Translations under genes and position numbers: made by a program
In this document: positions 1-45,906 of the stretch, piece by piece
Position numbering within the stretch: the stretch's first letter is position 1
How the letters are laid out: every line of letters starts with the position of its first letter
Source of the DNA: a virus
Reading direction: 5' to 3' (one strand)
IMG/VR virus record: IMGVR_UViG_3300050132_000309
Location: 1 to 45,906 of that record
DNA: 45,906 nucleotides
Notes under the pieces: model-generated
Seen by the model: the letters and a program-made list of their open reading frames with translations, nothing else
Databases searched by the model: none
Told to the model about the DNA's origin: nothing

Positions 1-2670
1 TGCAACCGGAGATTTCGTGGGCGTAACCGTTGGACTCCAGTCAACCTCATTTACAATCCCATTTACGCCCGTGGCTGTCGTGGATTTTTCGTAAGCGGAA
101 ATGACGTTGTACGAAGGGAATAAACCGCCGGAAATCACAGGGTTTGTGTAATCAACCGTGGCATTTGCGCCGAAAGAACTATGTGCGGTATCCGCGATGG
201 ACCCTGCAAAACTCTGTGTGTACGCCCCAAAAGAGTTCGCCTGTCCTGTGTAAACCGTGGTCGCTGGCAAATAAGCGGACGTAATCACCGATCCATGCCA
301 AGTACCAGTTGTAATTGTTCCCAAGGTAGTGAGACTGCTACTTCCAGCAATCGGCGAAAAGATGGAACTCAAGTTGATTGCTGTGGGGGGGACCGCCGCG
401 CTTCCTGTCACGTTCCAACCCATTGCATAGTAATCATTGACCGTGGGCGAAGCAACGTATCCTGTCATGGCGCTGGCACTCTGATAAGGGATCGAGTCCA
501 CCGTTGTTCCAGAGAGGTTGGTTGCCGTCGTTGCACTAGTAGCGGTTGCGGCGTTACCACCAATGCTGAGGTTAGAGACAGGCGTTGTGCTGGTCACTGT
601 GAACGGCGCTGTGCCCGTGGCAACGTTACTGGTAAACGTCGGGGCCGTCAGACCGTTCATGAACGTCTGCGCAGCCGCTCCCAGATAAGCCAATGTCGAG
701 GATGCGGGAATCGTTGTGCTGTTAATGCTCGTGCTGCTTGACAATGCCGCTGGCAGATAGTTCGCCGGGATCGGTGTACTAGAGTTGTATGCCCCTCCCC
801 AGGTCGTGCCAGAAGTCCAGTAGACGATACCCGCCGTGGTGGGCCACACCATCGATCCACCCGTCGTGCAGGTGCCCCCGGCGTCGGCCAGGGTCCACGT
901 ATTCCCCGACAAGGAGAACTCGGCACAATGGTTATTTGTCAAGCCCGTTTTTGGCATCATTCCAACAAGCCAATCTGCCCCGTTATCCCAAGCGTGCCAG
1001 TTCAGGTTAGTCGAGTCATACCCCATTTCACCGTTCGCCAAAGCTACATACCCAGCGGCTACAGGATGCTTGACCTGAGTTGCGCTAGAGAAGTCCTGCA
1101 AGTACGCGCCGTAGGCGTTAGCCTGATTGGTCTGCACGACTGTCCCAGGTAGGGAATAAGCCGCACTGGAGCACCCTGTCCCCGCATCACTCAGATCGCC
1201 ACAAGCTGGCTGCGTCTGCGTAAATAATCCGGTGCCAGAGGTATAGCTATTCAGCCATTTATGTGCCACCGCAGAGAGGGTCGATGGAAGCTGGCTCGTT
1301 GTAGCATAACTGTTCATGTCTAGAGCAAAAGTTCCAGCCGCCAACATCTTCACAAACGGAGTCCCGCTTGACCACGCGGGATAGTTTAGTGATCCCCAAG
1401 TGCCTATTTGACTTACCAAAGCAACCGTTCCGGCTGATGCTGGCAGCGTGATACTGTTTGCACCCACGGTCACGCTTGAAGGAAGTCTCATTGTTACACT
1501 GCTGAAGTCCTGCAACCCGGTTGTGTATGTATTGGCTTGGTTAGTTTGTACTACGGTCCCCGGAAGCGTGTATGGCGCAACCCAACTGCGAACACCGGCG
1601 CTCGTTGAGGAGAGAAGATAGCCGTTTGTGGAAGGATTGCCAAGCAACGGTTCATACGTGCTCGCCGCCGTTGCGCTGGTCAAATAGGAACTAAGATTCA
1701 GAAAGTTCGCCGGAATTTGATTCGATGCACTGTAGGTGGTTCCCCAAGTGCTCAAGCCTGTGTAGTTGGGAATGCCTCCCGCGCCAGCAGGCCACAGCAT
1801 TCCACTGCCAGCAGCATATTGCGGGATATTCAGCACGTTTCCGCTGTACGTTGCCGCGCCGCTCGTGCCTGTCGTAGTCAGCGTGAAGATTGGAGCGTAG
1901 ATACTTGCAGCGTTTGCAATCGTGAGGTAATTCGCAATCGTGGCGAAAGCCCCAGTTCCGAACGCCGTCCCTCCAGACTTGGTACAGGTAATCGCTACCG
2001 CTCCCGGCCCCGTCGCTGTGCAGTCTCCTGTCAGTGCCGTGAGGTAGTTTCCTGCCGCTTGCTTGCCATTGAGTGCGGTCTGCAAATCAGTCTGGTTGCT
2101 CAGGGTTCCTGTAATGCCGCCCCACACAGAGCTGCCGCCAGAGCCTGTCGCATTGATGGTCACCGCCCCGGTTCCACCCGTGGGTGAGATGGTGACGTTT
2201 ATACCAGCGAGAATCTGGGAAACGCCGCTGCTTGTGCCGCCACTGCAAATACCGGCCGGAAGCGCCGCGGTGATCTGAGATGAGATGTCCTCAGTTCCGC
2301 CCCCACCGGTAACCGCTACCTGGACCTGGAACGCGCCTGGAACGATCAGTGGAGTCACGGGACAGGAGAGTGTAAAAGTCCATGTCGAGGGAGTGGGACA
2401 AATCTGTGCGGTGTCGGCCAGCAGGGTTGAGAAGTGGCCGTAGGAGTCAATGGAACCGTTGACAGTGTTTTGGAAAGTCGAAACGCAGCCCAGAAGGCCA
2501 AGTTGGGGCGAGGAAGAAAGGTTAGTCCATGCGGCGCCAAAGGAACCGCCGGCGAGGACAGGGACCGTGGCCGTGGTCTGAACGTAGCCCGAGGGGATCT
2601 GCGCAGAGACGGGAAGGACGAGGAGCGCCATGAAGGTTGTCAGGATTGTTAGACGAATGGGATTGGTCAT
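1..2670 (-). CDS. Tail fibre / receptor-binding-like protein with N-terminal signal peptide (partial, runs off left edge)
   Basis: An open frame without stop covers 890 codons from the ATG at 2670 to the window edge, so the C-terminus is missing. The start overlaps the previous stop (ATGA). The product is rich in Ser, Thr, Gly, Ala and Asn with repeated phrases typical of phage fibres and host-specificity proteins: 'QTNQANTY/AY..LQDFSS' occurs twice and 'SATAASTYEPLLG' resembles trimeric fibre shafts. It lies last in the structural operon, where podovirus fibres are usual. Odd feature: residues 1-23 read as a Sec signal peptide (basic n-region, TILTTFMALLVL core, PVSA cleavage site before QIPSGY). 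Fibre identity is inferred from composition and position. Confidence 0.75.
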   Translation of the reverse strand, partial: MTNPIRLTILTTFMALLVLPVSAQIPSGYVQTTATVPVLAGGSFGAAWTNLSSSPQLGLLGCVSTFQNTVNGSIDSYGHFSTLLADTAQICPTPSTWTFTLSCPVTPLIVPGAFQVQVAVTGGGGTEDISSQITAALPAGICSGGTSSGVSQILAGINVTISPTGGTGAVTINATGSGGSSVWGGITGTLSNQTDLQTALNGKQAAGNYLTALTGDCTATGPGAVAITCTKSGGTAFGTGAFATIANYLTIANAASIYAPIFTLTTTGTSGAATYSGNVLNIPQYAAGSGMLWPAGAGGIPNYTGLSTWGTTYSASNQIPANFLNLSSYLTSATAASTYEPLLGNPSTNGYLLSSTSAGVRSWVAPYTLPGTVVQTNQANTYTTGLQDFSSVTMRLPSSVTVGANSITLPASAGTVALVSQIGTWGSLNYPAWSSGTPFVKMLAAGTFALDMNSYATTSQLPSTLSAVAHKWLNSYTSGTGLFTQTQPACGDLSDAGTGCSSAAYSLPGTVVQTNQANAYGAYLQDFSSATQVKHPVAAGYVALANGEMGYDSTNLNWHAWDNGADWLVGMMPKTGLTNNHCAEFSLSGNTWTLADAGGTCTTGGSMVWPTTAGIVYWTSGTTWGGAYNSSTPIPANYLPAALSSSTSINSTTIPASSTLAYLGAAAQTFMNGLTAPTFTSNVATGTAPFTVTSTTPVSNLSIGGNAATATSATTATNLSGTTVDSIPYQSASAMTGYVASPTVNDYYAMGWNVTGSAAVPPTAINLSSIFSPIAGSSSLTTLGTITTGTWHGSVITSAYLPATTVYTGQANSFGAYTQSFAGSIADTAHSSFGANATVDYTNPVISGGLFPSYNVISAYEKSTTATGVNGIVNEVDWSPTVTPTKSPVA

Positions 2671-5159
2671 TGAGGCGCTCCTTGAGATGAGGCTGGATTA
2701 GATAGCTGAGCTGGCTGCCCCGCTTGATTCCGTTGGATCGCAGCGGCGTAAGCGGCGAGCAGGGGGCTAACTTGAATCCCGCGCGCCTTAGCCGTTGCGA
2801 CAATCTTAGGCATGTCCCCCCGAAGTTCGAGTGGAATCTGTGCAATCTGCGCTCGGGACGGCCGGAGGAGAAATTCTCTGACCAGGGGATGAGCCAGAAT
2901 TCCGTCAATGGCTGTTCCGACAGCGCCAGCAGCAGGAATGGCCAGCAACCCACCAGGTGAAACCTTCTGCCCACGCATAAGATCACTCAGCATGTGGAAC
3001 GCAGGCCATATCACAGAGAGCCGGACCAAGCTGCCTACCGCACTGGAACCGCGGCGCTGGACAGAGGCTTCGTTGGCACGGCGGAGATCGGCGTCGGAAA
3101 TTGTTTGGTGGGGATCGGGAATAGGCCGATCCGGGAAATTGGGCCGCAGGGGCTGCTCAACCGATTGAAACGCGCGTTCAGCGGGGGCTCCGGATGTCAG
3201 TCGGGCAGGAGTACGCTGCGGAAGAGGAGTCAGTCGGAATCCGGGTCGAGGATCATTTACGGTTGGCGGTGGAGGAACTTGCTTCAAACTTTTGCGAAGC
3301 TGCTCCTCGGGGGGAAGGCTGTCCAAAGCCTTGCGCGCCGCTTTGACTTGGCGGTAGGAATCGACGAGGGTGGGATCGTAGTTGCGGGCCTTAGCCAACC
3401 GTTCCTCATCCGCACGCTCTTGGAAGGCTTCCGGGTTAAGCTGCTTCTCACGAATAGTACGCGCGGTATCAGGCGAATGAGATTCTCGCCCAAAGGCTTC
3501 CTGATAAGTGATGGTGGAAGCACGTGCGGCGCCAAGATCGTCCCCGGCTCCAGCGTCAGCGGAAGCACGAGTCACGGCGGCGCGCAGCACCTTAGCCACC
3601 TGCTTCATTTCGCCAAGCAAAGGCCCCTCGAACCGTCCGCTACGGATATACCGCTGAAGAATCGACGAAGCCCGATGGACCTGTTCGACTGGGATTGGCT
3701 TTCCTGCTTGTGGATCAAAGTCAATTGGATCAGGCTCAAACCCACTGCTGGTTGCGATTTGGTCGATATTTGCGCGAACACGCTCGGGATAATCAAAGTA
3801 ATTACCGGTATAGCCTTGGGTCTTCATGATCGCTGAGCGATCTTGGGCATAGAGTGAGTCGAGGGGCGCGTCTTCGGGCGCAACTTGCAATTGGCGCAAC
3901 AACTTTACAGTTTCTGGTGAGATTGCGGCTATAGACTTAAGCTGATCGGCGATCTGGCCGCCATCCATGGTCTTGCCCGCTATTTTCTGCCGCCATTTCG
4001 ACCACGCGGAGTTCTCTTCAGTCTTGGCTCGTGTATCAGCAGCGGCTTCCTTAGCGTAATGCTCGTTAGTAGACTGCTTATACGCCTGCTCTCGTTGGCG
4101 ACGAAGTTCAAGCGCGTTCTCCGCGGCGCGGTTGGCGTCAGCCACTTTTTTCACAACGGCCTGATGTTTGGCCTTGACCGCTTCATTGGATTCAGTGACT
4201 TTTTGCTCGGCTGCCTGCCGCTGTCTTGCTAACTGCGCGGCTTCAGATCGATCTGTTTGGTCAATCTCTTGAGCTTTGTTAGCGACATCTCGCTGATAGC
4301 CAATCTCACGACCCTGCTGCTCGTGCAACGCGGATTGTGTGTCGGTAAGATGGTCCTTTACAGCCTTTGCGTTTGCTGTGTCGATTTTGCTGTTTTCATC
4401 AGCGAATTTACGAACGAGTTCGCGGGCCACGCCGGGGCCAGACCCAGCAAGCCGACGGACTGTTCCGGGAACGAGGGCCTTTATCTTACCAACGGTCTTA
4501 GGTGTGAGCGCGAGCGCGGCATTGCCAAATGCTGTCCCTGCCGCACCGGTGTAGTTTCCGGTCCCAAGCTGTTCCCCTTCCTTCTGCCCTACTTGCGCGG
4601 CCCAGGGGCCTAGCATGGGCATGGCCGCCGCGAGTCCATGCCCAAGCGATAGCTCCCAGTGTTCCGCAGCCTTGGGAGACGGGTGCATCGAATACCATGG
4701 ACTTTCTGCGTTGGCCTGCTTGAATTCACTCGCCGCTTGTCTTCCTTGATCGACTTGTGGATCGACGAGAATCCGCTTTGCAGCCAGAATCGCTCGGCCT
4801 AAAATCGGCGATTGCCAAGAGGGATCTTTTTCGTTCGCGCCTACGATTGCAGCCTCTTGCGGATTCTGTGGGCCTTCATAGAAAGCCGACTTGAGCCCTT
4901 CAGCGGCTCCCACAAAAGGGGCTGCCAAGGAGGACAGAAAACCTTCTTGCGAGGGTAATTGTTTTGGGGGGACAGGAGCGGCTGGAGACTTGGAGGCTGT
5001 GCCCAGCTTCTGTTGCCCCATCTGAAGCACCTTGTTCCGCTCATCCAGTGGCAATCCGGCATAGTCCTTATCCACCATCGCCAACGCCTTCTGCTGTTCG
5101 GCGGGGGGCAGAGTATAGAATTGAGGATCGGCGAGAGCTTGTTGGGCTTTAGGGGTCAT
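2667..5159 (-). CDS. Large internal virion / ejection-type protein
   Basis: 830 aa from the ATG at 5159, which overlaps the upstream stop (ATGA) and has a GGAG six bases before; an in-frame ATG four codons earlier lacks this fit. Residues about 5-55 are Gln/Ala/Leu-rich, about 250-390 form a long charged coiled coil, and about 600-680 are Pro/Arg-rich. Near the C-terminus a hydrophobic stretch (LLAIPAAGAVGTAIDGILA) could insert in a membrane. Size, position between hub and fibre, coiled coil and late hydrophobic patch fit a podovirus ejection protein (T7 gp15/gp16 role), but no lytic transglycosylase motif is visible. Function is inferred from context. Confidence 0.6.
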   Translation of the reverse strand: MTPKAQQALADPQFYTLPPAEQQKALAMVDKDYAGLPLDERNKVLQMGQQKLGTASKSPAAPVPPKQLPSQEGFLSSLAAPFVGAAEGLKSAFYEGPQNPQEAAIVGANEKDPSWQSPILGRAILAAKRILVDPQVDQGRQAASEFKQANAESPWYSMHPSPKAAEHWELSLGHGLAAAMPMLGPWAAQVGQKEGEQLGTGNYTGAAGTAFGNAALALTPKTVGKIKALVPGTVRRLAGSGPGVARELVRKFADENSKIDTANAKAVKDHLTDTQSALHEQQGREIGYQRDVANKAQEIDQTDRSEAAQLARQRQAAEQKVTESNEAVKAKHQAVVKKVADANRAAENALELRRQREQAYKQSTNEHYAKEAAADTRAKTEENSAWSKWRQKIAGKTMDGGQIADQLKSIAAISPETVKLLRQLQVAPEDAPLDSLYAQDRSAIMKTQGYTGNYFDYPERVRANIDQIATSSGFEPDPIDFDPQAGKPIPVEQVHRASSILQRYIRSGRFEGPLLGEMKQVAKVLRAAVTRASADAGAGDDLGAARASTITYQEAFGRESHSPDTARTIREKQLNPEAFQERADEERLAKARNYDPTLVDSYRQVKAARKALDSLPPEEQLRKSLKQVPPPPTVNDPRPGFRLTPLPQRTPARLTSGAPAERAFQSVEQPLRPNFPDRPIPDPHQTISDADLRRANEASVQRRGSSAVGSLVRLSVIWPAFHMLSDLMRGQKVSPGGLLAIPAAGAVGTAIDGILAHPLVREFLLRPSRAQIAQIPLELRGDMPKIVATAKARGIQVSPLLAAYAAAIQRNQAGQPAQLSNPASSQGAPQ

Positions 5160-6502
5160 CGATGGCTCCAATAATCGGCCGCTGTTTTAGGAGCGCCCTT
5201 TGCAGGAGTTACTGATGGGCCTCTCCGGCCTATCGGGGCTCCTGCCTGCGTCTGTTGAACCGCGCCACTCAAGTCCACTCCATAAGTTGCGCCGGTGTCC
5301 TTGACCTGCTGCCATTGCAAATCGTTACGCTGCTTGGCGAGGTCTACCATTTGCTTAATCTGTCCGCCAGCAAGGTTGATGCCACCTTTGAGGCCATCGT
5401 AGATGAAGTCACCATTCGCATCTTGGTGGCCAATTGTTGCAAGTTTTGAGTCCACCCAGTCCGTAGATTGCCGAGCTTCATCGATGATCGACTTGGCGAC
5501 TCGGGTTCCCTTCTGGGCGCCAAGAGTCATACCGATGTGGTTCATCAGGAGAGAAACCATCGCCTGCTGGTTGCCTTGGTAGGCATCTGTGGCGTTCTGC
5601 TGCATGATCTTGAGCCGAGTTTGCGCTTCGCGTGCGTTACCAAACTCCTTGCCGATGGTGGCTGCGATTGCAGGAGGGAGAGGGACGGACGATCCTGCGC
5701 CGTTCGCAAATGTCAGCCCACCGGTGCGCCGATTGAAACTTCCTAGCGCAATCGATTGGGTCTGAGGATTGTAAGAAGCCATAGGCTCGAATAAGCCAGT
5801 TTCAGCGAAGGACGGCTGTGGCTTAAAGTCCGGCAGCGCGTTCCCCGCGGCGTCCTGCCATGTCTTCTTGCCGGGGTTGAAAAATCCAAATACATTTTTG
5901 CCACCGGACAGACCTGGACGAGGTGTGCCGGGCTTCGGCTCAGGGGGTTTGAATCCAGGCCCAGTTGGCTTCGATACGATGTTTCCGGTCTCATCTCTGC
6001 CATAGACGACGTATTGACCGTCCGGACCGGACTGCGGTTGCCCGGCGGCTCCGGGCAGAGGAGTGAATTTGGAGGCAGGCAGCGCCTTTCCACCGAAAAA
6101 TTCCGGTGAGATCGCAGCCTCTTGCTCCGGCGTGAGCGTAAGCCCCATCTTCTTCAGAGAATCAGTATAGCTTTTGAATCGGGCTTCACCTGAGGGCGTG
6201 TCTGCTATGCTTTTCACCCCATTTGGTGTCCAGTAAGATGTGTAATCCGCGCCGTCGTCACCCTTGTACTTGCGCAGAGGGACACCGAGTTGCTGCCGGA
6301 CAATCTGCCTGTCTTGCTCGTCTCTGTCAGCAAGCGCGTTCTGCTGGCGAGCGCCCTCGGCGGCCATTTGCTGCGTTGTGGTCTGGGCTTTTCGTAGTTC
6401 CAAATCTTGCGCGTCGGATGTGCGCTTGTCACGGATGTCCTGCGCGTCCGACAACGCGGGCGCCACTGGCGCGAGTACCGAAAGTGCGTTCCAGAAACCC
6501 AA
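5156..6502 (-). CDS. Probable internal virion / ejection protein
   Basis: 448 aa. The start is TTG at 6502 with a strong GGGAGG nine bases before; no better ATG exists. The N-terminus (GFWNALSVLAPVAPALSDAQ) is followed by a Gln/Arg-rich helix at about 25-75, then Gly/Pro-rich linkers, a middle beta-type segment and a helical C-terminus ending RRGPSVTPAKGAPKTAADYW. It overlaps the 830-aa gene by ATGA. The pattern of short hydrophobic N-terminus plus long Gln-rich helix is common among podovirus core proteins. No enzymatic motif was recognised. Confidence 0.6.
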   Translation of the reverse strand: MGFWNALSVLAPVAPALSDAQDIRDKRTSDAQDLELRKAQTTTQQMAAEGARQQNALADRDEQDRQIVRQQLGVPLRKYKGDDGADYTSYWTPNGVKSIADTPSGEARFKSYTDSLKKMGLTLTPEQEAAISPEFFGGKALPASKFTPLPGAAGQPQSGPDGQYVVYGRDETGNIVSKPTGPGFKPPEPKPGTPRPGLSGGKNVFGFFNPGKKTWQDAAGNALPDFKPQPSFAETGLFEPMASYNPQTQSIALGSFNRRTGGLTFANGAGSSVPLPPAIAATIGKEFGNAREAQTRLKIMQQNATDAYQGNQQAMVSLLMNHIGMTLGAQKGTRVAKSIIDEARQSTDWVDSKLATIGHQDANGDFIYDGLKGGINLAGGQIKQMVDLAKQRNDLQWQQVKDTGATYGVDLSGAVQQTQAGAPIGRRGPSVTPAKGAPKTAADYWSHR

Positions 6503-6518
6503 GTGGTGCCTCCCTCGC

Positions 6519-7217
6519 TTATACTTCGCCGCTATCGATGGGGTTGAAACCCTGCGTGTAGTCCGGAGTGTAGTAGTTCACGTCAGGCGAGCTTGGGAAC
6601 AGGCCGGGGTCATATGCCGATGCCGATGCGCCAAGCGAGGTGTCTCCCCATGACGGATCTCCCGGATATGTAGCATCTACCGGTGCGTACATGTTGGGCA
6701 GTTGCTGTGGCTGCGTCCCCATCGTGCGCTGCAATTGTGCAGCCGATGTAGCTGTGGCCGGGCTTAGTTTTCCCAATGTTGAAAACGCCTTGGCCAATTG
6801 AGCGATCGAATTTGCCGACTGGCTATCCGGGTTGACCGCGCCGCCGCCGACCTGAAGCGCTTGTAGAGCATCCTGATACCCGGCCTGCTGATTCTGCTGG
6901 ATGTAGGGCGCGATGGCCTGAGACTCGACCTGCTGCGAGATTGCCGGTGAGTCTGACAGCCCACGGGAAGCCAGATAGCCCTGAGTATTGTTGGCCACGG
7001 CGGAGGTCAGGCCGGCGTTCAACGGTTGGGTGAATTGGGCGGCGTAGGCGTTCATCTTCGCTGGATCTTGCGCGTAACTGCGGAGCTGGTTCTGGTATTG
7101 CTGGTTCTGATACTGGTTGTACATGTTGTAGGCCGCAGAGCCGATGCTGGCGGCTTGCGTGCCGGCCTGAAGCTCAGGCTGGATCGAAGAGAGCGCGCTT
7201 GTTAAACCCTCGGGCAT
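6519..7217 (-). CDS. Gln/Asn/Tyr-rich internal virion-like protein
   Basis: 232 aa, ATG at 7217 preceded by AAAAGGAG. The region around residues 25-50 is a Tyr/Gln/Asn-rich stretch (MYNQYQNQQYQNQL), followed by Ala/Gln-rich helices with several QQN and QQ pairs. The C-terminal third is Pro/Asp/Tyr-rich and probably extended. It sits between the other two putative core proteins with 16-20 bp gaps, suggesting one transcription unit. Composition recalls podovirus internal core proteins; there is no diagnostic motif. Confidence 0.55.
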   Translation of the reverse strand: MPEGLTSALSSIQPELQAGTQAASIGSAAYNMYNQYQNQQYQNQLRSYAQDPAKMNAYAAQFTQPLNAGLTSAVANNTQGYLASRGLSDSPAISQQVESQAIAPYIQQNQQAGYQDALQALQVGGGAVNPDSQSANSIAQLAKAFSTLGKLSPATATSAAQLQRTMGTQPQQLPNMYAPVDATYPGDPSWGDTSLGASASAYDPGLFPSSPDVNYYTPDYTQGFNPIDSGEV

Positions 7218-7237
7218 GGGTGACTCCTTTTCCTGCG

Positions 7238-7768
7238 TTAAACGACTGGATTAGCCAACTCGAACTGGTTCTGCGGCTGCGCAGGCTGTGTTTGCCAGTT
7301 GCCGCCGGAGATTGAAGACGAAGATCCCGTGCTGCCTGCGCCTCCCTGACCATGGAGAGCTGCCAGGATCGACGCCACTGACGATGAAGCATCCCCGCCA
7401 GGGCCCGCCGCGGTAGCCGTACTGGCCCCGGTGGTTCCACCGGAAACCCCGCTCGAACCGGTGCTCGTAGCCGATGTCCCTGCCGTTCCAGCCTGATACC
7501 CCGGATACCCGGCCAGCAGGTCAGTCAGCGCACTTGTACCAGAATCGGTCAGGGAGCCACCAGTCTGCTGCTGGGACTGCCCCTGCGCGCCGAGAACGGC
7601 TTCCTGCTTAGCCAAATTGGCTTGGTTGGCAGTGGTTTGCTGCTGCTGCTTGACGAGGGCAGCGGAAGCATCACGGCTCTTGTCGCCTTCGTAAATAGCG
7701 GTTCCAGTTCCTGCCACACCCGCTGCAATTGCTGCGATCGTCAACGTCGTTGCGAGAGTTGAAGACAT
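7238..7768 (-). CDS. Small membrane-anchored internal virion-like protein
   Basis: 176 aa, ATG at 7768 with GAAAGGA eight bases before. Residues about 5-27 (TLATTLTIAAIAAGVAGTGT) form one hydrophobic segment, followed by a Gln/Ala-rich helix (KQQQQTTANQANLAKQ) and a long low-complexity Gly/Ser/Thr tract. A hydrophobic N-terminus followed by Gln-rich helix matches the plan of the small podovirus ejection proteins (T7 gp14-type role). The assignment rests on plan and position only. Confidence 0.55.
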   Translation of the reverse strand: MSSTLATTLTIAAIAAGVAGTGTAIYEGDKSRDASAALVKQQQQTTANQANLAKQEAVLGAQGQSQQQTGGSLTDSGTSALTDLLAGYPGYQAGTAGTSATSTGSSGVSGGTTGASTATAAGPGGDASSSVASILAALHGQGGAGSTGSSSSISGGNWQTQPAQPQNQFELANPVV

Positions 7769-7789
7769 CGCGTTGTCCTTTCTCCGAGC

Positions 7790-8260
7790 CTACTGGCCGG
7801 TAATCATAATCTTGTCTTTGCTGTTATCCTTACGAGACATCAGTTGGTCAGCCTCGGCGCATATTTCGTTTTCCGCTTCCTCGACAGTCGTAGCTTGAGT
7901 CGGAAAGATCATTGTCATCTCGACTGGACTGTGAGTTACGGATAGCTGCTTGCGGCCAGCACAACCAGGGATAATGTTGTAACCAGTCAGGTCAACCCGC
8001 TTGCCATTCCCACCGATGATCGAGCAATCTCCGTGAACAATAAGTATGGTCGCGCGTAGCATGAGCGACCCTATGGATACCATTCCCGGCCCGCGCCGGA
8101 TTGTGCGAGCGTACATTCCCCCGTGGAGAAGGTGCTCAGTGATGACTTCACCTTGCGGACACTGAAGAATGAATGCTTGAGCCTGGGCCAACTTAGCAAG
8201 CAAATCGGGAGATGGCGGGACTAGGGTAGAAGCTACAGGCGCGGTCAGAGCGGCGCTCAT
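7790..8260 (-). CDS. Cupin-like small virion-associated protein
   Basis: 156 aa, ATG at 8260, overlapping the upstream stop by ATGA and preceded by GGAGG. The central region (about 30-125) alternates short beta strands with conserved-looking glycines and histidines (GEVITEHLLHGGMYARTI, IVHGDCSIIGGNGKRVDL), the pattern of a single-domain double-stranded beta helix. Cupin-like proteins of this size occur in podovirus structural operons. Metal binding is not certain, because the full HxH(n)E(n)H set is not visible. The C-terminus is charged. Confidence 0.5.
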   Translation of the reverse strand: MSAALTAPVASTLVPPSPDLLAKLAQAQAFILQCPQGEVITEHLLHGGMYARTIRRGPGMVSIGSLMLRATILIVHGDCSIIGGNGKRVDLTGYNIIPGCAGRKQLSVTHSPVEMTMIFPTQATTVEEAENEICAEADQLMSRKDNSKDKIMITGQ

Positions 8261-8964
8261 GATCGGCCTCCTTCTGCTGTGCCAAGGGCGCGCTCAAGTT
8301 CAATTTGCATAAGTTCCGGCTGCACTGGCGGTTCTATCAGCCATTTCGTGTGCTGAATGTGAGTTGGCTTGTACCCTGGCCGCCGTGCGAGAACTTTGTC
8401 CAGGCGGCTGCCGACACGGGGACCGCACGAAATGATGTGGCAGCCAATTTCGGTCGCATATTGCTCGGCGGCAACGAGAAGAGAATTCCAAGCCGTTGTA
8501 TGACGGTAAGCGGAGTAGACGAACACGGATTCGATAGTGCCGATCCGATGACCGTCGTGTGGGACAACTGCGTTGAGAACCGAGATGAAGCCAATGAGTA
8601 ATGGATGCCCGTAAAAGATGGTGCTATCCTCCAAGTCTCTACTATCGTTGAGACCGTTTGGGTCGTCTACATAAGCCGCGAAACATTTAAGCGATCCCGC
8701 TCGTTCCATTGCCTCGTAGAGCGCGGGTTGAGGTTGCGCACTGGGCACAAGACACTCCGAGGAATATGCCCGGACCAGTTCAGCGGCATTCGGCGAGTCG
8801 AAGATCGCGGCGACAGAAACAGGAAGAACGGTGACCCGCACAGGAGTGACAGCCCGTTCCACAGCCGTGACAGACCGTTTCTGTTCCTCCGTACCCATTG
8901 CCCCCAGCGAAGTGGAAACGGAGACCGTGACCTCATCCGAAAGCTCCTGCTCAGCACCGGTCAT
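8257..8964 (-). CDS. GNAT-fold acetyltransferase-like protein
   Basis: 235 aa, ATG at 8964 overlapping the upstream stop (ATGA), with GAGGAGG nearby. The N-terminal 50 residues are Thr/Val-rich and poorly structured. From about residue 50 the order fits a GNAT fold: an N-terminal helix, strand LIGFISVLNAVV, strand IGTIESVFVYSAYR (acetyl-CoA region), helix WNSLLVAAEQYATEIGC and strand HIISCGPR. The classical Q/RxxGxG/A loop is not clear, so activity is doubtful. GNAT-like proteins are known in podovirus late operons. The neighbour 8961-9398 has a similar layout. Confidence 0.55.
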   Translation of the reverse strand: MTGAEQELSDEVTVSVSTSLGAMGTEEQKRSVTAVERAVTPVRVTVLPVSVAAIFDSPNAAELVRAYSSECLVPSAQPQPALYEAMERAGSLKCFAAYVDDPNGLNDSRDLEDSTIFYGHPLLIGFISVLNAVVPHDGHRIGTIESVFVYSAYRHTTAWNSLLVAAEQYATEIGCHIISCGPRVGSRLDKVLARRPGYKPTHIQHTKWLIEPPVQPELMQIELERALGTAEGGRS

Positions 8965-9398
8965 CGTGGTCCCCCCTCCTCAACCTTGCTCAGCAGCCCC
9001 ACTCCCATCGACCCCTGGAATGGCAGCACCGTTCCCCCGGCCAGCCGCGCGATGATCCGGGCCATCTTAGCCTCGGCTGGACGATTGTCGGCCAGGAAGG
9101 TCAGGAATCCAACACAGCCGCGCTGGCGAGCCTCGGCGAAGACCTGCGGCATGGCTTCCTTGAACCAGTTTAGCGGTATTCCGGGTGGAAGTGGGGAAAC
9201 GGCTAGAATTCGCCATAACACCAACCATCCGTGAGAGAAAGAAGCAACCACGAGGGCGAAGGGGGCGGCTTGGCCGATGGGCTCGACGACCCAGACCCAT
9301 TCCGGAACCAAGTAAGGCGCTCCGGTGTCGAGAAGACCCGGAGGAAGAATATCAACTTCGCCTTCGCGCAGATTACGGACATGAATGGCAAGGCTCAC
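8961..9398 (-). CDS. Second GNAT-like protein
   Basis: 145 aa from the GTG at 9398, which overlaps the stop of the hub gene as GTGA and has GGCGGG before it; an ATG 15 codons upstream would overlap the hub gene by 49 bp and has no SD advantage. Strands FALVVASF and LVLWRILAVSP, helix FKEAMPQVFAEARQRGC, strand VGFLTFL and helix AKMARIIARLAG follow the GNAT order, like the gene downstream. The pair may be an old duplication. The gene contains one copy of the 15-bp string TCGCCATAACACCAA (plus-strand reading). Confidence 0.5.
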   Translation of the reverse strand: MSLAIHVRNLREGEVDILPPGLLDTGAPYLVPEWVWVVEPIGQAAPFALVVASFSHGWLVLWRILAVSPLPPGIPLNWFKEAMPQVFAEARQRGCVGFLTFLADNRPAEAKMARIIARLAGGTVLPFQGSMGVGLLSKVEEGGPR

Positions 9399-12094
9399 GA
9401 AATCACCCGCCGGGCCATATTGCTTTTTGGTGTGACTGCCCAATCCACCGAATCAATCACCCCGGTGGCCCCGCCACTATTTCCGCTGATGTCCAAATGC
9501 GCCCGGTTACCATTACGAAAAATAGAGACGTTCGCTGTGAACAGGTTGCTGCCACCCTGAGGCACAATATCTATGGCCTGTGAGCCGATCTGCTGGCCGT
9601 CTAGCCATAGGTTTGCAATGATCGACTGGACCATCGCTGCCGACCCATAGCCGGTGATTGTGGCCCGCTCGTAAAACAGCCGCTGGGTGCCACCCTCACC
9701 AAACAGGTCAGGCGTGCGAAATGACCATTGAACTGCGGACTGGTCCGTCGCTCCCTGATCCCAATTCAAGTCCCCTGACTGTAGCCGCTGGATCGTGCCA
9801 TCAGATTTTCCAGCAAGGACAAGCGGGTATCCCTCGCCGCCGGCTACGGTTGCCATCGAGCTAATCGCCCAAGGTAAATCCAGCACGGCCCATGACTTCA
9901 TCACCAAGTCGTAGCAGAACAGGCGAGTCAACGCACCAGACTGGCCGGACAATGGCATCGCGCAGAGGTACATCGGCGGGGCGACTGTCTGCGCGGATTG
10001 CGAAAGGTAGACATAGGCGGGGTCAACTGGAACCAGATCTGCCTCGGAATCCACCCCACCGAACAGATACGGCCGAATGTCCTCGCTGATGAGCCGATCG
10101 TTGATCCCGTCAAACACTGCGAAACCAAGATGGGTAAACCGGACGACGCCGAAGCCAGGCAGAAACTGAATGCTGCGCGCGGCAATGCAGCCAAGGTTGG
10201 TTTGCGCCGGCTGGATCTCGAACGAAGTCGTGCCGAAGACTCCAATAAACTGGTATGTTGTGAATTCCTTAAAGATGCACAAGGAGCCAGTAGGGGAGAT
10301 TCCAAGCGCGGCGATCGTGAAAGGGCATAGTCCAGTGATTTGTGAGCCATCCTGCCGACCGACGAACGCCGTGTTGACCGGGTTCCATGAATTTAGATTA
10401 TTTGAATCGGACATCTTCAGGCAAGATGGGCCGTCAATGCCGTCAGAGGTATTGGCAGGGGAAGTATTAGCCAGCCAGAGGGAGCCTGCGTAGGCAACAG
10501 CGTGCGCGGCGCCGCGGGGCGCGGTCGAAGCGACAATTGGGCCTTGGCTGGTCCAGAGCACCGTACCATCAGCAGTCTGCGCTCCGAGCGCGGTGTTCCA
10601 CGAAGGCGCGCTAGTGCCTGAGACGCCGCCCTGAGTCGCCGTGTAGTAGTTGCTGCTGCCGTCGGTGACTTGCGCGCCGGTCAACCAGGTTACGGAGGAC
10701 TGCCAATCTGGAAAGGCGTTCTGGAAGGTGTTGGCGAGAGGAGTGAGCGTGGCAGCAGCCAATTGGGACGGATCGCAGGACTGTGGCGCGTACCCATTTC
10801 CAAGGATCAGGATCTCTTTCCCTGCGAACTGCAACATCATCGGAATACTGCACACTTTACCACTGATTCCTCCGTAGGGAGAGAATGAGGAATAGGTAGT
10901 AGCGGAAACAGTAAACGACCCACTGGATTTCAAGTTAAAATCCGTTTCCCCACCCGACGTGGAACAACTCGCAGTAGCTCGCATCCGAATTTGAAGAAGG
11001 TTAAGATTAGTCAACACACCCGCCGCAATGACGCAAACCTCGGTGTTCGTGAATGTAGTTGAATGAGCATACGTATAACTATCAAACGTGGACCAGGTAC
11101 CCCCGCCATCCACAGAATAGTCATAACTGACGTGGGCTGTGCCAAACCCCAATACATAGACAGAACCAGATACGGTGAACGGCAAGGATAAAGTCTGAGA
11201 CGCCAAAACAGAATAAGACCCCCAGCCCGAAGCGATGACTTGGCTTCCCGACGCAGGAGATCCATAACCCGCCGTGATAGCTAAGGTTCCACCGATCGTG
11301 CCCGCGGTAAACGTCTGGGAAATAGCAGTGATAGTGTCAAATACAAAGTTTGGACCGCCCGGAGATAACTGCGCGGGTTGCGGATCTATGCCGCTGAACG
11401 CTCCCCCGGTGACAGGGGCAAATTGAACAATCTTGCTCGGCGGAGCTACACTTCCAATGCAGAGTTGCAGAATGTAGCTCGTGTTGTACGCTGGCAGCGA
11501 AGTGGACCCGCTGGTGAGCGCGCCCGTAAAAGTAGCGACCAGATTCAGCCCGGACACGGTTCCGGGAATGTTGGACAGAATCTTGTTTCCAGACAAAGCC
11601 CCTAAGGTGGCGAGATAGTAGATGTCATATCCGGTTGCGTTCTGAACCACCGGCCAAGTAAAATTCACAGCGGCGAAGGAACTGGCCGTGGTGAACTGAA
11701 ACAGGAATGGAGCAGTGTTGACACTCAGGCCGGCAACAGACCCCAGCGCCACGATAGCAAAGTAATAAGTTCCCGCCACGTTTGTGGTCGCTCCGGACGG
11801 TATACCGCTGGCCGAGGGAATATCAAGAATCTCCGGCCCGGGGGTGTTCGCCAACACAGGATAGATTGGGTATTGGCCCGAAGCGTACTGGGTAAACGTG
11901 GCCACAAACGCAGGACTGGTAAAGGGGGCGGGGATCTGACCAATGGAGAAGGAGCCATCAGCAATTTGAAGAGAGCCACGCTGATTGAAAAGGAGGTTCG
12001 AGAGACGAGAGAGCGCACCAGGGGGCTGGCTCAGGCTGCCCGTGCTGGCTACTAACTTTGCCCACTTGCGTTGGCTTATGATCTTTGCCGCCAT
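9395..12094 (-). CDS. Tail hub / nozzle protein (beta-propeller-like)
   Basis: 899 aa. The ATG at 12094 lies two bases after the connector stop and is preferred over one five codons upstream. The N-terminus contains an 'R..NLLFNQRGSLQIADGSF' phrase, the type of opening seen in podovirus stabilisation/nozzle proteins (P22 gp10, T7 gp12 role). The middle is Ser/Thr/Gly-rich beta with at least one fibronectin-like region near 110-190. The C-terminal half repeats aromatic beta-strand phrases (LWTSQGPIVA, AVAYAGSLWLANTS, VVRFTHLGFAVFDG), consistent with propeller blades, and ends in a jelly-roll-like region. It is the largest gene after the terminase. The role is inferred from position and layout. 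Confidence 0.6.
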   Translation of the reverse strand: MAAKIISQRKWAKLVASTGSLSQPPGALSRLSNLLFNQRGSLQIADGSFSIGQIPAPFTSPAFVATFTQYASGQYPIYPVLANTPGPEILDIPSASGIPSGATTNVAGTYYFAIVALGSVAGLSVNTAPFLFQFTTASSFAAVNFTWPVVQNATGYDIYYLATLGALSGNKILSNIPGTVSGLNLVATFTGALTSGSTSLPAYNTSYILQLCIGSVAPPSKIVQFAPVTGGAFSGIDPQPAQLSPGGPNFVFDTITAISQTFTAGTIGGTLAITAGYGSPASGSQVIASGWGSYSVLASQTLSLPFTVSGSVYVLGFGTAHVSYDYSVDGGGTWSTFDSYTYAHSTTFTNTEVCVIAAGVLTNLNLLQIRMRATASCSTSGGETDFNLKSSGSFTVSATTYSSFSPYGGISGKVCSIPMMLQFAGKEILILGNGYAPQSCDPSQLAAATLTPLANTFQNAFPDWQSSVTWLTGAQVTDGSSNYYTATQGGVSGTSAPSWNTALGAQTADGTVLWTSQGPIVASTAPRGAAHAVAYAGSLWLANTSPANTSDGIDGPSCLKMSDSNNLNSWNPVNTAFVGRQDGSQITGLCPFTIAALGISPTGSLCIFKEFTTYQFIGVFGTTSFEIQPAQTNLGCIAARSIQFLPGFGVVRFTHLGFAVFDGINDRLISEDIRPYLFGGVDSEADLVPVDPAYVYLSQSAQTVAPPMYLCAMPLSGQSGALTRLFCYDLVMKSWAVLDLPWAISSMATVAGGEGYPLVLAGKSDGTIQRLQSGDLNWDQGATDQSAVQWSFRTPDLFGEGGTQRLFYERATITGYGSAAMVQSIIANLWLDGQQIGSQAIDIVPQGGSNLFTANVSIFRNGNRAHLDISGNSGGATGVIDSVDWAVTPKSNMARRVIS

Positions 12095-12095
12095 C

Positions 12096-13415
12096 TCAAC
12101 ACACTCCACTAAGCAGCACGGCGCAAAGAAGCAAAGTCGGCAAAATCACACCGCCGAAAAATCCACCCAAACCGCTCACAACTTCTGGCCCCGTCGCTCC
12201 ACCGCACTGCACTCGCCGCGGCGACATTACCTGCCTGTTTCCTTTGATTGCTTGGCACTTCTGCTCAAACTGCTTCAACAAAGCGGATTGCGCTTCGATG
12301 TCCTGTTCCGCGCCACGGAAACGCGCAGAAAGGTAATCGCGCAGGGCATCAATCCAAGCCGGAGGAAGGTTCAGTTGCACGGCGGACTGCCCCTGCGCGT
12401 AGTGAATAGGGCAGCGGATTCCAGACATGTAGATGTTGGCCTCAGAGATCGCGGTCCCGGCTGGCCAAGCCCGAGCAATGGTTCCTCCCATGCCGCGAGT
12501 AATCTGGGTTAGCTGGTTCGAGACGTTACTAGAGTAATAGACCAACTCACAGGCAGAAGGATCAGCCGGATAAGGGCCAAGCAGAGCAAGCCCGAATCCC
12601 AGCACCCAGCCGGAGGAGCCAACAGTATAAGGGATCACAGTTGCCGTTGCTGAGAGCGCGCCTGAAAGCACGCCGGTACCAGAAGTTCGATCTGACTGCG
12701 GGTACAGCTCAATCTGCTGAACCACGGAGTCCTGGTTCATGACCGCCGTGCCAGATATTCCCTTGACGTTGCTGTGCCGAAAAATGTCAGATTTATTGCC
12801 AAAGGTGATGGGCCAGCCACTGTAGAAGCCCGAAGTCAACGAACGCCAGTTGCCAATAACCTGATACTGAGCTTGGCCAGCAGTGGACGGAATCCCTGTC
12901 ACGTCGCGGATGCCCTCCGTGATCGCGGTCGCGGCGTCCAAACCCTCGTTGATCCAGCGATACAGCGCTGCGCATGACAAACTAGTCCCATCCGTGTCAG
13001 GCAGCCAGGCCGAGGATCGAGCAGGCGGGAACCCCTGCGCAATGCCGGTCGAGGACAAGGTAAATGGGATCGAGAACACACCGGTGCCGCCGGCGGGAAT
13101 GGTGTAAGGCAGATAGCGGTCTTCGCTGCCCGCCCCGCCCAAGGTGAAGTAGACCCGGATGGCCGTGGCCGCAAATGAGCACGTACCCGCCACGGTGAAA
13201 GTCGAGCCGATGGCGCCGTTGGCCACAGCGACCTCAGCCGAGGCCGGAGACTCGCCCCAAGGAGTGAGCTGGGTGACGGTGAACCAGATCGCGAGCGAGC
13301 CGGTGGGGAGAGGGGTGACGGCGACTCCGGTGGGCGCAGGAAGCGAACTGGGCGGATCTCCAGCTTGCTCACGCAATGCCATCAGAACATCCCCGACTAA
13401 AGACCATTGCGCCAT
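12096..13415 (-). CDS. Head-tail connector / adaptor with embedded Ig/FN3-like domain
   Basis: 439 aa, ATG at 13415 with GGAG eight bases before. Residues about 25-95 resemble a fibronectin III or Ig-like module (PAPTGVAVTPLPTGSLAIWF ... GESPASAEVAV). The middle (ALYRWINEGLDAATAITEGI) and the C-terminal helical part (WIDALRDYLSARFRGAEQDI, then KQFEQKCQAI) look like a podovirus adaptor. A hydrophobic stretch follows near the C-terminus (GGFFGGVILPTLLLCAVLLSG), which is unusual for a connector. It lies between capsid and hub genes, as expected for a head-tail joining protein. Confidence 0.55.
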   Translation of the reverse strand: MAQWSLVGDVLMALREQAGDPPSSLPAPTGVAVTPLPTGSLAIWFTVTQLTPWGESPASAEVAVANGAIGSTFTVAGTCSFAATAIRVYFTLGGAGSEDRYLPYTIPAGGTGVFSIPFTLSSTGIAQGFPPARSSAWLPDTDGTSLSCAALYRWINEGLDAATAITEGIRDVTGIPSTAGQAQYQVIGNWRSLTSGFYSGWPITFGNKSDIFRHSNVKGISGTAVMNQDSVVQQIELYPQSDRTSGTGVLSGALSATATVIPYTVGSSGWVLGFGLALLGPYPADPSACELVYYSSNVSNQLTQITRGMGGTIARAWPAGTAISEANIYMSGIRCPIHYAQGQSAVQLNLPPAWIDALRDYLSARFRGAEQDIEAQSALLKQFEQKCQAIKGNRQVMSPRRVQCGGATGPEVVSGLGGFFGGVILPTLLLCAVLLSGVC

Positions 13416-13437
13416 GAAGAACTCCCTCTCCTACTAC

Positions 13438-13479
13438 AAAAAAGCGGCGACCATCCCCGGTCAGTGGGACGGCCGCCGC
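13438..13479 (-). terminator. Intrinsic terminator after the capsid module
   Basis: Read on the minus strand, a 14-bp stem (13466-13479 pairing with 13444-13457, including two G-U pairs) closes an 8-nt loop and is followed at once by six T residues (13443-13438). This is a classical rho-independent terminator. It lies between the decoration gene and the connector gene and should set higher expression of scaffold, capsid and decoration than of the tail genes. Confidence 0.85.
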
Positions 13480-13508
13480 CGGAGGAACAGCGGTTAACTA
13501 GCCAGCGG

Positions 13509-13940
13509 CTAGACCAAGCTCACTTCCACGTCAATCGGCAACGAGGTAATTGTTCCGCCGCCGGTCACGACGAAGTTCACCGCCGTAATAGCCACGTCAG
13601 TCTTGAACTCGCCGGTCAGATCCACGTAGCCACCTGCCGGAGTTGCCGGAATGGCCGCCACGTTCCAGACGTTCGTGCCGTCGGTCACCTGCACTACAAG
13701 AGCCACGGTCGCGGTTGAGGTCGCGTTGGTTACGCGCAGATGCCACTTACCTGAAGTAGGCGCCGGGCCACCGGAGAGGTTGAACGGTGTGCCACCGGTG
13801 CTCGGTGTAGTCGTTGTGGCGGCAATAACCAGCGTATTAGCGCCGGTGGCCGTGGGAGTCTGGGTCGCCGAGCCTTGGAACGAGCCGGAACCGAACCCCG
13901 GCATGGCCTGCGAGATCGGATTTGCAAAAGGAAGCGCCAT
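13509..13940 (-). CDS. Putative capsid decoration / head-fibre protein
   Basis: 143 aa, ATG at 13940 with AAGGAG nine bases before. The product is beta-rich, with Thr/Val/Ala/Gly repeats (TNATSTATVALVVQVTDGTN, DLTGEFKTDVAITAVNFVVT) suggesting a single Ig-like or jelly-roll domain after a flexible 40-residue N-terminus. It lies directly after the major capsid gene and before the terminator, the usual place of a decoration or cement protein. No homolog was identified; the function is inferred from position, size and beta content. Confidence 0.5.
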   Translation of the reverse strand: MALPFANPISQAMPGFGSGSFQGSATQTPTATGANTLVIAATTTTPSTGGTPFNLSGGPAPTSGKWHLRVTNATSTATVALVVQVTDGTNVWNVAAIPATPAGGYVDLTGEFKTDVAITAVNFVVTGGGTITSLPIDVEVSLV

Positions 13941-13980
13941 AATAAATCTCCTTGGGGGTGGGGGAGGAGGAAGGCTGAAT

Positions 13981-13995
13981 CTGGGCCTAGCCCAG
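13981..13995. other. Short perfect hairpin behind the capsid gene
   Basis: CTGGGC-CTA-GCCCAG forms a 6-bp stem with a 3-nt loop in the 81-bp gap between the capsid and decoration genes. There is no T-tract, so it is more likely an mRNA-processing or stabilising hairpin than a terminator. Confidence 0.45.
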
Positions 13996-14021
13996 TCTGC
14001 CTCCCCCCTCTTGGCTCAGTT

Positions 14022-15008
14022 CTACACGCAGCCTGTGAACGCCACGTTCATTCTGGGCGAAATGCAGCTCAGGTTCCAGGTCAGATACATGCAGCTCACC
14101 AGCACGCGCTGGTTGCTCGGCTTCAGGAACGGATCGACGTTGAAGTAATCCGCCTCATGGAAGACCGGGAAGATGTACTTCGAGTTCAGCAACATGGCCT
14201 GGTTCGCGGTCGCGAAATAGTCGGCCACGGTCACAGCGTTGTTGAACAGGAAATGGTTGCGGAAGCCAACCTGCAAAGCCTCGTCGTCCTGCATCCCCTG
14301 ACCGAAGCGAATGCTGCCTACGTATGTGTTCTTGAACGCGGCGTAACTGGTCCGGTTCATAACGAACAAATCAGGCTCATCGTAGCCCCAAGTGACGGAC
14401 TGGTAACCCGGCTCGCAAAGAGTCGAGGAAAGCGCAGCCGCGCTACAGGGAATCGCAGTCGCAGGCAGCCACCAGGCATTTGCGGCCGAAGCGCGATTGA
14501 TCCCGGCGATGGTATTGGTCGTCGAGACAACCCACGAGTTCAAATCGTCCACATCCAGACTGGTGTTCTGCGGCGAGGTATGCCACAGGGCGCGCGAGAG
14601 CTTCTGGAGGAAGCTGCCCGATGCGGTCTGGAACTTGGCCTTGATGATGTCAAGGTTGTTCGACCCGCCGCGATTGAGAATGATGTCGGTAATCGGGATC
14701 ACGACAGGCTGGCGATAGGGCTTCCATTGCTGGTTCGCCGGCTGCACCGAGTCCACGACCGAAGTGTCAAGGAGCTGGTCGCCATAGTAAGCGCCACCGG
14801 GAAGCTCTTCCTGATAGATTTCCGGGAAGATCAGCTCACCCGCGCCAAAACGCTTGCCCTCGCGTGTCAGCGCCCAGAAAACTGGGGAAGGCTTGAACAC
14901 GTTGTCGCCGAGGACAGGAACGATAAATTTCTGGGAAATTGCATTGACGGTGTTCGAGAGCTGTACCGGCGGCGATGCGAGTCCCAGTCCAACCACGCTA
15001 TTTGCCAT
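14022..15008 (-). CDS. Major capsid protein
   Basis: 328 aa, ATG at 15008 with GGAG eight bases before. The sequence fits a podovirus-type major capsid protein: N-terminal region with a 'NAISQKFIVPVLGDNVF' phrase, a loop with 'GELIFPEIYQEE', a central 'ADYFATANQAMLLNSKYI' segment and the 'DEPDLFVMNRTSYAAFK' phrase common in HK97-fold capsids. Several cysteines (SCMYLTWNLSCIS, CSAAALSSTLC) are near the C-terminal third. It follows the scaffold gene and precedes the probable decoration gene. The family assignment is from motif feel and gene order, not from a search. Confidence 0.85.
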   Translation of the reverse strand: MANSVVGLGLASPPVQLSNTVNAISQKFIVPVLGDNVFKPSPVFWALTREGKRFGAGELIFPEIYQEELPGGAYYGDQLLDTSVVDSVQPANQQWKPYRQPVVIPITDIILNRGGSNNLDIIKAKFQTASGSFLQKLSRALWHTSPQNTSLDVDDLNSWVVSTTNTIAGINRASAANAWWLPATAIPCSAAALSSTLCEPGYQSVTWGYDEPDLFVMNRTSYAAFKNTYVGSIRFGQGMQDDEALQVGFRNHFLFNNAVTVADYFATANQAMLLNSKYIFPVFHEADYFNVDPFLKPSNQRVLVSCMYLTWNLSCISPRMNVAFTGCV

Positions 15009-15109
15009 GAGAGGTTCTCCTGGTCGGGCAAACGGGGGAGGTCGCCGACGGGGTTAAGGTTAAGGTCGCAGAAGTGTGGGGATTGGCCACGCTCCCAGAA
15101 AAACTTGCG

Positions 15110-16084
15110 CTATTGCACCATTCCAAAATTCGTCGTGCCCATGGCCGACTTGATTACATCTTCATCCGACATCGCGGCGGCCATTGCTTCATCAAACGAC
15201 TTGACAACCTTGACCTTGTTGCCCTTGGCATCCGTGCGCTCGTTGAACGGATCAAACTCACCGTCTTTGGCCGGAGCCGTATGCAGAGGATTGCGCGACT
15301 GAGGAGGCGTCAGGGAAGCCAGCTTGCCCTTGTCTTCGATTTCCTTGGTCAGCTTGGCAGTTTCCTTCGTCTTCCATTCATCACGCTCGGCATTCTTGCG
15401 CGCATCCCAAGTCAACCGGTCTACGGCATCGGCGACCTGAAGGAAGCCATCCTTGTCCTTGAGCTGATGCTCGGAGGCATACTTATAGGCCGTCTCGTAA
15501 TCCACCGTGACACCCTTGGGAAGATCCTTGGTGGCCGCGGCGAATTGTGACTGGTACTGGTCGTTCAGGTAACGACCGACCGAAGTGTTCACGACGCCAG
15601 TGACCTTGCTTAGGCCATCAGTGAGGGTGGACTTCAGACCATCAAACTGACCAGGAATTTTAGCCATATCGGCACGAAGAGCCGCCATTTCCTGATCGCG
15701 CTTAGCCAGTTCAGCCTTCATCTGCTTCACAACCGGCCCAAGCAGCGGGTCGTCGTCAGAGAGGCCATACTCGACTTGGGCGACTGCGCGAAGCTCAGCC
15801 GCAGTCGGAGTAACAGCCTGCTGCTGGGTCTGCACGGTCGGCGCCACAACTTTGCCATCCTGCGCCAGCCAGCCGGCTTGCACAGCCTGCTGAAACTTGG
15901 ACGCAAAAGCCAGTTCGGCTTGACCGAGGGTATTCTGCCGCTGTTCGATTTGCGCGGTCAGAGCTTGACGCTCGGCCACGGGAAGGGCGCGAATTTCGCC
16001 CACATTAACGGTCGAACCGTCCGGTAGATTCAGAATCATGTCGTCAGCATACTTCGCGTTCGAGAGAATATCTTTGAGGGCCAT
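15110..16084 (-). CDS. Capsid scaffolding protein
   Basis: 324 aa, ATG at 16084 with AGGAG before. It is acidic and helical with few aromatic residues: Gln/Ala-rich N-terminus, predicted coiled coil at about 125-160 (KQMKAELAKRDQEMAALRAD), a Lys/Glu-rich second helix near 230-260 and a basic patch after it. It lies directly upstream of the major capsid gene. This is the normal position, size and composition of a scaffold. No protease motif is visible. Confidence 0.75.
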   Translation of the reverse strand: MALKDILSNAKYADDMILNLPDGSTVNVGEIRALPVAERQALTAQIEQRQNTLGQAELAFASKFQQAVQAGWLAQDGKVVAPTVQTQQQAVTPTAAELRAVAQVEYGLSDDDPLLGPVVKQMKAELAKRDQEMAALRADMAKIPGQFDGLKSTLTDGLSKVTGVVNTSVGRYLNDQYQSQFAAATKDLPKGVTVDYETAYKYASEHQLKDKDGFLQVADAVDRLTWDARKNAERDEWKTKETAKLTKEIEDKGKLASLTPPQSRNPLHTAPAKDGEFDPFNERTDAKGNKVKVVKSFDEAMAAAMSDEDVIKSAMGTTNFGMVQ

Positions 16085-16105
16085 GGGGGAGGACTCCTTC
16101 GGCGA

Positions 16106-16660
16106 CTATGCGCCTTGTTGTGATCCCAGCTCGCCCGACTGACCGGCGGGGTTGGGAATAGCTGCGTTGTTGGCGATAGGCCCGGCAGCAGATGTAGTTG
16201 CCGCGGCCTTTTCCGCTTCCTGAATCGAGTTATCAAGGTACTTGACCACATTGGCGAGGTTGCGAGAAACGCCAGGGATCGTAAAAACGGCTCGGGTGTA
16301 AAGGGAGACAACCATTGACTTGATCGAGGTCAGAGACTTGGCCATCGCGTCAGGGTCAACGCCTTGGAGTTCGGCCAGTTGCTGAGAAAGCTGAAGGCCG
16401 GCAGGGGTCGTGGGAGGAGAGTTGGGACCGGGAGGGCCACCAGCACCGGGGCCACCCGGACCACCGGGCATGGGAGGGCCACCCATACCCATCACTCCGG
16501 GCGGAGGAGGCATCGGGCCGCCGGGACCGGCAGGAGGGCCACCGGCACCAGGGCCACCGGGGCCACCTGCGCCGCCGGCTGCGGAGCCCGGACCCGCAGC
16601 AAGTTTACCGATCAACTGCCGGGCCATCATCTGTGCCAAAGCTGGATTTGCGGTTCCCAT
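16106..16660 (-). CDS. Gly/Pro-rich structural protein of unknown function
   Basis: 184 aa from the ATG at 16660 (GAGGA upstream); an earlier in-frame ATG overlaps the preceding gene. Residues about 24-85 are almost only Gly, Pro, Ala and Met in collagen-like runs (GGPGGPGAGGPPAGPGG). The rest is helical (LQLSQQLAELQGVDPDAMAK, LANVVKYLDNSIQEAEKA). The GC-rich low-complexity tract also leaves false open frames on the other strand. It may be a minor head or scaffold-associated protein by position; no function is recognised. Confidence 0.6.
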   Translation of the reverse strand: MGTANPALAQMMARQLIGKLAAGPGSAAGGAGGPGGPGAGGPPAGPGGPMPPPPGVMGMGGPPMPGGPGGPGAGGPPGPNSPPTTPAGLQLSQQLAELQGVDPDAMAKSLTSIKSMVVSLYTRAVFTIPGVSRNLANVVKYLDNSIQEAEKAAATTSAAGPIANNAAIPNPAGQSGELGSQQGA

Positions 16661-16688
16661 TGGATTTGAAATCCTCGGTGGATGCTGA

Positions 16689-16877
16689 CTACTTCTTGTC
16701 CGACCAGAACGGCTTATCGCCACCTTCGGGGATCAGGCCAAGCGGATCTTTGATGTTGACGACAGGAGAGTTGTTGACATCGGGGCCGGGCTCATTGCCA
16801 GTTCGCCCAACCGTAAGCGGGGACTTCAAAATCTCGGTGTTGAAATTGACCCCGAAACCTTCCTTGATCTTTGCCAT
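16689..16877 (-). CDS. Small conserved-position protein in the head operon
   Basis: 62 aa from ATG at 16877, chosen for its GAGGAG nine bases before; a second ATG five codons upstream lacks this. The sequence is hydrophilic (FGVNFNTEILKSPLTVGRTG, then PLGLIPEGGDKPFWSDKK). It lies between the tiny basic ORFs and the Gly/Pro-rich gene. Function unknown. Confidence 0.6.
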   Translation of the reverse strand: MAKIKEGFGVNFNTEILKSPLTVGRTGNEPGPDVNNSPVVNIKDPLGLIPEGGDKPFWSDKK

Positions 16878-16934
16878 GGTGTTGCTCCTCAATGCTGGGT
16901 TCGTCGTACTTGGTTGAACTTCTCGGCAGGCCGA

Positions 16935-17036
16935 CTACTTCCGGCCTACGCTACCCTTGCCTACCCGCCGATCAATCTTCTTGGTCATCCGGGCTACAGC
17001 GTGCCGAGTGCCTACTTCTGATTTCGCTGACTTCAT
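16935..17036 (-). CDS. Tiny basic protein (33 aa)
   Basis: ATG at 17036 preceded by AAGGAG with ideal spacing. The 33-residue product is Lys/Arg-rich (ending TKKIDRRVGKGSVGRK). It is one of several tiny basic ORFs with strong SDs between portal and scaffold. Translation is likely from the RBS alone; function unknown, possibly nucleic-acid binding or virion-associated. Confidence 0.55.
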   Translation of the reverse strand: MKSAKSEVGTRHAVARMTKKIDRRVGKGSVGRK

Positions 17037-17197
17037 GACCGCATCTCCTTGGGAACCAGCAGGAGAAGGAGGTTACCGCCACCTCCCCCTGCCGTTTCCT
17101 GTCTTGCGCATCGAACGCTTTCGGCGGAGAGGATGGGGTTAGTCCCCCACCAACTCCCACCCACCGCCGAACGAGAGAACCGGCGAACCAGATCTCT

Positions 17198-17257
17198 CTA
17201 CTTGCGAGCGGCGGTGCGCCGACGCCTGGTGGATCGTCTGCCTCCACGAGAAGCCAT
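17198..17257 (-). CDS. Tiny arginine-rich peptide (19 aa)
   Basis: ATG at 17257 with a perfect GGAGG seven bases before and TAG after 19 codons. The peptide begins MASRGGRRSTRRRR; nine of 19 residues are Arg or Lys. The match between a consensus SD and such a short frame suggests real expression, but it could be a leader peptide or chance. Compare the Lys-rich 19-aa ORF at 17592-17651. Confidence 0.45.
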   Translation of the reverse strand: MASRGGRRSTRRRRTAARK

Positions 17258-17376
17258 CCGCGTACCTCCTTCGCTCCGGGTCGCTGGGCTAGGCTGCGCG
17301 GGAATTAACCCGAGACAGCCGCCGAGCAGTTAAGAAGACGAGGCGCGAAGGCCAGCGGCACCGTCTCCGGGATGAG

Positions 17377-17508
17377 TCAGGACCGATGAGCCGAGCGAGA
17401 TTTCTTCGCACGGTCAGCGATCCGGGCACGCATGTCGCGCAGAAACTTCCGGGGTTGGCCAAAGTCCTTGACGACACGAGAATCAGATTTCGAGGGGGTT
17501 CCGGCCAT
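17377..17508 (-). CDS. Small basic protein (43 aa)
   Basis: ATG at 17508 with GGAG nine bases before. The product is basic and helical in its second half (GQPRKFLRDMRARIADRAKK). It belongs to the same run of tiny basic ORFs between portal and scaffold. Function unknown. Confidence 0.55.
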   Translation of the reverse strand: MAGTPSKSDSRVVKDFGQPRKFLRDMRARIADRAKKSRSAHRS

Positions 17509-17591
17509 CAGGATGGTCTCCTTTCGGAAGTTGGTGCGCGGCTAGGATGGGGCAAGAGTAAAGCTCGGGAGGACGAATCCCCCCGGACTAA

Positions 17592-17651
17592 CTACTTGCG
17601 CTTTGCGGCGACGCGCCGCTCTTTCTTGGTTTCCTTGCGCTTGTGGGCCAT
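17592..17651 (-). CDS. Tiny lysine-rich peptide (19 aa)
   Basis: ATG at 17651 preceded by AAAGGAG. The 19 residues (MAHKRKETKKERRVAAKRK) are 11 Lys/Arg. The same frame is open further upstream to an ATG inside the repeated string at 17756-17771, which would add a hydrophobic signal-like N-terminus; the internal start is preferred because of its SD. Confidence 0.45.
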   Translation of the reverse strand: MAHKRKETKKERRVAAKRK

Positions 17652-17755
17652 GATGTGTTTCTCCTTTGCACGAGCCAAGCCGAGGCCGAAGCCCAGACGA
17701 GAGCAGAGTGCGATTAGGAGAAGGATAGAACGGAAATGAGAGGATGGGAACCCCC

Positions 17756-17770
17756 TCGCCATAACACCAA
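17756..17770 (-). repeat. Copy 2 of the 15-bp string TCGCCATAACACCAA
   Basis: The plus-strand string TCGCCATAACACCAA occurs at 9210-9224, 17756-17770 and 21105-21119, always in the same orientation; the last two also share the next T. Two copies are intergenic and one lies inside a GNAT-like gene. On the transcribed strand it reads TTGGTGTTATGGCGA and is followed, in the intergenic copies, by a pyrimidine-rich stretch. Its role is unknown. Confidence 0.6.
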
Positions 17771-17789
17771 TCGGAAGGAGGGAAAATAA

Positions 17790-18065
17790 TCAGTATGTAT
17801 TTTGAATGAAAGTTCTCCCTGAGTGCAGTCCGCCGTAACGAAACTGGCAAACAGGAATTCCAAATTCAGCCAAAGTTCCGTTGCCAATCCACCAATAGAC
17901 CGTCTGTGGCCTACGGCCCATCATTCTGCTGAATTCAGTAACGGTCAACCAGTGCGCGCGCCAATTGTAGTGGGGAACGCCGCGGGCAGAAGATGCAGGG
18001 TCCGGGATTGTCTCGACATGCGTAGGTGAATTTGTCGTTGCCACTCTCTCGCCCGCCTTTCTCAT
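17790..18065 (-). CDS. MerR/excisionase-type HTH protein inside the head operon
   Basis: 91 aa, ATG at 18065 overlapping the portal stop by ATGA. Residues about 40-72 fit a HTH_17/excisionase-like winged helix: LTVTEFSRMMGRRPQTVYWW, then a wing (IGNGTLAEFGIPV). A small DNA-binding protein between portal and scaffold is unusual; it might bind the genome during packaging or regulate late genes. The C-terminus is Gly/His-rich. Confidence 0.6.
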   Translation of the reverse strand: MRKAGERVATTNSPTHVETIPDPASSARGVPHYNWRAHWLTVTEFSRMMGRRPQTVYWWIGNGTLAEFGIPVCQFRYGGLHSGRTFIQNTY

Positions 18066-19834
18066 TTACGGCCACTCCGAACTTTTGCCAGCGCGGCCAA
18101 CGCCTGCGAGGTCTCCTGTTCCTTGGCAATTCCTTCAGGATCAGGATAACCTAATGTCCGCAGCCCACGCTCCGGCCCAACCACACCACTCTGCATCAGG
18201 TCTGGCGTGATCTTGCGAACAATGGCCTCGGACAACGGCCGCACACTCGCCTCATCCAGCGCCACGTCATAAGTGGAAGGATCGACCATCCCATTCCACG
18301 ACGCGAGGGTAATCCCTTCAGGTCCACGATAAGGCAAAGTAGTCTTCTGCTGATACTTGCACATCGTATCGAAGAAGAACTCACCGGCCATTTGCGCCGT
18401 CTCGCTCAAGAACCGTCCGGCCAGTTGCAATAGGCCGGAGGATTGCAGAACAGCCGAATCAAACAAGTCAGTCGAGACATTCCCGGCGCCAGGGTCACCT
18501 TGACGCGAAGCGGAAAACCCAAGCACATCGTTCTGGAGAGAGAGGAGTTTCTCAGCGCCTTGAAGCGCGCCGCTGCCAATAGCGTTCGGAGTAATTGGAG
18601 AGGGAGGCTTCGACCCCGGCTTGATCGTCACAACCTCGCCTGGCAGTCCGCCAAATCCATCAATGTCAATCCCGGTGTTTTCCTCAATCACCCAAAGCGC
18701 ATTGTTCATGCGCAAGCCGTTCTCGAAGATTTGCGAATAAAACCTCTGAGCCAGGCGTTGCATGTTCTCGGTCATGCGGGTAACAGGAATGCCCCACGGG
18801 CCGAACAGAGGCGGCAAAACGTAATTGGGAAAGATAGGGAATCGAGGCGCAGAAATGTCACGACGAGGCGGATATGGATTGTCACCGTCCTGAAGGATCA
18901 CACCCTCGCACTCGACCAGCCAGCGCCCTTGGGGATACTTGAGCCGAACTTCCGGGTCGATCAGCGAAGTCGCTGGAACATCATCTTTCTCGACGGTTTC
19001 GCGAGTGTAATCGCGGCAGAAACAGTGACGCACGAGTACGCGCCATTCAGAAGACTGAGTTTTAGCGTTCTGACCGGGCATACCAGGCATCGAGGACATT
19101 GGCCCCTGGGGCTGCATAATTCCGTAGCCAGAATCACCGGAGAACGGTTGAAACCCGCCTGAGGTATGCCGCGGGGAGATCGCACGGGAAGTTTCCGGCC
19201 ACTTCAACCGGACATCTTCAAGATTCATCCACGTGCCCCAGCCAGCGTAGGCAGGATTCCAAGTGTAGTCAGCGCCCGGATCAAAAAATACCAGTCGTGG
19301 GTCGATGGACCGAGCCCACATGCCGCCACGAGCGCGGGAGAGGTCTGGATCGAAGCCAGCCACGATCCACCCAGCACCACAGTACCGGGCAGTGAGCCCA
19401 GCCATCAGCAGATGAAGGTTCATCTTGCTGATCTGCCATTGAGCTTGGAGGGATACTTCGCGGGCAAGGTCACGCGAGGAGGTTGAGGGAAGAGAAGAAT
19501 CAGACTGCTTGGCTCCAGCGTAGGAAGGGTCACCAGCACCGGCCGATGGGAAAATGTACATCCGCGGAGACAGGTTGCTGACTTGGTTGGCTTCCTCCAG
19601 CATGATCCGCTGGAGCATCGGGATTGAAAGGGAAGGCCGATAGACCGGGCCTGGAGTCATCGCGTCCTGAAGATTGTAAAGATCTTCAGCAGACTTGGCG
19701 AAATTCTCGCCAAGACACTTGTTGCGAAAGGAATCAGAGGCCTCCACCCACTCATTTATATGCCGGCTGCGGGGGTCAATGCTCTCCTGCCTCTGTGACT
19801 TGCGCGCGGTGCCCATCAACACAAGGTTGCTCAT
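18062..19834 (-). CDS. Portal protein
   Basis: 590 aa, ATG at 19834 (weak SD GGGG). The layout fits a podovirus portal: N-terminal helix (RSRHINEWVEASDSFRNKCL), crown/clip region with aromatic phrases (FPNYVLPPLFGPWGIPVTR), long helix (NMQRLAQRFYSQIFENGLRM), and a C-terminal helical wing (AGRFLSETAQMAGEFFFDTM) with a final 'LMQSGVVGPERGLRTLG' phrase. It lies one cluster downstream of the terminase and upstream of scaffold and capsid. A weak extended -10 (TGCTATTCT) lies just before the gene on the minus strand, so separate transcription is possible. Confidence 0.8.
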   Translation of the reverse strand: MSNLVLMGTARKSQRQESIDPRSRHINEWVEASDSFRNKCLGENFAKSAEDLYNLQDAMTPGPVYRPSLSIPMLQRIMLEEANQVSNLSPRMYIFPSAGAGDPSYAGAKQSDSSLPSTSSRDLAREVSLQAQWQISKMNLHLLMAGLTARYCGAGWIVAGFDPDLSRARGGMWARSIDPRLVFFDPGADYTWNPAYAGWGTWMNLEDVRLKWPETSRAISPRHTSGGFQPFSGDSGYGIMQPQGPMSSMPGMPGQNAKTQSSEWRVLVRHCFCRDYTRETVEKDDVPATSLIDPEVRLKYPQGRWLVECEGVILQDGDNPYPPRRDISAPRFPIFPNYVLPPLFGPWGIPVTRMTENMQRLAQRFYSQIFENGLRMNNALWVIEENTGIDIDGFGGLPGEVVTIKPGSKPPSPITPNAIGSGALQGAEKLLSLQNDVLGFSASRQGDPGAGNVSTDLFDSAVLQSSGLLQLAGRFLSETAQMAGEFFFDTMCKYQQKTTLPYRGPEGITLASWNGMVDPSTYDVALDEASVRPLSEAIVRKITPDLMQSGVVGPERGLRTLGYPDPEGIAKEQETSQALAALAKVRSGRK

Positions 19835-19868
19835 CTAAACCCCTGTTCATCTACAGAATAGCACAAAA

Positions 19869-20054
19869 TCACGCCCGTTTTCGATTGCGCTTGGACTGGG
19901 CTTTTTTCACCACAGAGTTGGCCCCGCGTATAGCACGCGAGTCTGAACCCGTCCGCTTGAGGATGGAATTGGCCACATCCCGCCACTGACGTTTCTTCTT
20001 GGGCGATGTGGCCTTCTTCGTAAAGCGAGCAGATTCACCTGGAGTCCAGGGCAT
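19869..20054 (-). CDS. Small basic phage protein ('W..VANS.L...G....AIR.AN' type)
   Basis: 61 aa from the ATG at 20054, chosen for GGAGG eight bases before; the open frame extends further upstream but that part looks like a shadow of the neighbour. The phrase WRDVANSILKRTGS followed by AIRGANSVVKK is a pattern I recognise from many small phage proteins of unknown role. It is strongly basic (KKATSPKKKRQW, KRNRKRA) and precedes the portal gene. It may bind DNA or another head protein. Confidence 0.7.
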   Translation of the reverse strand: MPWTPGESARFTKKATSPKKKRQWRDVANSILKRTGSDSRAIRGANSVVKKAQSKRNRKRA

Positions 20055-20058
20055 TGAC

Positions 20059-20301
20059 CTACCTCCGCTTTCCTGCCGAGCGTGGCACAGAACGCTTCGG
20101 CGTGCGCTTAACCGGCTGCTTGGCCACAGCCTCTGCCGCCACCTTCGCCTGAAAATCTGCATTGGCCCGTCGCACCATGTCGTCGTGCCAAGAAGTATCT
20201 GGCCGACGCTGCGGTGTAGGGATAGAGTTGATCCAGCCGCTTACGGCGCCGGAAAGACGCCTCGCGCCTTCAACCAACCCACTTGCGCCTGCCTGAGCCA
20301 T
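20059..20301 (-). CDS. Small basic protein of unknown function
   Basis: 80 aa, ATG at 20301. The region just before the start reads GGGGATAATCCCC, a small hairpin that overlaps the ribosome-binding area. The N-terminus is Ala/Gly-rich and helical, and the C-terminus (KQPVKRTPKRSVPRSAGKRR) is strongly basic. It is part of the portal-upstream basic protein cluster. Function unknown. Confidence 0.6.
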   Translation of the reverse strand: MAQAGASGLVEGARRLSGAVSGWINSIPTPQRRPDTSWHDDMVRRANADFQAKVAAEAVAKQPVKRTPKRSVPRSAGKRR

Positions 20302-20306
20302 GGGGA

Positions 20307-20447
20307 TTATCCCCGCTTCTTGGCCGCGCGCTTGCCGGACTTCTTCTCAGCCAGCCGGGTTGCCCTACGTAGAAATGAGACGGGGTGAGAGCGACTTTCC
20401 AATTCTGGTGTCTCGCCTTTTTCTGGTGTGCAGCGTTCCTTCTTCAT
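20307..20447 (-). CDS. Small basic protein (46 aa)
   Basis: ATG at 20447 overlaps the previous stop (ATGA) and has GGAGG eight bases before. The product starts MKKERCTPEKGETPELE and ends in a Lys/Arg-rich tail (RLAEKKSGKRAAKKRG). It is too short for common gene-length cutoffs, but overlap and SD support it. Function unknown; same basic-tail theme as its neighbours. Confidence 0.6.
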   Translation of the reverse strand: MKKERCTPEKGETPELESRSHPVSFLRRATRLAEKKSGKRAAKKRG

Positions 20448-20818
20448 CGACGACCTCCGATTCTGGGACGACGGCGACGCGCGGATGAGCGCGACGGCCG
20501 GCGGCTGGCGTGGGCAGCGGGGGAGGAGGCCGAGCCTGACTCCCCCTCGGCGTCTGAAGTTACGCCAGTTTGCCCATCTCGTTTAGAAATGGTCCGTTTC
20601 TTGGAAGACTTAGCCGAGCCGCCACCGCCGAGGGCTTCGTCAGCGTGGCCCAACGCCTCCTCCTTACTGGAAGCAACGCGGGTAACCGTGCGACCCGGCT
20701 CACCCTTCTTGCCCGAGCGTTGATGCCAGCGGACGACATGGCCATTATCGGCCGGGGAGATGGTGACTTCAGGTGGAGTGGAGCCTGAAGGGTCAGAGGG
20801 CGAGGCGTAATCATCCAC
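20444..20818 (-). CDS. Protein with Arg-rich tail, unknown function
   Basis: 124 aa from the GTG at 20818, which overlaps the preceding stop. The frame is open further upstream, but that part coincides with the well-supported 75-aa gene. The central part (NGHVVRWHQRSGKKGEPGRT, then SSKEEALGHADEALGGGG) looks like a small folded domain; the C-terminus (RSSARRRRPRIGGRR) is strongly basic. An alternative frame starts with ATG at 20814 (84 aa) and overlaps as ATGA, but its product looks like a shadow. Confidence 0.55.
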   Translation of the reverse strand: MDDYASPSDPSGSTPPEVTISPADNGHVVRWHQRSGKKGEPGRTVTRVASSKEEALGHADEALGGGGSAKSSKKRTISKRDGQTGVTSDAEGESGSASSPAAHASRRPSRSSARRRRPRIGGRR

Positions 20819-21038
20819 GGCGGCGGCTCGCTTTCTTCGCGGTCTTGCGGCGGGTCCGGGTTCCGCCACGCCGCGAGGAAGAGACACGGTGCGGTGTGGA
20901 GACCGGAGGGCCACCGCCGGAGCGGCCCGGCGGGCGCGCATCAGGATCGGTGTAGTCTTTCCGTGGATTGACTGGAAGAGAGGAAGAAAACTCAGCCGGA
21001 GCGGTAGTCTGGTATTTGGCGCGTGCGGTATTGGACAT
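20811..21038 (-). CDS. Small protein with basic tail
   Basis: 75 aa, ATG at 21038 with GGAGG upstream (spacing about 11). The N-terminal half is polar (KYQTTAPAEFSSSLPVNPRK) and the C-terminal half is Arg/Lys/Gly-rich (RRGGTRTRRKTAKKASRRRG). It follows an 83-bp gap containing one copy of the 15-bp string. Function unknown. Confidence 0.6.
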   Translation of the reverse strand: MSNTARAKYQTTAPAEFSSSLPVNPRKDYTDPDARPPGRSGGGPPVSTPHRVSSSRRGGTRTRRKTAKKASRRRG

Positions 21039-21121
21039 GGGGCGGATGCCTCCGAGACGGTGCTACGCAAAAGAATACCGGATAAAAGGAGAAAAAGGGG
21101 GCTTTCGCCATAACACCAATG

Positions 21122-22084
21122 TTAAGCGGGCTCTTCCCCTGAACCAAACTCAGCCAGAACTTCCTCTTCGTCTGCCTCGTTTGCACCTATCGAACCGACC
21201 TCTTCCTCCACCGAAACCTCCAACCCGGCAATCCCAGAAGCGTCCATCCTGAGCCATCGGCCCAGGATGGTCGCCGGGGTCTCCGTGCTCTCTGCCTCGG
21301 TCTCCTTGGTGTACTGCTCCAAGTTGGTGATAATCGTGGTCACATCCTTCAGGTCGAGAGCGCCGCCCATGACCAGCGTATCGAGGTTCGCCATCAGGTC
21401 ATGGCGGTAGCCGGAATAGGCGGCCGTCTTGGACTTCTTCCTGTTGTCGTTGAACCGCTCACCGATCTCACGGAACAGGCGCCGGGCATCGGCGCGCTCA
21501 GTCTCGGTGGGAACGAGGACGCGGGGAGAAGTGTAGCCGCCACTGGCATCCTTGGGAATCAGCTTGGCTATGGCTTTAGGGAGGGGAAGACTGGCTTCAA
21601 TCTGCTTCTTCTTCCCTCCTCCGGTTTTACTCCCGGCTGGCCGTCCGCGAAGCCGCCTTCCAGCGCCGCCTTCTGCCGCGGGCTTGGCTGACCTGTCGGA
21701 GGAGGCGCCTGGCCCGGCCGGCTGAATGGCAGCACCCCGTCGCGCAAAGTCGTCTGAGCTCGGAGCAACCTCTGATGCGTGGTCAAGCCGTTCGCGCGCT
21801 GATTCGCGATTGCGTCCTGCCTCTCCGGAGTCAAAACGGTATGGGGCAGGCGCTGAGGCTGATCGGGAAGGAGCGAAGGAACGAGTTCCGGGGAAGCCAG
21901 GGTCGGGGGCTGGACCGGCACTGACTTGGTCTCCGGGAATGACTCGAAAGGTGGGGAGGAGATTGCGGTTCCGGGCTGGCTTATCTGAAACAGGCTTTGC
22001 AAGAAAGCTGCGAAGGTCGTCGCCGAGTCCGGCGTCGGGAATGTTAGGGTTATTTTGTTGGCTTGTTGCTCGATCATCGGTCAT
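21122..22084 (-). CDS. Unknown protein after the terminase, overlapping a second frame
   Basis: 320 aa from ATG at 22084, nine bases after the terminase stop (GGAG at good distance). The C-terminal part (from about 145) looks clearly coding: a basic GRPAGSKTGGGKKKQ patch, then helices (RADARRLFREIGERFNDN, YRHDLMANLDTLVMGGALDL) and an acidic tail. The first 140 residues are Arg/Pro/Ser-rich and less convincing. In the same region a second frame (21568-22077, 169 aa, ATG at 22077 with GAGG seven bases before) has a more natural N-terminus (MIEQQANKITLTFPTPD). Either the N-terminal part is truly dual-coded, or the real protein joins both frames by a -1 shift near 21620-21720. Confidence 0.6.
   Translation of the reverse strand: MTDDRATSQQNNPNIPDAGLGDDLRSFLAKPVSDKPARNRNLLPTFRVIPGDQVSAGPAPDPGFPGTRSFAPSRSASAPAPYRFDSGEAGRNRESARERLDHASEVAPSSDDFARRGAAIQPAGPGASSDRSAKPAAEGGAGRRLRGRPAGSKTGGGKKKQIEASLPLPKAIAKLIPKDASGGYTSPRVLVPTETERADARRLFREIGERFNDNRKKSKTAAYSGYRHDLMANLDTLVMGGALDLKDVTTIITNLEQYTKETEAESTETPATILGRWLRMDASGIAGLEVSVEEEVGSIGANEADEEEVLAEFGSGEEPA
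21568..22077 (-). CDS. Overlapping alternative-frame ORF (169 aa)
   Basis: This frame starts 7 nt after the 320-aa start and has its own SD (GAGG, 7-nt spacing). Its first 120 residues look more protein-like and have more G/C at codon third positions over the first 30 codons than the overlapping frame (my rough count about 63% versus about 48%). It includes an ordinary helix-forming stretch (TPERQDAIANQRANGLTTHQ). To reach the convincing C-terminus of the other frame a -1 shift is needed. I cannot decide between dual coding, frameshift and sequencing error. Confidence 0.4.
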   Translation of the reverse strand: MIEQQANKITLTFPTPDSATTFAAFLQSLFQISQPGTAISSPPFESFPETKSVPVQPPTLASPELVPSLLPDQPQRLPHTVLTPERQDAIANQRANGLTTHQRLLRAQTTLRDGVLPFSRPGQAPPPTGQPSPRQKAALEGGFADGQPGVKPEEGRRSRLKPVFPSLKP

Positions 22085-22093
22085 CCTCGTCTC

Positions 22094-24976
22094 CTAGATC
22101 CAATCCAAACGATTTCGCATCTGCTTCTTCTTTGAATAAATTTCCAGTTTCTTCAAATGATCGTTCCCACTCGTAATCAGCATCCCCGCGCCCGTGACCG
22201 TCGGATCTTTCATCCACTGTGGCATCTGACCACGAGCAGGAGAGAAGCCTGCCGATTCAATCTCCTCTTTGGTGAGCATAATATTGCGAGGCGCGATAGG
22301 GTGACAAGCGGTAGGGTGGTTCTGCTCCAACGCAATCCAGCCGAGGAAGCCTGAGTTGTGAACCGCCACTCCCTGCGCTTGGTAAGTATGGTCGCCCTCC
22401 ACGTCAAGATTGAACACCGGACCTGAGTAAGGGACCAGTTCCAGAGATTTGATTGGTGCCCAGAAGCCATCGTCCGTCTCAACAACGTGCCGTTTATGAA
22501 ACTTCCTCTCGACGGAGTGGAACTTAGATATACCGACAAACCGCTCGATGAACTCAGCAGAAGCGCATAGAGTCCAAATCTCCTGACTCTTTGGCTTACT
22601 AATCGTAGACCAGATTCCCTCATCAATCAGTATCTGCCTAATCTGATGAATCAGTACACGAGACGTGCTGCTCGCGTGGACTGAGTTGCGCTGCCCCTTC
22701 GGCTGCGACCCGTCACCCGACATAAACGCGCCAACAAGAGGAAGCAGTCCAGAGCAGTTATATACGGAGGGGTGAATTTTCCGAACCTGCTGCAACCCAC
22801 CAGCGAACTTCGTAAAGAACTCATGCCAGTAGCGCGAGTAGTAGATAACTCGAATCGCGTTCTTACCCTTCACGGGTTCTATATGCGGCGGATTGTTGCC
22901 TGAATTAGCTGGCGGATCATATTTGCTCATAACTGCGCACAAGCGTTCGGCAATCTCTTGCTCAGACGAATTAAGCCCAAACGCCACCAAATAACTCTTA
23001 CTTTTTTTATTTCTATAGCAACGCGACCCCTCGGCCAAATACCAGCCTAAAATCCATAGCTGGTCGTCCGTTAACTCAGGACAAGACAGGTTCTTCCGTT
23101 TCGGAAAAAGAACGGAATCCCCTAAAACCAATTCGCTCGCAGCCTTCCATGACGGAGGAGCGAGTTGCCGCTTAGCTCTAATCAGTTCCCCGTTGCGCTT
23201 ATTCCACCCGTACCTGCACACATAGTATGGGTGGTTAGTAGTCGAACGATCAGGTTCAGGATTTCCCACAACACCAATATGAACTAAAGATTCGCTCACT
23301 TCGCGTGACATTGTTTTCTGAACTTGGTGCAGTTCTCCGGTATGCGTACGCACAAGTTCACCGGCCTTTATATCACGTATAAAGACAAGCCCCTCCGAAG
23401 TTTCCACTAAAGTATCGGGACTTTTGCACATCAATACATCGTCGTGGCCAACTGAAACAGTCCAACGCCAGTTCATCTCCAGCTTGGCCTTCTTCATTTG
23501 TTCGACGAATATCTTATCCTTCGGCACGACTCTCTTCTCATGCAGCGCAGTGCGGAACAACGAAAACATCATCTTGCGATAACGGTCGGAAGTTTCAAAT
23601 CCGTAAGCCGTGCCATGCTTCGAACGATCAGCGCGGTCGTCGCGGCCTTTCCAGAGATACTGATTGGGATAATAGTAAGTGTCCCTGAGAGCCTTCATGG
23701 TCACGTAGCCGATGTTGTTCAGCTCAACATTCAGCATCGCGCCGTTGAAGTAGTAACCAATCGCAGCCGCAGCAGGGGCCAATTCTTCTGGTGAGACCCT
23801 GGACATATACCGCGCAGCAAGGTCGCCAGTCTCTGCGTTCCAAACCACAATTGCTGCGTAGTCACCAGGAGCCATAGTTGATTCTTCGCCACGAGCCGAG
23901 TCTACTCCCGCGAAGTAATGGTGACCCTTCTGCGGGGTCTCGTAAACGACGAGTGGACCGTCTGTTCCTTTCTGGAGTTGGCCGTGTTTTTGGTCGGCGG
24001 TAAGAACACACCGGCCCTGCCATGGTATTTTTACAATGGCGTTCTGCGCGAATTGCATCTCCTCGATGGTGAAAGCTGGGTTGCCTGTGGCGACGAAGGC
24101 TTCTTCTGGGGTAGATGGGTACTCGGCCCTCCATTTTTCAAGGATACCCTCGCACTTCGTAGAAAGAGTTTCGCGGAACCAAGCTATCTGCGACTTAGTA
24201 AGATGAACTGTTTTTCCTGTCTTCCAATGCTTGATGTCGTTCATCAAGAATTTTTCATACTCGTCGCGCGGGGCGTCAAGCGCGAACTCTTCCGGTAACT
24301 GATATGCAGGATCATCCCACCACGGCAAGAAAATCGGCAGAAACTCATTATCGCCCGCAACCGCAGCTTCCCACGCTTGGTAGTACGCTTCGCCGGGGCC
24401 TTCAAGTCCGTTGGCCGTGCTTTCGATTATGACGATGTTGTTGGGATCTTTGCTCACCGTATTCATAAGCGATGTGAAAGCCCCCACATAGGGGTAAAAG
24501 GCCGCTTCGGTTAAGTGGAGAAACGAAGAAGTCAACCCACGCTGACCATGGACCGTCGCCGCAGTGTGGTGAGTAAACTGAGAATCCGGGCCGTCAGAAT
24601 GAGGCCAAATGAGAGTCCTCTTAGTTGGCTTCGGAGCACCAGGATATAACTCACGACAGTCTTCTCGAAAGCTGCAAGCCATAGCGAAATTCGCCGCTGC
24701 GACCTCAGCGTTTTGTGCGATGCAACGCGCGAGAGCGCCAGGATGTGCGATGCAGTGGGCCTGACCGATCCCGGTCGCAAGCGTAGATAGCCCTACGCGC
24801 CGTGCTTTGCAAAAGATGCCAAAAAGCCGGCGACGCCGAGCAAGATGCTCTTTAAATTGCTCTATCACCTGTTGCTGCTGATCGCGAAGATGAAAACTAT
24901 TAAAAGACCCCGCGTCACGGTCACGGATATTCAAGTTGCCAAAATACCGAACTACGTGATCAAGGTTGAGAGGCAA
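22094..24976 (-). CDS. terL: Large terminase subunit containing an intein
   Basis: 960-aa precursor; excision of the intein would give about 602 aa, normal for terminases. Start is TTG at 24976 with AGGAG eight bases before. ATPase: Walker A KARRVGLST (57-65), Walker B FLHLTE with catalytic E157, and coupling motif IIESTANG (183-190). RNase H-like nuclease: D359 in YFAGVDS, E418 in LNVELNN, and the third acidic motif GHDD (510-513). The intein follows three residues after this motif. The protein cuts and pumps phage DNA into the prohead. A classical small-terminase gene is not obvious nearby. The HNH endonuclease gene sits 18 bp upstream. Confidence 0.97.
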   Translation of the reverse strand: MPLNLDHVVRYFGNLNIRDRDAGSFNSFHLRDQQQQVIEQFKEHLARRRRLFGIFCKARRVGLSTLATGIGQAHCIAHPGALARCIAQNAEVAAANFAMACSFREDCRELYPGAPKPTKRTLIWPHSDGPDSQFTHHTAATVHGQRGLTSSFLHLTEAAFYPYVGAFTSLMNTVSKDPNNIVIIESTANGLEGPGEAYYQAWEAAVAGDNEFLPIFLPWWDDPAYQLPEEFALDAPRDEYEKFLMNDIKHWKTGKTVHLTKSQIAWFRETLSTKCEGILEKWRAEYPSTPEEAFVATGNPAFTIEEMQFAQNAIVKIPWQGRCVLTADQKHGQLQKGTDGPLVVYETPQKGHHYFAGVDSARGEESTMAPGDYAAIVVWNAETGDLAARYMSRVSPEELAPAAAAIGYYFNGAMLNVELNNIGYVTMKALRDTYYYPNQYLWKGRDDRADRSKHGTAYGFETSDRYRKMMFSLFRTALHEKRVVPKDKIFVEQMKKAKLEMNWRWTVSVGHDDVLMCKSPDTLVETSEGLVFIRDIKAGELVRTHTGELHQVQKTMSREVSESLVHIGVVGNPEPDRSTTNHPYYVCRYGWNKRNGELIRAKRQLAPPSWKAASELVLGDSVLFPKRKNLSCPELTDDQLWILGWYLAEGSRCYRNKKSKSYLVAFGLNSSEQEIAERLCAVMSKYDPPANSGNNPPHIEPVKGKNAIRVIYYSRYWHEFFTKFAGGLQQVRKIHPSVYNCSGLLPLVGAFMSGDGSQPKGQRNSVHASSTSRVLIHQIRQILIDEGIWSTISKPKSQEIWTLCASAEFIERFVGISKFHSVERKFHKRHVVETDDGFWAPIKSLELVPYSGPVFNLDVEGDHTYQAQGVAVHNSGFLGWIALEQNHPTACHPIAPRNIMLTKEEIESAGFSPARGQMPQWMKDPTVTGAGMLITSGNDHLKKLEIYSKKKQMRNRLDWI
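22355..23428 (-). other. Intein with LAGLIDADG homing endonuclease domain (in the terminase)
   Basis: Residues 517-874 (358 aa). Block A begins at Cys517 (CKSPDTLVETSEGLVFIRDI); block B has the TxxH motif in RSTTNHPYYV; LAGLIDADG-type helices are LGWYLAEGS (about 643-651) and LVGAFMSGDGS (about 747-757); the C-terminal block reads FNLDVEGDHTYQAQGVAVHN, ending His-Asn before Ser875. All residues for class 1 splicing (Cys1, block B His, terminal His-Asn, Ser+1) are present, so it should splice. The two DOD motifs retain acidic residues, so the endonuclease may be active. Confidence 0.95.
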
Positions 24977-24994
24977 CGGGGATTCTCCTATTTA

Positions 24995-25705
24995 CTAAGC
25001 CCTAGCAAATTCTCCGAACAACTTACGGGAAGCCTCTTCGTACAGCCTTCCACCTTCTTCTGCGGTATCTGTCATCCCCAAATGAATTTCCACACCCATA
25101 TGGGTTATCCTAGCCTCAAATCTGCCCGTCTCTTTATTACCCCATCTTGCGTGACGCACGCCTTTGATTCCTGTTCTGTTGTCCCGTCGCACTGCTTTAT
25201 TTGTTTCATTTTGTCTGCGCGTGGCTGGGCGAAGATTCTCATCCCTATTATCAAGCGAATTACAGTTGATGTGCTCCGCTTCCCTTTCATCCTCTCCCGG
25301 CGCCCCTAGGCCAAGAATCTGCCGAGCCATAGACACATCGGACTCTGGCCCACTACGCTTCCCATGGCGGTACGCATAATACCTGGCGTCCAAAAGAGAA
25401 GCGGACCATTGCCAGCGCTGCAACTCCGCTATCCTGTACGGACTGACTAGAGCTACTTTACCCTTAGTCAATGGGACGTACCCTATTCCATCCGCGACCC
25501 AGCATTTGCGAACGCTCAGATCGTCGCACGATCTGCACTGACCGTTCAACAATTTACACTGCATCACGTGGTAGACAGCCCCGCACACGCATCTACACAC
25601 CCATGCTGGAGCCTTTCCGTAATTGCCGTAAAAACTCAGCACAGTCCACGAATCAAATACTTGACCTGTCAGGTCCATCTTGGGGTATGCTCTTGTTGGG
25701 GTCAT
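24995..25705 (-). CDS. HNH homing endonuclease with AP2 DNA-binding domain
   Basis: 236 aa, ATG at 25705. The N-terminal part has a Cys cluster (WVCRCVCG, then QCRSC; about 36-60) that could bind zinc. The HNH motif is at about 143-170 (AEHINCNSLDNRDENLRPAT, then QNETN), and an AP2-like domain covers about 177-233 (TGIKGVRHARW, FEARITHMGVEIHLGM, LYEEASRKLFGEFA). It sits directly upstream of the terminase, which itself holds an intein. The start codon and SD lie inside a structured 61-nt leader shared with the endonuclease at 33185-33748. It is probably a free-standing mobile gene. Confidence 0.9.
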   Translation of the reverse strand: MTPTRAYPKMDLTGQVFDSWTVLSFYGNYGKAPAWVCRCVCGAVYHVMQCKLLNGQCRSCDDLSVRKCWVADGIGYVPLTKGKVALVSPYRIAELQRWQWSASLLDARYYAYRHGKRSGPESDVSMARQILGLGAPGEDEREAEHINCNSLDNRDENLRPATRRQNETNKAVRRDNRTGIKGVRHARWGNKETGRFEARITHMGVEIHLGMTDTAEEGGRLYEEASRKLFGEFARA

Positions 25706-25758
25706 GGTCGTTCCTCCTGAACGATTAGGCTTGCCGGGTGCTCAAACACCCTGACCCC
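25698..25758 (-). ncRNA. Structured 61-nt leader of the HNH endonuclease (copy 1)
   Basis: In RNA numbering, 1-7 (GGGGTCA) pair with 55-61 (TGACCCC, including part of the start codon); 8-12 pair with 19-23; 36-40 pair with 46-50 around AGGAG, so the SD is in or next to a hairpin. The linker 24-35 (GGCAAGCC, Y, AAT) is almost unchanged in the second copy at 33741-33801, which has the same length. Base changes in the stems compensate. Such a structure should limit translation of the endonuclease or sense a signal. Confidence 0.8.
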
Positions 25759-25761
25759 ACA

Positions 25762-25767
25762 AGTATA
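25762..25767 (-). promoter_or_regulatory. -10 box TATACT of the HNH endonuclease gene
   Basis: TATACT on the minus strand ends 3 nt before the structured leader, exactly as TAAACT does at the second endonuclease. Transcription would begin at the first G residues of the leader. No good -35 is visible at 17 nt, so promoter strength is uncertain. Confidence 0.55.
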
Positions 25768-25769
25768 CC

Positions 25770-25970
25770 TCATCTGGGCCACCTTTTCCCCTCAAACAAC
25801 CCCAGCGGGTCCGGTCCCTCGCCAGGCAATAGCATCAACTCGCGATAACTTCCAGTCGGCGGATACCTACGCACAAACTCCCGCGTCACATCTGACCGAG
25901 GCTGCTCGCCATACTGCGGCCAGAGTTCGCAGATCGTGTCGTAGAGACGGTCAGCGGGAGAAGGCGTCAC
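25770..25970 (-). CDS. Small protein of unknown function
   Basis: 66 aa, GTG at 25970 overlapping the previous stop as GTGA, with AGGAGG before it. Tyr/Trp/Arg-rich (DRLYDTICELWPQYGEQPRS, FVRRYPPTG). It is the last gene of the leftward small-gene operon before the endonuclease. Function unknown. Confidence 0.6.
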   Translation of the reverse strand: MTPSPADRLYDTICELWPQYGEQPRSDVTREFVRRYPPTGSYRELMLLPGEGPDPLGLFEGKRWPR

Positions 25971-26263
25971 GCGTCCTCCTGCACCGGGTATTCCCCTGGC
26001 ATAGCCAACTGCAACGAAATTGGCATCATCGGCCCATGATGCGGCTGACCCAGTACCAGAGCCGCGCCGGCAGCGATCAATGCACGTTCAGCGGCGGTCA
26101 AGCGATACCGGGCCAAAGAACAAGGAACACCTGCGTTATTCTCGCCACCTGCAAACCATATCCGGGCGACGATGATCGGCAGATACTCGGGCTGGTCAAG
26201 AGCAATAACCTGCTCACAAGGGACTTCAGCAGTGGTGAGAACCGGCGAGACAGAATCCATCAC
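25967..26263 (-). CDS. Unknown protein (98 aa)
   Basis: Start GTG at 26263, or the ATG next to it; it overlaps the upstream stop. Mixed alpha/beta composition with Leu/Pro/Ala-rich parts (RYRLTAAERALIAAGAALVL). Both ends overlap neighbours by a few bases, indicating translational coupling in the small-gene operon. No family recognised. Confidence 0.6.
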   Translation of the reverse strand: MMDSVSPVLTTAEVPCEQVIALDQPEYLPIIVARIWFAGGENNAGVPCSLARYRLTAAERALIAAGAALVLGQPHHGPMMPISLQLAMPGEYPVQEDA

Positions 26264-26574
26264 TGCACCCGTTTCAAAGCCGGCGCGTGCAAATCCGTGA
26301 TGATCCGTGAGACCTGCTCAGTCTGCTCGCCGCGCGCCGCGATATGCTGGTCCACCACGGACAGCGCTTCAAGCAGGTCCTGCCGTGAGGCTTTCTCCAG
26401 GCCACCGGGAACGAGCAGAATCGGGTTGGAATACTTCGAGAACCCCACCCCCTGCTGAGTCATCTCCAAGAAAGTGGACATGGCCTCTTGCGACTTGACA
26501 ATCACAATATCGTCAGGGCCAAGTTGGAGCTTCTCTACGGACTCGCGAAGAATGTCTTCGTATTTCTGGCTCAC
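26260..26574 (-). CDS. Unknown protein (104 aa)
   Basis: GTG at 26574 overlapping the upstream stop (GTGA) with AAGGGG upstream. Helical and acidic (YEDILRESVEKLQLGPDDIV, then a C-terminal helix HIAARGEQTEQVSRIITDL). It is coupled to both neighbours. Not recognised. Confidence 0.6.
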   Translation of the reverse strand: MSQKYEDILRESVEKLQLGPDDIVIVKSQEAMSTFLEMTQQGVGFSKYSNPILLVPGGLEKASRQDLLEALSVVDQHIAARGEQTEQVSRIITDLHAPALKRVQ

Positions 26575-27164
26575 AGAATATCCCCTTGTTCGCGCCCGTC
26601 GAACCGCAGCTTGTTACGTTCCTCTTTGGGCAGCATCTTCTCGCGATTGCGCTCACGAATACACTGCGGACCGCAGTAGCGATACGGCATCGGCACGCCT
26701 GTCTCCGGGTCCACTTCAGAACCTTGCATCAAAAATTGTGACTTCCGAGCTTCCTCAAGTGTCTTCCCGCAGCCGGTGCACCGTTCCGTGTTGCCTTCAT
26801 CCATGCGGCCCTGCAACGTCTCAGCCGCGAGGTTACACTGATGCCTCATCTTGGCCAGCATTTCCAAGCCAGAGGCGACCGGCAACTTGCGGAAGTAGTT
26901 CCTGACCTCCAACTCAGTCGCAGAAAGCGCAAGCTGGGCAGCGACGTTGGCGGCAGCCAAGGTGGAATAGGGATTGCGAGGATTGATGGGTGCGGCATGT
27001 GGGACAGCCAGGCCCGCTGCCAAGTCCGCTGCTAGTTCTGCTGCCTCAGCCTCGGCACGCTGTGCCTGAAGAGGGGAAGCGTGCTGACGAGCAGGGGCTG
27101 CGACGGGAACGGCGCCAAGCCCTTGCGTGGGCTGGCCAGAGTGAACTGCTGCGAGACGAGACAT
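26571..27164 (-). CDS. Putative zinc-ribbon protein
   Basis: 197 aa from the ATG at 27164 (AAAGGA before it); the frame extends 29 codons further up but overlaps the previous gene by 65 bp. The N-terminal half is Ala/Gln-rich and helical. The second half has CTGCG (about residue 141) and CGPQC about 37 residues later, a likely single zinc site, followed by a basic helix (IRERNREKMLPKEERNK). It may bind nucleic acid. Confidence 0.6.
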   Translation of the reverse strand: MSRLAAVHSGQPTQGLGAVPVAAPARQHASPLQAQRAEAEAAELAADLAAGLAVPHAAPINPRNPYSTLAAANVAAQLALSATELEVRNYFRKLPVASGLEMLAKMRHQCNLAAETLQGRMDEGNTERCTGCGKTLEEARKSQFLMQGSEVDPETGVPMPYRYCGPQCIRERNREKMLPKEERNKLRFDGREQGDIL

Positions 27165-27186
27165 TGATGATCCTTTCGGTTCTGGG

Positions 27187-27726
27187 TTAATACATCTGTA
27201 ATTCACGCTGAGCTGATTCTTTCGGCGATAGCGGCGCGCGTGGGTCACCATACAAGTGAAGCATAAGTTCTGAGGCGCGCGCCACCCTGGTCCAGTAAGC
27301 CTCTTCAGTCTTAAACTCTTCCCTGCTGGCTACGTGGTCGTCCATCTGAGGGCAGAGCTTCCCGTTGACCGCCATCTGGATGTGAAGATTACCGTTGCCA
27401 AGAATTTTGTACGAGACCAACTCGTATTTGCCGTCCCTACTCCGCCTCGCTACCGAGTCCCAGCCGATCGTCGTCGGCTGCTGCCGGTACATCTGAGGCT
27501 GACAGGCCACAGGCGGCGCAGTCATCAGCCCACCTGACTGCGCAAGTGAGCTCCTGACCTCACGCTTGTAAAACTCATCGGTCATCACGCGCACGGAAAG
27601 TTTGTGATTCACGTCGCGGCACGCCTGGCAGCCAAAGACATGCGCATGATCCTTCGTCTGGAGGAAGATCATCTGGCGCGGGAGACTGGCCGGGTGCTGC
27701 GGATTCGTACAAATGGGAGGATTCAT
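27187..27726 (-). CDS. Putative zinc-binding protein (179 aa)
   Basis: ATG at 27726 with AGGGA upstream. The N-terminus has a possible zinc site: Cys6 with His11, then FGCQACRDVNH (Cys33, Cys36, His41). The middle is beta-rich (DGKYELVSYKILGNGNLHIQ). The C-terminus is helical. Only 10 bp separate it from the next gene upstream. The family was not recognised. Confidence 0.55.
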   Translation of the reverse strand: MNPPICTNPQHPASLPRQMIFLQTKDHAHVFGCQACRDVNHKLSVRVMTDEFYKREVRSSLAQSGGLMTAPPVACQPQMYRQQPTTIGWDSVARRSRDGKYELVSYKILGNGNLHIQMAVNGKLCPQMDDHVASREEFKTEEAYWTRVARASELMLHLYGDPRAPLSPKESAQRELQMY

Positions 27727-27736
27727 ACAGTTGTCC

Positions 27737-28522
27737 CTACCTGATGTTCTTCAAACTACGGTCCCACGTCATGACCTGACCTTCGCCATGGCATACAGGG
27801 CACGCACCTTGGAACCCTGCCTCGCCGACAATCTGGCCTGCGCCAGCGCAGCGGCCGCAAGGCCGACCGGTGGTGGCAAGGTTGCGTGGTTCACGTTTGC
27901 GAGGGGCAGCTTTGACTTCAACAGGCTCTGCTGGCACGGCTGGCTCCTGACCTGCTTGGATGGCTTGCTGATCCTGGAATCGACGATCCTCAGCAACCTT
28001 GGCTTGGTCCTTCTCGGCCTGTTCCGCTTCAGCGAGAAGCCGGTCCATCTCTGCCAAGGCCAACTCTGGAGCGGGTGGCGCCGCGGCATCCTGGAAGATT
28101 TGTGGCTTGCGACGGGTCCCGGTCCCGTCGCGCCGTTTGGCCGGAATGACAACTGGATCGCTCGGGCCTGGAGTAGGCGTGGGAGACTCTCCTGTGGCCT
28201 GCTCACCGGTTGCGCCGGATTCGAGGTCCGCAGCAAACTGGTCCTGGATGTCAGGATCTTCGTTAAAAACAAGAGCTTTGCGCGCACGCTCAGCAGAGGC
28301 CGCACCCTTCGCCATCAAATCTGATTCTGCCCCAGGCCCGTTCCGCTTCATCACCCGCATCTCGCCATCAGAAATTACGGTCACGCGCTTGGCTGCGGCG
28401 GCCAGAGGCAAAATAGCTTGAGCCATCGCCTTACCAATCGCACCGGTGGAGTTGATGATGAAGTCTCCGTCGTCGAGGATGACAGAGAGAGCGGGCTTAA
28501 CCGATTCAATTTCTTGGGTCAT
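27737..28522 (-). CDS. Protein with C-terminal DnaJ-type zinc finger
   Basis: 261 aa, ATG at 28522 overlapping the upstream stop (ATGA), AAGGAAA before. The N-terminus (SVILDDGDFIINSTGAIGKA) may be a small domain; the centre is Ala/Glu/Arg-rich and probably disordered. Near the C-terminus CGRCAGAGQIVG followed by CPVCHGEGQV repeats the CxxCxGxG pattern of the DnaJ central zinc finger, giving one complete zinc site. No J domain is present. Function unknown. Confidence 0.6.
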   Translation of the reverse strand: MTQEIESVKPALSVILDDGDFIINSTGAIGKAMAQAILPLAAAAKRVTVISDGEMRVMKRNGPGAESDLMAKGAASAERARKALVFNEDPDIQDQFAADLESGATGEQATGESPTPTPGPSDPVVIPAKRRDGTGTRRKPQIFQDAAAPPAPELALAEMDRLLAEAEQAEKDQAKVAEDRRFQDQQAIQAGQEPAVPAEPVEVKAAPRKREPRNLATTGRPCGRCAGAGQIVGEAGFQGACPVCHGEGQVMTWDRSLKNIR

Positions 28523-28767
28523 GCAATTTCCTTCGAGAAGAATTCCTCTGGCAGTTCTTCACACTTAATAACCGGAACTGCAAACACTCGATGCGAGAAC
28601 GGACAGGTTGGATGTGTAGGGTGAGAAGCCACAACGTATAGAGGAGCAGTAGTACACGGGAAAGCCTTCTGCTCAACGTAGCAATGCATCCCACACTCAG
28701 CACAGACACATAGATTCTGTGGGAACTGGTACACGCCTGTCATGGGCATAGACGCAACCTGACTCAT
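28519..28767 (-). CDS. Small Cys-rich protein
   Basis: 82 aa from the ATG at 28767, which overlaps the previous stop (ATGA) and has GAGGAG nine bases before; an upstream ATG would overlap the neighbour by 49 bp. Cysteines in LCVCAECGMHCYV and a later HPTCPFSH suggest a zinc site. Function unknown. Confidence 0.6.
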   Translation of the reverse strand: MSQVASMPMTGVYQFPQNLCVCAECGMHCYVEQKAFPCTTAPLYVVASHPTHPTCPFSHRVFAVPVIKCEELPEEFFSKEIA

Positions 28768-28946
28768 ACGCTTCTCCTCGATCTTTCCACTGCTTTTGCC
28801 ATATCCGCGCACGCCTCACCAAACTCCGCGCCGGTCATCTCAGCCAACCGTTTCCTCGGCCTGCGCCGCTCAGGGACTTGAAGATCGCGCTCCCCCCAAC
28901 TGATCGCGCCACCGCCGTCGGACTGTTCATGTTCGTTGGCGCTCAT
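28764..28946 (-). CDS. Small acidic/basic protein (60 aa)
   Basis: ATG at 28946 overlapping the upstream stop (ATGA). Polar N-terminus with Gly/Ser, then a basic patch (PERRRPRKRLAEMTG) and a helix (EFGEACADMAKAVERSR). Coupled on both sides. Function unknown. Confidence 0.55.
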   Translation of the reverse strand: MSANEHEQSDGGGAISWGERDLQVPERRRPRKRLAEMTGAEFGEACADMAKAVERSRRSV

Positions 28947-29302
28947 GCTTTTGGCCCCTTCTCTAAACGCGCTCGCAGTCTCTCAAGCGCCTCCTCCGCA
29001 GTCTTAGGAGGCTCTGCTTTTACATACGTATCCCTCTCCAACACAGCAGGCACAGGACGTACCGGACCCGCTTTCACTTTTCCTATGACCCAGACAGAAT
29101 GCGCAACTCCTCCATCCTTATCTTTGGCTTTTGGCCATTGATCCAAAGAAGGAAGCCCCTCGCGCTTACGCCAAGGTATCAGAGGCTTACAATCGTTAGA
29201 GATCCCAAAGGCGCGGAGCGAAAGCGCAACTCGTAACTTCTCACTCCAGTGAGAGATAGCAGTCACTATCTCATACAGTCTGGCAATCAGATTCATCTTC
29301 AT
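28943..29302 (-). CDS. Unknown protein (119 aa)
   Basis: ATG at 29302 overlapping the upstream stop, GAGGA before it. It shares the phrase KREGLP with the next gene upstream (both have LxxRKREGLP in similar context), suggesting a common short module. The C-terminus is a charged helix (KTAEEALERLRARLEKG). Not recognised. Confidence 0.6.
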   Translation of the reverse strand: MKMNLIARLYEIVTAISHWSEKLRVALSLRAFGISNDCKPLIPWRKREGLPSLDQWPKAKDKDGGVAHSVWVIGKVKAGPVRPVPAVLERDTYVKAEPPKTAEEALERLRARLEKGPKA

Positions 29303-29844
29303 CGCGGTCCTCGTTTCAGATATTCCTGCAACCTCTGATCCACTTCCTCGTCACCCACGCCATCCAGCACGAGGTCCGGAGCCTGCTCACCTTCGGCGCC
29401 GTGACTGACACGCTCGGCCCGCTTATACGTTGCGGCGTCCCGATGCAGGTCAACCAACTCGTCAGCCAGATTCCGGCCGTCCTCGGCTACATCCAGAATC
29501 TCAAACGCGAAGTGGCCTTCCGCCCAGTTCCGTGTGGCGTCCTCCAACGGCGCGCCCTTGCGCGTCCCGATCGCAAATGCACCAGGTTTGCCATCGCGCC
29601 CGGCCCCGGCAAACAGCACTCTGCTGACCTCAGCCCCGTCCAGCCGGTAGTAGCGTGCATTACCGGAGTCGTCGAGCCGGGTTTCAAGAGGGCTGCCATC
29701 GGCGTCTACCGGCCCCGGCAGCCCCTCACGCTTGCGGAGGGAGAGAAGGTTGGCGAGACGATAGGCTTTGCGCATCTCAAACCAATCACCGACCCTCTGC
29801 ACGGCGCGGGCGGGATTAAAGATGGAGTCTTCAAACATCGGCAT
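29299..29844 (-). CDS. Unknown protein (181 aa)
   Basis: ATG at 29844 with a perfect GGAGG eight bases before; a longer frame adds 8 residues with no SD. Acidic overall; contains YRLANLLSLRKREGLPG, paralleling the downstream gene, and an acidic C-terminus (GVGDEEVDQRLQEYLKRG). No family recognised. It overlaps its upstream neighbour by 14 bp. Confidence 0.6.
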   Translation of the reverse strand: MPMFEDSIFNPARAVQRVGDWFEMRKAYRLANLLSLRKREGLPGPVDADGSPLETRLDDSGNARYYRLDGAEVSRVLFAGAGRDGKPGAFAIGTRKGAPLEDATRNWAEGHFAFEILDVAEDGRNLADELVDLHRDAATYKRAERVSHGAEGEQAPDLVLDGVGDEEVDQRLQEYLKRGPR

Positions 29845-30190
29845 TGGGAACCTCCTCTGTCGGCTCATCCGCAGGCGCCAGCCTCACCCCGTCCAGTGAC
29901 TTCAGCCAAGCCAGCAACTGCTCACGAAACCATTCTACGGTATCGACATCCTTGCACAAGACTGTCGCGCTCTCGCCAAGGAGCCATCTATAGGCCGGCT
30001 TCGGATGAGTTGTCGTCCCCGGGCCATAGCATCCAACCATAACTCTCAGCCTCGCGGCGCCCATCTCGCCAAGGCACGCCTCAAACACCTCGACGTTGGC
30101 GGGTTCATCAGCTAGGCTGGCAGCCTTCACTTCAACACGGATGCTATCTTCATTCCACTGAGTTTTTGGTAAACGGGGACGGGGGCTCAA
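29831..30190 (-). CDS. Unknown protein (119 aa)
   Basis: TTG at 30190 is chosen because it overlaps the previous stop as TTGA and has AAGGTG at good distance. A longer frame exists but would overlap the 60-aa gene by 130 bp. Mixed alpha/beta with an aromatic helix (VDTVEWFREQLLAWLKSL). Function unknown. Confidence 0.55.
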   Translation of the reverse strand: MSPRPRLPKTQWNEDSIRVEVKAASLADEPANVEVFEACLGEMGAARLRVMVGCYGPGTTTHPKPAYRWLLGESATVLCKDVDTVEWFREQLLAWLKSLDGVRLAPADEPTEEVPNADV

Positions 30191-30369
30191 TGTTTCACCT
30201 TGACTTCCTTGATCCGGTACACCTCGTCCGGAAATCGCTGCTGCGCCCTGGCCAGCGCCACCTTCGCCGCACGCGCTGAGACTGGCCGGCCACGAAGAGT
30301 CCAGGACGACGGGCGCCACCGGCCAGAGGTTTTGACCTGGATTACGAATTTCTTGGGCTTCTCAGCCAT
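30187..30369 (-). CDS. Small basic protein (60 aa)
   Basis: ATG at 30369 overlapping the previous stop (TAATG). Beta-strand start (PKKFVIQVKTSGRWRPSSW), a helix (ARAAKVALARAQQRF) and a basic end. It resembles small phage proteins that wrap or modify other proteins, but the family is not certain. Overlap and length support a real gene. Confidence 0.6.
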   Translation of the reverse strand: MAEKPKKFVIQVKTSGRWRPSSWTLRGRPVSARAAKVALARAQQRFPDEVYRIKEVKVKH

Positions 30370-30515
30370 TATGCGACCTGCTTCCTTCGCGCCAAGGCTT
30401 CCCGGCGCAATTTGTTCGCGTACTTGACCAACTCCGCTTTCGGCAATGCCGGCCCATACTTTAAACGGCGAAGGATGGCCTGGCGCTCGGCGGGAGTGAG
30501 GACTGGATCACTCAT
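30369..30515 (-). CDS. Small basic helical protein (48 aa)
   Basis: ATG at 30515, overlapping the previous gene; stop overlaps the next start (TAATG). The product (PVLTPAERQAILRRLKYGP, then ANKLRREALARRKQVA) is basic and helical. The tight overlaps on both sides argue that it is translated although very short. Confidence 0.55.
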   Translation of the reverse strand: MSDPVLTPAERQAILRRLKYGPALPKAELVKYANKLRREALARRKQVA

Positions 30516-30967
30516 GCCAACCACCTTCTTCCTGCGCGCTGCTCAACCTCCGCGCGCTGCTTTTTGGTTTCCTGCCGCTCGCCTGACTTGACTGTGCGCT
30601 TCGATTTGTGGGTCATGACGATCTGTGACCATGCACGGCCAATCGAGTAGTCGAATTCAGATCCGGGCTGAAAAATACGACGCGCCTCTTCTTCGCTCAC
30701 CGGCCACGCTTCCATCTCCATGCCTGTCGTTCTGTACCGCACATGGAGAGTCGGACCGGCGGGGCGAAGAGTGCGGCCACTGGCTTCGTCAAGGAGAGAT
30801 GGAGCATCAGGGGTCCATTCGAGCCAGGAGAAGACACGGGATGGAGCTGGGTCGAGACGGAGGACCGTGGTGGGGGCTTTGGCGTTGGTGGGGGAGGGAG
30901 AATTCATTACGAAACGAAGCATAGCACAGCGATGGTAGGTTTGCAATAAATTATTTTCTGAGCTCAC
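30512..30967 (-). CDS. KTSC-like domain protein
   Basis: 151 aa. The GTG at 30967 overlaps the previous stop as GTGA with AGGTG upstream, the same arrangement as other gene pairs here. After a polar N-terminus, residues about 70-120 (LHVRYRTTGMEMEAWPVSEE, then RIFQPGSEFDYSIGRAW) resemble the KTSC domain, found in phage and bacterial proteins of uncertain role. The C-terminus is Lys/Arg-rich. A promoter lies inside the 5' end (30918-30946), so a shorter form starting at 30907 could also be made. Confidence 0.5.
   Translation of the reverse strand: MSSENNLLQTYHRCAMLRFVMNSPSPTNAKAPTTVLRLDPAPSRVFSWLEWTPDAPSLLDEASGRTLRPAGPTLHVRYRTTGMEMEAWPVSEEEARRIFQPGSEFDYSIGRAWSQIVMTHKSKRTVKSGERQETKKQRAEVEQRAGRRWLA
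30918..30946 (-). promoter_or_regulatory. Leftward promoter TTGCAA-N17-TATGCT with extended -10
   Basis: On the minus strand TTGCAA (30946-30941), 17 bp, then TATGCT (30923-30918) preceded by TGC (extended -10). It shares the -35 TTGCAA with the leftward promoters at 33139-33166 and 33805-33833. The predicted start would lie just ahead of the ATG at 30907 in the KTSC-like gene. Confidence 0.55.
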
Positions 30968-31215
30968 CAACACATCACCTGAAAAATCCACAACGGCTCA
31001 TTTTGCCCCGACACAACCTCCGGACGGCACTCGAACGAGTAGCGATGGCCAGCAAACGCCCCAAAGGGCTGGAGAATGAACTCACCCCGGTCATAGGCCA
31101 CATAATGCGGACCCGAGAACCTATAGTCCATACAGGCGAGACAGTCGTTGTACTGCCGCAGGACCTGACGAGCCGCGTTGGCCCATTCAGACCGACGAGG
31201 CTTATTTGCAATCAT
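30964..31215 (-). CDS. Unknown protein (83 aa)
   Basis: ATG at 31215 overlapping the upstream stop (ATGA); GGAGG eight bases before. Aromatic-rich (YNDCLACMDYRFSGPHYVAY, EPLWIFQVMCW). Its own stop overlaps the KTSC-like gene start. Function unknown. Confidence 0.6.
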   Translation of the reverse strand: MIANKPRRSEWANAARQVLRQYNDCLACMDYRFSGPHYVAYDRGEFILQPFGAFAGHRYSFECRPEVVSGQNEPLWIFQVMCW

Positions 31216-31484
31216 TCTGTGCCTCCCGCCGCCTGCGCAACCCGGCTCACCACTCCTGCGTCATGCAGCACCATCGCTTTCGGACCCTCTTTCACTATCG
31301 CAGTTACCGAACTACGAAACGCATCGTAATACCACGGCAAGCCTTCTGGGATCCAACTGATGAAAGACACCTGCGCTAGACCCTCATAGAGAATATGCTT
31401 ACCGATCTTTCGGGTCATATATACCGTTCCATCACCCCGCTTAAAGTAGCTCTCACGGACTTCAACCATGCCGTCATCTCTCAT
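31212..31484 (-). CDS. Unknown protein (90 aa)
   Basis: ATG at 31484 overlapping the previous stop, GGAGGAG before. Beta-type start (VEVRESYFKRGDGTVYMTRK) and aromatic centre (FISWIPEGLPWYYDAF). The C-terminus SRVAQAAGG is nearly the same as the end of the HTH gene two positions upstream, due to a 20-bp DNA repeat. Function unknown. Confidence 0.6.
   Translation of the reverse strand: MRDDGMVEVRESYFKRGDGTVYMTRKIGKHILYEGLAQVSFISWIPEGLPWYYDAFRSSVTAIVKEGPKAMVLHDAGVVSRVAQAAGGTE
31231..31250 (-). repeat. 20-bp repeat at a gene end (copy 1; copy 2 at 31799-31818)
   Basis: The plus-strand 20-mer beginning GCCTGCGCAACCC is exact at 31231-31250 and 31799-31818, at the 3' ends of two genes and directly before the SD of the next gene. 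It encodes the same C-terminal residues in both (VSRVAQA). Confidence 0.8.
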
Positions 31485-31786
31485 TCTGCTCCTCCTGCTG
31501 CCCGCTTTGCCTCTCGCTTCGCCTCGCGCTCTGCCCAGTACGGATGCATGTGCCCATACCTGCCACCAATCACAGGCTTAGCCCACGACTCCTCGACCCA
31601 CTGAAATATCTGGCGAGCGGAGATTGGAACGCCGCGTTCCTCGCCATAGTGAATCCCGCCTTGATGGTCCGCAGTGTAGACGCGGTCAATGACAGCCTCC
31701 ACAGGCGGCTCCCCGGCATCTAGCCGGTCGATAAGCAAAACCTGGACATTAGTCCCATCACCAATACTGCTGAATTCGATTTTCAT
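31481..31786 (-). CDS. Unknown protein (101 aa)
   Basis: ATG at 31786 overlapping the upstream stop, GGAGGAG before. Beta-rich N-terminus (KIEFSSIGDGTNVQVLLIDR) and Lys/Arg/Glu-rich C-terminal helix (WAEREAKREAKRAAGGAE). No function recognised. Confidence 0.6.
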   Translation of the reverse strand: MKIEFSSIGDGTNVQVLLIDRLDAGEPPVEAVIDRVYTADHQGGIHYGEERGVPISARQIFQWVEESWAKPVIGGRYGHMHPYWAEREAKREAKRAAGGAE

Positions 31787-32436
31787 TCCGCTCCTCCTGC
31801 CTGCGCAACCCGGCTCACTGCCATCTGGCCCACGCCGACCAGCCCCCCAATAACCGCTTGGCTCAGTCCGCGCCCATCATCCGGGTCCGTCCAGGCAAGC
31901 CAACCGAGAATCTCAGCCTTCTGCGCCGCCGTGATTCTCGGCCCTCGGGGCATGGCCAGTCCCGCGACCCGGCGGCAGCGCCAGCAGTTGCAACCGAGTT
32001 GGACGACCTCCCCATCCACCCCTATCTTCTCCCTTGCCCGCTCCCACGTTCCATGCAGCGGCTTGACAGCTTTGGCACGGAACCCCAAGGCCGCGGCGGC
32101 CGACAGGCTGAACCCAAGTTCTTTGGCCACCGCGGAAGCCGACTCGCCCACTGCGACCCGGGCACGCAATTCAGCCAAGCACGCCTCGGCCTTGGCGCGC
32201 TCCGGCGCCGGGCGTGGCCCAGGCAGACAGCAGGAGGGCCGGTAAAGCCTTCCGGCCAGCCAACCAACCTTCTGCCGGCTGACTCCGAGTTGGTCAGCAA
32301 CCCGACGCAAAGTGATGTGGGGATGCTCAAGAAGGTAGTGACGCAAGTGGGCGCGAAACTCGGGAGGGGAAAGAGTCAGGCGCGCAGGCTCAAGATCAGC
32401 GAGGTGGAGAGCGGGGGAGGAAATGGGACTGTTCAT
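31783..32436 (-). CDS. Multi-HTH DNA-binding protein (regulator or terminase-small-subunit candidate)
   Basis: 217 aa, ATG at 32436. Three HTH-like segments are visible: ITLRRVADQLGVSRQKVGWL (about 40-60), GESASAVAKELGFSLSAAAA (about 97-116), and LSQAVIGGLVGVGQMAVSRV (about 191-210). A Cys cluster (LGCNCWRCRR) at about 148-157 could bind zinc. Its own promoter lies directly upstream over an AT-rich palindrome, suggesting autoregulation. Arrayed HTHs also occur in small terminase subunits, and no other candidate for that role is evident. Confidence 0.6.
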   Translation of the reverse strand: MNSPISSPALHLADLEPARLTLSPPEFRAHLRHYLLEHPHITLRRVADQLGVSRQKVGWLAGRLYRPSCCLPGPRPAPERAKAEACLAELRARVAVGESASAVAKELGFSLSAAAALGFRAKAVKPLHGTWERAREKIGVDGEVVQLGCNCWRCRRVAGLAMPRGPRITAAQKAEILGWLAWTDPDDGRGLSQAVIGGLVGVGQMAVSRVAQAGGAE

Positions 32437-32442
32437 AGTGTA

Positions 32443-32471
32443 ACCCTACCACGGCAATATTATATTGTCAA
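32443..32471 (-). promoter_or_regulatory. Promoter TTGACA-N17-TAGGGT within an AT-rich palindrome
   Basis: TTGACA (32471-32466) is followed after 17 bp by TAGGGT (32448-32443). Transcription would begin at or next to the ATG of the multi-HTH gene. The -35 lies in a near-palindrome (32456-32480, AATATTATATTG mirrored by TCAATATATTATT), a likely operator. Confidence 0.6.
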
Positions 32472-32565
32472 TATATTATTTAGAATTGTTGGGGCCACCG
32501 GGGGTATATCCGCAGCAAGGACCAAAGTGGCAGGCAGACTGCCGACGAACTTTCCCTTTTCAAAA

Positions 32566-32748
32566 TCAGTCTGGGGCATCGATGGCCTCCGCCATATTTC
32601 GGCTGTACTCGCCCAACATCTTCCCGCACCGCTTGCAATGCAGACTGCCAATCTCCTGAAACCCGTCGTGCGTGCGATAGAACACCGCGGGAACCTGGGT
32701 GGATCGGTGGCCGCGCAGAAGACAGATCAACTTGCGGATTAGGCGCAT
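32566..32748 (-). CDS. Small protein with CxxC motif (60 aa)
   Basis: ATG at 32748 with AAAGG upstream, overlapping the previous gene by 10 bp. Basic N-terminus (RLIRKLICLLRGHRST), beta phrase (AVFYRTHDGFQEIGSLHC), and CKRCGKMLGEY. A similar layout (GHR..., C..CG) is common in small phage zinc proteins. Followed by a 129-bp gap that holds the next gene's promoter. Confidence 0.65.
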   Translation of the reverse strand: MRLIRKLICLLRGHRSTQVPAVFYRTHDGFQEIGSLHCKRCGKMLGEYSRNMAEAIDAPD

Positions 32749-33110
32749 TGCTGTTTACCTTTCGCTTCTTCTTTACCCACCGTCATATCCACCGGCGCCA
32801 ACTCAATCCGCTGATCATCCGGATTCCACTGATACCTTTTCCCAGGGTCCAGCCCATAAGCCTTTACGGCCCAGTCCCACCAGCGCCGCCTATCCGCGGC
32901 CAGCGCACGAAACTGTTCCACCACATAGCGATTCATGGACTGAATGTAAGCGTCCAGTCCCATCTGGCGATCAGCAATCTCGCACATCGTGCGCGCGGAA
33001 TTGGGGGACGGCCAAATTTTGTCATCCAGCTTCTCATATCCTTCACCGCCATTGGCGGTCATCAGGTGCTCCCCACCGTGAGGGGTGTAGTCGTGGGTAT
33101 CTTTGGACAT
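32739..33110 (-). CDS. Unknown protein (123 aa)
   Basis: ATG at 33110 with AAAGGAG upstream. Polar N-terminus, then a long helix (SARTMCEIADRQMGLDAYIQ, FRALAADRRRWWDWAV) with several Trp and Arg. It is the first gene of the small-gene operon; the promoter at 33139-33166 lies directly before it. Function unknown. Confidence 0.65.
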   Translation of the reverse strand: MSKDTHDYTPHGGEHLMTANGGEGYEKLDDKIWPSPNSARTMCEIADRQMGLDAYIQSMNRYVVEQFRALAADRRRWWDWAVKAYGLDPGKRYQWNPDDQRIELAPVDMTVGKEEAKGKQQCA

Positions 33111-33138
33111 TCGAGGGACTCCTTTGCATCACGAGGAA

Positions 33139-33166
33139 ATAATACCACAGTCCGATTAGTTTGCAA
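33139..33166 (-). promoter_or_regulatory. Leftward operon promoter TTGCAA-N16-TATTAT with extended -10
   Basis: TTGCAA (33166-33161), 16 bp, then TATTAT (33144-33139) preceded by TGG (extended -10) on the minus strand. It lies just upstream of the first gene of the long overlapping small-gene operon and is the best candidate for its main promoter. Confidence 0.75.
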
Positions 33167-33184
33167 GCAATTAAACCGCGCGCC

Positions 33185-33748
33185 TTACTTCGCCGCCCTG
33201 CCCAACTCCAGTGCAGCCCGAACACTTGACGGCTCATCCCCGAAGTTAGCAAACTCCCCATGCAGAGCCTTAGCCGCCTCGCAATAAGCCACGTGCGCCT
33301 CCTCAGGAGTGCTAAACATCCCGAGAACACGATGCTTCCCGCGTGCCATTATCTGTGCCATCCATCTGCCTTTCCACGCGCTCACTCCCTTAAACCCGGA
33401 TGTATTGTTTTTAGGCAGGCGTTGGTTTTGCATGTTTTCTGTGTGGGTGCATATACGTAAATTTATTCGACGGTTATCGAGGGGATCACCATTGATGTGG
33501 TCCACCCGACGAGGGTCACCGCGCTCCAGTCCAAGAATTACTCGGCCCAATTGAAGGGAAGTGCATCTCCAACGACCGTTAGGCATTTTCTCTAGGAAAG
33601 AACGAACCACATAATAATTTTGTGAATTTTCATTCCAGCGCGTGCGCCACGCTACCTGGCAGTGCTTGGCGAAGTCTTCACGATCAATTAAGAACTTTCT
33701 TCCGTGTTTTACTGTAACTTCGATGTATTCTGATTCTGAAGGGGTCAC
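33185..33748 (-). CDS. Second HNH homing endonuclease with AP2 domain
   Basis: 187 aa, GTG at 33748. HNH motif at about 82-108 (RVDHINGDPLDNRRINLRI, then HTENMQN), AP2 domain at about 115-170 (TSGFKGVSAWKGRWMAQI, HRVLGMFSTPEEAHVAYCEA, HGEFANF). Its leader and promoter layout are the same as for the HNH gene at 24995-25705, and both proteins start Met-Thr-Pro because the start lies in the leader stem. It is the first gene of the leftward block, just past the control region. Confidence 0.9.
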   Translation of the reverse strand: MTPSESEYIEVTVKHGRKFLIDREDFAKHCQVAWRTRWNENSQNYYVVRSFLEKMPNGRWRCTSLQLGRVILGLERGDPRRVDHINGDPLDNRRINLRICTHTENMQNQRLPKNNTSGFKGVSAWKGRWMAQIMARGKHRVLGMFSTPEEAHVAYCEAAKALHGEFANFGDEPSSVRAALELGRAAK

Positions 33749-33801
33749 TGTCGTCCTCCTGTGACGATTGGGCTTGCCGGAGGTTACAGCCTCCTGACCC
33801 C
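33741..33801 (-). ncRNA. Structured 61-nt leader of the second HNH endonuclease (copy 2)
   Basis: Same 61-nt length and layout as 25698-25758. The stem at RNA positions 10-21 and 11-20 changes G-C to A-T and T-A to G-C; position 39-47 changes T-A to C-G. The outer GGGGTCA/TGACCCC stem is kept, with GTG instead of ATG as start codon. Single-stranded segment 24-35 is conserved apart from one pyrimidine change. Confidence 0.8.
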
Positions 33802-33804
33802 CTC

Positions 33805-33833
33805 AGTTTACTAGACCTAGTCCACAATTGCAA
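33805..33833 (-). promoter_or_regulatory. Promoter TTGCAA-N17-TAAACT of the second HNH endonuclease
   Basis: TTGCAA (33833-33828), 17 bp, TAAACT (33810-33805), then 3 nt to the structured leader. Same -35 as the other leftward promoters. Confidence 0.65.
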
Positions 33834-33963
33834 CTAAAACTTTCTCATAGTTAAATTGCAAATTACTCTGGTGGAATTATTTCCATATCGATCTAGCAGA
33901 AGAAGATGCCCTAGCCCTCCTGGCGCGGCCGGGGGCTCGGGAATCCGTATAGATGGTACCATT

Positions 33964-34005
33964 CCGGCGCCGGCGCGGAATAATCCATATCCGCCGGCGC
34001 CGGCG
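33964..34005. promoter_or_regulatory. Paired GC-rich operator-like palindromes
   Basis: CCGGCGCCGGCG occurs at 33964-33975 and 33994-34005; each contains the 10-bp palindrome CCGGCGCCGG and the spacing is 30 bp (about three helical turns), which would place two dimers on the same face of the DNA. Confidence 0.55.
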
Positions 34006-34108
34006 AGTCCGCTTGTCAAAATAGAGTCTTAGACACTCTCACTCCTTTGTCCACCTAACGAAAAGGGAATCTACTTAGACGCATATACCGCCCGGATGAA
34101 TTGCCCGT

Positions 34109-34124
34109 CTAGGCTGTAGCCTAG
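34109..34124. promoter_or_regulatory. Perfect inverted repeat CTAGGC-TGTA-GCCTAG
   Basis: A 6-bp inverted repeat around a 4-base centre, 70 bp before the rightward -35 box. A repressor or activator site is possible. Confidence 0.5.
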
Positions 34125-34155
34125 TTTGACCGCGTGCCTGTTAGCTGGAACGGAG

Positions 34156-34164
34156 TTATCCACA
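34156..34164 (+). promoter_or_regulatory. Perfect DnaA box TTATCCACA
   Basis: TTATCCACA equals the canonical high-affinity DnaA box. It lies 37 bp before the rightward -35. Only one copy was found, so either a promoter-associated DnaA site or part of an origin. Confidence 0.6.
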
Positions 34165-34169
34165 AGAAA

Positions 34170-34221
34170 GTCAAAATAAAGTCTAAATACCTATTGACAA
34201 GAATTAGAATAGTGATAGTGT
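34170..34221 (+). promoter_or_regulatory. Rightward promoter P1 with shared upstream box
   Basis: GTCAAAATAAAGTC (34170-34183), 10 bp, then TTGACA (34194-34199), 16 bp, then TAGTGT (34216-34221). The box and its distance to TTGACA are the same as at 38626-38678, and both share CTATTGACAAG. P1 should drive the rightward block. Confidence 0.75.
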
Positions 34222-34262
34222 TGACGTAGTGGTTGAAAAGTAATAAGAGAGGAAACAAGACA

Positions 34263-34556
34263 ATGGCGATCTACATTGGAATGCGCGCTGGTAAACGCCG
34301 GGTATTCTCTTCAGAGTTTGAGCCAACAGAGCAATCACACGGGCACATTTATAAGGCCATAATTGGACCATTCCGGACCAAGGCGGCCGCTTTTCTTATG
34401 GCCAAACCCTTCAATCAGTTTCAAACGGTAGACGAAGCGGAAAGACAAGCAACGAAAGACCGGCGCAATGCTACCCGGCGTGAGCGCGAACAGGCCATGA
34501 AAGATTGTGGACTGGTCAAGGTTCGCGGCGCCCTGGGTGGAATCTACTGGGAATAA
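34263..34556 (+). CDS. Small basic protein, first gene of the rightward block
   Basis: 97 aa; the ATG at 34263 (GAGAGGA upstream) is preferred over one ten codons earlier. Beta start (AIYIGMRAGKRRVFSSEFEP), then a basic helix (ERQATKDRRNATRREREQAM). It follows promoter P1 directly. Function unknown; a position next to the switch would suit an early regulatory or takeover protein. Confidence 0.65.
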   Translation: MAIYIGMRAGKRRVFSSEFEPTEQSHGHIYKAIIGPFRTKAAAFLMAKPFNQFQTVDEAERQATKDRRNATRREREQAMKDCGLVKVRGALGGIYWE

Positions 34557-34557
34557 A

Positions 34558-34612
34558 CCGGCCGCAAGGCCGTAACGCGCCAATGGTCAGTCTCAAGTCT
34601 GACAGGTAGAAA
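34558..34612 (+). other. Intergenic hairpins (module 1)
   Basis: After the stop codon, GGCC-GCAA-GGCC and GTCAG-TCTCAAGT-CTGAC form two short hairpins in the 77-bp gap before the next gene. This is the first of several similar paired-hairpin gaps in the rightward block. Confidence 0.5.
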
Positions 34613-34633
34613 GCGGAGAGCGGAGGAAACACC

Positions 34634-34927
34634 GTGCTCTTCTTAGTCGATTCGGACGCAACCTATTACGCGCACTATTGCCGTGCGAACGTTTGCATAA
34701 TCGAAGACTGGGACACTCGCCGGGTAACGGTCTCAGCATACATCGGCACAGCTCCAAACGATACAACCGTTATCGTTTACCCGTATAGCAAAGATGAAAT
34801 GGACTATCTGAGCAAGGCAAACGCGCGCAAGCTCGCAACACAATTTAAGCGGGAATTGCGGGAATACGTCAAAGCGAAGGGAATCAAACTCTCTGAGCCC
34901 ATAGCGTACACGGAGTACTTTCAATAG
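34634..34927 (+). CDS. Unknown protein (97 aa)
   Basis: GTG at 34634 with GGAGGAAACACC before. Alternating beta (MLFLVDSDATYYAHYCRANV, VIVYPYSK) and a basic helix (ANARKLATQFKRELREYVKA). Flanked by paired hairpins on both sides. Function unknown. Confidence 0.65.
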   Translation: MLFLVDSDATYYAHYCRANVCIIEDWDTRRVTVSAYIGTAPNDTTVIVYPYSKDEMDYLSKANARKLATQFKRELREYVKAKGIKLSEPIAYTEYFQ

Positions 34928-34932
34928 TCGAA

Positions 34933-34990
34933 ACGCGGGCGCCCACTGCCCGCGTCTATCGGGACCGCTCGCCCGATACTGAAGAGACAG
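34933..34990 (+). other. Paired intergenic hairpins (module 2)
   Basis: ACGCGGGC pairs with GCCCGCGT (34933-34955); TATCGGG pairs with CCCGATA (34957-34978); then CTGAAGAGACAG. The gap before the next gene repeats this plan at 35721-35775 with different but compensated stems. Confidence 0.75.
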
Positions 34991-35010
34991 AGCAAAGGAG
35001 AATCAAAGCA

Positions 35011-35715
35011 ATGGACTATCACACTTTCACTGCTAAACTAACGGGACGCAATTCCCGGTCCCGTAAAATTGCCAACCATACGACACTGCATAGGATTGAT
35101 GCCTCTACTATCGCAGTTCAACTTCACTCCACGGATGTAATAACATTCCATGAAGACGGCCGGATCGTCTTCGACTCCGGCAGATGGAAAACTTCCACCA
35201 CTAAAGAGAGAATAAATTCATTCTCGCCGGCGTGCGTATCGCAGGCCGCCGGATCATGGGAGATCACAATTGACGGCTCCGCTGCTAACTTTGCGGATGG
35301 TATCACGTGGACTGGTAAGAAGTGGCAAGGTACCGGCGAAGATCCGAGCAAAGCTGTAAAGCTGGCGAAACGCGCGGCAAAATTCGCGCGCGATTATATG
35401 GCCGCATTCGACGCCGGCAAGGTTCCGGCGCCGTCTGGCGGTGATTGTTGGGGTTGCCTTATGAAAACGGCCGATGGTAAGACGCCCATGGGCGGAGCAA
35501 GTCACATTCTTGACCATATGGAAGAAAAATATTATGTGCCGTCACTGCTACAACGCGCGATAGAACGCTTCCCAGTTGCGCCAGTTGCAATGTGGTATAT
35601 CAGCGATAAGTGGGCAGGCACGGATAACGGACCGTGGGCCGCGGGCATTGGCAAGGAACAGCTCTACAAGTCACTGTACAGATTCTGCAAAGCTGAGCTC
35701 GGACTAGCAGCATAG
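35011..35715 (+). CDS. Unknown protein (234 aa)
   Basis: ATG at 35011 with AAAGGAG upstream. The first part is beta-rich (FTAKLTGRNSRSRKI, TIAVQLHSTDVITFHED), then aromatic and charged segments (DGITWTGKKWQGTGED, MEEKYYVPSLLQRAIERF), and a helical end. It could be a small enzyme or nucleic-acid-binding protein; no motif is diagnostic. The downstream gene begins with the same residues MDYxT. It is flanked by hairpin modules 2 and 3. Confidence 0.65.
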   Translation: MDYHTFTAKLTGRNSRSRKIANHTTLHRIDASTIAVQLHSTDVITFHEDGRIVFDSGRWKTSTTKERINSFSPACVSQAAGSWEITIDGSAANFADGITWTGKKWQGTGEDPSKAVKLAKRAAKFARDYMAAFDAGKVPAPSGGDCWGCLMKTADGKTPMGGASHILDHMEEKYYVPSLLQRAIERFPVAPVAMWYISDKWAGTDNGPWAAGIGKEQLYKSLYRFCKAELGLAA

Positions 35716-35720
35716 TCGAA

Positions 35721-35775
35721 ACGGCGCCGCAATGCGCCGTCTAGCAGGAACGGCCGCCTGCTACTGAAGAGACAG
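35721..35775 (+). other. Paired intergenic hairpins (module 3)
   Basis: ACGGCGC pairs with GCGCCGT (35721-35740); TAGCAGG pairs with CCTGCTA (35742-35763), followed by CTGAAGAGACAG. Compared with module 2 the second stem has two compensating changes and the same loop length (8 nt). Confidence 0.75.
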
Positions 35776-35793
35776 GCCAGAAGAGGCACAGAA

Positions 35794-36141
35794 TTGAGCA
35801 TGGACTATCAAACGATACCCGAGCAAACAGAACCCGAGCTGATAGCGCGCTGGGAATCGCGCGGCGGCAAATACTGGATTGACCTGTATTTCAATCCCTG
35901 TTTTCACCTGGCGGACGGCACAGATGTTATCGATGCTCATTACCGCGGTGACGGTTGCGGCGGCCCGGTGACCTGTACGGATGAACTAACGGCCATTCTC
36001 GCCATGCAAGCGCAGATTGACCGCGGATACTTCCAAGCGGATGCAAACAAAACACCTATGCGCCGCGTACCGCCGATTAAATGCGATTGTTGCGGGCAGA
36101 TGGTGGAGCGGTCCCATCGGTGCGAGTATCCGCTTACCTAA
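35794..36141 (+). CDS. Unknown protein with C-terminal Cys site (115 aa)
   Basis: TTG at 35794 has AGAGG at seven bases; the ATG two codons later (35800) gives an MDYQT start like the MDYHT of the gene before, so it is an alternative. The C-terminus (CDCCGQMVERSHRCEY) may bind zinc. The rest is mixed beta/alpha. Function unknown. Confidence 0.6.
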   Translation: MSMDYQTIPEQTEPELIARWESRGGKYWIDLYFNPCFHLADGTDVIDAHYRGDGCGGPVTCTDELTAILAMQAQIDRGYFQADANKTPMRRVPPIKCDCCGQMVERSHRCEYPLT

Positions 36142-36179
36142 GAAAACTGAGCAAGTTAACTCCAATGTAATCAACACTG

Positions 36180-36232
36180 TTTTGATGGTATCAACAATCT
36201 TTTCACTTAAAAAGTTGTTGATACCATCAAAA
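36180..36232 (+). other. Large perfect inverted repeat (18-bp arms)
   Basis: TTTTGATGGTATCAACAA (36180-36197) is exactly mirrored at 36215-36232 around a 17-nt loop that itself can fold (CTTTT/AAAAG). No T-tract follows on either strand, so it is not a typical terminator. It lies in the 171-bp gap between two genes and may be a protein site, an mRNA stabiliser or an origin hairpin. Confidence 0.7.
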
Positions 36233-36312
36233 ATAACGGGAATCCGAGTCGTTAACAGATGCAAACTAACCAGCCGGCGGAGTTGCCGGCACAAAGGATA
36301 GAGGTAACGCTT

Positions 36313-36792
36313 ATGAACACTCTTGGACGGAGCAAAGCAGCAAAGTCACGCAAAGTTCAGATCAGCTTCCACTCGGACAATATGACCGGCAGTAACGCGC
36401 ACCCCGCGATAAATGTCAAGGTTCAAAAACTCCCATGGGTGGGGGTATCTGAAGACGCGCGCACGACAGCCTATAGCGAGATTACAGAGCAATTTTGGTT
36501 TTCCGCCAGCGTTATCGCCCGAGAGCACGGGTACAGCGGCGTATTCTCTGAGGGCCGCTCAGACGGTTGGCTTGTCCCCTACACCCAGCACGATGCAGCC
36601 GGCAAGCTAGTCACTCATTGGACCGGGCGGGGACCGGACAAGGGCTACCCGCGTTACCCGAACGTGGAAGACGCTAAAGAGCGGCGCCAATTCGTGACGT
36701 TCCACACGGCAATCGAGGCCCTGTTGAGTGGTTCTATCGCGCAATACGTAGACCTGGCCGGCGAGCTAGCCTGGGAAGGGCAGGCGGTCTAA
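36313..36792 (+). CDS. Unknown protein (159 aa)
   Basis: ATG at 36313 with AGAGG upstream; a longer frame starts at 36259 but would include the hairpin GCCGGC-GGAGTT-GCCGGC and lacks an SD. Beta-rich (KVQISFHSDNMTG, NVKVQKLPWVGVSED) with a central aromatic region. Its stop overlaps the next start (TAATG). Function unknown. Confidence 0.6.
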   Translation: MNTLGRSKAAKSRKVQISFHSDNMTGSNAHPAINVKVQKLPWVGVSEDARTTAYSEITEQFWFSASVIAREHGYSGVFSEGRSDGWLVPYTQHDAAGKLVTHWTGRGPDKGYPRYPNVEDAKERRQFVTFHTAIEALLSGSIAQYVDLAGELAWEGQAV

Positions 36793-37097
36793 TGGAACAC
36801 ATCCGAGCTGTACTGAGCCAATGCGGCGTAGCAATGGAATTGCACGATCACCCGCACGATGACGGCGCCGGCGGCGTGACTAGCGCGCCGATAACCTTGG
36901 ACCTGATTCGGCCGGCGGAGTTGGCCGCGTATCAGGCGGAGCTAGCGAAAAGCAACCCGGACTATCGGCACGCGGTCATAGGCCAAATAGCGGTCATGTA
37001 TGCTAACCGGATTTTCTCGCACGTGCCGGCGATCACGGTCAGTCAATCAGCATGGACTTATAACGCAAGCGAGGATCGTTACACGCGCGAAAACTAA
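36792..37097 (+). CDS. Unknown protein (101 aa)
   Basis: ATG at 36792 overlapping the previous stop. His/Asp-rich near the N-terminus (AMELHDHPHDDGAGG), then helical (ELAAYQAELAKSNPDY). The DNA repeats the phrase CCGGCGGAGTTG seen in intergenic hairpins. Function unknown. Confidence 0.6.
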   Translation: MEHIRAVLSQCGVAMELHDHPHDDGAGGVTSAPITLDLIRPAELAAYQAELAKSNPDYRHAVIGQIAVMYANRIFSHVPAITVSQSAWTYNASEDRYTREN

Positions 37098-37102
37098 CGA
37101 CG

Positions 37103-37148
37103 CAAAACGAGCGGGGGCGCGATCCCCCGCAAAGCAAGCCCGCGGGCG
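37103..37148 (+). other. Paired intergenic hairpins (module 4)
   Basis: GCGGGGG-CGCGAT-CCCCCGC and GCCCGC-GGGC-GCGGGC lie in the 65-bp gap before the octapeptide-repeat gene, again two hairpins followed by a purine-rich stretch. Confidence 0.55.
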
Positions 37149-37162
37149 CGGGCAGAGAGCGA

Positions 37163-37864
37163 GTGAAAACAGTGAAAAAAGATGAAATGCTTCAATCGAT
37201 TACCTCAATTCTCGAAGAGAGAAAAAAGCAGATCGGCGGGCTGTCGCAGGACCAGATCGGCTGGCTGTCGCAGGACCAGATCGGCGGGCTGTCGCGCTAC
37301 CAGATCGGCGGGCTGTCGCAGGACCAGATCGGCGGGCTGTCGCAGGACCAGATCGGCGGGCTGTCGCGCTACCAGATCGGCGGGCTGTCGCAGGACCAGA
37401 TCGGCTGGCTGTCGCAGGACCAGATCGGCGGGCTGTCGCAGGACCAGATCGGCTGGCTGTCGCAGGACCAGATCGGCGGGCTGTCGCAGGACCAGATCGG
37501 CGGGCTGTCGCGCTACCAGATCGGCTGGCTGTCGCGGGACCAGATCGGCTGGCTGTCGCAGGACCAGATCGGCGGGCTGTCGCAGGACCAGATCGGCGGG
37601 CTGTCGCGCTACCAGATCGGCGGGCTGTCGCAGGACCAGATCGGCGGGCTGTCGCAGGACCAGATCGGCGGGCTGTCGCGCTACCAGATCGGCGGGCTGT
37701 CGCAGGACCAGATCGGCTGGCTGTCGCAGGACCAGATCGGCGGGCTGTCGCGCTACCAGATCGGCGGGCTGTCGCAGGACCAGATCGGCGGGCTGTCGCA
37801 GGACCAGATCGGCGGGCTGTCAAGCGCAGTCCTCGAAGCGATCAAAGAAAAGCTGGAAAGTTAA
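37163..37864 (+). CDS. Octapeptide-repeat protein (QIGGLSQD type)
   Basis: 233 aa, GTG at 37163 with weak SD. After 22 residues come 25 consecutive 8-residue units of the form Q-I-G-(G/W)-L-S-(Q-D/R-Y/R-D), then an 11-residue helical cap (VLEAIKEKLES). The Leu/Ile spacing suggests a regular solenoid or stacked helices; related LSxxQIxxL repeats are known in bacterial proteins, but homology is not tested. All units use the same 24-bp cassette with changes at only a few positions, so copy number probably varies quickly. Confidence 0.75.
   Translation: MKTVKKDEMLQSITSILEERKKQIGGLSQDQIGWLSQDQIGGLSRYQIGGLSQDQIGGLSQDQIGGLSRYQIGGLSQDQIGWLSQDQIGGLSQDQIGWLSQDQIGGLSQDQIGGLSRYQIGWLSRDQIGWLSQDQIGGLSQDQIGGLSRYQIGGLSQDQIGGLSQDQIGGLSRYQIGGLSQDQIGWLSQDQIGGLSRYQIGGLSQDQIGGLSQDQIGGLSSAVLEAIKEKLES
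37229..37828 (+). repeat. 24-bp tandem coding repeat, 25 units
   Basis: Consensus begins CAGATCGGCGGGCTGTCG and continues CAGGAC. Variation is nearly two-state: GGC GGG or GGC TGG, and CAGGAC or CGCTAC (CGGGAC once). The last unit is degenerate. Three frames remain open because the unit is a multiple of three, giving false ORFs. Confidence 0.95.
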
Positions 37865-38268
37865 ACCGGCAACTGTCTAGACGGCAGTGGAGGCCGGCCG
37901 GCGCGCTTCCACGCATTCGCCTTTTGCATGGCGACGATATGAGGATAAGGCAGGCCGGCATCCCGATACTTGCGCACGTACGCATTACTACAGAGGCGGG
38001 TATGCAGAAAATGTCCAAAGTGGTACTTAGGGGGATGCAATGCCAACCTTTTCGCAGTTCCGATCAAAATCGCGCGGCGCCAGTTGGGAAGATCCGAGCC
38101 CCAGCGCGCGCAAAACTTATACAGCCAGGCCTCGGCGGCCTTGCGTTGCTCCCAGGTCAGATCAGCGAACGGGCCGGCGGGGTTGCGGGGCGACTTGCGA
38201 GCCTTCAGGGCGGACACGTTCTGCGGGTTGATATGTGGGGCGCCGGGAACGCGGGATTGGAAAGCCAT
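37861..38268 (-). CDS. Antisense-oriented protein in the rightward block
   Basis: 135 aa on the minus strand, converging on the repeat gene with overlapping stop codons. The composition looks coding (LTWEQRKAAEAWLYKFCARW, AILIGTAKRLALHPPKYHFG). An extended -10 (TGGTACACT) lies 9 bases before the ATG at 38268, so the transcript may start near the start codon; no SD is visible. The only minus-strand gene among rightward genes, which suggests later insertion or separate control. Unknown family. Confidence 0.6.
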   Translation of the reverse strand: MAFQSRVPGAPHINPQNVSALKARKSPRNPAGPFADLTWEQRKAAEAWLYKFCARWGSDLPNWRRAILIGTAKRLALHPPKYHFGHFLHTRLCSNAYVRKYRDAGLPYPHIVAMQKANAWKRAGRPPLPSRQLPV

Positions 38269-38308
38269 GGAAACAGTGTACCAGAATTCAAAAAAGGAGA
38301 AAAGGACA

Positions 38309-38635
38309 ATGCGACTTTACCATCACAAAACAGACGGCGGGGCAGAATATCTCTGCTCTGAATGCGTACCCGGCACAAATGAGGGCAACTTGTCGGAATC
38401 CAAATACCTCGTTCGCATTGACGGCAATACCCGCCAAGACGCGGAGTTGTTTGTGCGCGAAAGCAAGCCGACGGCGACGATCAAGGAATATTTTCAACAT
38501 GACGTTTGCCCAGGATGTGACAAGCCCTCTATCCCACTCGAAGGTGTGCCAGACCAGTCTGGACGGAGTTGTGGCCAATGCGGGCGGGAGTGGTTTGAAA
38601 ACCTAAACCAACCGGCAACCCCCTTGTCAAAATAA
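38309..38635 (+). CDS. Zinc-finger-like protein (108 aa)
   Basis: ATG at 38309 with GGAGAAAAGGACA before it; the frame extends upstream but is then a shadow of the antisense gene. Two pairs of cysteines: LCSEC (about 17), then CPGC and CGQCG near the C-terminus (about 73-95). It shares the phrase HDVCPxC with the next gene, so the two may be relatives. Function unknown. Confidence 0.65.
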   Translation: MRLYHHKTDGGAEYLCSECVPGTNEGNLSESKYLVRIDGNTRQDAELFVRESKPTATIKEYFQHDVCPGCDKPSIPLEGVPDQSGRSCGQCGREWFENLNQPATPLSK

Positions 38636-38678
38636 AGTCAGCCAGACTATTGACAAGCAACGATAACAGGGATACGGT
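38626..38678 (+). promoter_or_regulatory. Rightward promoter P2 with shared box
   Basis: GTCAAAATAAAGTC (38626-38639), 10 bp, TTGACA (38650-38655), 17 bp, TACGGT (38673-38678). CTTGTCAA (38623-38630) and TTGACAAG (38650-38657) form an inverted repeat, so the -35 lies in an operator-like dyad. It matches P1 at 34170-34221 in sequence and spacing. Confidence 0.75.
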
Positions 38679-38700
38679 TAAGAAGTTGGAGGGAATCCAG

Positions 38701-38955
38701 ATGGGCACTTTGACAGAGCGTTTCCGGCACGACGTTTGCCCAGAATGCACAACCAATCCAGCCGGCTTCTATGTTGACGGGCAGGCTTGGGAATTGGCAC
38801 CGCAGGCGAGCTACGCCGAAAACCCGCCGAATGACTGGGAAGACTGCGAACAATGCGGCGGCGCGCATCCAGCGGGATATACCGGTGATTGCCGGGCGGA
38901 TATAAACCGTTGGCCGGCGGCGAAGTGTATCGCGGCGCTAACAGAAACGGCATAA
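38701..38955 (+). CDS. Zinc-finger-like protein (84 aa)
   Basis: ATG at 38701 with GGAGGG upstream; just after promoter P2. HDVCPEC and CEQCGGAH suggest a zinc ribbon, similar to the gene before. The rest is polar. Function unknown. Confidence 0.65.
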   Translation: MGTLTERFRHDVCPECTTNPAGFYVDGQAWELAPQASYAENPPNDWEDCEQCGGAHPAGYTGDCRADINRWPAAKCIAALTETA

Positions 38956-38970
38956 CAGGCAGGGCCGGAG

Positions 38971-39002
38971 ACCACCAGACCACCAGACGGCCAGACGGCC
39001 AG
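38971..39002 (+). repeat. 8-bp tandem repeat (2+2 units)
   Basis: ACCACCAG twice then ACGGCCAG twice, directly before the SD of the next gene. Short slipped-strand repeat in a 66-bp gap. Confidence 0.75.
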
Positions 39003-39021
39003 ATATGGGGGCAGTAACCCA

Positions 39022-39306
39022 ATGACTCAAACCAAACACCAAACCGACCTCGACAACCAATGGACCCGCACAGGATACGAAGAACTGGGAATCAGCTTCG
39101 ACCCTTCCCGGGCGCCTAACACTCTCCAACGATTCCTTGTCGGGGAAACCTCAGACCAGCGCGCCCAGGCACAGAACGAAGAAGCCCGCCAGGAATGGGA
39201 AGAAAAAGAACAGGCCACCCGAGCCGCGACCCGGCTTGAAAAATTTGCCCTATGGGTGGGGATCCCGGTAATTGTCCTGGCCATCGTGGAAATTCTCTGC
39301 CTGTAA
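39022..39306 (+). CDS. Small C-tail-anchored membrane protein (94 aa)
   Basis: ATG at 39022. A charged coiled-coil-like region (QAQNEEARQEWEEKEQATRA) precedes one C-terminal transmembrane segment (FALWVGIPVIVLAIVEILCL), giving a tail-anchored topology. Size and topology would suit a phage accessory membrane protein (for example superinfection exclusion), but there is no direct evidence. Confidence 0.6.
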   Translation: MTQTKHQTDLDNQWTRTGYEELGISFDPSRAPNTLQRFLVGETSDQRAQAQNEEARQEWEEKEQATRAATRLEKFALWVGIPVIVLAIVEILCL

Positions 39307-39310
39307 CATT

Positions 39311-39350
39311 ACCGGCCGGCGGAGATGCCGGCACGCGCGGAACCAGCGCA
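39311..39350 (+). other. Paired intergenic hairpins (module 5)
   Basis: GCCGGC-GGAGAT-GCCGGC and GCGC-GGAACCA-GCGC lie before the next gene. The first hairpin is nearly the same as the one at 36273-36290 (GGAGTT loop). Confidence 0.55.
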
Positions 39351-39366
39351 GAAAAACGGAGATTTT

Positions 39367-40146
39367 ATGTCGCACATTGAAGCAACAAGCAGCCAGTTAA
39401 ACCAAATGCAGGTCTTGGCGGCGTTTGCATCGTTCATCAATCAGAGGCCTGGGCTCGACTTCGCGGACTACGGCAACGTCTCAGCCTGGCGGCAAGACTC
39501 AGCACAGATCACGCGGGACCGAAAGCGCGCACTGGCGGCGCTGCATGTCGCGGAAATCGCACCCTGGGACGCTATGGCAATGAAAGCGGCTTTCGGCGCA
39601 TTCTCGGGCAGACTGACGCCGGTTATCCGCGAAGACGGGAAACTCGGACTCGTCTATTGCACCGGCCAATACTGGCCGACCGAGTACCGCAAAGCGGCCG
39701 CCAACGTGCTGGAACAGTACGCACAGGCAGTCAGGCCAAAGCGAACGCCCCAGCCTGGGGATGCTTTCAACTCAATCGCGGACCTGGCGCACGCTAACGA
39801 GGCCGCTGGTATGCACTGGTTCGGCCGAGGCAATAGGAAGTTTGCGCGGTCCCGCGTGCTGCCAACCTTGTACAAGGGCGACCGGCTCATCTGGTTTGCG
39901 AGCAGCGAGAAAAACGGATGGGACGACAACAGCCCTCGCCGGTTCTCTGTTCGGGTGTTCGATCCGACCGATGCGAGCGTAAACACGGCGGGCGAATTCA
40001 ACGAATTCGCCCTCGCTGAGGATGCACGAGACCACGCCAAGGCAACCGCGAAAGCCGAGCGCGACGGGAAGCACACCAAGCCGGCGGAGCTGGGGCAAAA
40101 ATGTAGCTTCTGCGGACACTACGGGGACGGATGCACCGGAAAATAG
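39367..40146 (+). CDS. Unknown protein with C-terminal Cys cluster (259 aa)
   Basis: ATG at 39367 with ACGGAG upstream; the longer frame from 39325 covers the hairpin module. The N-terminal half is helical with Trp/Lys/Arg (DRKRALAALHVAEIAPWDAM). The C-terminus (CSFCGHYGDGC) can bind zinc. Possibly a nucleic-acid-binding protein; not recognised. Confidence 0.6.
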   Translation: MSHIEATSSQLNQMQVLAAFASFINQRPGLDFADYGNVSAWRQDSAQITRDRKRALAALHVAEIAPWDAMAMKAAFGAFSGRLTPVIREDGKLGLVYCTGQYWPTEYRKAAANVLEQYAQAVRPKRTPQPGDAFNSIADLAHANEAAGMHWFGRGNRKFARSRVLPTLYKGDRLIWFASSEKNGWDDNSPRRFSVRVFDPTDASVNTAGEFNEFALAEDARDHAKATAKAERDGKHTKPAELGQKCSFCGHYGDGCTGK

Positions 40147-40239
40147 TTTCCAAATAACACTCCGTCAGACAGCCCGAGGCCGGGCGGCGAGATGTACCCG
40201 GCCAACAACGCACCACCACCAGAAGAGAAGAGGCACAAA

Positions 40240-40818
40240 ATGAGAATCGGATATAAGCGTGTAAGTTCGCTTGACCAGAACACCGCCCGCCAACTTGAGG
40301 GCATCCAGGTCGATAAGGTTTTTGAAGACCATGCGAGCGGCAAGGACACGGCGCGCCCTCAGCTCCAAGCCGCTTTAGAGTGGGCGCGCGAGGGTGACCG
40401 CCTGGTTGTGCATAGCATGGACCGGCTTTGCCGCAACCTGGGCGACTTGCGCCGGGTCGTGGAAAGCCTCACGTCTCGCGGAGTCGAAGTGGAGTTCATC
40501 AAAGAGGGTATGATCTTCAACGGCGACGACACACCCATGGCAAAGTTCATGCTCAACATTATGGGATCTTTCGCAGAGCTGGAAAGATCTATGATCCTGG
40601 AAAGACAGCGGGAAGGCGTGGCCCTGGCAAAGAAAGCCGGCAAGTATCCCGGCCGGGCTCCAGCCATCCGCGCCGGCAACGGCAAGCTGGCGGAGCTGAC
40701 CAAGTTAGCCGCTGAAAACACCCCAGTTTCCGAAATGGCGCGCCAGGTTGGCGTATCAAGGCAGACAATCTATTCCTGGCTGAAGGCCAGGAAGCAACCT
40801 CAGGAGGTGGCAGCGTGA
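40240..40818 (+). CDS. Small serine recombinase (resolvase/invertase)
   Basis: 192 aa, ATG at 40240 with AGAGG upstream. N-terminal catalytic domain: RIGYKRVSSLDQN with the nucleophile Ser9, then HASGKDTARPQLQAAL and LVVHSMDRLCRNLGDL with the conserved arginines. C-terminal HTH (about 160-185: SEMARQVGVSRQTIYSWL). Length and order match Tn3 resolvases and Hin-type invertases, not large serine integrases. It could invert a segment, resolve multimers or move itself. The next gene overlaps its stop. Confidence 0.95.
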   Translation: MRIGYKRVSSLDQNTARQLEGIQVDKVFEDHASGKDTARPQLQAALEWAREGDRLVVHSMDRLCRNLGDLRRVVESLTSRGVEVEFIKEGMIFNGDDTPMAKFMLNIMGSFAELERSMILERQREGVALAKKAGKYPGRAPAIRAGNGKLAELTKLAAENTPVSEMARQVGVSRQTIYSWLKARKQPQEVAA

Positions 40819-41105
40819 AAAGCTGGCAACCAATCAGCAACGGTGGGAAATTTTATGTGCAATTAACAGGCGCCCGCACGCTGCATGAGGATTCGCGGGG
40901 TCGGCCAGTCCATTACCGATCAATCGAAAATGCCCGGAAGGCAGCGGACGGGCTCAACCGGGCAATGAGCCAGGCCGCTGCAATCCTATTCCGCAGAGCC
41001 CACTCTGCCAAACGCGTGATTGACCACATCAACGGAGACACCACGGATAACCGCTTGGAGAATTTACGCGCCGTAAGGGCATCCGAAAAGCAGGCCACAG
41101 CATGA
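40815..41105 (+). CDS. Truncated HNH-like endonuclease protein
   Basis: 96 aa, GTG at 40815 overlapping the recombinase stop (GTGA). The second half reads AKRVIDHINGDTTDNRLENL, which is an HNH core (D70, H71, N73, N79, N83), but the protein ends soon after and has no AP2 domain. The N-terminal part is a beta-like module. It may be a remnant of a homing endonuclease, or a small nickase. It is coupled to the recombinase and the membrane ORF. Confidence 0.6.
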   Translation: MKSWQPISNGGKFYVQLTGARTLHEDSRGRPVHYRSIENARKAADGLNRAMSQAAAILFRRAHSAKRVIDHINGDTTDNRLENLRAVRASEKQATA

Positions 41106-41215
41106 GCGGCCCCATCCCCTACCGTGACCCCTCTGACCATGCCTCCCTCCTCCGCTCTCTCCTCTGGCTCGTCTTGGCGATGGTGCTGAGCGCCTTGGCA
41201 GTAGTGCTTGAGTGA
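41102..41215 (+). CDS. Small single-pass membrane protein (37 aa)
   Basis: ATG at 41102 overlaps the previous stop (ATGA), so it is probably translated by coupling. The product has a polar start (MSGPIPYRDPSDH) and one hydrophobic helix (LLRSLLWLVLAMVLSALAVV). A role as holin-like or regulatory membrane peptide is possible but unproven. Confidence 0.55.
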   Translation: MSGPIPYRDPSDHASLLRSLLWLVLAMVLSALAVVLE

Positions 41216-41234
41216 CAACCCTTTAACCAACCAC

Positions 41235-41269
41235 CTACGGCAGCGGGACACTGAGATCAGCTGCCGTAG
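41235..41269 (+). other. Hairpin with 10-bp perfect stem
   Basis: CTACGGCAGC is exactly mirrored 15 nt later as GCTGCCGTAG. It follows the recombinase operon but lacks a T-tract. Possibly a factor-dependent terminator or mRNA end. Confidence 0.55.
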
Positions 41270-41449
41270 CGAAATCCAGATCCGAACCGAAGTGTATCTT
41301 ACTCAAAACAAACAAGGTACACCCCCACTCTAAGTGGCACATAGAACTAAGCCTTTTACCTAGAACATTTTAGCCCTTTAGAATCAACAGGTTACTAAGT
41401 ATTCCTTTTATTCTAAGAAGAAATCAAATCAATAAGAAAAAAGGTAATC

Positions 41450-41487
41450 AATACACTAATATGCTAAAATATATAATATAGTGTATT
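41450..41487. repeat. AT-rich inverted repeat AATACACTA
   Basis: AATACACTA (41450-41458) is mirrored as TAGTGTATT (41479-41487); a third direct copy is at 41853-41861. The interval is nearly pure A/T, suggesting easy melting. Confidence 0.6.
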
Positions 41488-41711
41488 AGCTAATTACATA
41501 ACTAATATACACGTTTTCTATAACTAACCGGGAAGATAGCACCCTGAAGCCATTTACTAGGTATGTGGTGGGTAATCAACAACTTGCGAAAGAACAACCC
41601 TTAGAATCCCCTCAGAACTACCCAGAATTTCCCGGAATTTTTCTAGGTAGAATGCTCCTCCCCCTGTGGTCATGAAGCCAGGACCTGTGGCGGTGGGACC
41701 CGGGCCTATTG

Positions 41712-41733
41712 CCATGGAGCCCGGGCTCCATGG
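41712..41733. other. 22-bp perfect palindrome
   Basis: CCATGGAGCCC followed by its exact reverse complement, flanked at both sides by GGTCAYGAASCC-type direct repeats (about 41668 and 41732). A palindrome without a spacer is a plausible dimer binding or recombination site. Confidence 0.65.
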
Positions 41734-41870
41734 TCACGAACCCAAGCCAATGTATGTAAGATAGGATTCCATGGGTATAATCTTGGGCGGTATATCAGGT
41801 CAGCGCACTCGACTCGTATGCGCGTCTATCTACAAAAAGCGCAGAGGCGCATAATACACTAATTTTTTAT

Positions 41871-41899
41871 TTGACTAATGCCTGTAAGCAGGATATTAT
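41871..41899 (+). promoter_or_regulatory. Promoter TTGACT-N17-TATTAT
   Basis: TTGACT (41871-41876), 17 bp containing a CCTG-TAAG-CAGG mini-hairpin, then TATTAT (41894-41899), 25 bp before the next gene's start codon. Strong housekeeping-type promoter. Confidence 0.75.
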
Positions 41900-41923
41900 C
41901 GTTTTGTAGTCATGGAGGGTGGA

Positions 41924-42340
41924 ATGGGAGACATCTACGAAATCAAGAAAGGCATACCGGCACCAGGTTCGAGCAATCAACCGAGCCTGACGAAGACCTT
42001 GCGGCAAATGGAGTACATGGACCGCATCGACATTCCTGGTGACAAAATATCCAGTGCGCATCCATGCGCGGCTCAAGTCGGTATAAAGATTAAAACACAA
42101 AAGAACAAAGACGGCACTTTTACTATCTGGCGGGTGGATTTGCCCGACATGCCACAGTTCTCGACCGCCAATGCCCCATCACCCAAGATAGAGATGACCG
42201 TGGCCAACCCCGATTTGGATCTGCCAGCGGGGTACTATATCCAGGAAGACCCTTATGGCCCAGAGATTTGGAAAGAGGGGAAACCACCCATCGCAACGGA
42301 AGATGTATCTGCTGTCGCCAAGAAATCAATTTTCGATTAG
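41924..42340 (+). CDS. Unknown protein (138 aa)
   Basis: ATG at 41924 with GGAGGGTGGA before; another ATG four codons earlier is less well placed. Polar N-terminus, beta region (QVGIKIKTQKNKDGTFTIWR), acidic C-terminus. Directly after a good promoter, so first gene of its own unit. Function unknown. Confidence 0.65.
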   Translation: MGDIYEIKKGIPAPGSSNQPSLTKTLRQMEYMDRIDIPGDKISSAHPCAAQVGIKIKTQKNKDGTFTIWRVDLPDMPQFSTANAPSPKIEMTVANPDLDLPAGYYIQEDPYGPEIWKEGKPPIATEDVSAVAKKSIFD

Positions 42341-42354
42341 AGAGGCCTCATCAC

Positions 42355-42615
42355 ATGCCACACAGTCACGATTGGGAAGATGATAATGTTGACCCGCTGC
42401 GAGGCTCTAAAGGGGACACGGCTTTTCTCAGATCAAACTACAAATTTATGGCCGTCGGCGGGGTCTTCAGAACTGTAAAGGCGAAATTCCTTCCGGCGAC
42501 GATCCATGCCGAAGCGGAAAAGGCCGGCTGGCGTGTCAAAGTGACGAATGAAGATCCATGGCTCAAGGTCACAGTTGTGGGGAAGGCTCTGCGGCGGAAC
42601 CCGGACCCGCGGTGA
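42355..42615 (+). CDS. Unknown basic protein (86 aa)
   Basis: ATG at 42355 with a weak SD; a longer overlapping frame is not supported. Polar N-terminus (PHSHDWEDDNVDPLRGSKGD), beta/alpha core (YKFMAVGGVFRTVKAKFLPA) and basic end. Function unknown. Confidence 0.6.
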   Translation: MPHSHDWEDDNVDPLRGSKGDTAFLRSNYKFMAVGGVFRTVKAKFLPATIHAEAEKAGWRVKVTNEDPWLKVTVVGKALRRNPDPR

Positions 42616-42733
42616 ACAGTTCCGGCCTGGCTTTGGCGCAGTGCATATGTAAGGCGTTAAACAAAGGGTATAGCCTTCAGTACCACTTTGTGATACGCAG
42701 TGTAATTATTTACTTGATTGTGTACGATTTTGC

Positions 42734-42763
42734 TTGACAGTGTTTGTCGGATTGCTCTACCTT
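42734..42763 (+). promoter_or_regulatory. Possible promoter TTGACA-N18-TACCTT
   Basis: TTGACA (42734-42739), 18 bp, then TACCTT (42758-42763), about 45 bp before the 82-aa gene. The gap 42616-42808 has no gene. Confidence 0.5.
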
Positions 42764-42764
42764 T

Positions 42765-42778
42765 ACATCATGCAAGGG
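42765..42778 (+). repeat. Partial copy of the shared leader cassette
   Basis: ACATCATGCAAGGG, the 5' part of the leader cassette found in full at 43109, 43911 and 45372. Here the second half differs (AAGGAGCAGCAAAAATG). Confidence 0.7.
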
Positions 42779-42808
42779 CGGTACTCAACCGCATAAGGAG
42801 CAGCAAAA

Positions 42809-43057
42809 ATGCAAATTGTTATCGCATGGACGGAAGAAACTCAAGAGATCGTGAAAATTGGCCGCGTAGATTTGGGCGAATCTCACAAGTTTCGCACTGT
42901 CCTTACTCCTAAAGCGTGCATGTGGGTCAACAAAGGAAATGCTCGCGATTTAGCTAAGGCTCGCGTATACGCCGCTAACGAAGGACACGCTGTCCTATGC
43001 TACGAGAATGAACACAATCCGCTAGAAAAGGCAAAGATCGACATCATGGCCGTATAA
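42809..43057 (+). CDS. Unknown protein (82 aa)
   Basis: ATG at 42809 with AAGGAG nine bases before. Beta-rich start (QIVIAWTEETQEIVKIGRVD) and helical end. It belongs to the group of downstream genes sharing similar leaders. Function unknown. Confidence 0.65.
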   Translation: MQIVIAWTEETQEIVKIGRVDLGESHKFRTVLTPKACMWVNKGNARDLAKARVYAANEGHAVLCYENEHNPLEKAKIDIMAV

Positions 43058-43086
43058 CCTCCGCCGCGCGGTACTTGCCGTAAGCT

Positions 43087-43102
43087 GGTGCAATATCGCA
43101 CC
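43087..43102 (+). other. Hairpin GGTGCAATATCGCACC (copy 1)
   Basis: GGTGC-AATATC-GCACC; an exact second copy is at 44759-44774, and a related longer one (GGTGCAA-AGTA-TTGCACC) at 45089-45106. All lie between genes, shortly before an SD. Confidence 0.65.
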
Positions 43103-43108
43103 AATCCG

Positions 43109-43140
43109 CACACATCATGCAAGGGAGGAAACAAAAATGA
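43109..43140 (+). repeat. Leader/RBS cassette, full copy 1
   Basis: A 32-bp block from CACACATCATGCAAGG through GAGGAAACAAAAATGA, including the start codon, is identical at 43109-43140, 43911-43942 and 45372-45403. It supplies SD and spacer for three different genes. Confidence 0.9.
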
Positions 43141-43892
43141 CAACAAAATCGAACCTCGTGCCTATCATGCGAACCTGTAACGCAAACATGACTTCATACG
43201 GCGGCTTCAAATGGCCGCGCAAAGGGCTGGTCACTTGCTCTGACTGGGAGCCTACCTACAAATGCGGCAACGGCCTTCATGGTCTCCTTAACGGCGAAGG
43301 AAACGGCTCACTACTCAACTGGTCAGGTGATGCGGTCTGGCTTGTTGTGATGGTGGAAGAGTCCGCCATATTGTCAGGCCAAGGTGATCTTACCGACAAA
43401 TGCAAGTTCCCTTGCGGCACCGTCGTTTTTTCCGGAGCGCGTGACAAAGCTATCGCTGAGATGGTGAAGCGGGGTGCCAACCTTGCAAAGATCGTCGGCG
43501 GCACAGCCACGGCGGGCGACAGAGGCACAGCCACGGCGGGCGACTACGGCACAGCCACGGCGGGCGACTACGGCACAGCCACGGCGGGCGTCGGCGGCAC
43601 AGCCACGGCGGGCGACAGAGGCACAGCCACGGCGGGCGTCGACGGCACAGCCACGGCGGGCGACAGAGGCACAGCCACGGCGGGCGTCGGCGGCACAGCC
43701 ACGGCGGGCTACAGAGGCACAGCCACGGCGGGCGACTACGGCACAGCCACGGCGGGCGACAGAGGCATCCTCAATATCCGCTATTGGGATGGAAATAGGT
43801 ATCGCATTGCCATCTTCTATGTTGGGGAAGATAATATTGAGCCAAATACTCCTTATCGCCTCAATGACGATCACAAGGCAGTAAAAGCCTAA
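43137..43892 (+). CDS. Phage protein with GTATAGDR octapeptide repeats (DUF7666-like)
   Basis: 251 aa, ATG at 43137 within the shared leader cassette. Residues 1-121 form a globular domain (CNANMTSYGGFKWPRKGLVT, KCGNGLHGLL, AVWLVVMVEESAIL) like the N-terminal domain of phage proteins annotated DUF7666, which I recall as carrying such repeats. Then 11 octapeptides GTATAG(D/V/Y)x (122-209) and a C-terminal beta cap (ILNIRYWDGNRYRIAIFYVG). The repeat region probably forms a beta-helix. Its function in phages is unknown. Confidence 0.75.
   Translation: MTTKSNLVPIMRTCNANMTSYGGFKWPRKGLVTCSDWEPTYKCGNGLHGLLNGEGNGSLLNWSGDAVWLVVMVEESAILSGQGDLTDKCKFPCGTVVFSGARDKAIAEMVKRGANLAKIVGGTATAGDRGTATAGDYGTATAGDYGTATAGVGGTATAGDRGTATAGVDGTATAGDRGTATAGVGGTATAGYRGTATAGDYGTATAGDRGILNIRYWDGNRYRIAIFYVGEDNIEPNTPYRLNDDHKAVKA
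43500..43763 (+). repeat. 24-bp tandem coding repeat, 11 units
   Basis: Units GGCACAGCCACGGCGGGC plus a variable 6-mer (GACAGA, GACTAC, GTCGGC, GTCGAC or TACAGA). Same unit length as the repeat at 37229-37828 but unrelated sequence. Confidence 0.95.
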
Positions 43893-43910
43893 CCCATGTT
43901 CTTAATCTGT

Positions 43911-43942
43911 CACACATCATGCAAGGGAGGAAACAAAAATGA
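43911..43942 (+). repeat. Leader/RBS cassette, full copy 2
   Basis: Identical to 43109-43140 and 45372-45403; here it precedes the duplicated gene. Confidence 0.9.
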
Positions 43943-44286
43943 CGATCACTCTCAAAATCAAAAGCAACATGGCTGATGATTACACCCCTTACCCTGGCGA
44001 GCGCACTGAGTATGGACGGGTACATGATGTTGAGGTCGCACTTACGACAGATCACGCGACATCGTCTTATGGTATCCCTGTCCTTGTCGATAGCAACGGC
44101 ACGGCTTATGGTGCCAGTGATCGCGTCCCTTTGGCTTGTGTCCAGCCAGCCAGTTATGCCGTCGAGTTGGCGTTTGCCAATTATCCGACGGGAGAGGATT
44201 TGAGTTTTGGTGCGGAGCCGGTTCCGGCAGATTACCAGGCGCAATACAACTCCGCAGCAAAGATGGTGGAGAGTTTCTGCCGTTAG
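43939..44286 (+). CDS. Unknown protein, complete copy of a duplicated gene (115 aa)
   Basis: ATG at 43939 with GGAGG in the shared cassette. Beta-rich start (MTITLKIKSNMADDYTPY), central region (TSSYGIPVLVDSNGTAYGAS) and helical end. The first 115 bases of coding sequence are repeated with three differences at the window end. Function unknown. Confidence 0.75.
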   Translation: MTITLKIKSNMADDYTPYPGERTEYGRVHDVEVALTTDHATSSYGIPVLVDSNGTAYGASDRVPLACVQPASYAVELAFANYPTGEDLSFGAEPVPADYQAQYNSAAKMVESFCR

Positions 44287-44325
44287 GCTCCGCCGAGTCG
44301 TTCTTTAATAACCAGGAGGTGGAGC

Positions 44326-44748
44326 GTGACAATGTTTCATGAAACGTTAGAAGAGCAACTTTCGCGTGTTGATTTGATGGTTAGCGACGATTCGAAATCA
44401 GATTTGAGCGAATACGAACGTGACGCATTGCGGGCGGTGATACTTGAACTCCGCATTATCTCCCACGCTTTCTTGGCCTTGAAGGAAAAGGAGGACGCAA
44501 CACAACAAAGCTACGAGCGCGTGTCGGAATTGGCCGAGAATCTTACTGCAACTCTCCGCGCAATCCGAGACGCAAACTATCGGGAATGGGAAGAACTTGC
44601 AACTCCAGACGAGTTTGTGAAATGGGCGCAGTCGATAGCAAGAGCCGCAGTTAGTTCCGTCTTGCCGTCAGACCGCAGCGCATCCAGCGGCCAATCGCAA
44701 ATACCACAGGCGGAAAACCAAGAAGCAAGCGGCTATCACTGGGCCTAG
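44326..44748 (+). CDS. Unknown helical protein (140 aa)
   Basis: GTG at 44326 with AGGAGG six bases before; an ATG two codons later is an alternative. Helical throughout (YERDALRAVILELRIISHAF, RVSELAENLTATLRAIRDAN), acidic. Possible coiled coil. Function unknown. Confidence 0.65.
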   Translation: MTMFHETLEEQLSRVDLMVSDDSKSDLSEYERDALRAVILELRIISHAFLALKEKEDATQQSYERVSELAENLTATLRAIRDANYREWEELATPDEFVKWAQSIARAAVSSVLPSDRSASSGQSQIPQAENQEASGYHWA

Positions 44749-44758
44749 CAGCCTAACA

Positions 44759-44774
44759 GGTGCAATATCGCACC
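44759..44774 (+). other. Hairpin GGTGCAATATCGCACC (copy 2)
   Basis: Exact copy of 43087-43102, in the gap before the next gene. Confidence 0.65.
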
Positions 44775-44800
44775 AAAACGTAGTACAGGAGATGAAAACC

Positions 44801-45070
44801 ATGAAATACAAAGCTAAGGATGTTCCCTCAGTGAGCGCGTGTGTTGGATGCCTATTTAATATTGGCGAAAACTCCACAGAATGTATTGAGCCTACCGCTT
44901 CTCAGATGACATCTTGCTGCACTTTTGTCTGCGCGTGCGTTTGGAGACAAACAAGCAGGCCAGCAAACTGCCGTTGCCACTCGGACGGCACAATGAACAT
45001 CGATTGCCCAGTCCATCAGGCTGGAATAAGGTCGGCTGCTTCGACAGGTAGCCAGGCATGGACGATTTAA
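44801..45070 (+). CDS. Cys-rich small protein (89 aa)
   Basis: ATG at 44801, chosen because CAGGAG lies at nine bases; the ATG at 44792 overlaps the SD. Cysteines in CVGC, CCTFVCACVW and CRCHSDGTMNIDCPVH; the last phrase is common at the end of small phage proteins. Likely zinc-binding. Function unknown. Confidence 0.65.
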   Translation: MKYKAKDVPSVSACVGCLFNIGENSTECIEPTASQMTSCCTFVCACVWRQTSRPANCRCHSDGTMNIDCPVHQAGIRSAASTGSQAWTI

Positions 45071-45088
45071 CAGGTTGTCAAACCATTT

Positions 45089-45106
45089 GGTGCAAAGTAT
45101 TGCACC
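45089..45106 (+). other. Hairpin GGTGCAA-AGTA-TTGCACC (related copy 3)
   Basis: Seven-bp stem, 4-nt loop; related to the two exact copies of GGTGCAATATCGCACC upstream. Confidence 0.6.
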
Positions 45107-45121
45107 TGAAAGGTGAATCAA

Positions 45122-45367
45122 ATGGGAACGAAGGAATTCAAAACTACCGTGGCCGGAGTGGGGCCTTTTTGTGTGGAGTACGCGGATGGCGAAATCGTCA
45201 CCATGCGCCACGAGGAACTTCAACACCTACTTGCCGCCGCGCCCGCAATGTACGAGGCGTTGCACCGGGCAGTAACTGATATGGAGTTTTGGTCGAAGGG
45301 TCACTCTGACGCAGAGATCGCAATTGCGCGCGCAGCACTAGCCCAGGCCGAAGGTCATGTAAGATAA
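45122..45367 (+). CDS. Unknown protein (81 aa)
   Basis: ATG at 45122 with AAGGTG at eight bases; an in-frame GTG three codons earlier overlaps that SD. Beta start (KEFKTTVAGVGPFCVEYADG) and two helices (EELQHLLAAAPAMYEALHRA, DAEIAIARAALAQAEG). Function unknown. Confidence 0.65.
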   Translation: MGTKEFKTTVAGVGPFCVEYADGEIVTMRHEELQHLLAAAPAMYEALHRAVTDMEFWSKGHSDAEIAIARAALAQAEGHVR

Positions 45368-45371
45368 CCCG

Positions 45372-45403
45372 TCACACATCATGCAAGGGAGGAAACAAAA
45401 ATG
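45372..45403 (+). repeat. Leader/RBS cassette, full copy 3
   Basis: Identical to 43109-43140 and 43911-43942. Confidence 0.9.
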
Positions 45404-45766
45404 AGCAACGTTATACACGGCTTACGGACATTCGAATTGACAGAGGACGGGAGCGAGAAGGTTGAATATACCTATCGCCGCCTGGGAAACATTGGCGCTA
45501 CAGATGCAGAGTGGAAGGGGAGCCGCGAAAGCGTCCAAGGAACGTATTGTCAGTCCGAGGACGCACTTGAATACATCAACCTCCTGCTTGCATATCGGGA
45601 AGGGCACTCCGTCATGGGAAGTGGAAGGGAGTGTTTTGTTACTGAAGGTTATGACGGTCGATGCGCCCTCTGTAAAGAGACAGACCGCTTGACCGGCAAG
45701 GATCAACACGATAGTGCATTGGATAAAATGCTGGCCTTATTGAGGAGCAAAAACAATGGACTCTGA
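45401..45766 (+). CDS. Unknown protein (121 aa)
   Basis: ATG at 45401 in the shared leader cassette. Mixed alpha/beta, with one CALCKETD motif near the C-terminus. Function unknown. Confidence 0.65.
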   Translation: MSNVIHGLRTFELTEDGSEKVEYTYRRLGNIGATDAEWKGSRESVQGTYCQSEDALEYINLLLAYREGHSVMGSGRECFVTEGYDGRCALCKETDRLTGKDQHDSALDKMLALLRSKNNGL

Positions 45767-45779
45767 TCACCTGGGGACC

Positions 45780-45906
45780 GAGGAAACAAAAATGACGATC
45801 ACTCTCAAAATCAAAAGCAACATGGCTGATGATTACACCCCTTACCCTGGCGAGCGCACTGAGTATGGACGGGTACATGATGTTGAGTGCGCGCTTACGA
45901 CAGATC
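45780..45906 (+). repeat. Second copy of 43927-44053 (127 bp, 3 mismatches)
   Basis: SD region and start of the duplicated gene match 43927-44053 at 124 of 127 positions. The three differences are clustered and change Val to Cys. The window ends inside the repeat, so the copy's full length is unknown. Confidence 0.9.
45792..45906 (+). CDS. Partial duplicate of the gene at 43939-44286
   Basis: ATG at 45792 with GAGGAAACAAAA before it; only the first 38 codons are in the window. The predicted protein differs from the upstream copy by one residue in that part. Function unknown; a tandem-duplicated gene family seems likely. Confidence 0.75.
   Translation, partial: MTITLKIKSNMADDYTPYPGERTEYGRVHDVECALTTD

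Follow-up and report, generated by a model that had tools for sequence, protein, structure and literature searches.

Two nuclease genes and their leaders

The window, by which we mean the whole 45,906-nt stretch of viral DNA analysed, carries two nuclease genes on the minus strand, each headed by a 61-nt leader. The first gene (24995..25705; ATG start, 236 aa, beginning Met-Thr-Pro) sits immediately 5' of the terminase large-subunit gene and is of the HNH_3/AP2 type, by a Pfam HNH_3 match (E 8e-4) that falls under the curated Pfam cut-off. The second (33185..33748; GTG start, 187 aa, also Met-Thr-Pro) matches both HNH_3 (E 7e-8) and AP2 (E 4e-5). The two proteins are ~32% identical to each other. 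Their leaders occupy 25698-25758 (copy 1) and 33741-33801 (copy 2), exactly where the first-pass annotation had placed them, and each begins 3 nt after a -10 box, TATACT (25767-25762) and TAAACT (33810-33805), respectively. Copy 2 opens a run of leftward genes, and no long ORF on its own strand lies upstream of it. On the opposite strand, the window also contains type II hammerheads at 34926 and 35714.

Both leaders have the outer stem GGGGTCA/TGACCCC that had been described for them (P1; 25758-25752/25704-25698 and 33801-33795/33747-33741). In copy 2 it extends to 33806/33736, giving 12 pairs including one G-U (CTGAGGGGGTCA/TGACCCCTTCAG) and reaching into the -10 box. The hairpin P2 (25751-25747/25740-25736; 33794-33790/33783-33779), at leader positions 8-12/19-23, is present with its two compensating changes. 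For the stem at positions 36-40/46-50, the proposed compensating change (39/47) is there, but copy 2 has a mismatch (40/46) besides. This stem is also closed by a U-A pair (35/51) that had not been listed; with it, P3 spans 25724-25719/25713-25708 in copy 1 and 33767-33763/33755-33751 in copy 2. The Shine-Dalgarno (SD) sequences lie at 25718-25713 (AGGAGG) and 33760-33755. Between P2 and P3 is the element GG-CAAG-CC (25735-25728; 33778-33771) followed by a pyrimidine, U 25727 or C 33770, which pairs with the first base of the start codon (A 25705 and G 33748, respectively).

Folded singly, both copies give the structure described. Copy 1 reaches -26.9 kcal/mol (z -2.85), a stability matched by 0/200 shuffles, and copy 2 reaches -24.2 kcal/mol (z -1.85), matched by 13/200. 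The covariance model (CM R1) scores them at 84.4 and 75.4 bits, values that are not independent since both leaders were among the sequences from which the model was built; copy 2 was also found by an architecture scan. By themselves, the two window copies are weak support for a structure, which the alignment of 24 copies described below is not.

A leader family shared by unrelated nucleases

We found 24 distinct copies of the leader, 2 in the window and 22 in other viral contigs. No Rfam family matches either window leader, even at E 10, and identity with a known Rfam family was rejected on this ground; the RNA family is real and absent from Rfam. Nuclease calls by Pfam, PHROGs or a readable HNH motif place 23 of the 24 copies in front of a predicted phage nuclease (HNH_3/AP2, other HNH, endonuclease VII or DUF559), whereas the lone exception (L222) precedes a 43-aa ORF. 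The matches in front of HNH/AP2 genes anticipated for a covariance search are thus seen, together with non-HNH nucleases. Judging from the protein matches that define their class, the genes behind the leader appear to encode homing-type endonucleases. When 20 phage records were scanned for the leader architecture, 22 hits were obtained (2.7 in shuffles), 21 of which are these nuclease genes.

In four other contigs (G002, G004, G005 and G007), relatives of the 25705 gene are headed by this leader too, again at the same site. All five HNH-AP2 relatives with upstream sequence carry it (a sixth is cut off there), so that unrelated leaders in close relatives, which would have counted against a shared element, were not encountered. 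Similarity between leaders often sets in at the -10 box and breaks off where the outer stem ends, which marks the leader as an exchangeable module and not as a recent duplication. Chance or recent duplication was rejected on the ~32% protein identity together with covariation over 24 copies. By a crude ORF call, about half of the 24 cassettes have an ORF on their own strand that stops within ~25 nt of the -10 box.

Outside this set, three leader variants were compared by blastn with 50,697 phage records and found chance-level matches only; all members recognised here thus come from metagenomic contigs. A strict pattern found no recognisable member in any cellular genome of the scanned set. Among the closest isolate homologues (<50% identity), 4/5 examined lie in operons without the leader; the Tunturi_2 homologue has its own upstream gap, yet no CM match was found there. 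No empty insertion site was seen among the records compared. Several candidates were set aside, namely L195 and L196 (no CM match), L008/L082 and L158 (18-20 bits, taken as chance) and L030/L037/L094, which share a different GATGATGGCAAGCC element. Matches listed for the first search pattern, GGCAAGCCNAAT...AGGAG, were mostly chance.

In the 24-copy alignment, 90.5% of cells are paired (81.1±0.9 when shuffled) and 40 are double-changed (11.8±2.5 when shuffled), each value being reached by 0/500 shuffles. As read from this alignment, P1, P2 and P3 are all backed by covariation. The arms of P1 change in step (GGTGTCA/TGACACC, GGGAGGGTCA/TGACCCTTCC, GGGGATGTC/GACATCCCC), with an A.C mismatch inside P1 in two copies (L096 and L148); a C.A mismatch occurs in L185 and L187. 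The search patterns account for part of the GUCA/UGAC invariance. A DNA operator palindrome alone is excluded, since P2, P3 and the pair between core and start codon covary. The central claim of the first-pass annotation, that the HNH genes have in common a covarying leader of several stems with SD and start codon inside it, is borne out by the 24 copies, in which covariation (P1, P3 and the core-start pair) and folding both uphold RNA structure over these sites.

The core itself had been taken as unpaired (GGCAAGCC), which is too simple. A 2-bp hairpin is possible between its GG and CC, leaving CAAG as the loop, and the pyrimidine of GG(A)CAAGCC-Y-AAU (Y38) is complementary to the first base of the start codon in 24/24 copies, as U with AUG in 17 and as C with GUG in 7. 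This pair shows ~5 joint changes on a neighbour-joining (NJ) tree of the remaining leader. In the 5' GUCA, A pairs with base 2 of the start codon and C with base 3, so that the entire start codon is paired. Such covariation between a core base and start-codon identity is direct sequence evidence that sequestering of the initiation codon is under selection. GG(A)CAAGCC is nearly invariant while P2 and P3 drift, although it is altered in two otherwise intact copies (GGCC in L221, GGCGAAGCC in L222), and G005 has, at 35975, a related clamp that lacks it. On the aligned copies, the core is conserved more than pairing requires, and a plain read-through silencer would not need GG(A)CAAGCC-Y-AAU to be conserved to this degree.

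Promoter register and a proposed translational gate

The -10 box (TANNNT) ends exactly 6 nt before the GTC of the inner GUC:GAC stem in 22/26 copies, including both in the window, and 7 nt before it in 2. No -35 and no extended -10 above chance were found in the leader copies. With this fixed register, the outer stem falls within the discriminator and ahead of the point where transcription is predicted to start (25755 in copy 1 and 33798 in copy 2), and RNA from the leader's own promoter is predicted to lack the part of the 5' arm that lies there. The full clamp would consequently form only in RNA read through from upstream. Outer-stem pairs with codons 2-4, counted outside GTC:GAC, number 104 against 58±6 by permutation (0/5000). 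The computed mean cost of opening the start codon is 1.0 kcal/mol in RNA beginning at GUC and 4.7 kcal/mol in read-through RNA, while shuffled upstream sequence adds only 0.7±1.4 kcal/mol. In L148, with its A.C mismatch in P1, the computed read-through penalty vanishes. Even the predicted own-promoter RNA keeps its start codon in weak pairing. If transcription were to start at the first G of GGGG instead of at GUC, the full clamp would be expected in both RNAs.

The leader is, in our judgement, reasonably likely to be a portable version of the read-through silencers of T4 I-TevI, segB and mobE type, that is, a cis-acting translational gate for homing-type nuclease genes. The RNA would be a junction of the outer stem P1, the hairpin P2, the mini-hairpin GG-(A)CAAG-CC and the SD-holding hairpin P3, with a promoter (-10, no recognisable -35) fused to its 5' edge. 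RNA from this promoter would start at or near the G of GUCA, leaving a P1 of 4 bp that would readily release the start codon. RNA read through from an upstream gene would include the G-rich discriminator, form the full P1 of 7-12 bp with codons 2-4 and presumably not be translated. The nuclease would then be made only on firing of its own promoter, whatever the insertion site of the cassette; its timing and activity are part of the model. Speaking against this reading are the strongly conserved core, the mismatches in L096, L148, L185 and L187, the weak start-codon pairing expected in own-promoter RNA and the position of copy 2 at the beginning of its gene run. The fold, the start-codon pairing, the promoter register, the outer-stem covariation and the common use by unrelated nucleases can be read from the sequences; translation of the nuclease is probably confined to transcripts that start at its own promoter. 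With regard to the earlier reading as a whole, the leader architecture stands, but the start-base pair, the 6-nt register and the non-HNH nucleases had been missed.

A selfish nuclease gene inside a phage operon should escape being expressed along with its transcribed neighbours. In T4, each such gene has hairpins of its own for this purpose; in the present family, a single structured RNA plus promoter serves at least four types of nuclease across many phages that are otherwise unrelated, which suggests that the regulation travels separably from the enzyme. In metagenomic phages, such genes can be located and annotated with the covariance model, which also predicts their protein starts (Met-Thr-...).

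Alternative readings and known systems

It is possible, though rather unlikely, that the leader is a switch responding to a ligand or to a host or phage protein, with an effector on GG(A)CAAGCC-Y-AAU stabilising or opening the clamp. This would be consistent with a core whose conservation exceeds pairing needs while P2 and P3 drift, with its occurrence in unrelated nucleases and phages (which would make the effector a common cell or phage factor) and with a start codon sensed base by base. However, the core is changed in L221 and L222 (the latter with its 43-aa ORF only), the G005 clamp lacks it, no alternative fold or effector is known, and the promoter register and discriminator pairing require no effector. 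We are likewise doubtful of a broader version, a mobile, nuclease-independent class of RNA switch that would be passed ready-made, as a promoter-plus-switch cassette, between homing endonuclease families; its junction RNA would read its own start codon base by base, and its core would respond to some widespread factor of phage or host. A promoter-embedded stem that silences read-through accounts for more than the still hypothetical riboswitch-like reading.

The self-regulating element also considered in the first-pass annotation is less likely, because unrelated nucleases have the core in common. In its concrete form, where the nuclease represses its own gene by attaching, itself or through its AP2, zinc or HTH part, to the leader RNA or to the GGGGTCA...TGACCCC repeat in DNA, it has little probability. 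I-TevI offers a precedent as an autorepressor at an operator (PMC2988022), and the inverted repeat overlaps promoter and start, but the HNH_3/AP2, HNH, endonuclease VII and DUF559 proteins under the same leader have no DNA-binding part in common, covariation in P2, P3 and the Y38-start pair is at the RNA level, and P1 changes in sequence yet stays paired. We give very little probability to a 5'-end stabiliser or ribosome stand-by structure that the ribosome opens readily and that has no conditional role. The leader does begin at the predicted RNA 5' end, with the SD in a hairpin loop and a low computed opening cost in own-promoter RNA; nonetheless, the outer P1 pairs, which lie upstream of the predicted +1 and would be missing from that RNA, covary, and stability does not need pairing of every start-codon base. 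A self-cleaving ribozyme or a guide RNA of an HNH nuclease (HEARO/IscB-like) is the most improbable reading; in its favour are the structured RNAs known beside HNH genes and the hammerheads elsewhere in the window. No Rfam self-cleaving ribozyme model (hammerhead, twister, HDV and others) matches either leader, nor was a ribozyme or HEARO match obtained even at E 10; the leader overlaps the start codon and also serves non-HNH DUF559 genes, and the encoded proteins show no IscB domains (by Pfam, the window pair has HNH_3/AP2 only).

Compared with known systems, HEARO RNA and IscB omega RNA resemble the leader as structured RNAs beside an HNH-encoding gene. They differ in that the leader is 61 nt long, overlaps the start codon and has no Rfam match, and in that its genes do not encode IscB and include DUF559 nucleases. 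Translational riboswitches that mask the start codon share the 5' UTR location, the conserved junction core and the enclosure of start codon and SD within the fold. A core conserved beyond the helices, a riboswitch-type trait, is present, though lost in L221; the family differs in having no known ligand or alternative fold and in losing the core in intact copies.

The closest precedents are the RBS-sequestering leaders of T4 I-TevI, I-TevII, I-TevIII and segB and of Aeh1 mobE, which are also the precedent for read-through control (PMC2988022, PMC3014915); I-TevI is in addition an autorepressor whose operator overlaps its late promoter (PMC2988022). We agree with the first-pass annotation that the leader is related to the T4 hairpins yet more complex. 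In both, RNA structure covers the site where translation of a homing-type endonuclease gene begins, and both occur in phage operons subject to read-through. In the T4 cases, the promoter is so placed that the gene's own transcript lacks the 5' arm, and the -10 register predicts the like for the family described here. The T4 late promoter motif differs from the TANNNT -10 box of the present family. The T4-type leaders are described as gene-specific hairpins, whereas the window family is one multi-stem RNA with a conserved core, has its promoter fused at a fixed distance and is common to several unrelated nuclease families. It also differs from the T4 leaders in pairing with every base of the start codon, tracking the change between AUG and GUG.

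Leader RNAs preceding viral nuclease genes

As the first-pass annotation had proposed, the window carries two 61-nt minus-strand leaders (25758-25698 and 33801-33741), whose 3' ends lie within the first codons of HNH genes encoding 236 aa (HNH_3 in Pfam) and 187 aa (HNH_3 plus AP2). RNA folding returned the described structure for both: an outer stem (P1) closing over the start codon, hairpin P2, a conserved core, and hairpin P3 holding the Shine-Dalgarno sequence (SD). Neither leader matched Rfam, even at E 10. The two proteins are only ~32% identical, and the leader pair therefore does not stem from a recent gene duplication, an origin that the annotation had considered.

Using IMG/VR pattern scans, a covariance model run over whole contigs and a protein search, we recovered 24 distinct copies (30-84 bits), including all 17 leaders from which the model was built, in 20 viral records plus loci L292 and L296. 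No recognisable member was found in cellular genomes (strict pattern scan) or isolate phages (blastn), and no description was found in the open-access papers searched. The leader RNA is real and represents a new RNA family. Most copies precede HNH_3/AP2 nuclease genes, as anticipated from the window, but the association is broader: among the compared loci, HNH_3 alone follows in L021, L148 and L135, another HNH type in L130, the PHROG 374 HNH type twice (L177), endonuclease VII in L126, DUF559 in L129, and a 43-aa ORF, the sole non-nuclease case among the 24, in L222. Behind intact leaders, the nuclease genes are broken in L123 (756-1538, by an in-frame stop) and L135 (6522-7219, by a frameshift), a state that decaying homing genes should show. 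In general, the leader-associated proteins are presumably active homing nucleases.

DNA similarity between unrelated nuclease genes often spans only about 60-75 nt, from approximately the -10 box to the outer-stem end (e.g., 92% over 65 nt between contigs G009 and G010; 82% over 74 nt between the DUF559 locus L129 and the HNH/AP2 locus L149). A related HNH gene with this leader lies directly 5' of the terminase gene in phages G000, G002, G004, G005, and G007, and in G013 the same leader, with a different nuclease, lies upstream of terminase-like sequence. In the window, the terminase large subunit gene (22094-24976, minus) is interrupted by a LAGLIDADG-domain intein and directly adjoins HNH gene 24995-25705. 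A third HNH_3 gene (40815-41105, plus) is without this leader, and its start is preceded by an SD inside the upstream reading frame. The window also contains two plus-strand type II hammerhead ribozymes (34926-34996 and 35714-35781; Rfam RF02276, 45 and 49 bits) bracketing ORF 35011-35715. In both cases the ribozyme starts at the TAG that terminates the ORF before it, and an ORF beginning ATGGACTATCA follows no more than about 20 nt downstream; the two ribozymes may cleave the mRNA between its cistrons. No hammerheads were found in the related phages G004, G005, and G007.

Covariation and promoter register

The covarying stems noted in the two window copies hold across the 24-copy alignment, with 90.5% paired cells (81.1±0.9 shuffled) and 40 double-changed cells (11.8±2.5 shuffled), although shuffle counts are not probabilities, because the leaders are related sequences. 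The signal was lost when partner columns were slid by 1-3. This alignment was fitted to the structure, which biases the counts towards pairing, but an initial alignment made without such fitting led to the same outcome. The P1 arms change together (GGTGTCA/TGACACC; GGGAGGGTCA/TGACCCTTCC, with one G-U; GGGGATGTC/GACATCCCC). Because several scan patterns included segments of P1, ascertainment makes GUCA/UGAC look more invariant than it is; P1 variants were recovered by two P1-free patterns and the covariance search.

Mutual information, given no prior hint, ranked Y of the core GG(A)CAAGCC-Y-AAU with the first start-codon base as second pair. The two are complementary in 24/24 copies (U-A in 17, C-G in 7), with about five joint changes on a leader tree, and the pair is present with either core type and in front of several kinds of nuclease gene. 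Together with P1 pairs A7-U and C6-G, the entire start codon is thus paired. The core probably also contains a mini-hairpin in which two GG/CC base pairs close a CAAG loop (variants GGCGAAGCC, GGCCAAGACC, GGCC), which cannot covary because it is nearly invariant; with it, the helices would form an almost linker-free four-way junction.

Counting two near-duplicates along with the 24, 22 of 26 copies have a TANNNT hexamer whose end lies precisely 6 nt upstream of the inner GTC; the others show 7 nt (two), 4 nt (one) and GATAAT at 6 (one). No -35 element above chance was found upstream of the leaders. Given the usual 6-7 nt discriminator of sigma70 promoters, the predicted transcription start is the G of GUCA, which would place the outer P1 arm in the discriminator. 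That arm nevertheless pairs with codons 2-4: the outward pairs total 104, vs. 58±6 with flanks swapped between copies (reached in 0/5000 permutations), and the outer stem is under selection.

Proposed read-through silencing and the conserved core

By crude ORF calls, many cassettes sit shortly after the end of a same-strand ORF, and read-through transcripts are therefore to be expected. The computed mean cost of opening the start codon is 1.0 kcal/mol in RNA beginning at GUC vs. 4.7 in read-through RNA, and shuffled upstream sequence raises it by only 0.7±1.4. Own-promoter RNA would thus open its start codon cheaply, and read-through RNA, with the full outer stem, would be repressed, the nuclease being made only when its own promoter fires.

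The core is not needed by this read-through model. The annotation had suggested a riboswitch-like or self-regulating element; autoregulation by the nuclease through its own leader is unlikely, because unrelated nucleases have the same core, while a common effector acting on the core is possible, as is a tertiary fold of the core that sets clamp strength. The clamp outline can do without the core, as in locus L221 and in a clamp of uncertain kinship at 35975 on G005, the contig of L124/L125.

This G005 clamp (L245; 35945-35985, plus) shows the same logic, with TATACT and P1 covering GTG. Its 9-10 bp P1 embeds the -10 box, and its different interior, without the GGCAAGCC core, folds no better than shuffles (z 0.21), hence the uncertain relation to the family. 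The gene encodes HNH_3/AP2 with a sigma-70 region 4-like N-terminus. In the isolate Tunturiibacter phage Tunturi_2 (L300, 446-505), an HNH gene has TATAAC followed by GAGCAGG, which can pair with CCTGCTC near the beginning of the coding region and would then enclose the SD and start codon; this may be due to chance. Contig G003 (23018-23082) has TATACT and a GTGCGG/CCGCAC hairpin before an HNH_3 gene, leaving the SD free, and three different contigs (L030, L037, L094) share another recurrent element, ...GATGATGGCAAGCCNAAT... AAGGAG, with a hairpin 5' and an ORF 3'.

In phage T4, the late promoter of I-TevI is placed so that late RNA is without the 5' arm of the hairpin, and this type of logic is also described for segB and Aeh1 mobE (PMC2988022, PMC3014915). 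The opening-cost gap between own-promoter and read-through RNA follows the same logic, and on these grounds we propose read-through silencing for the leader family.
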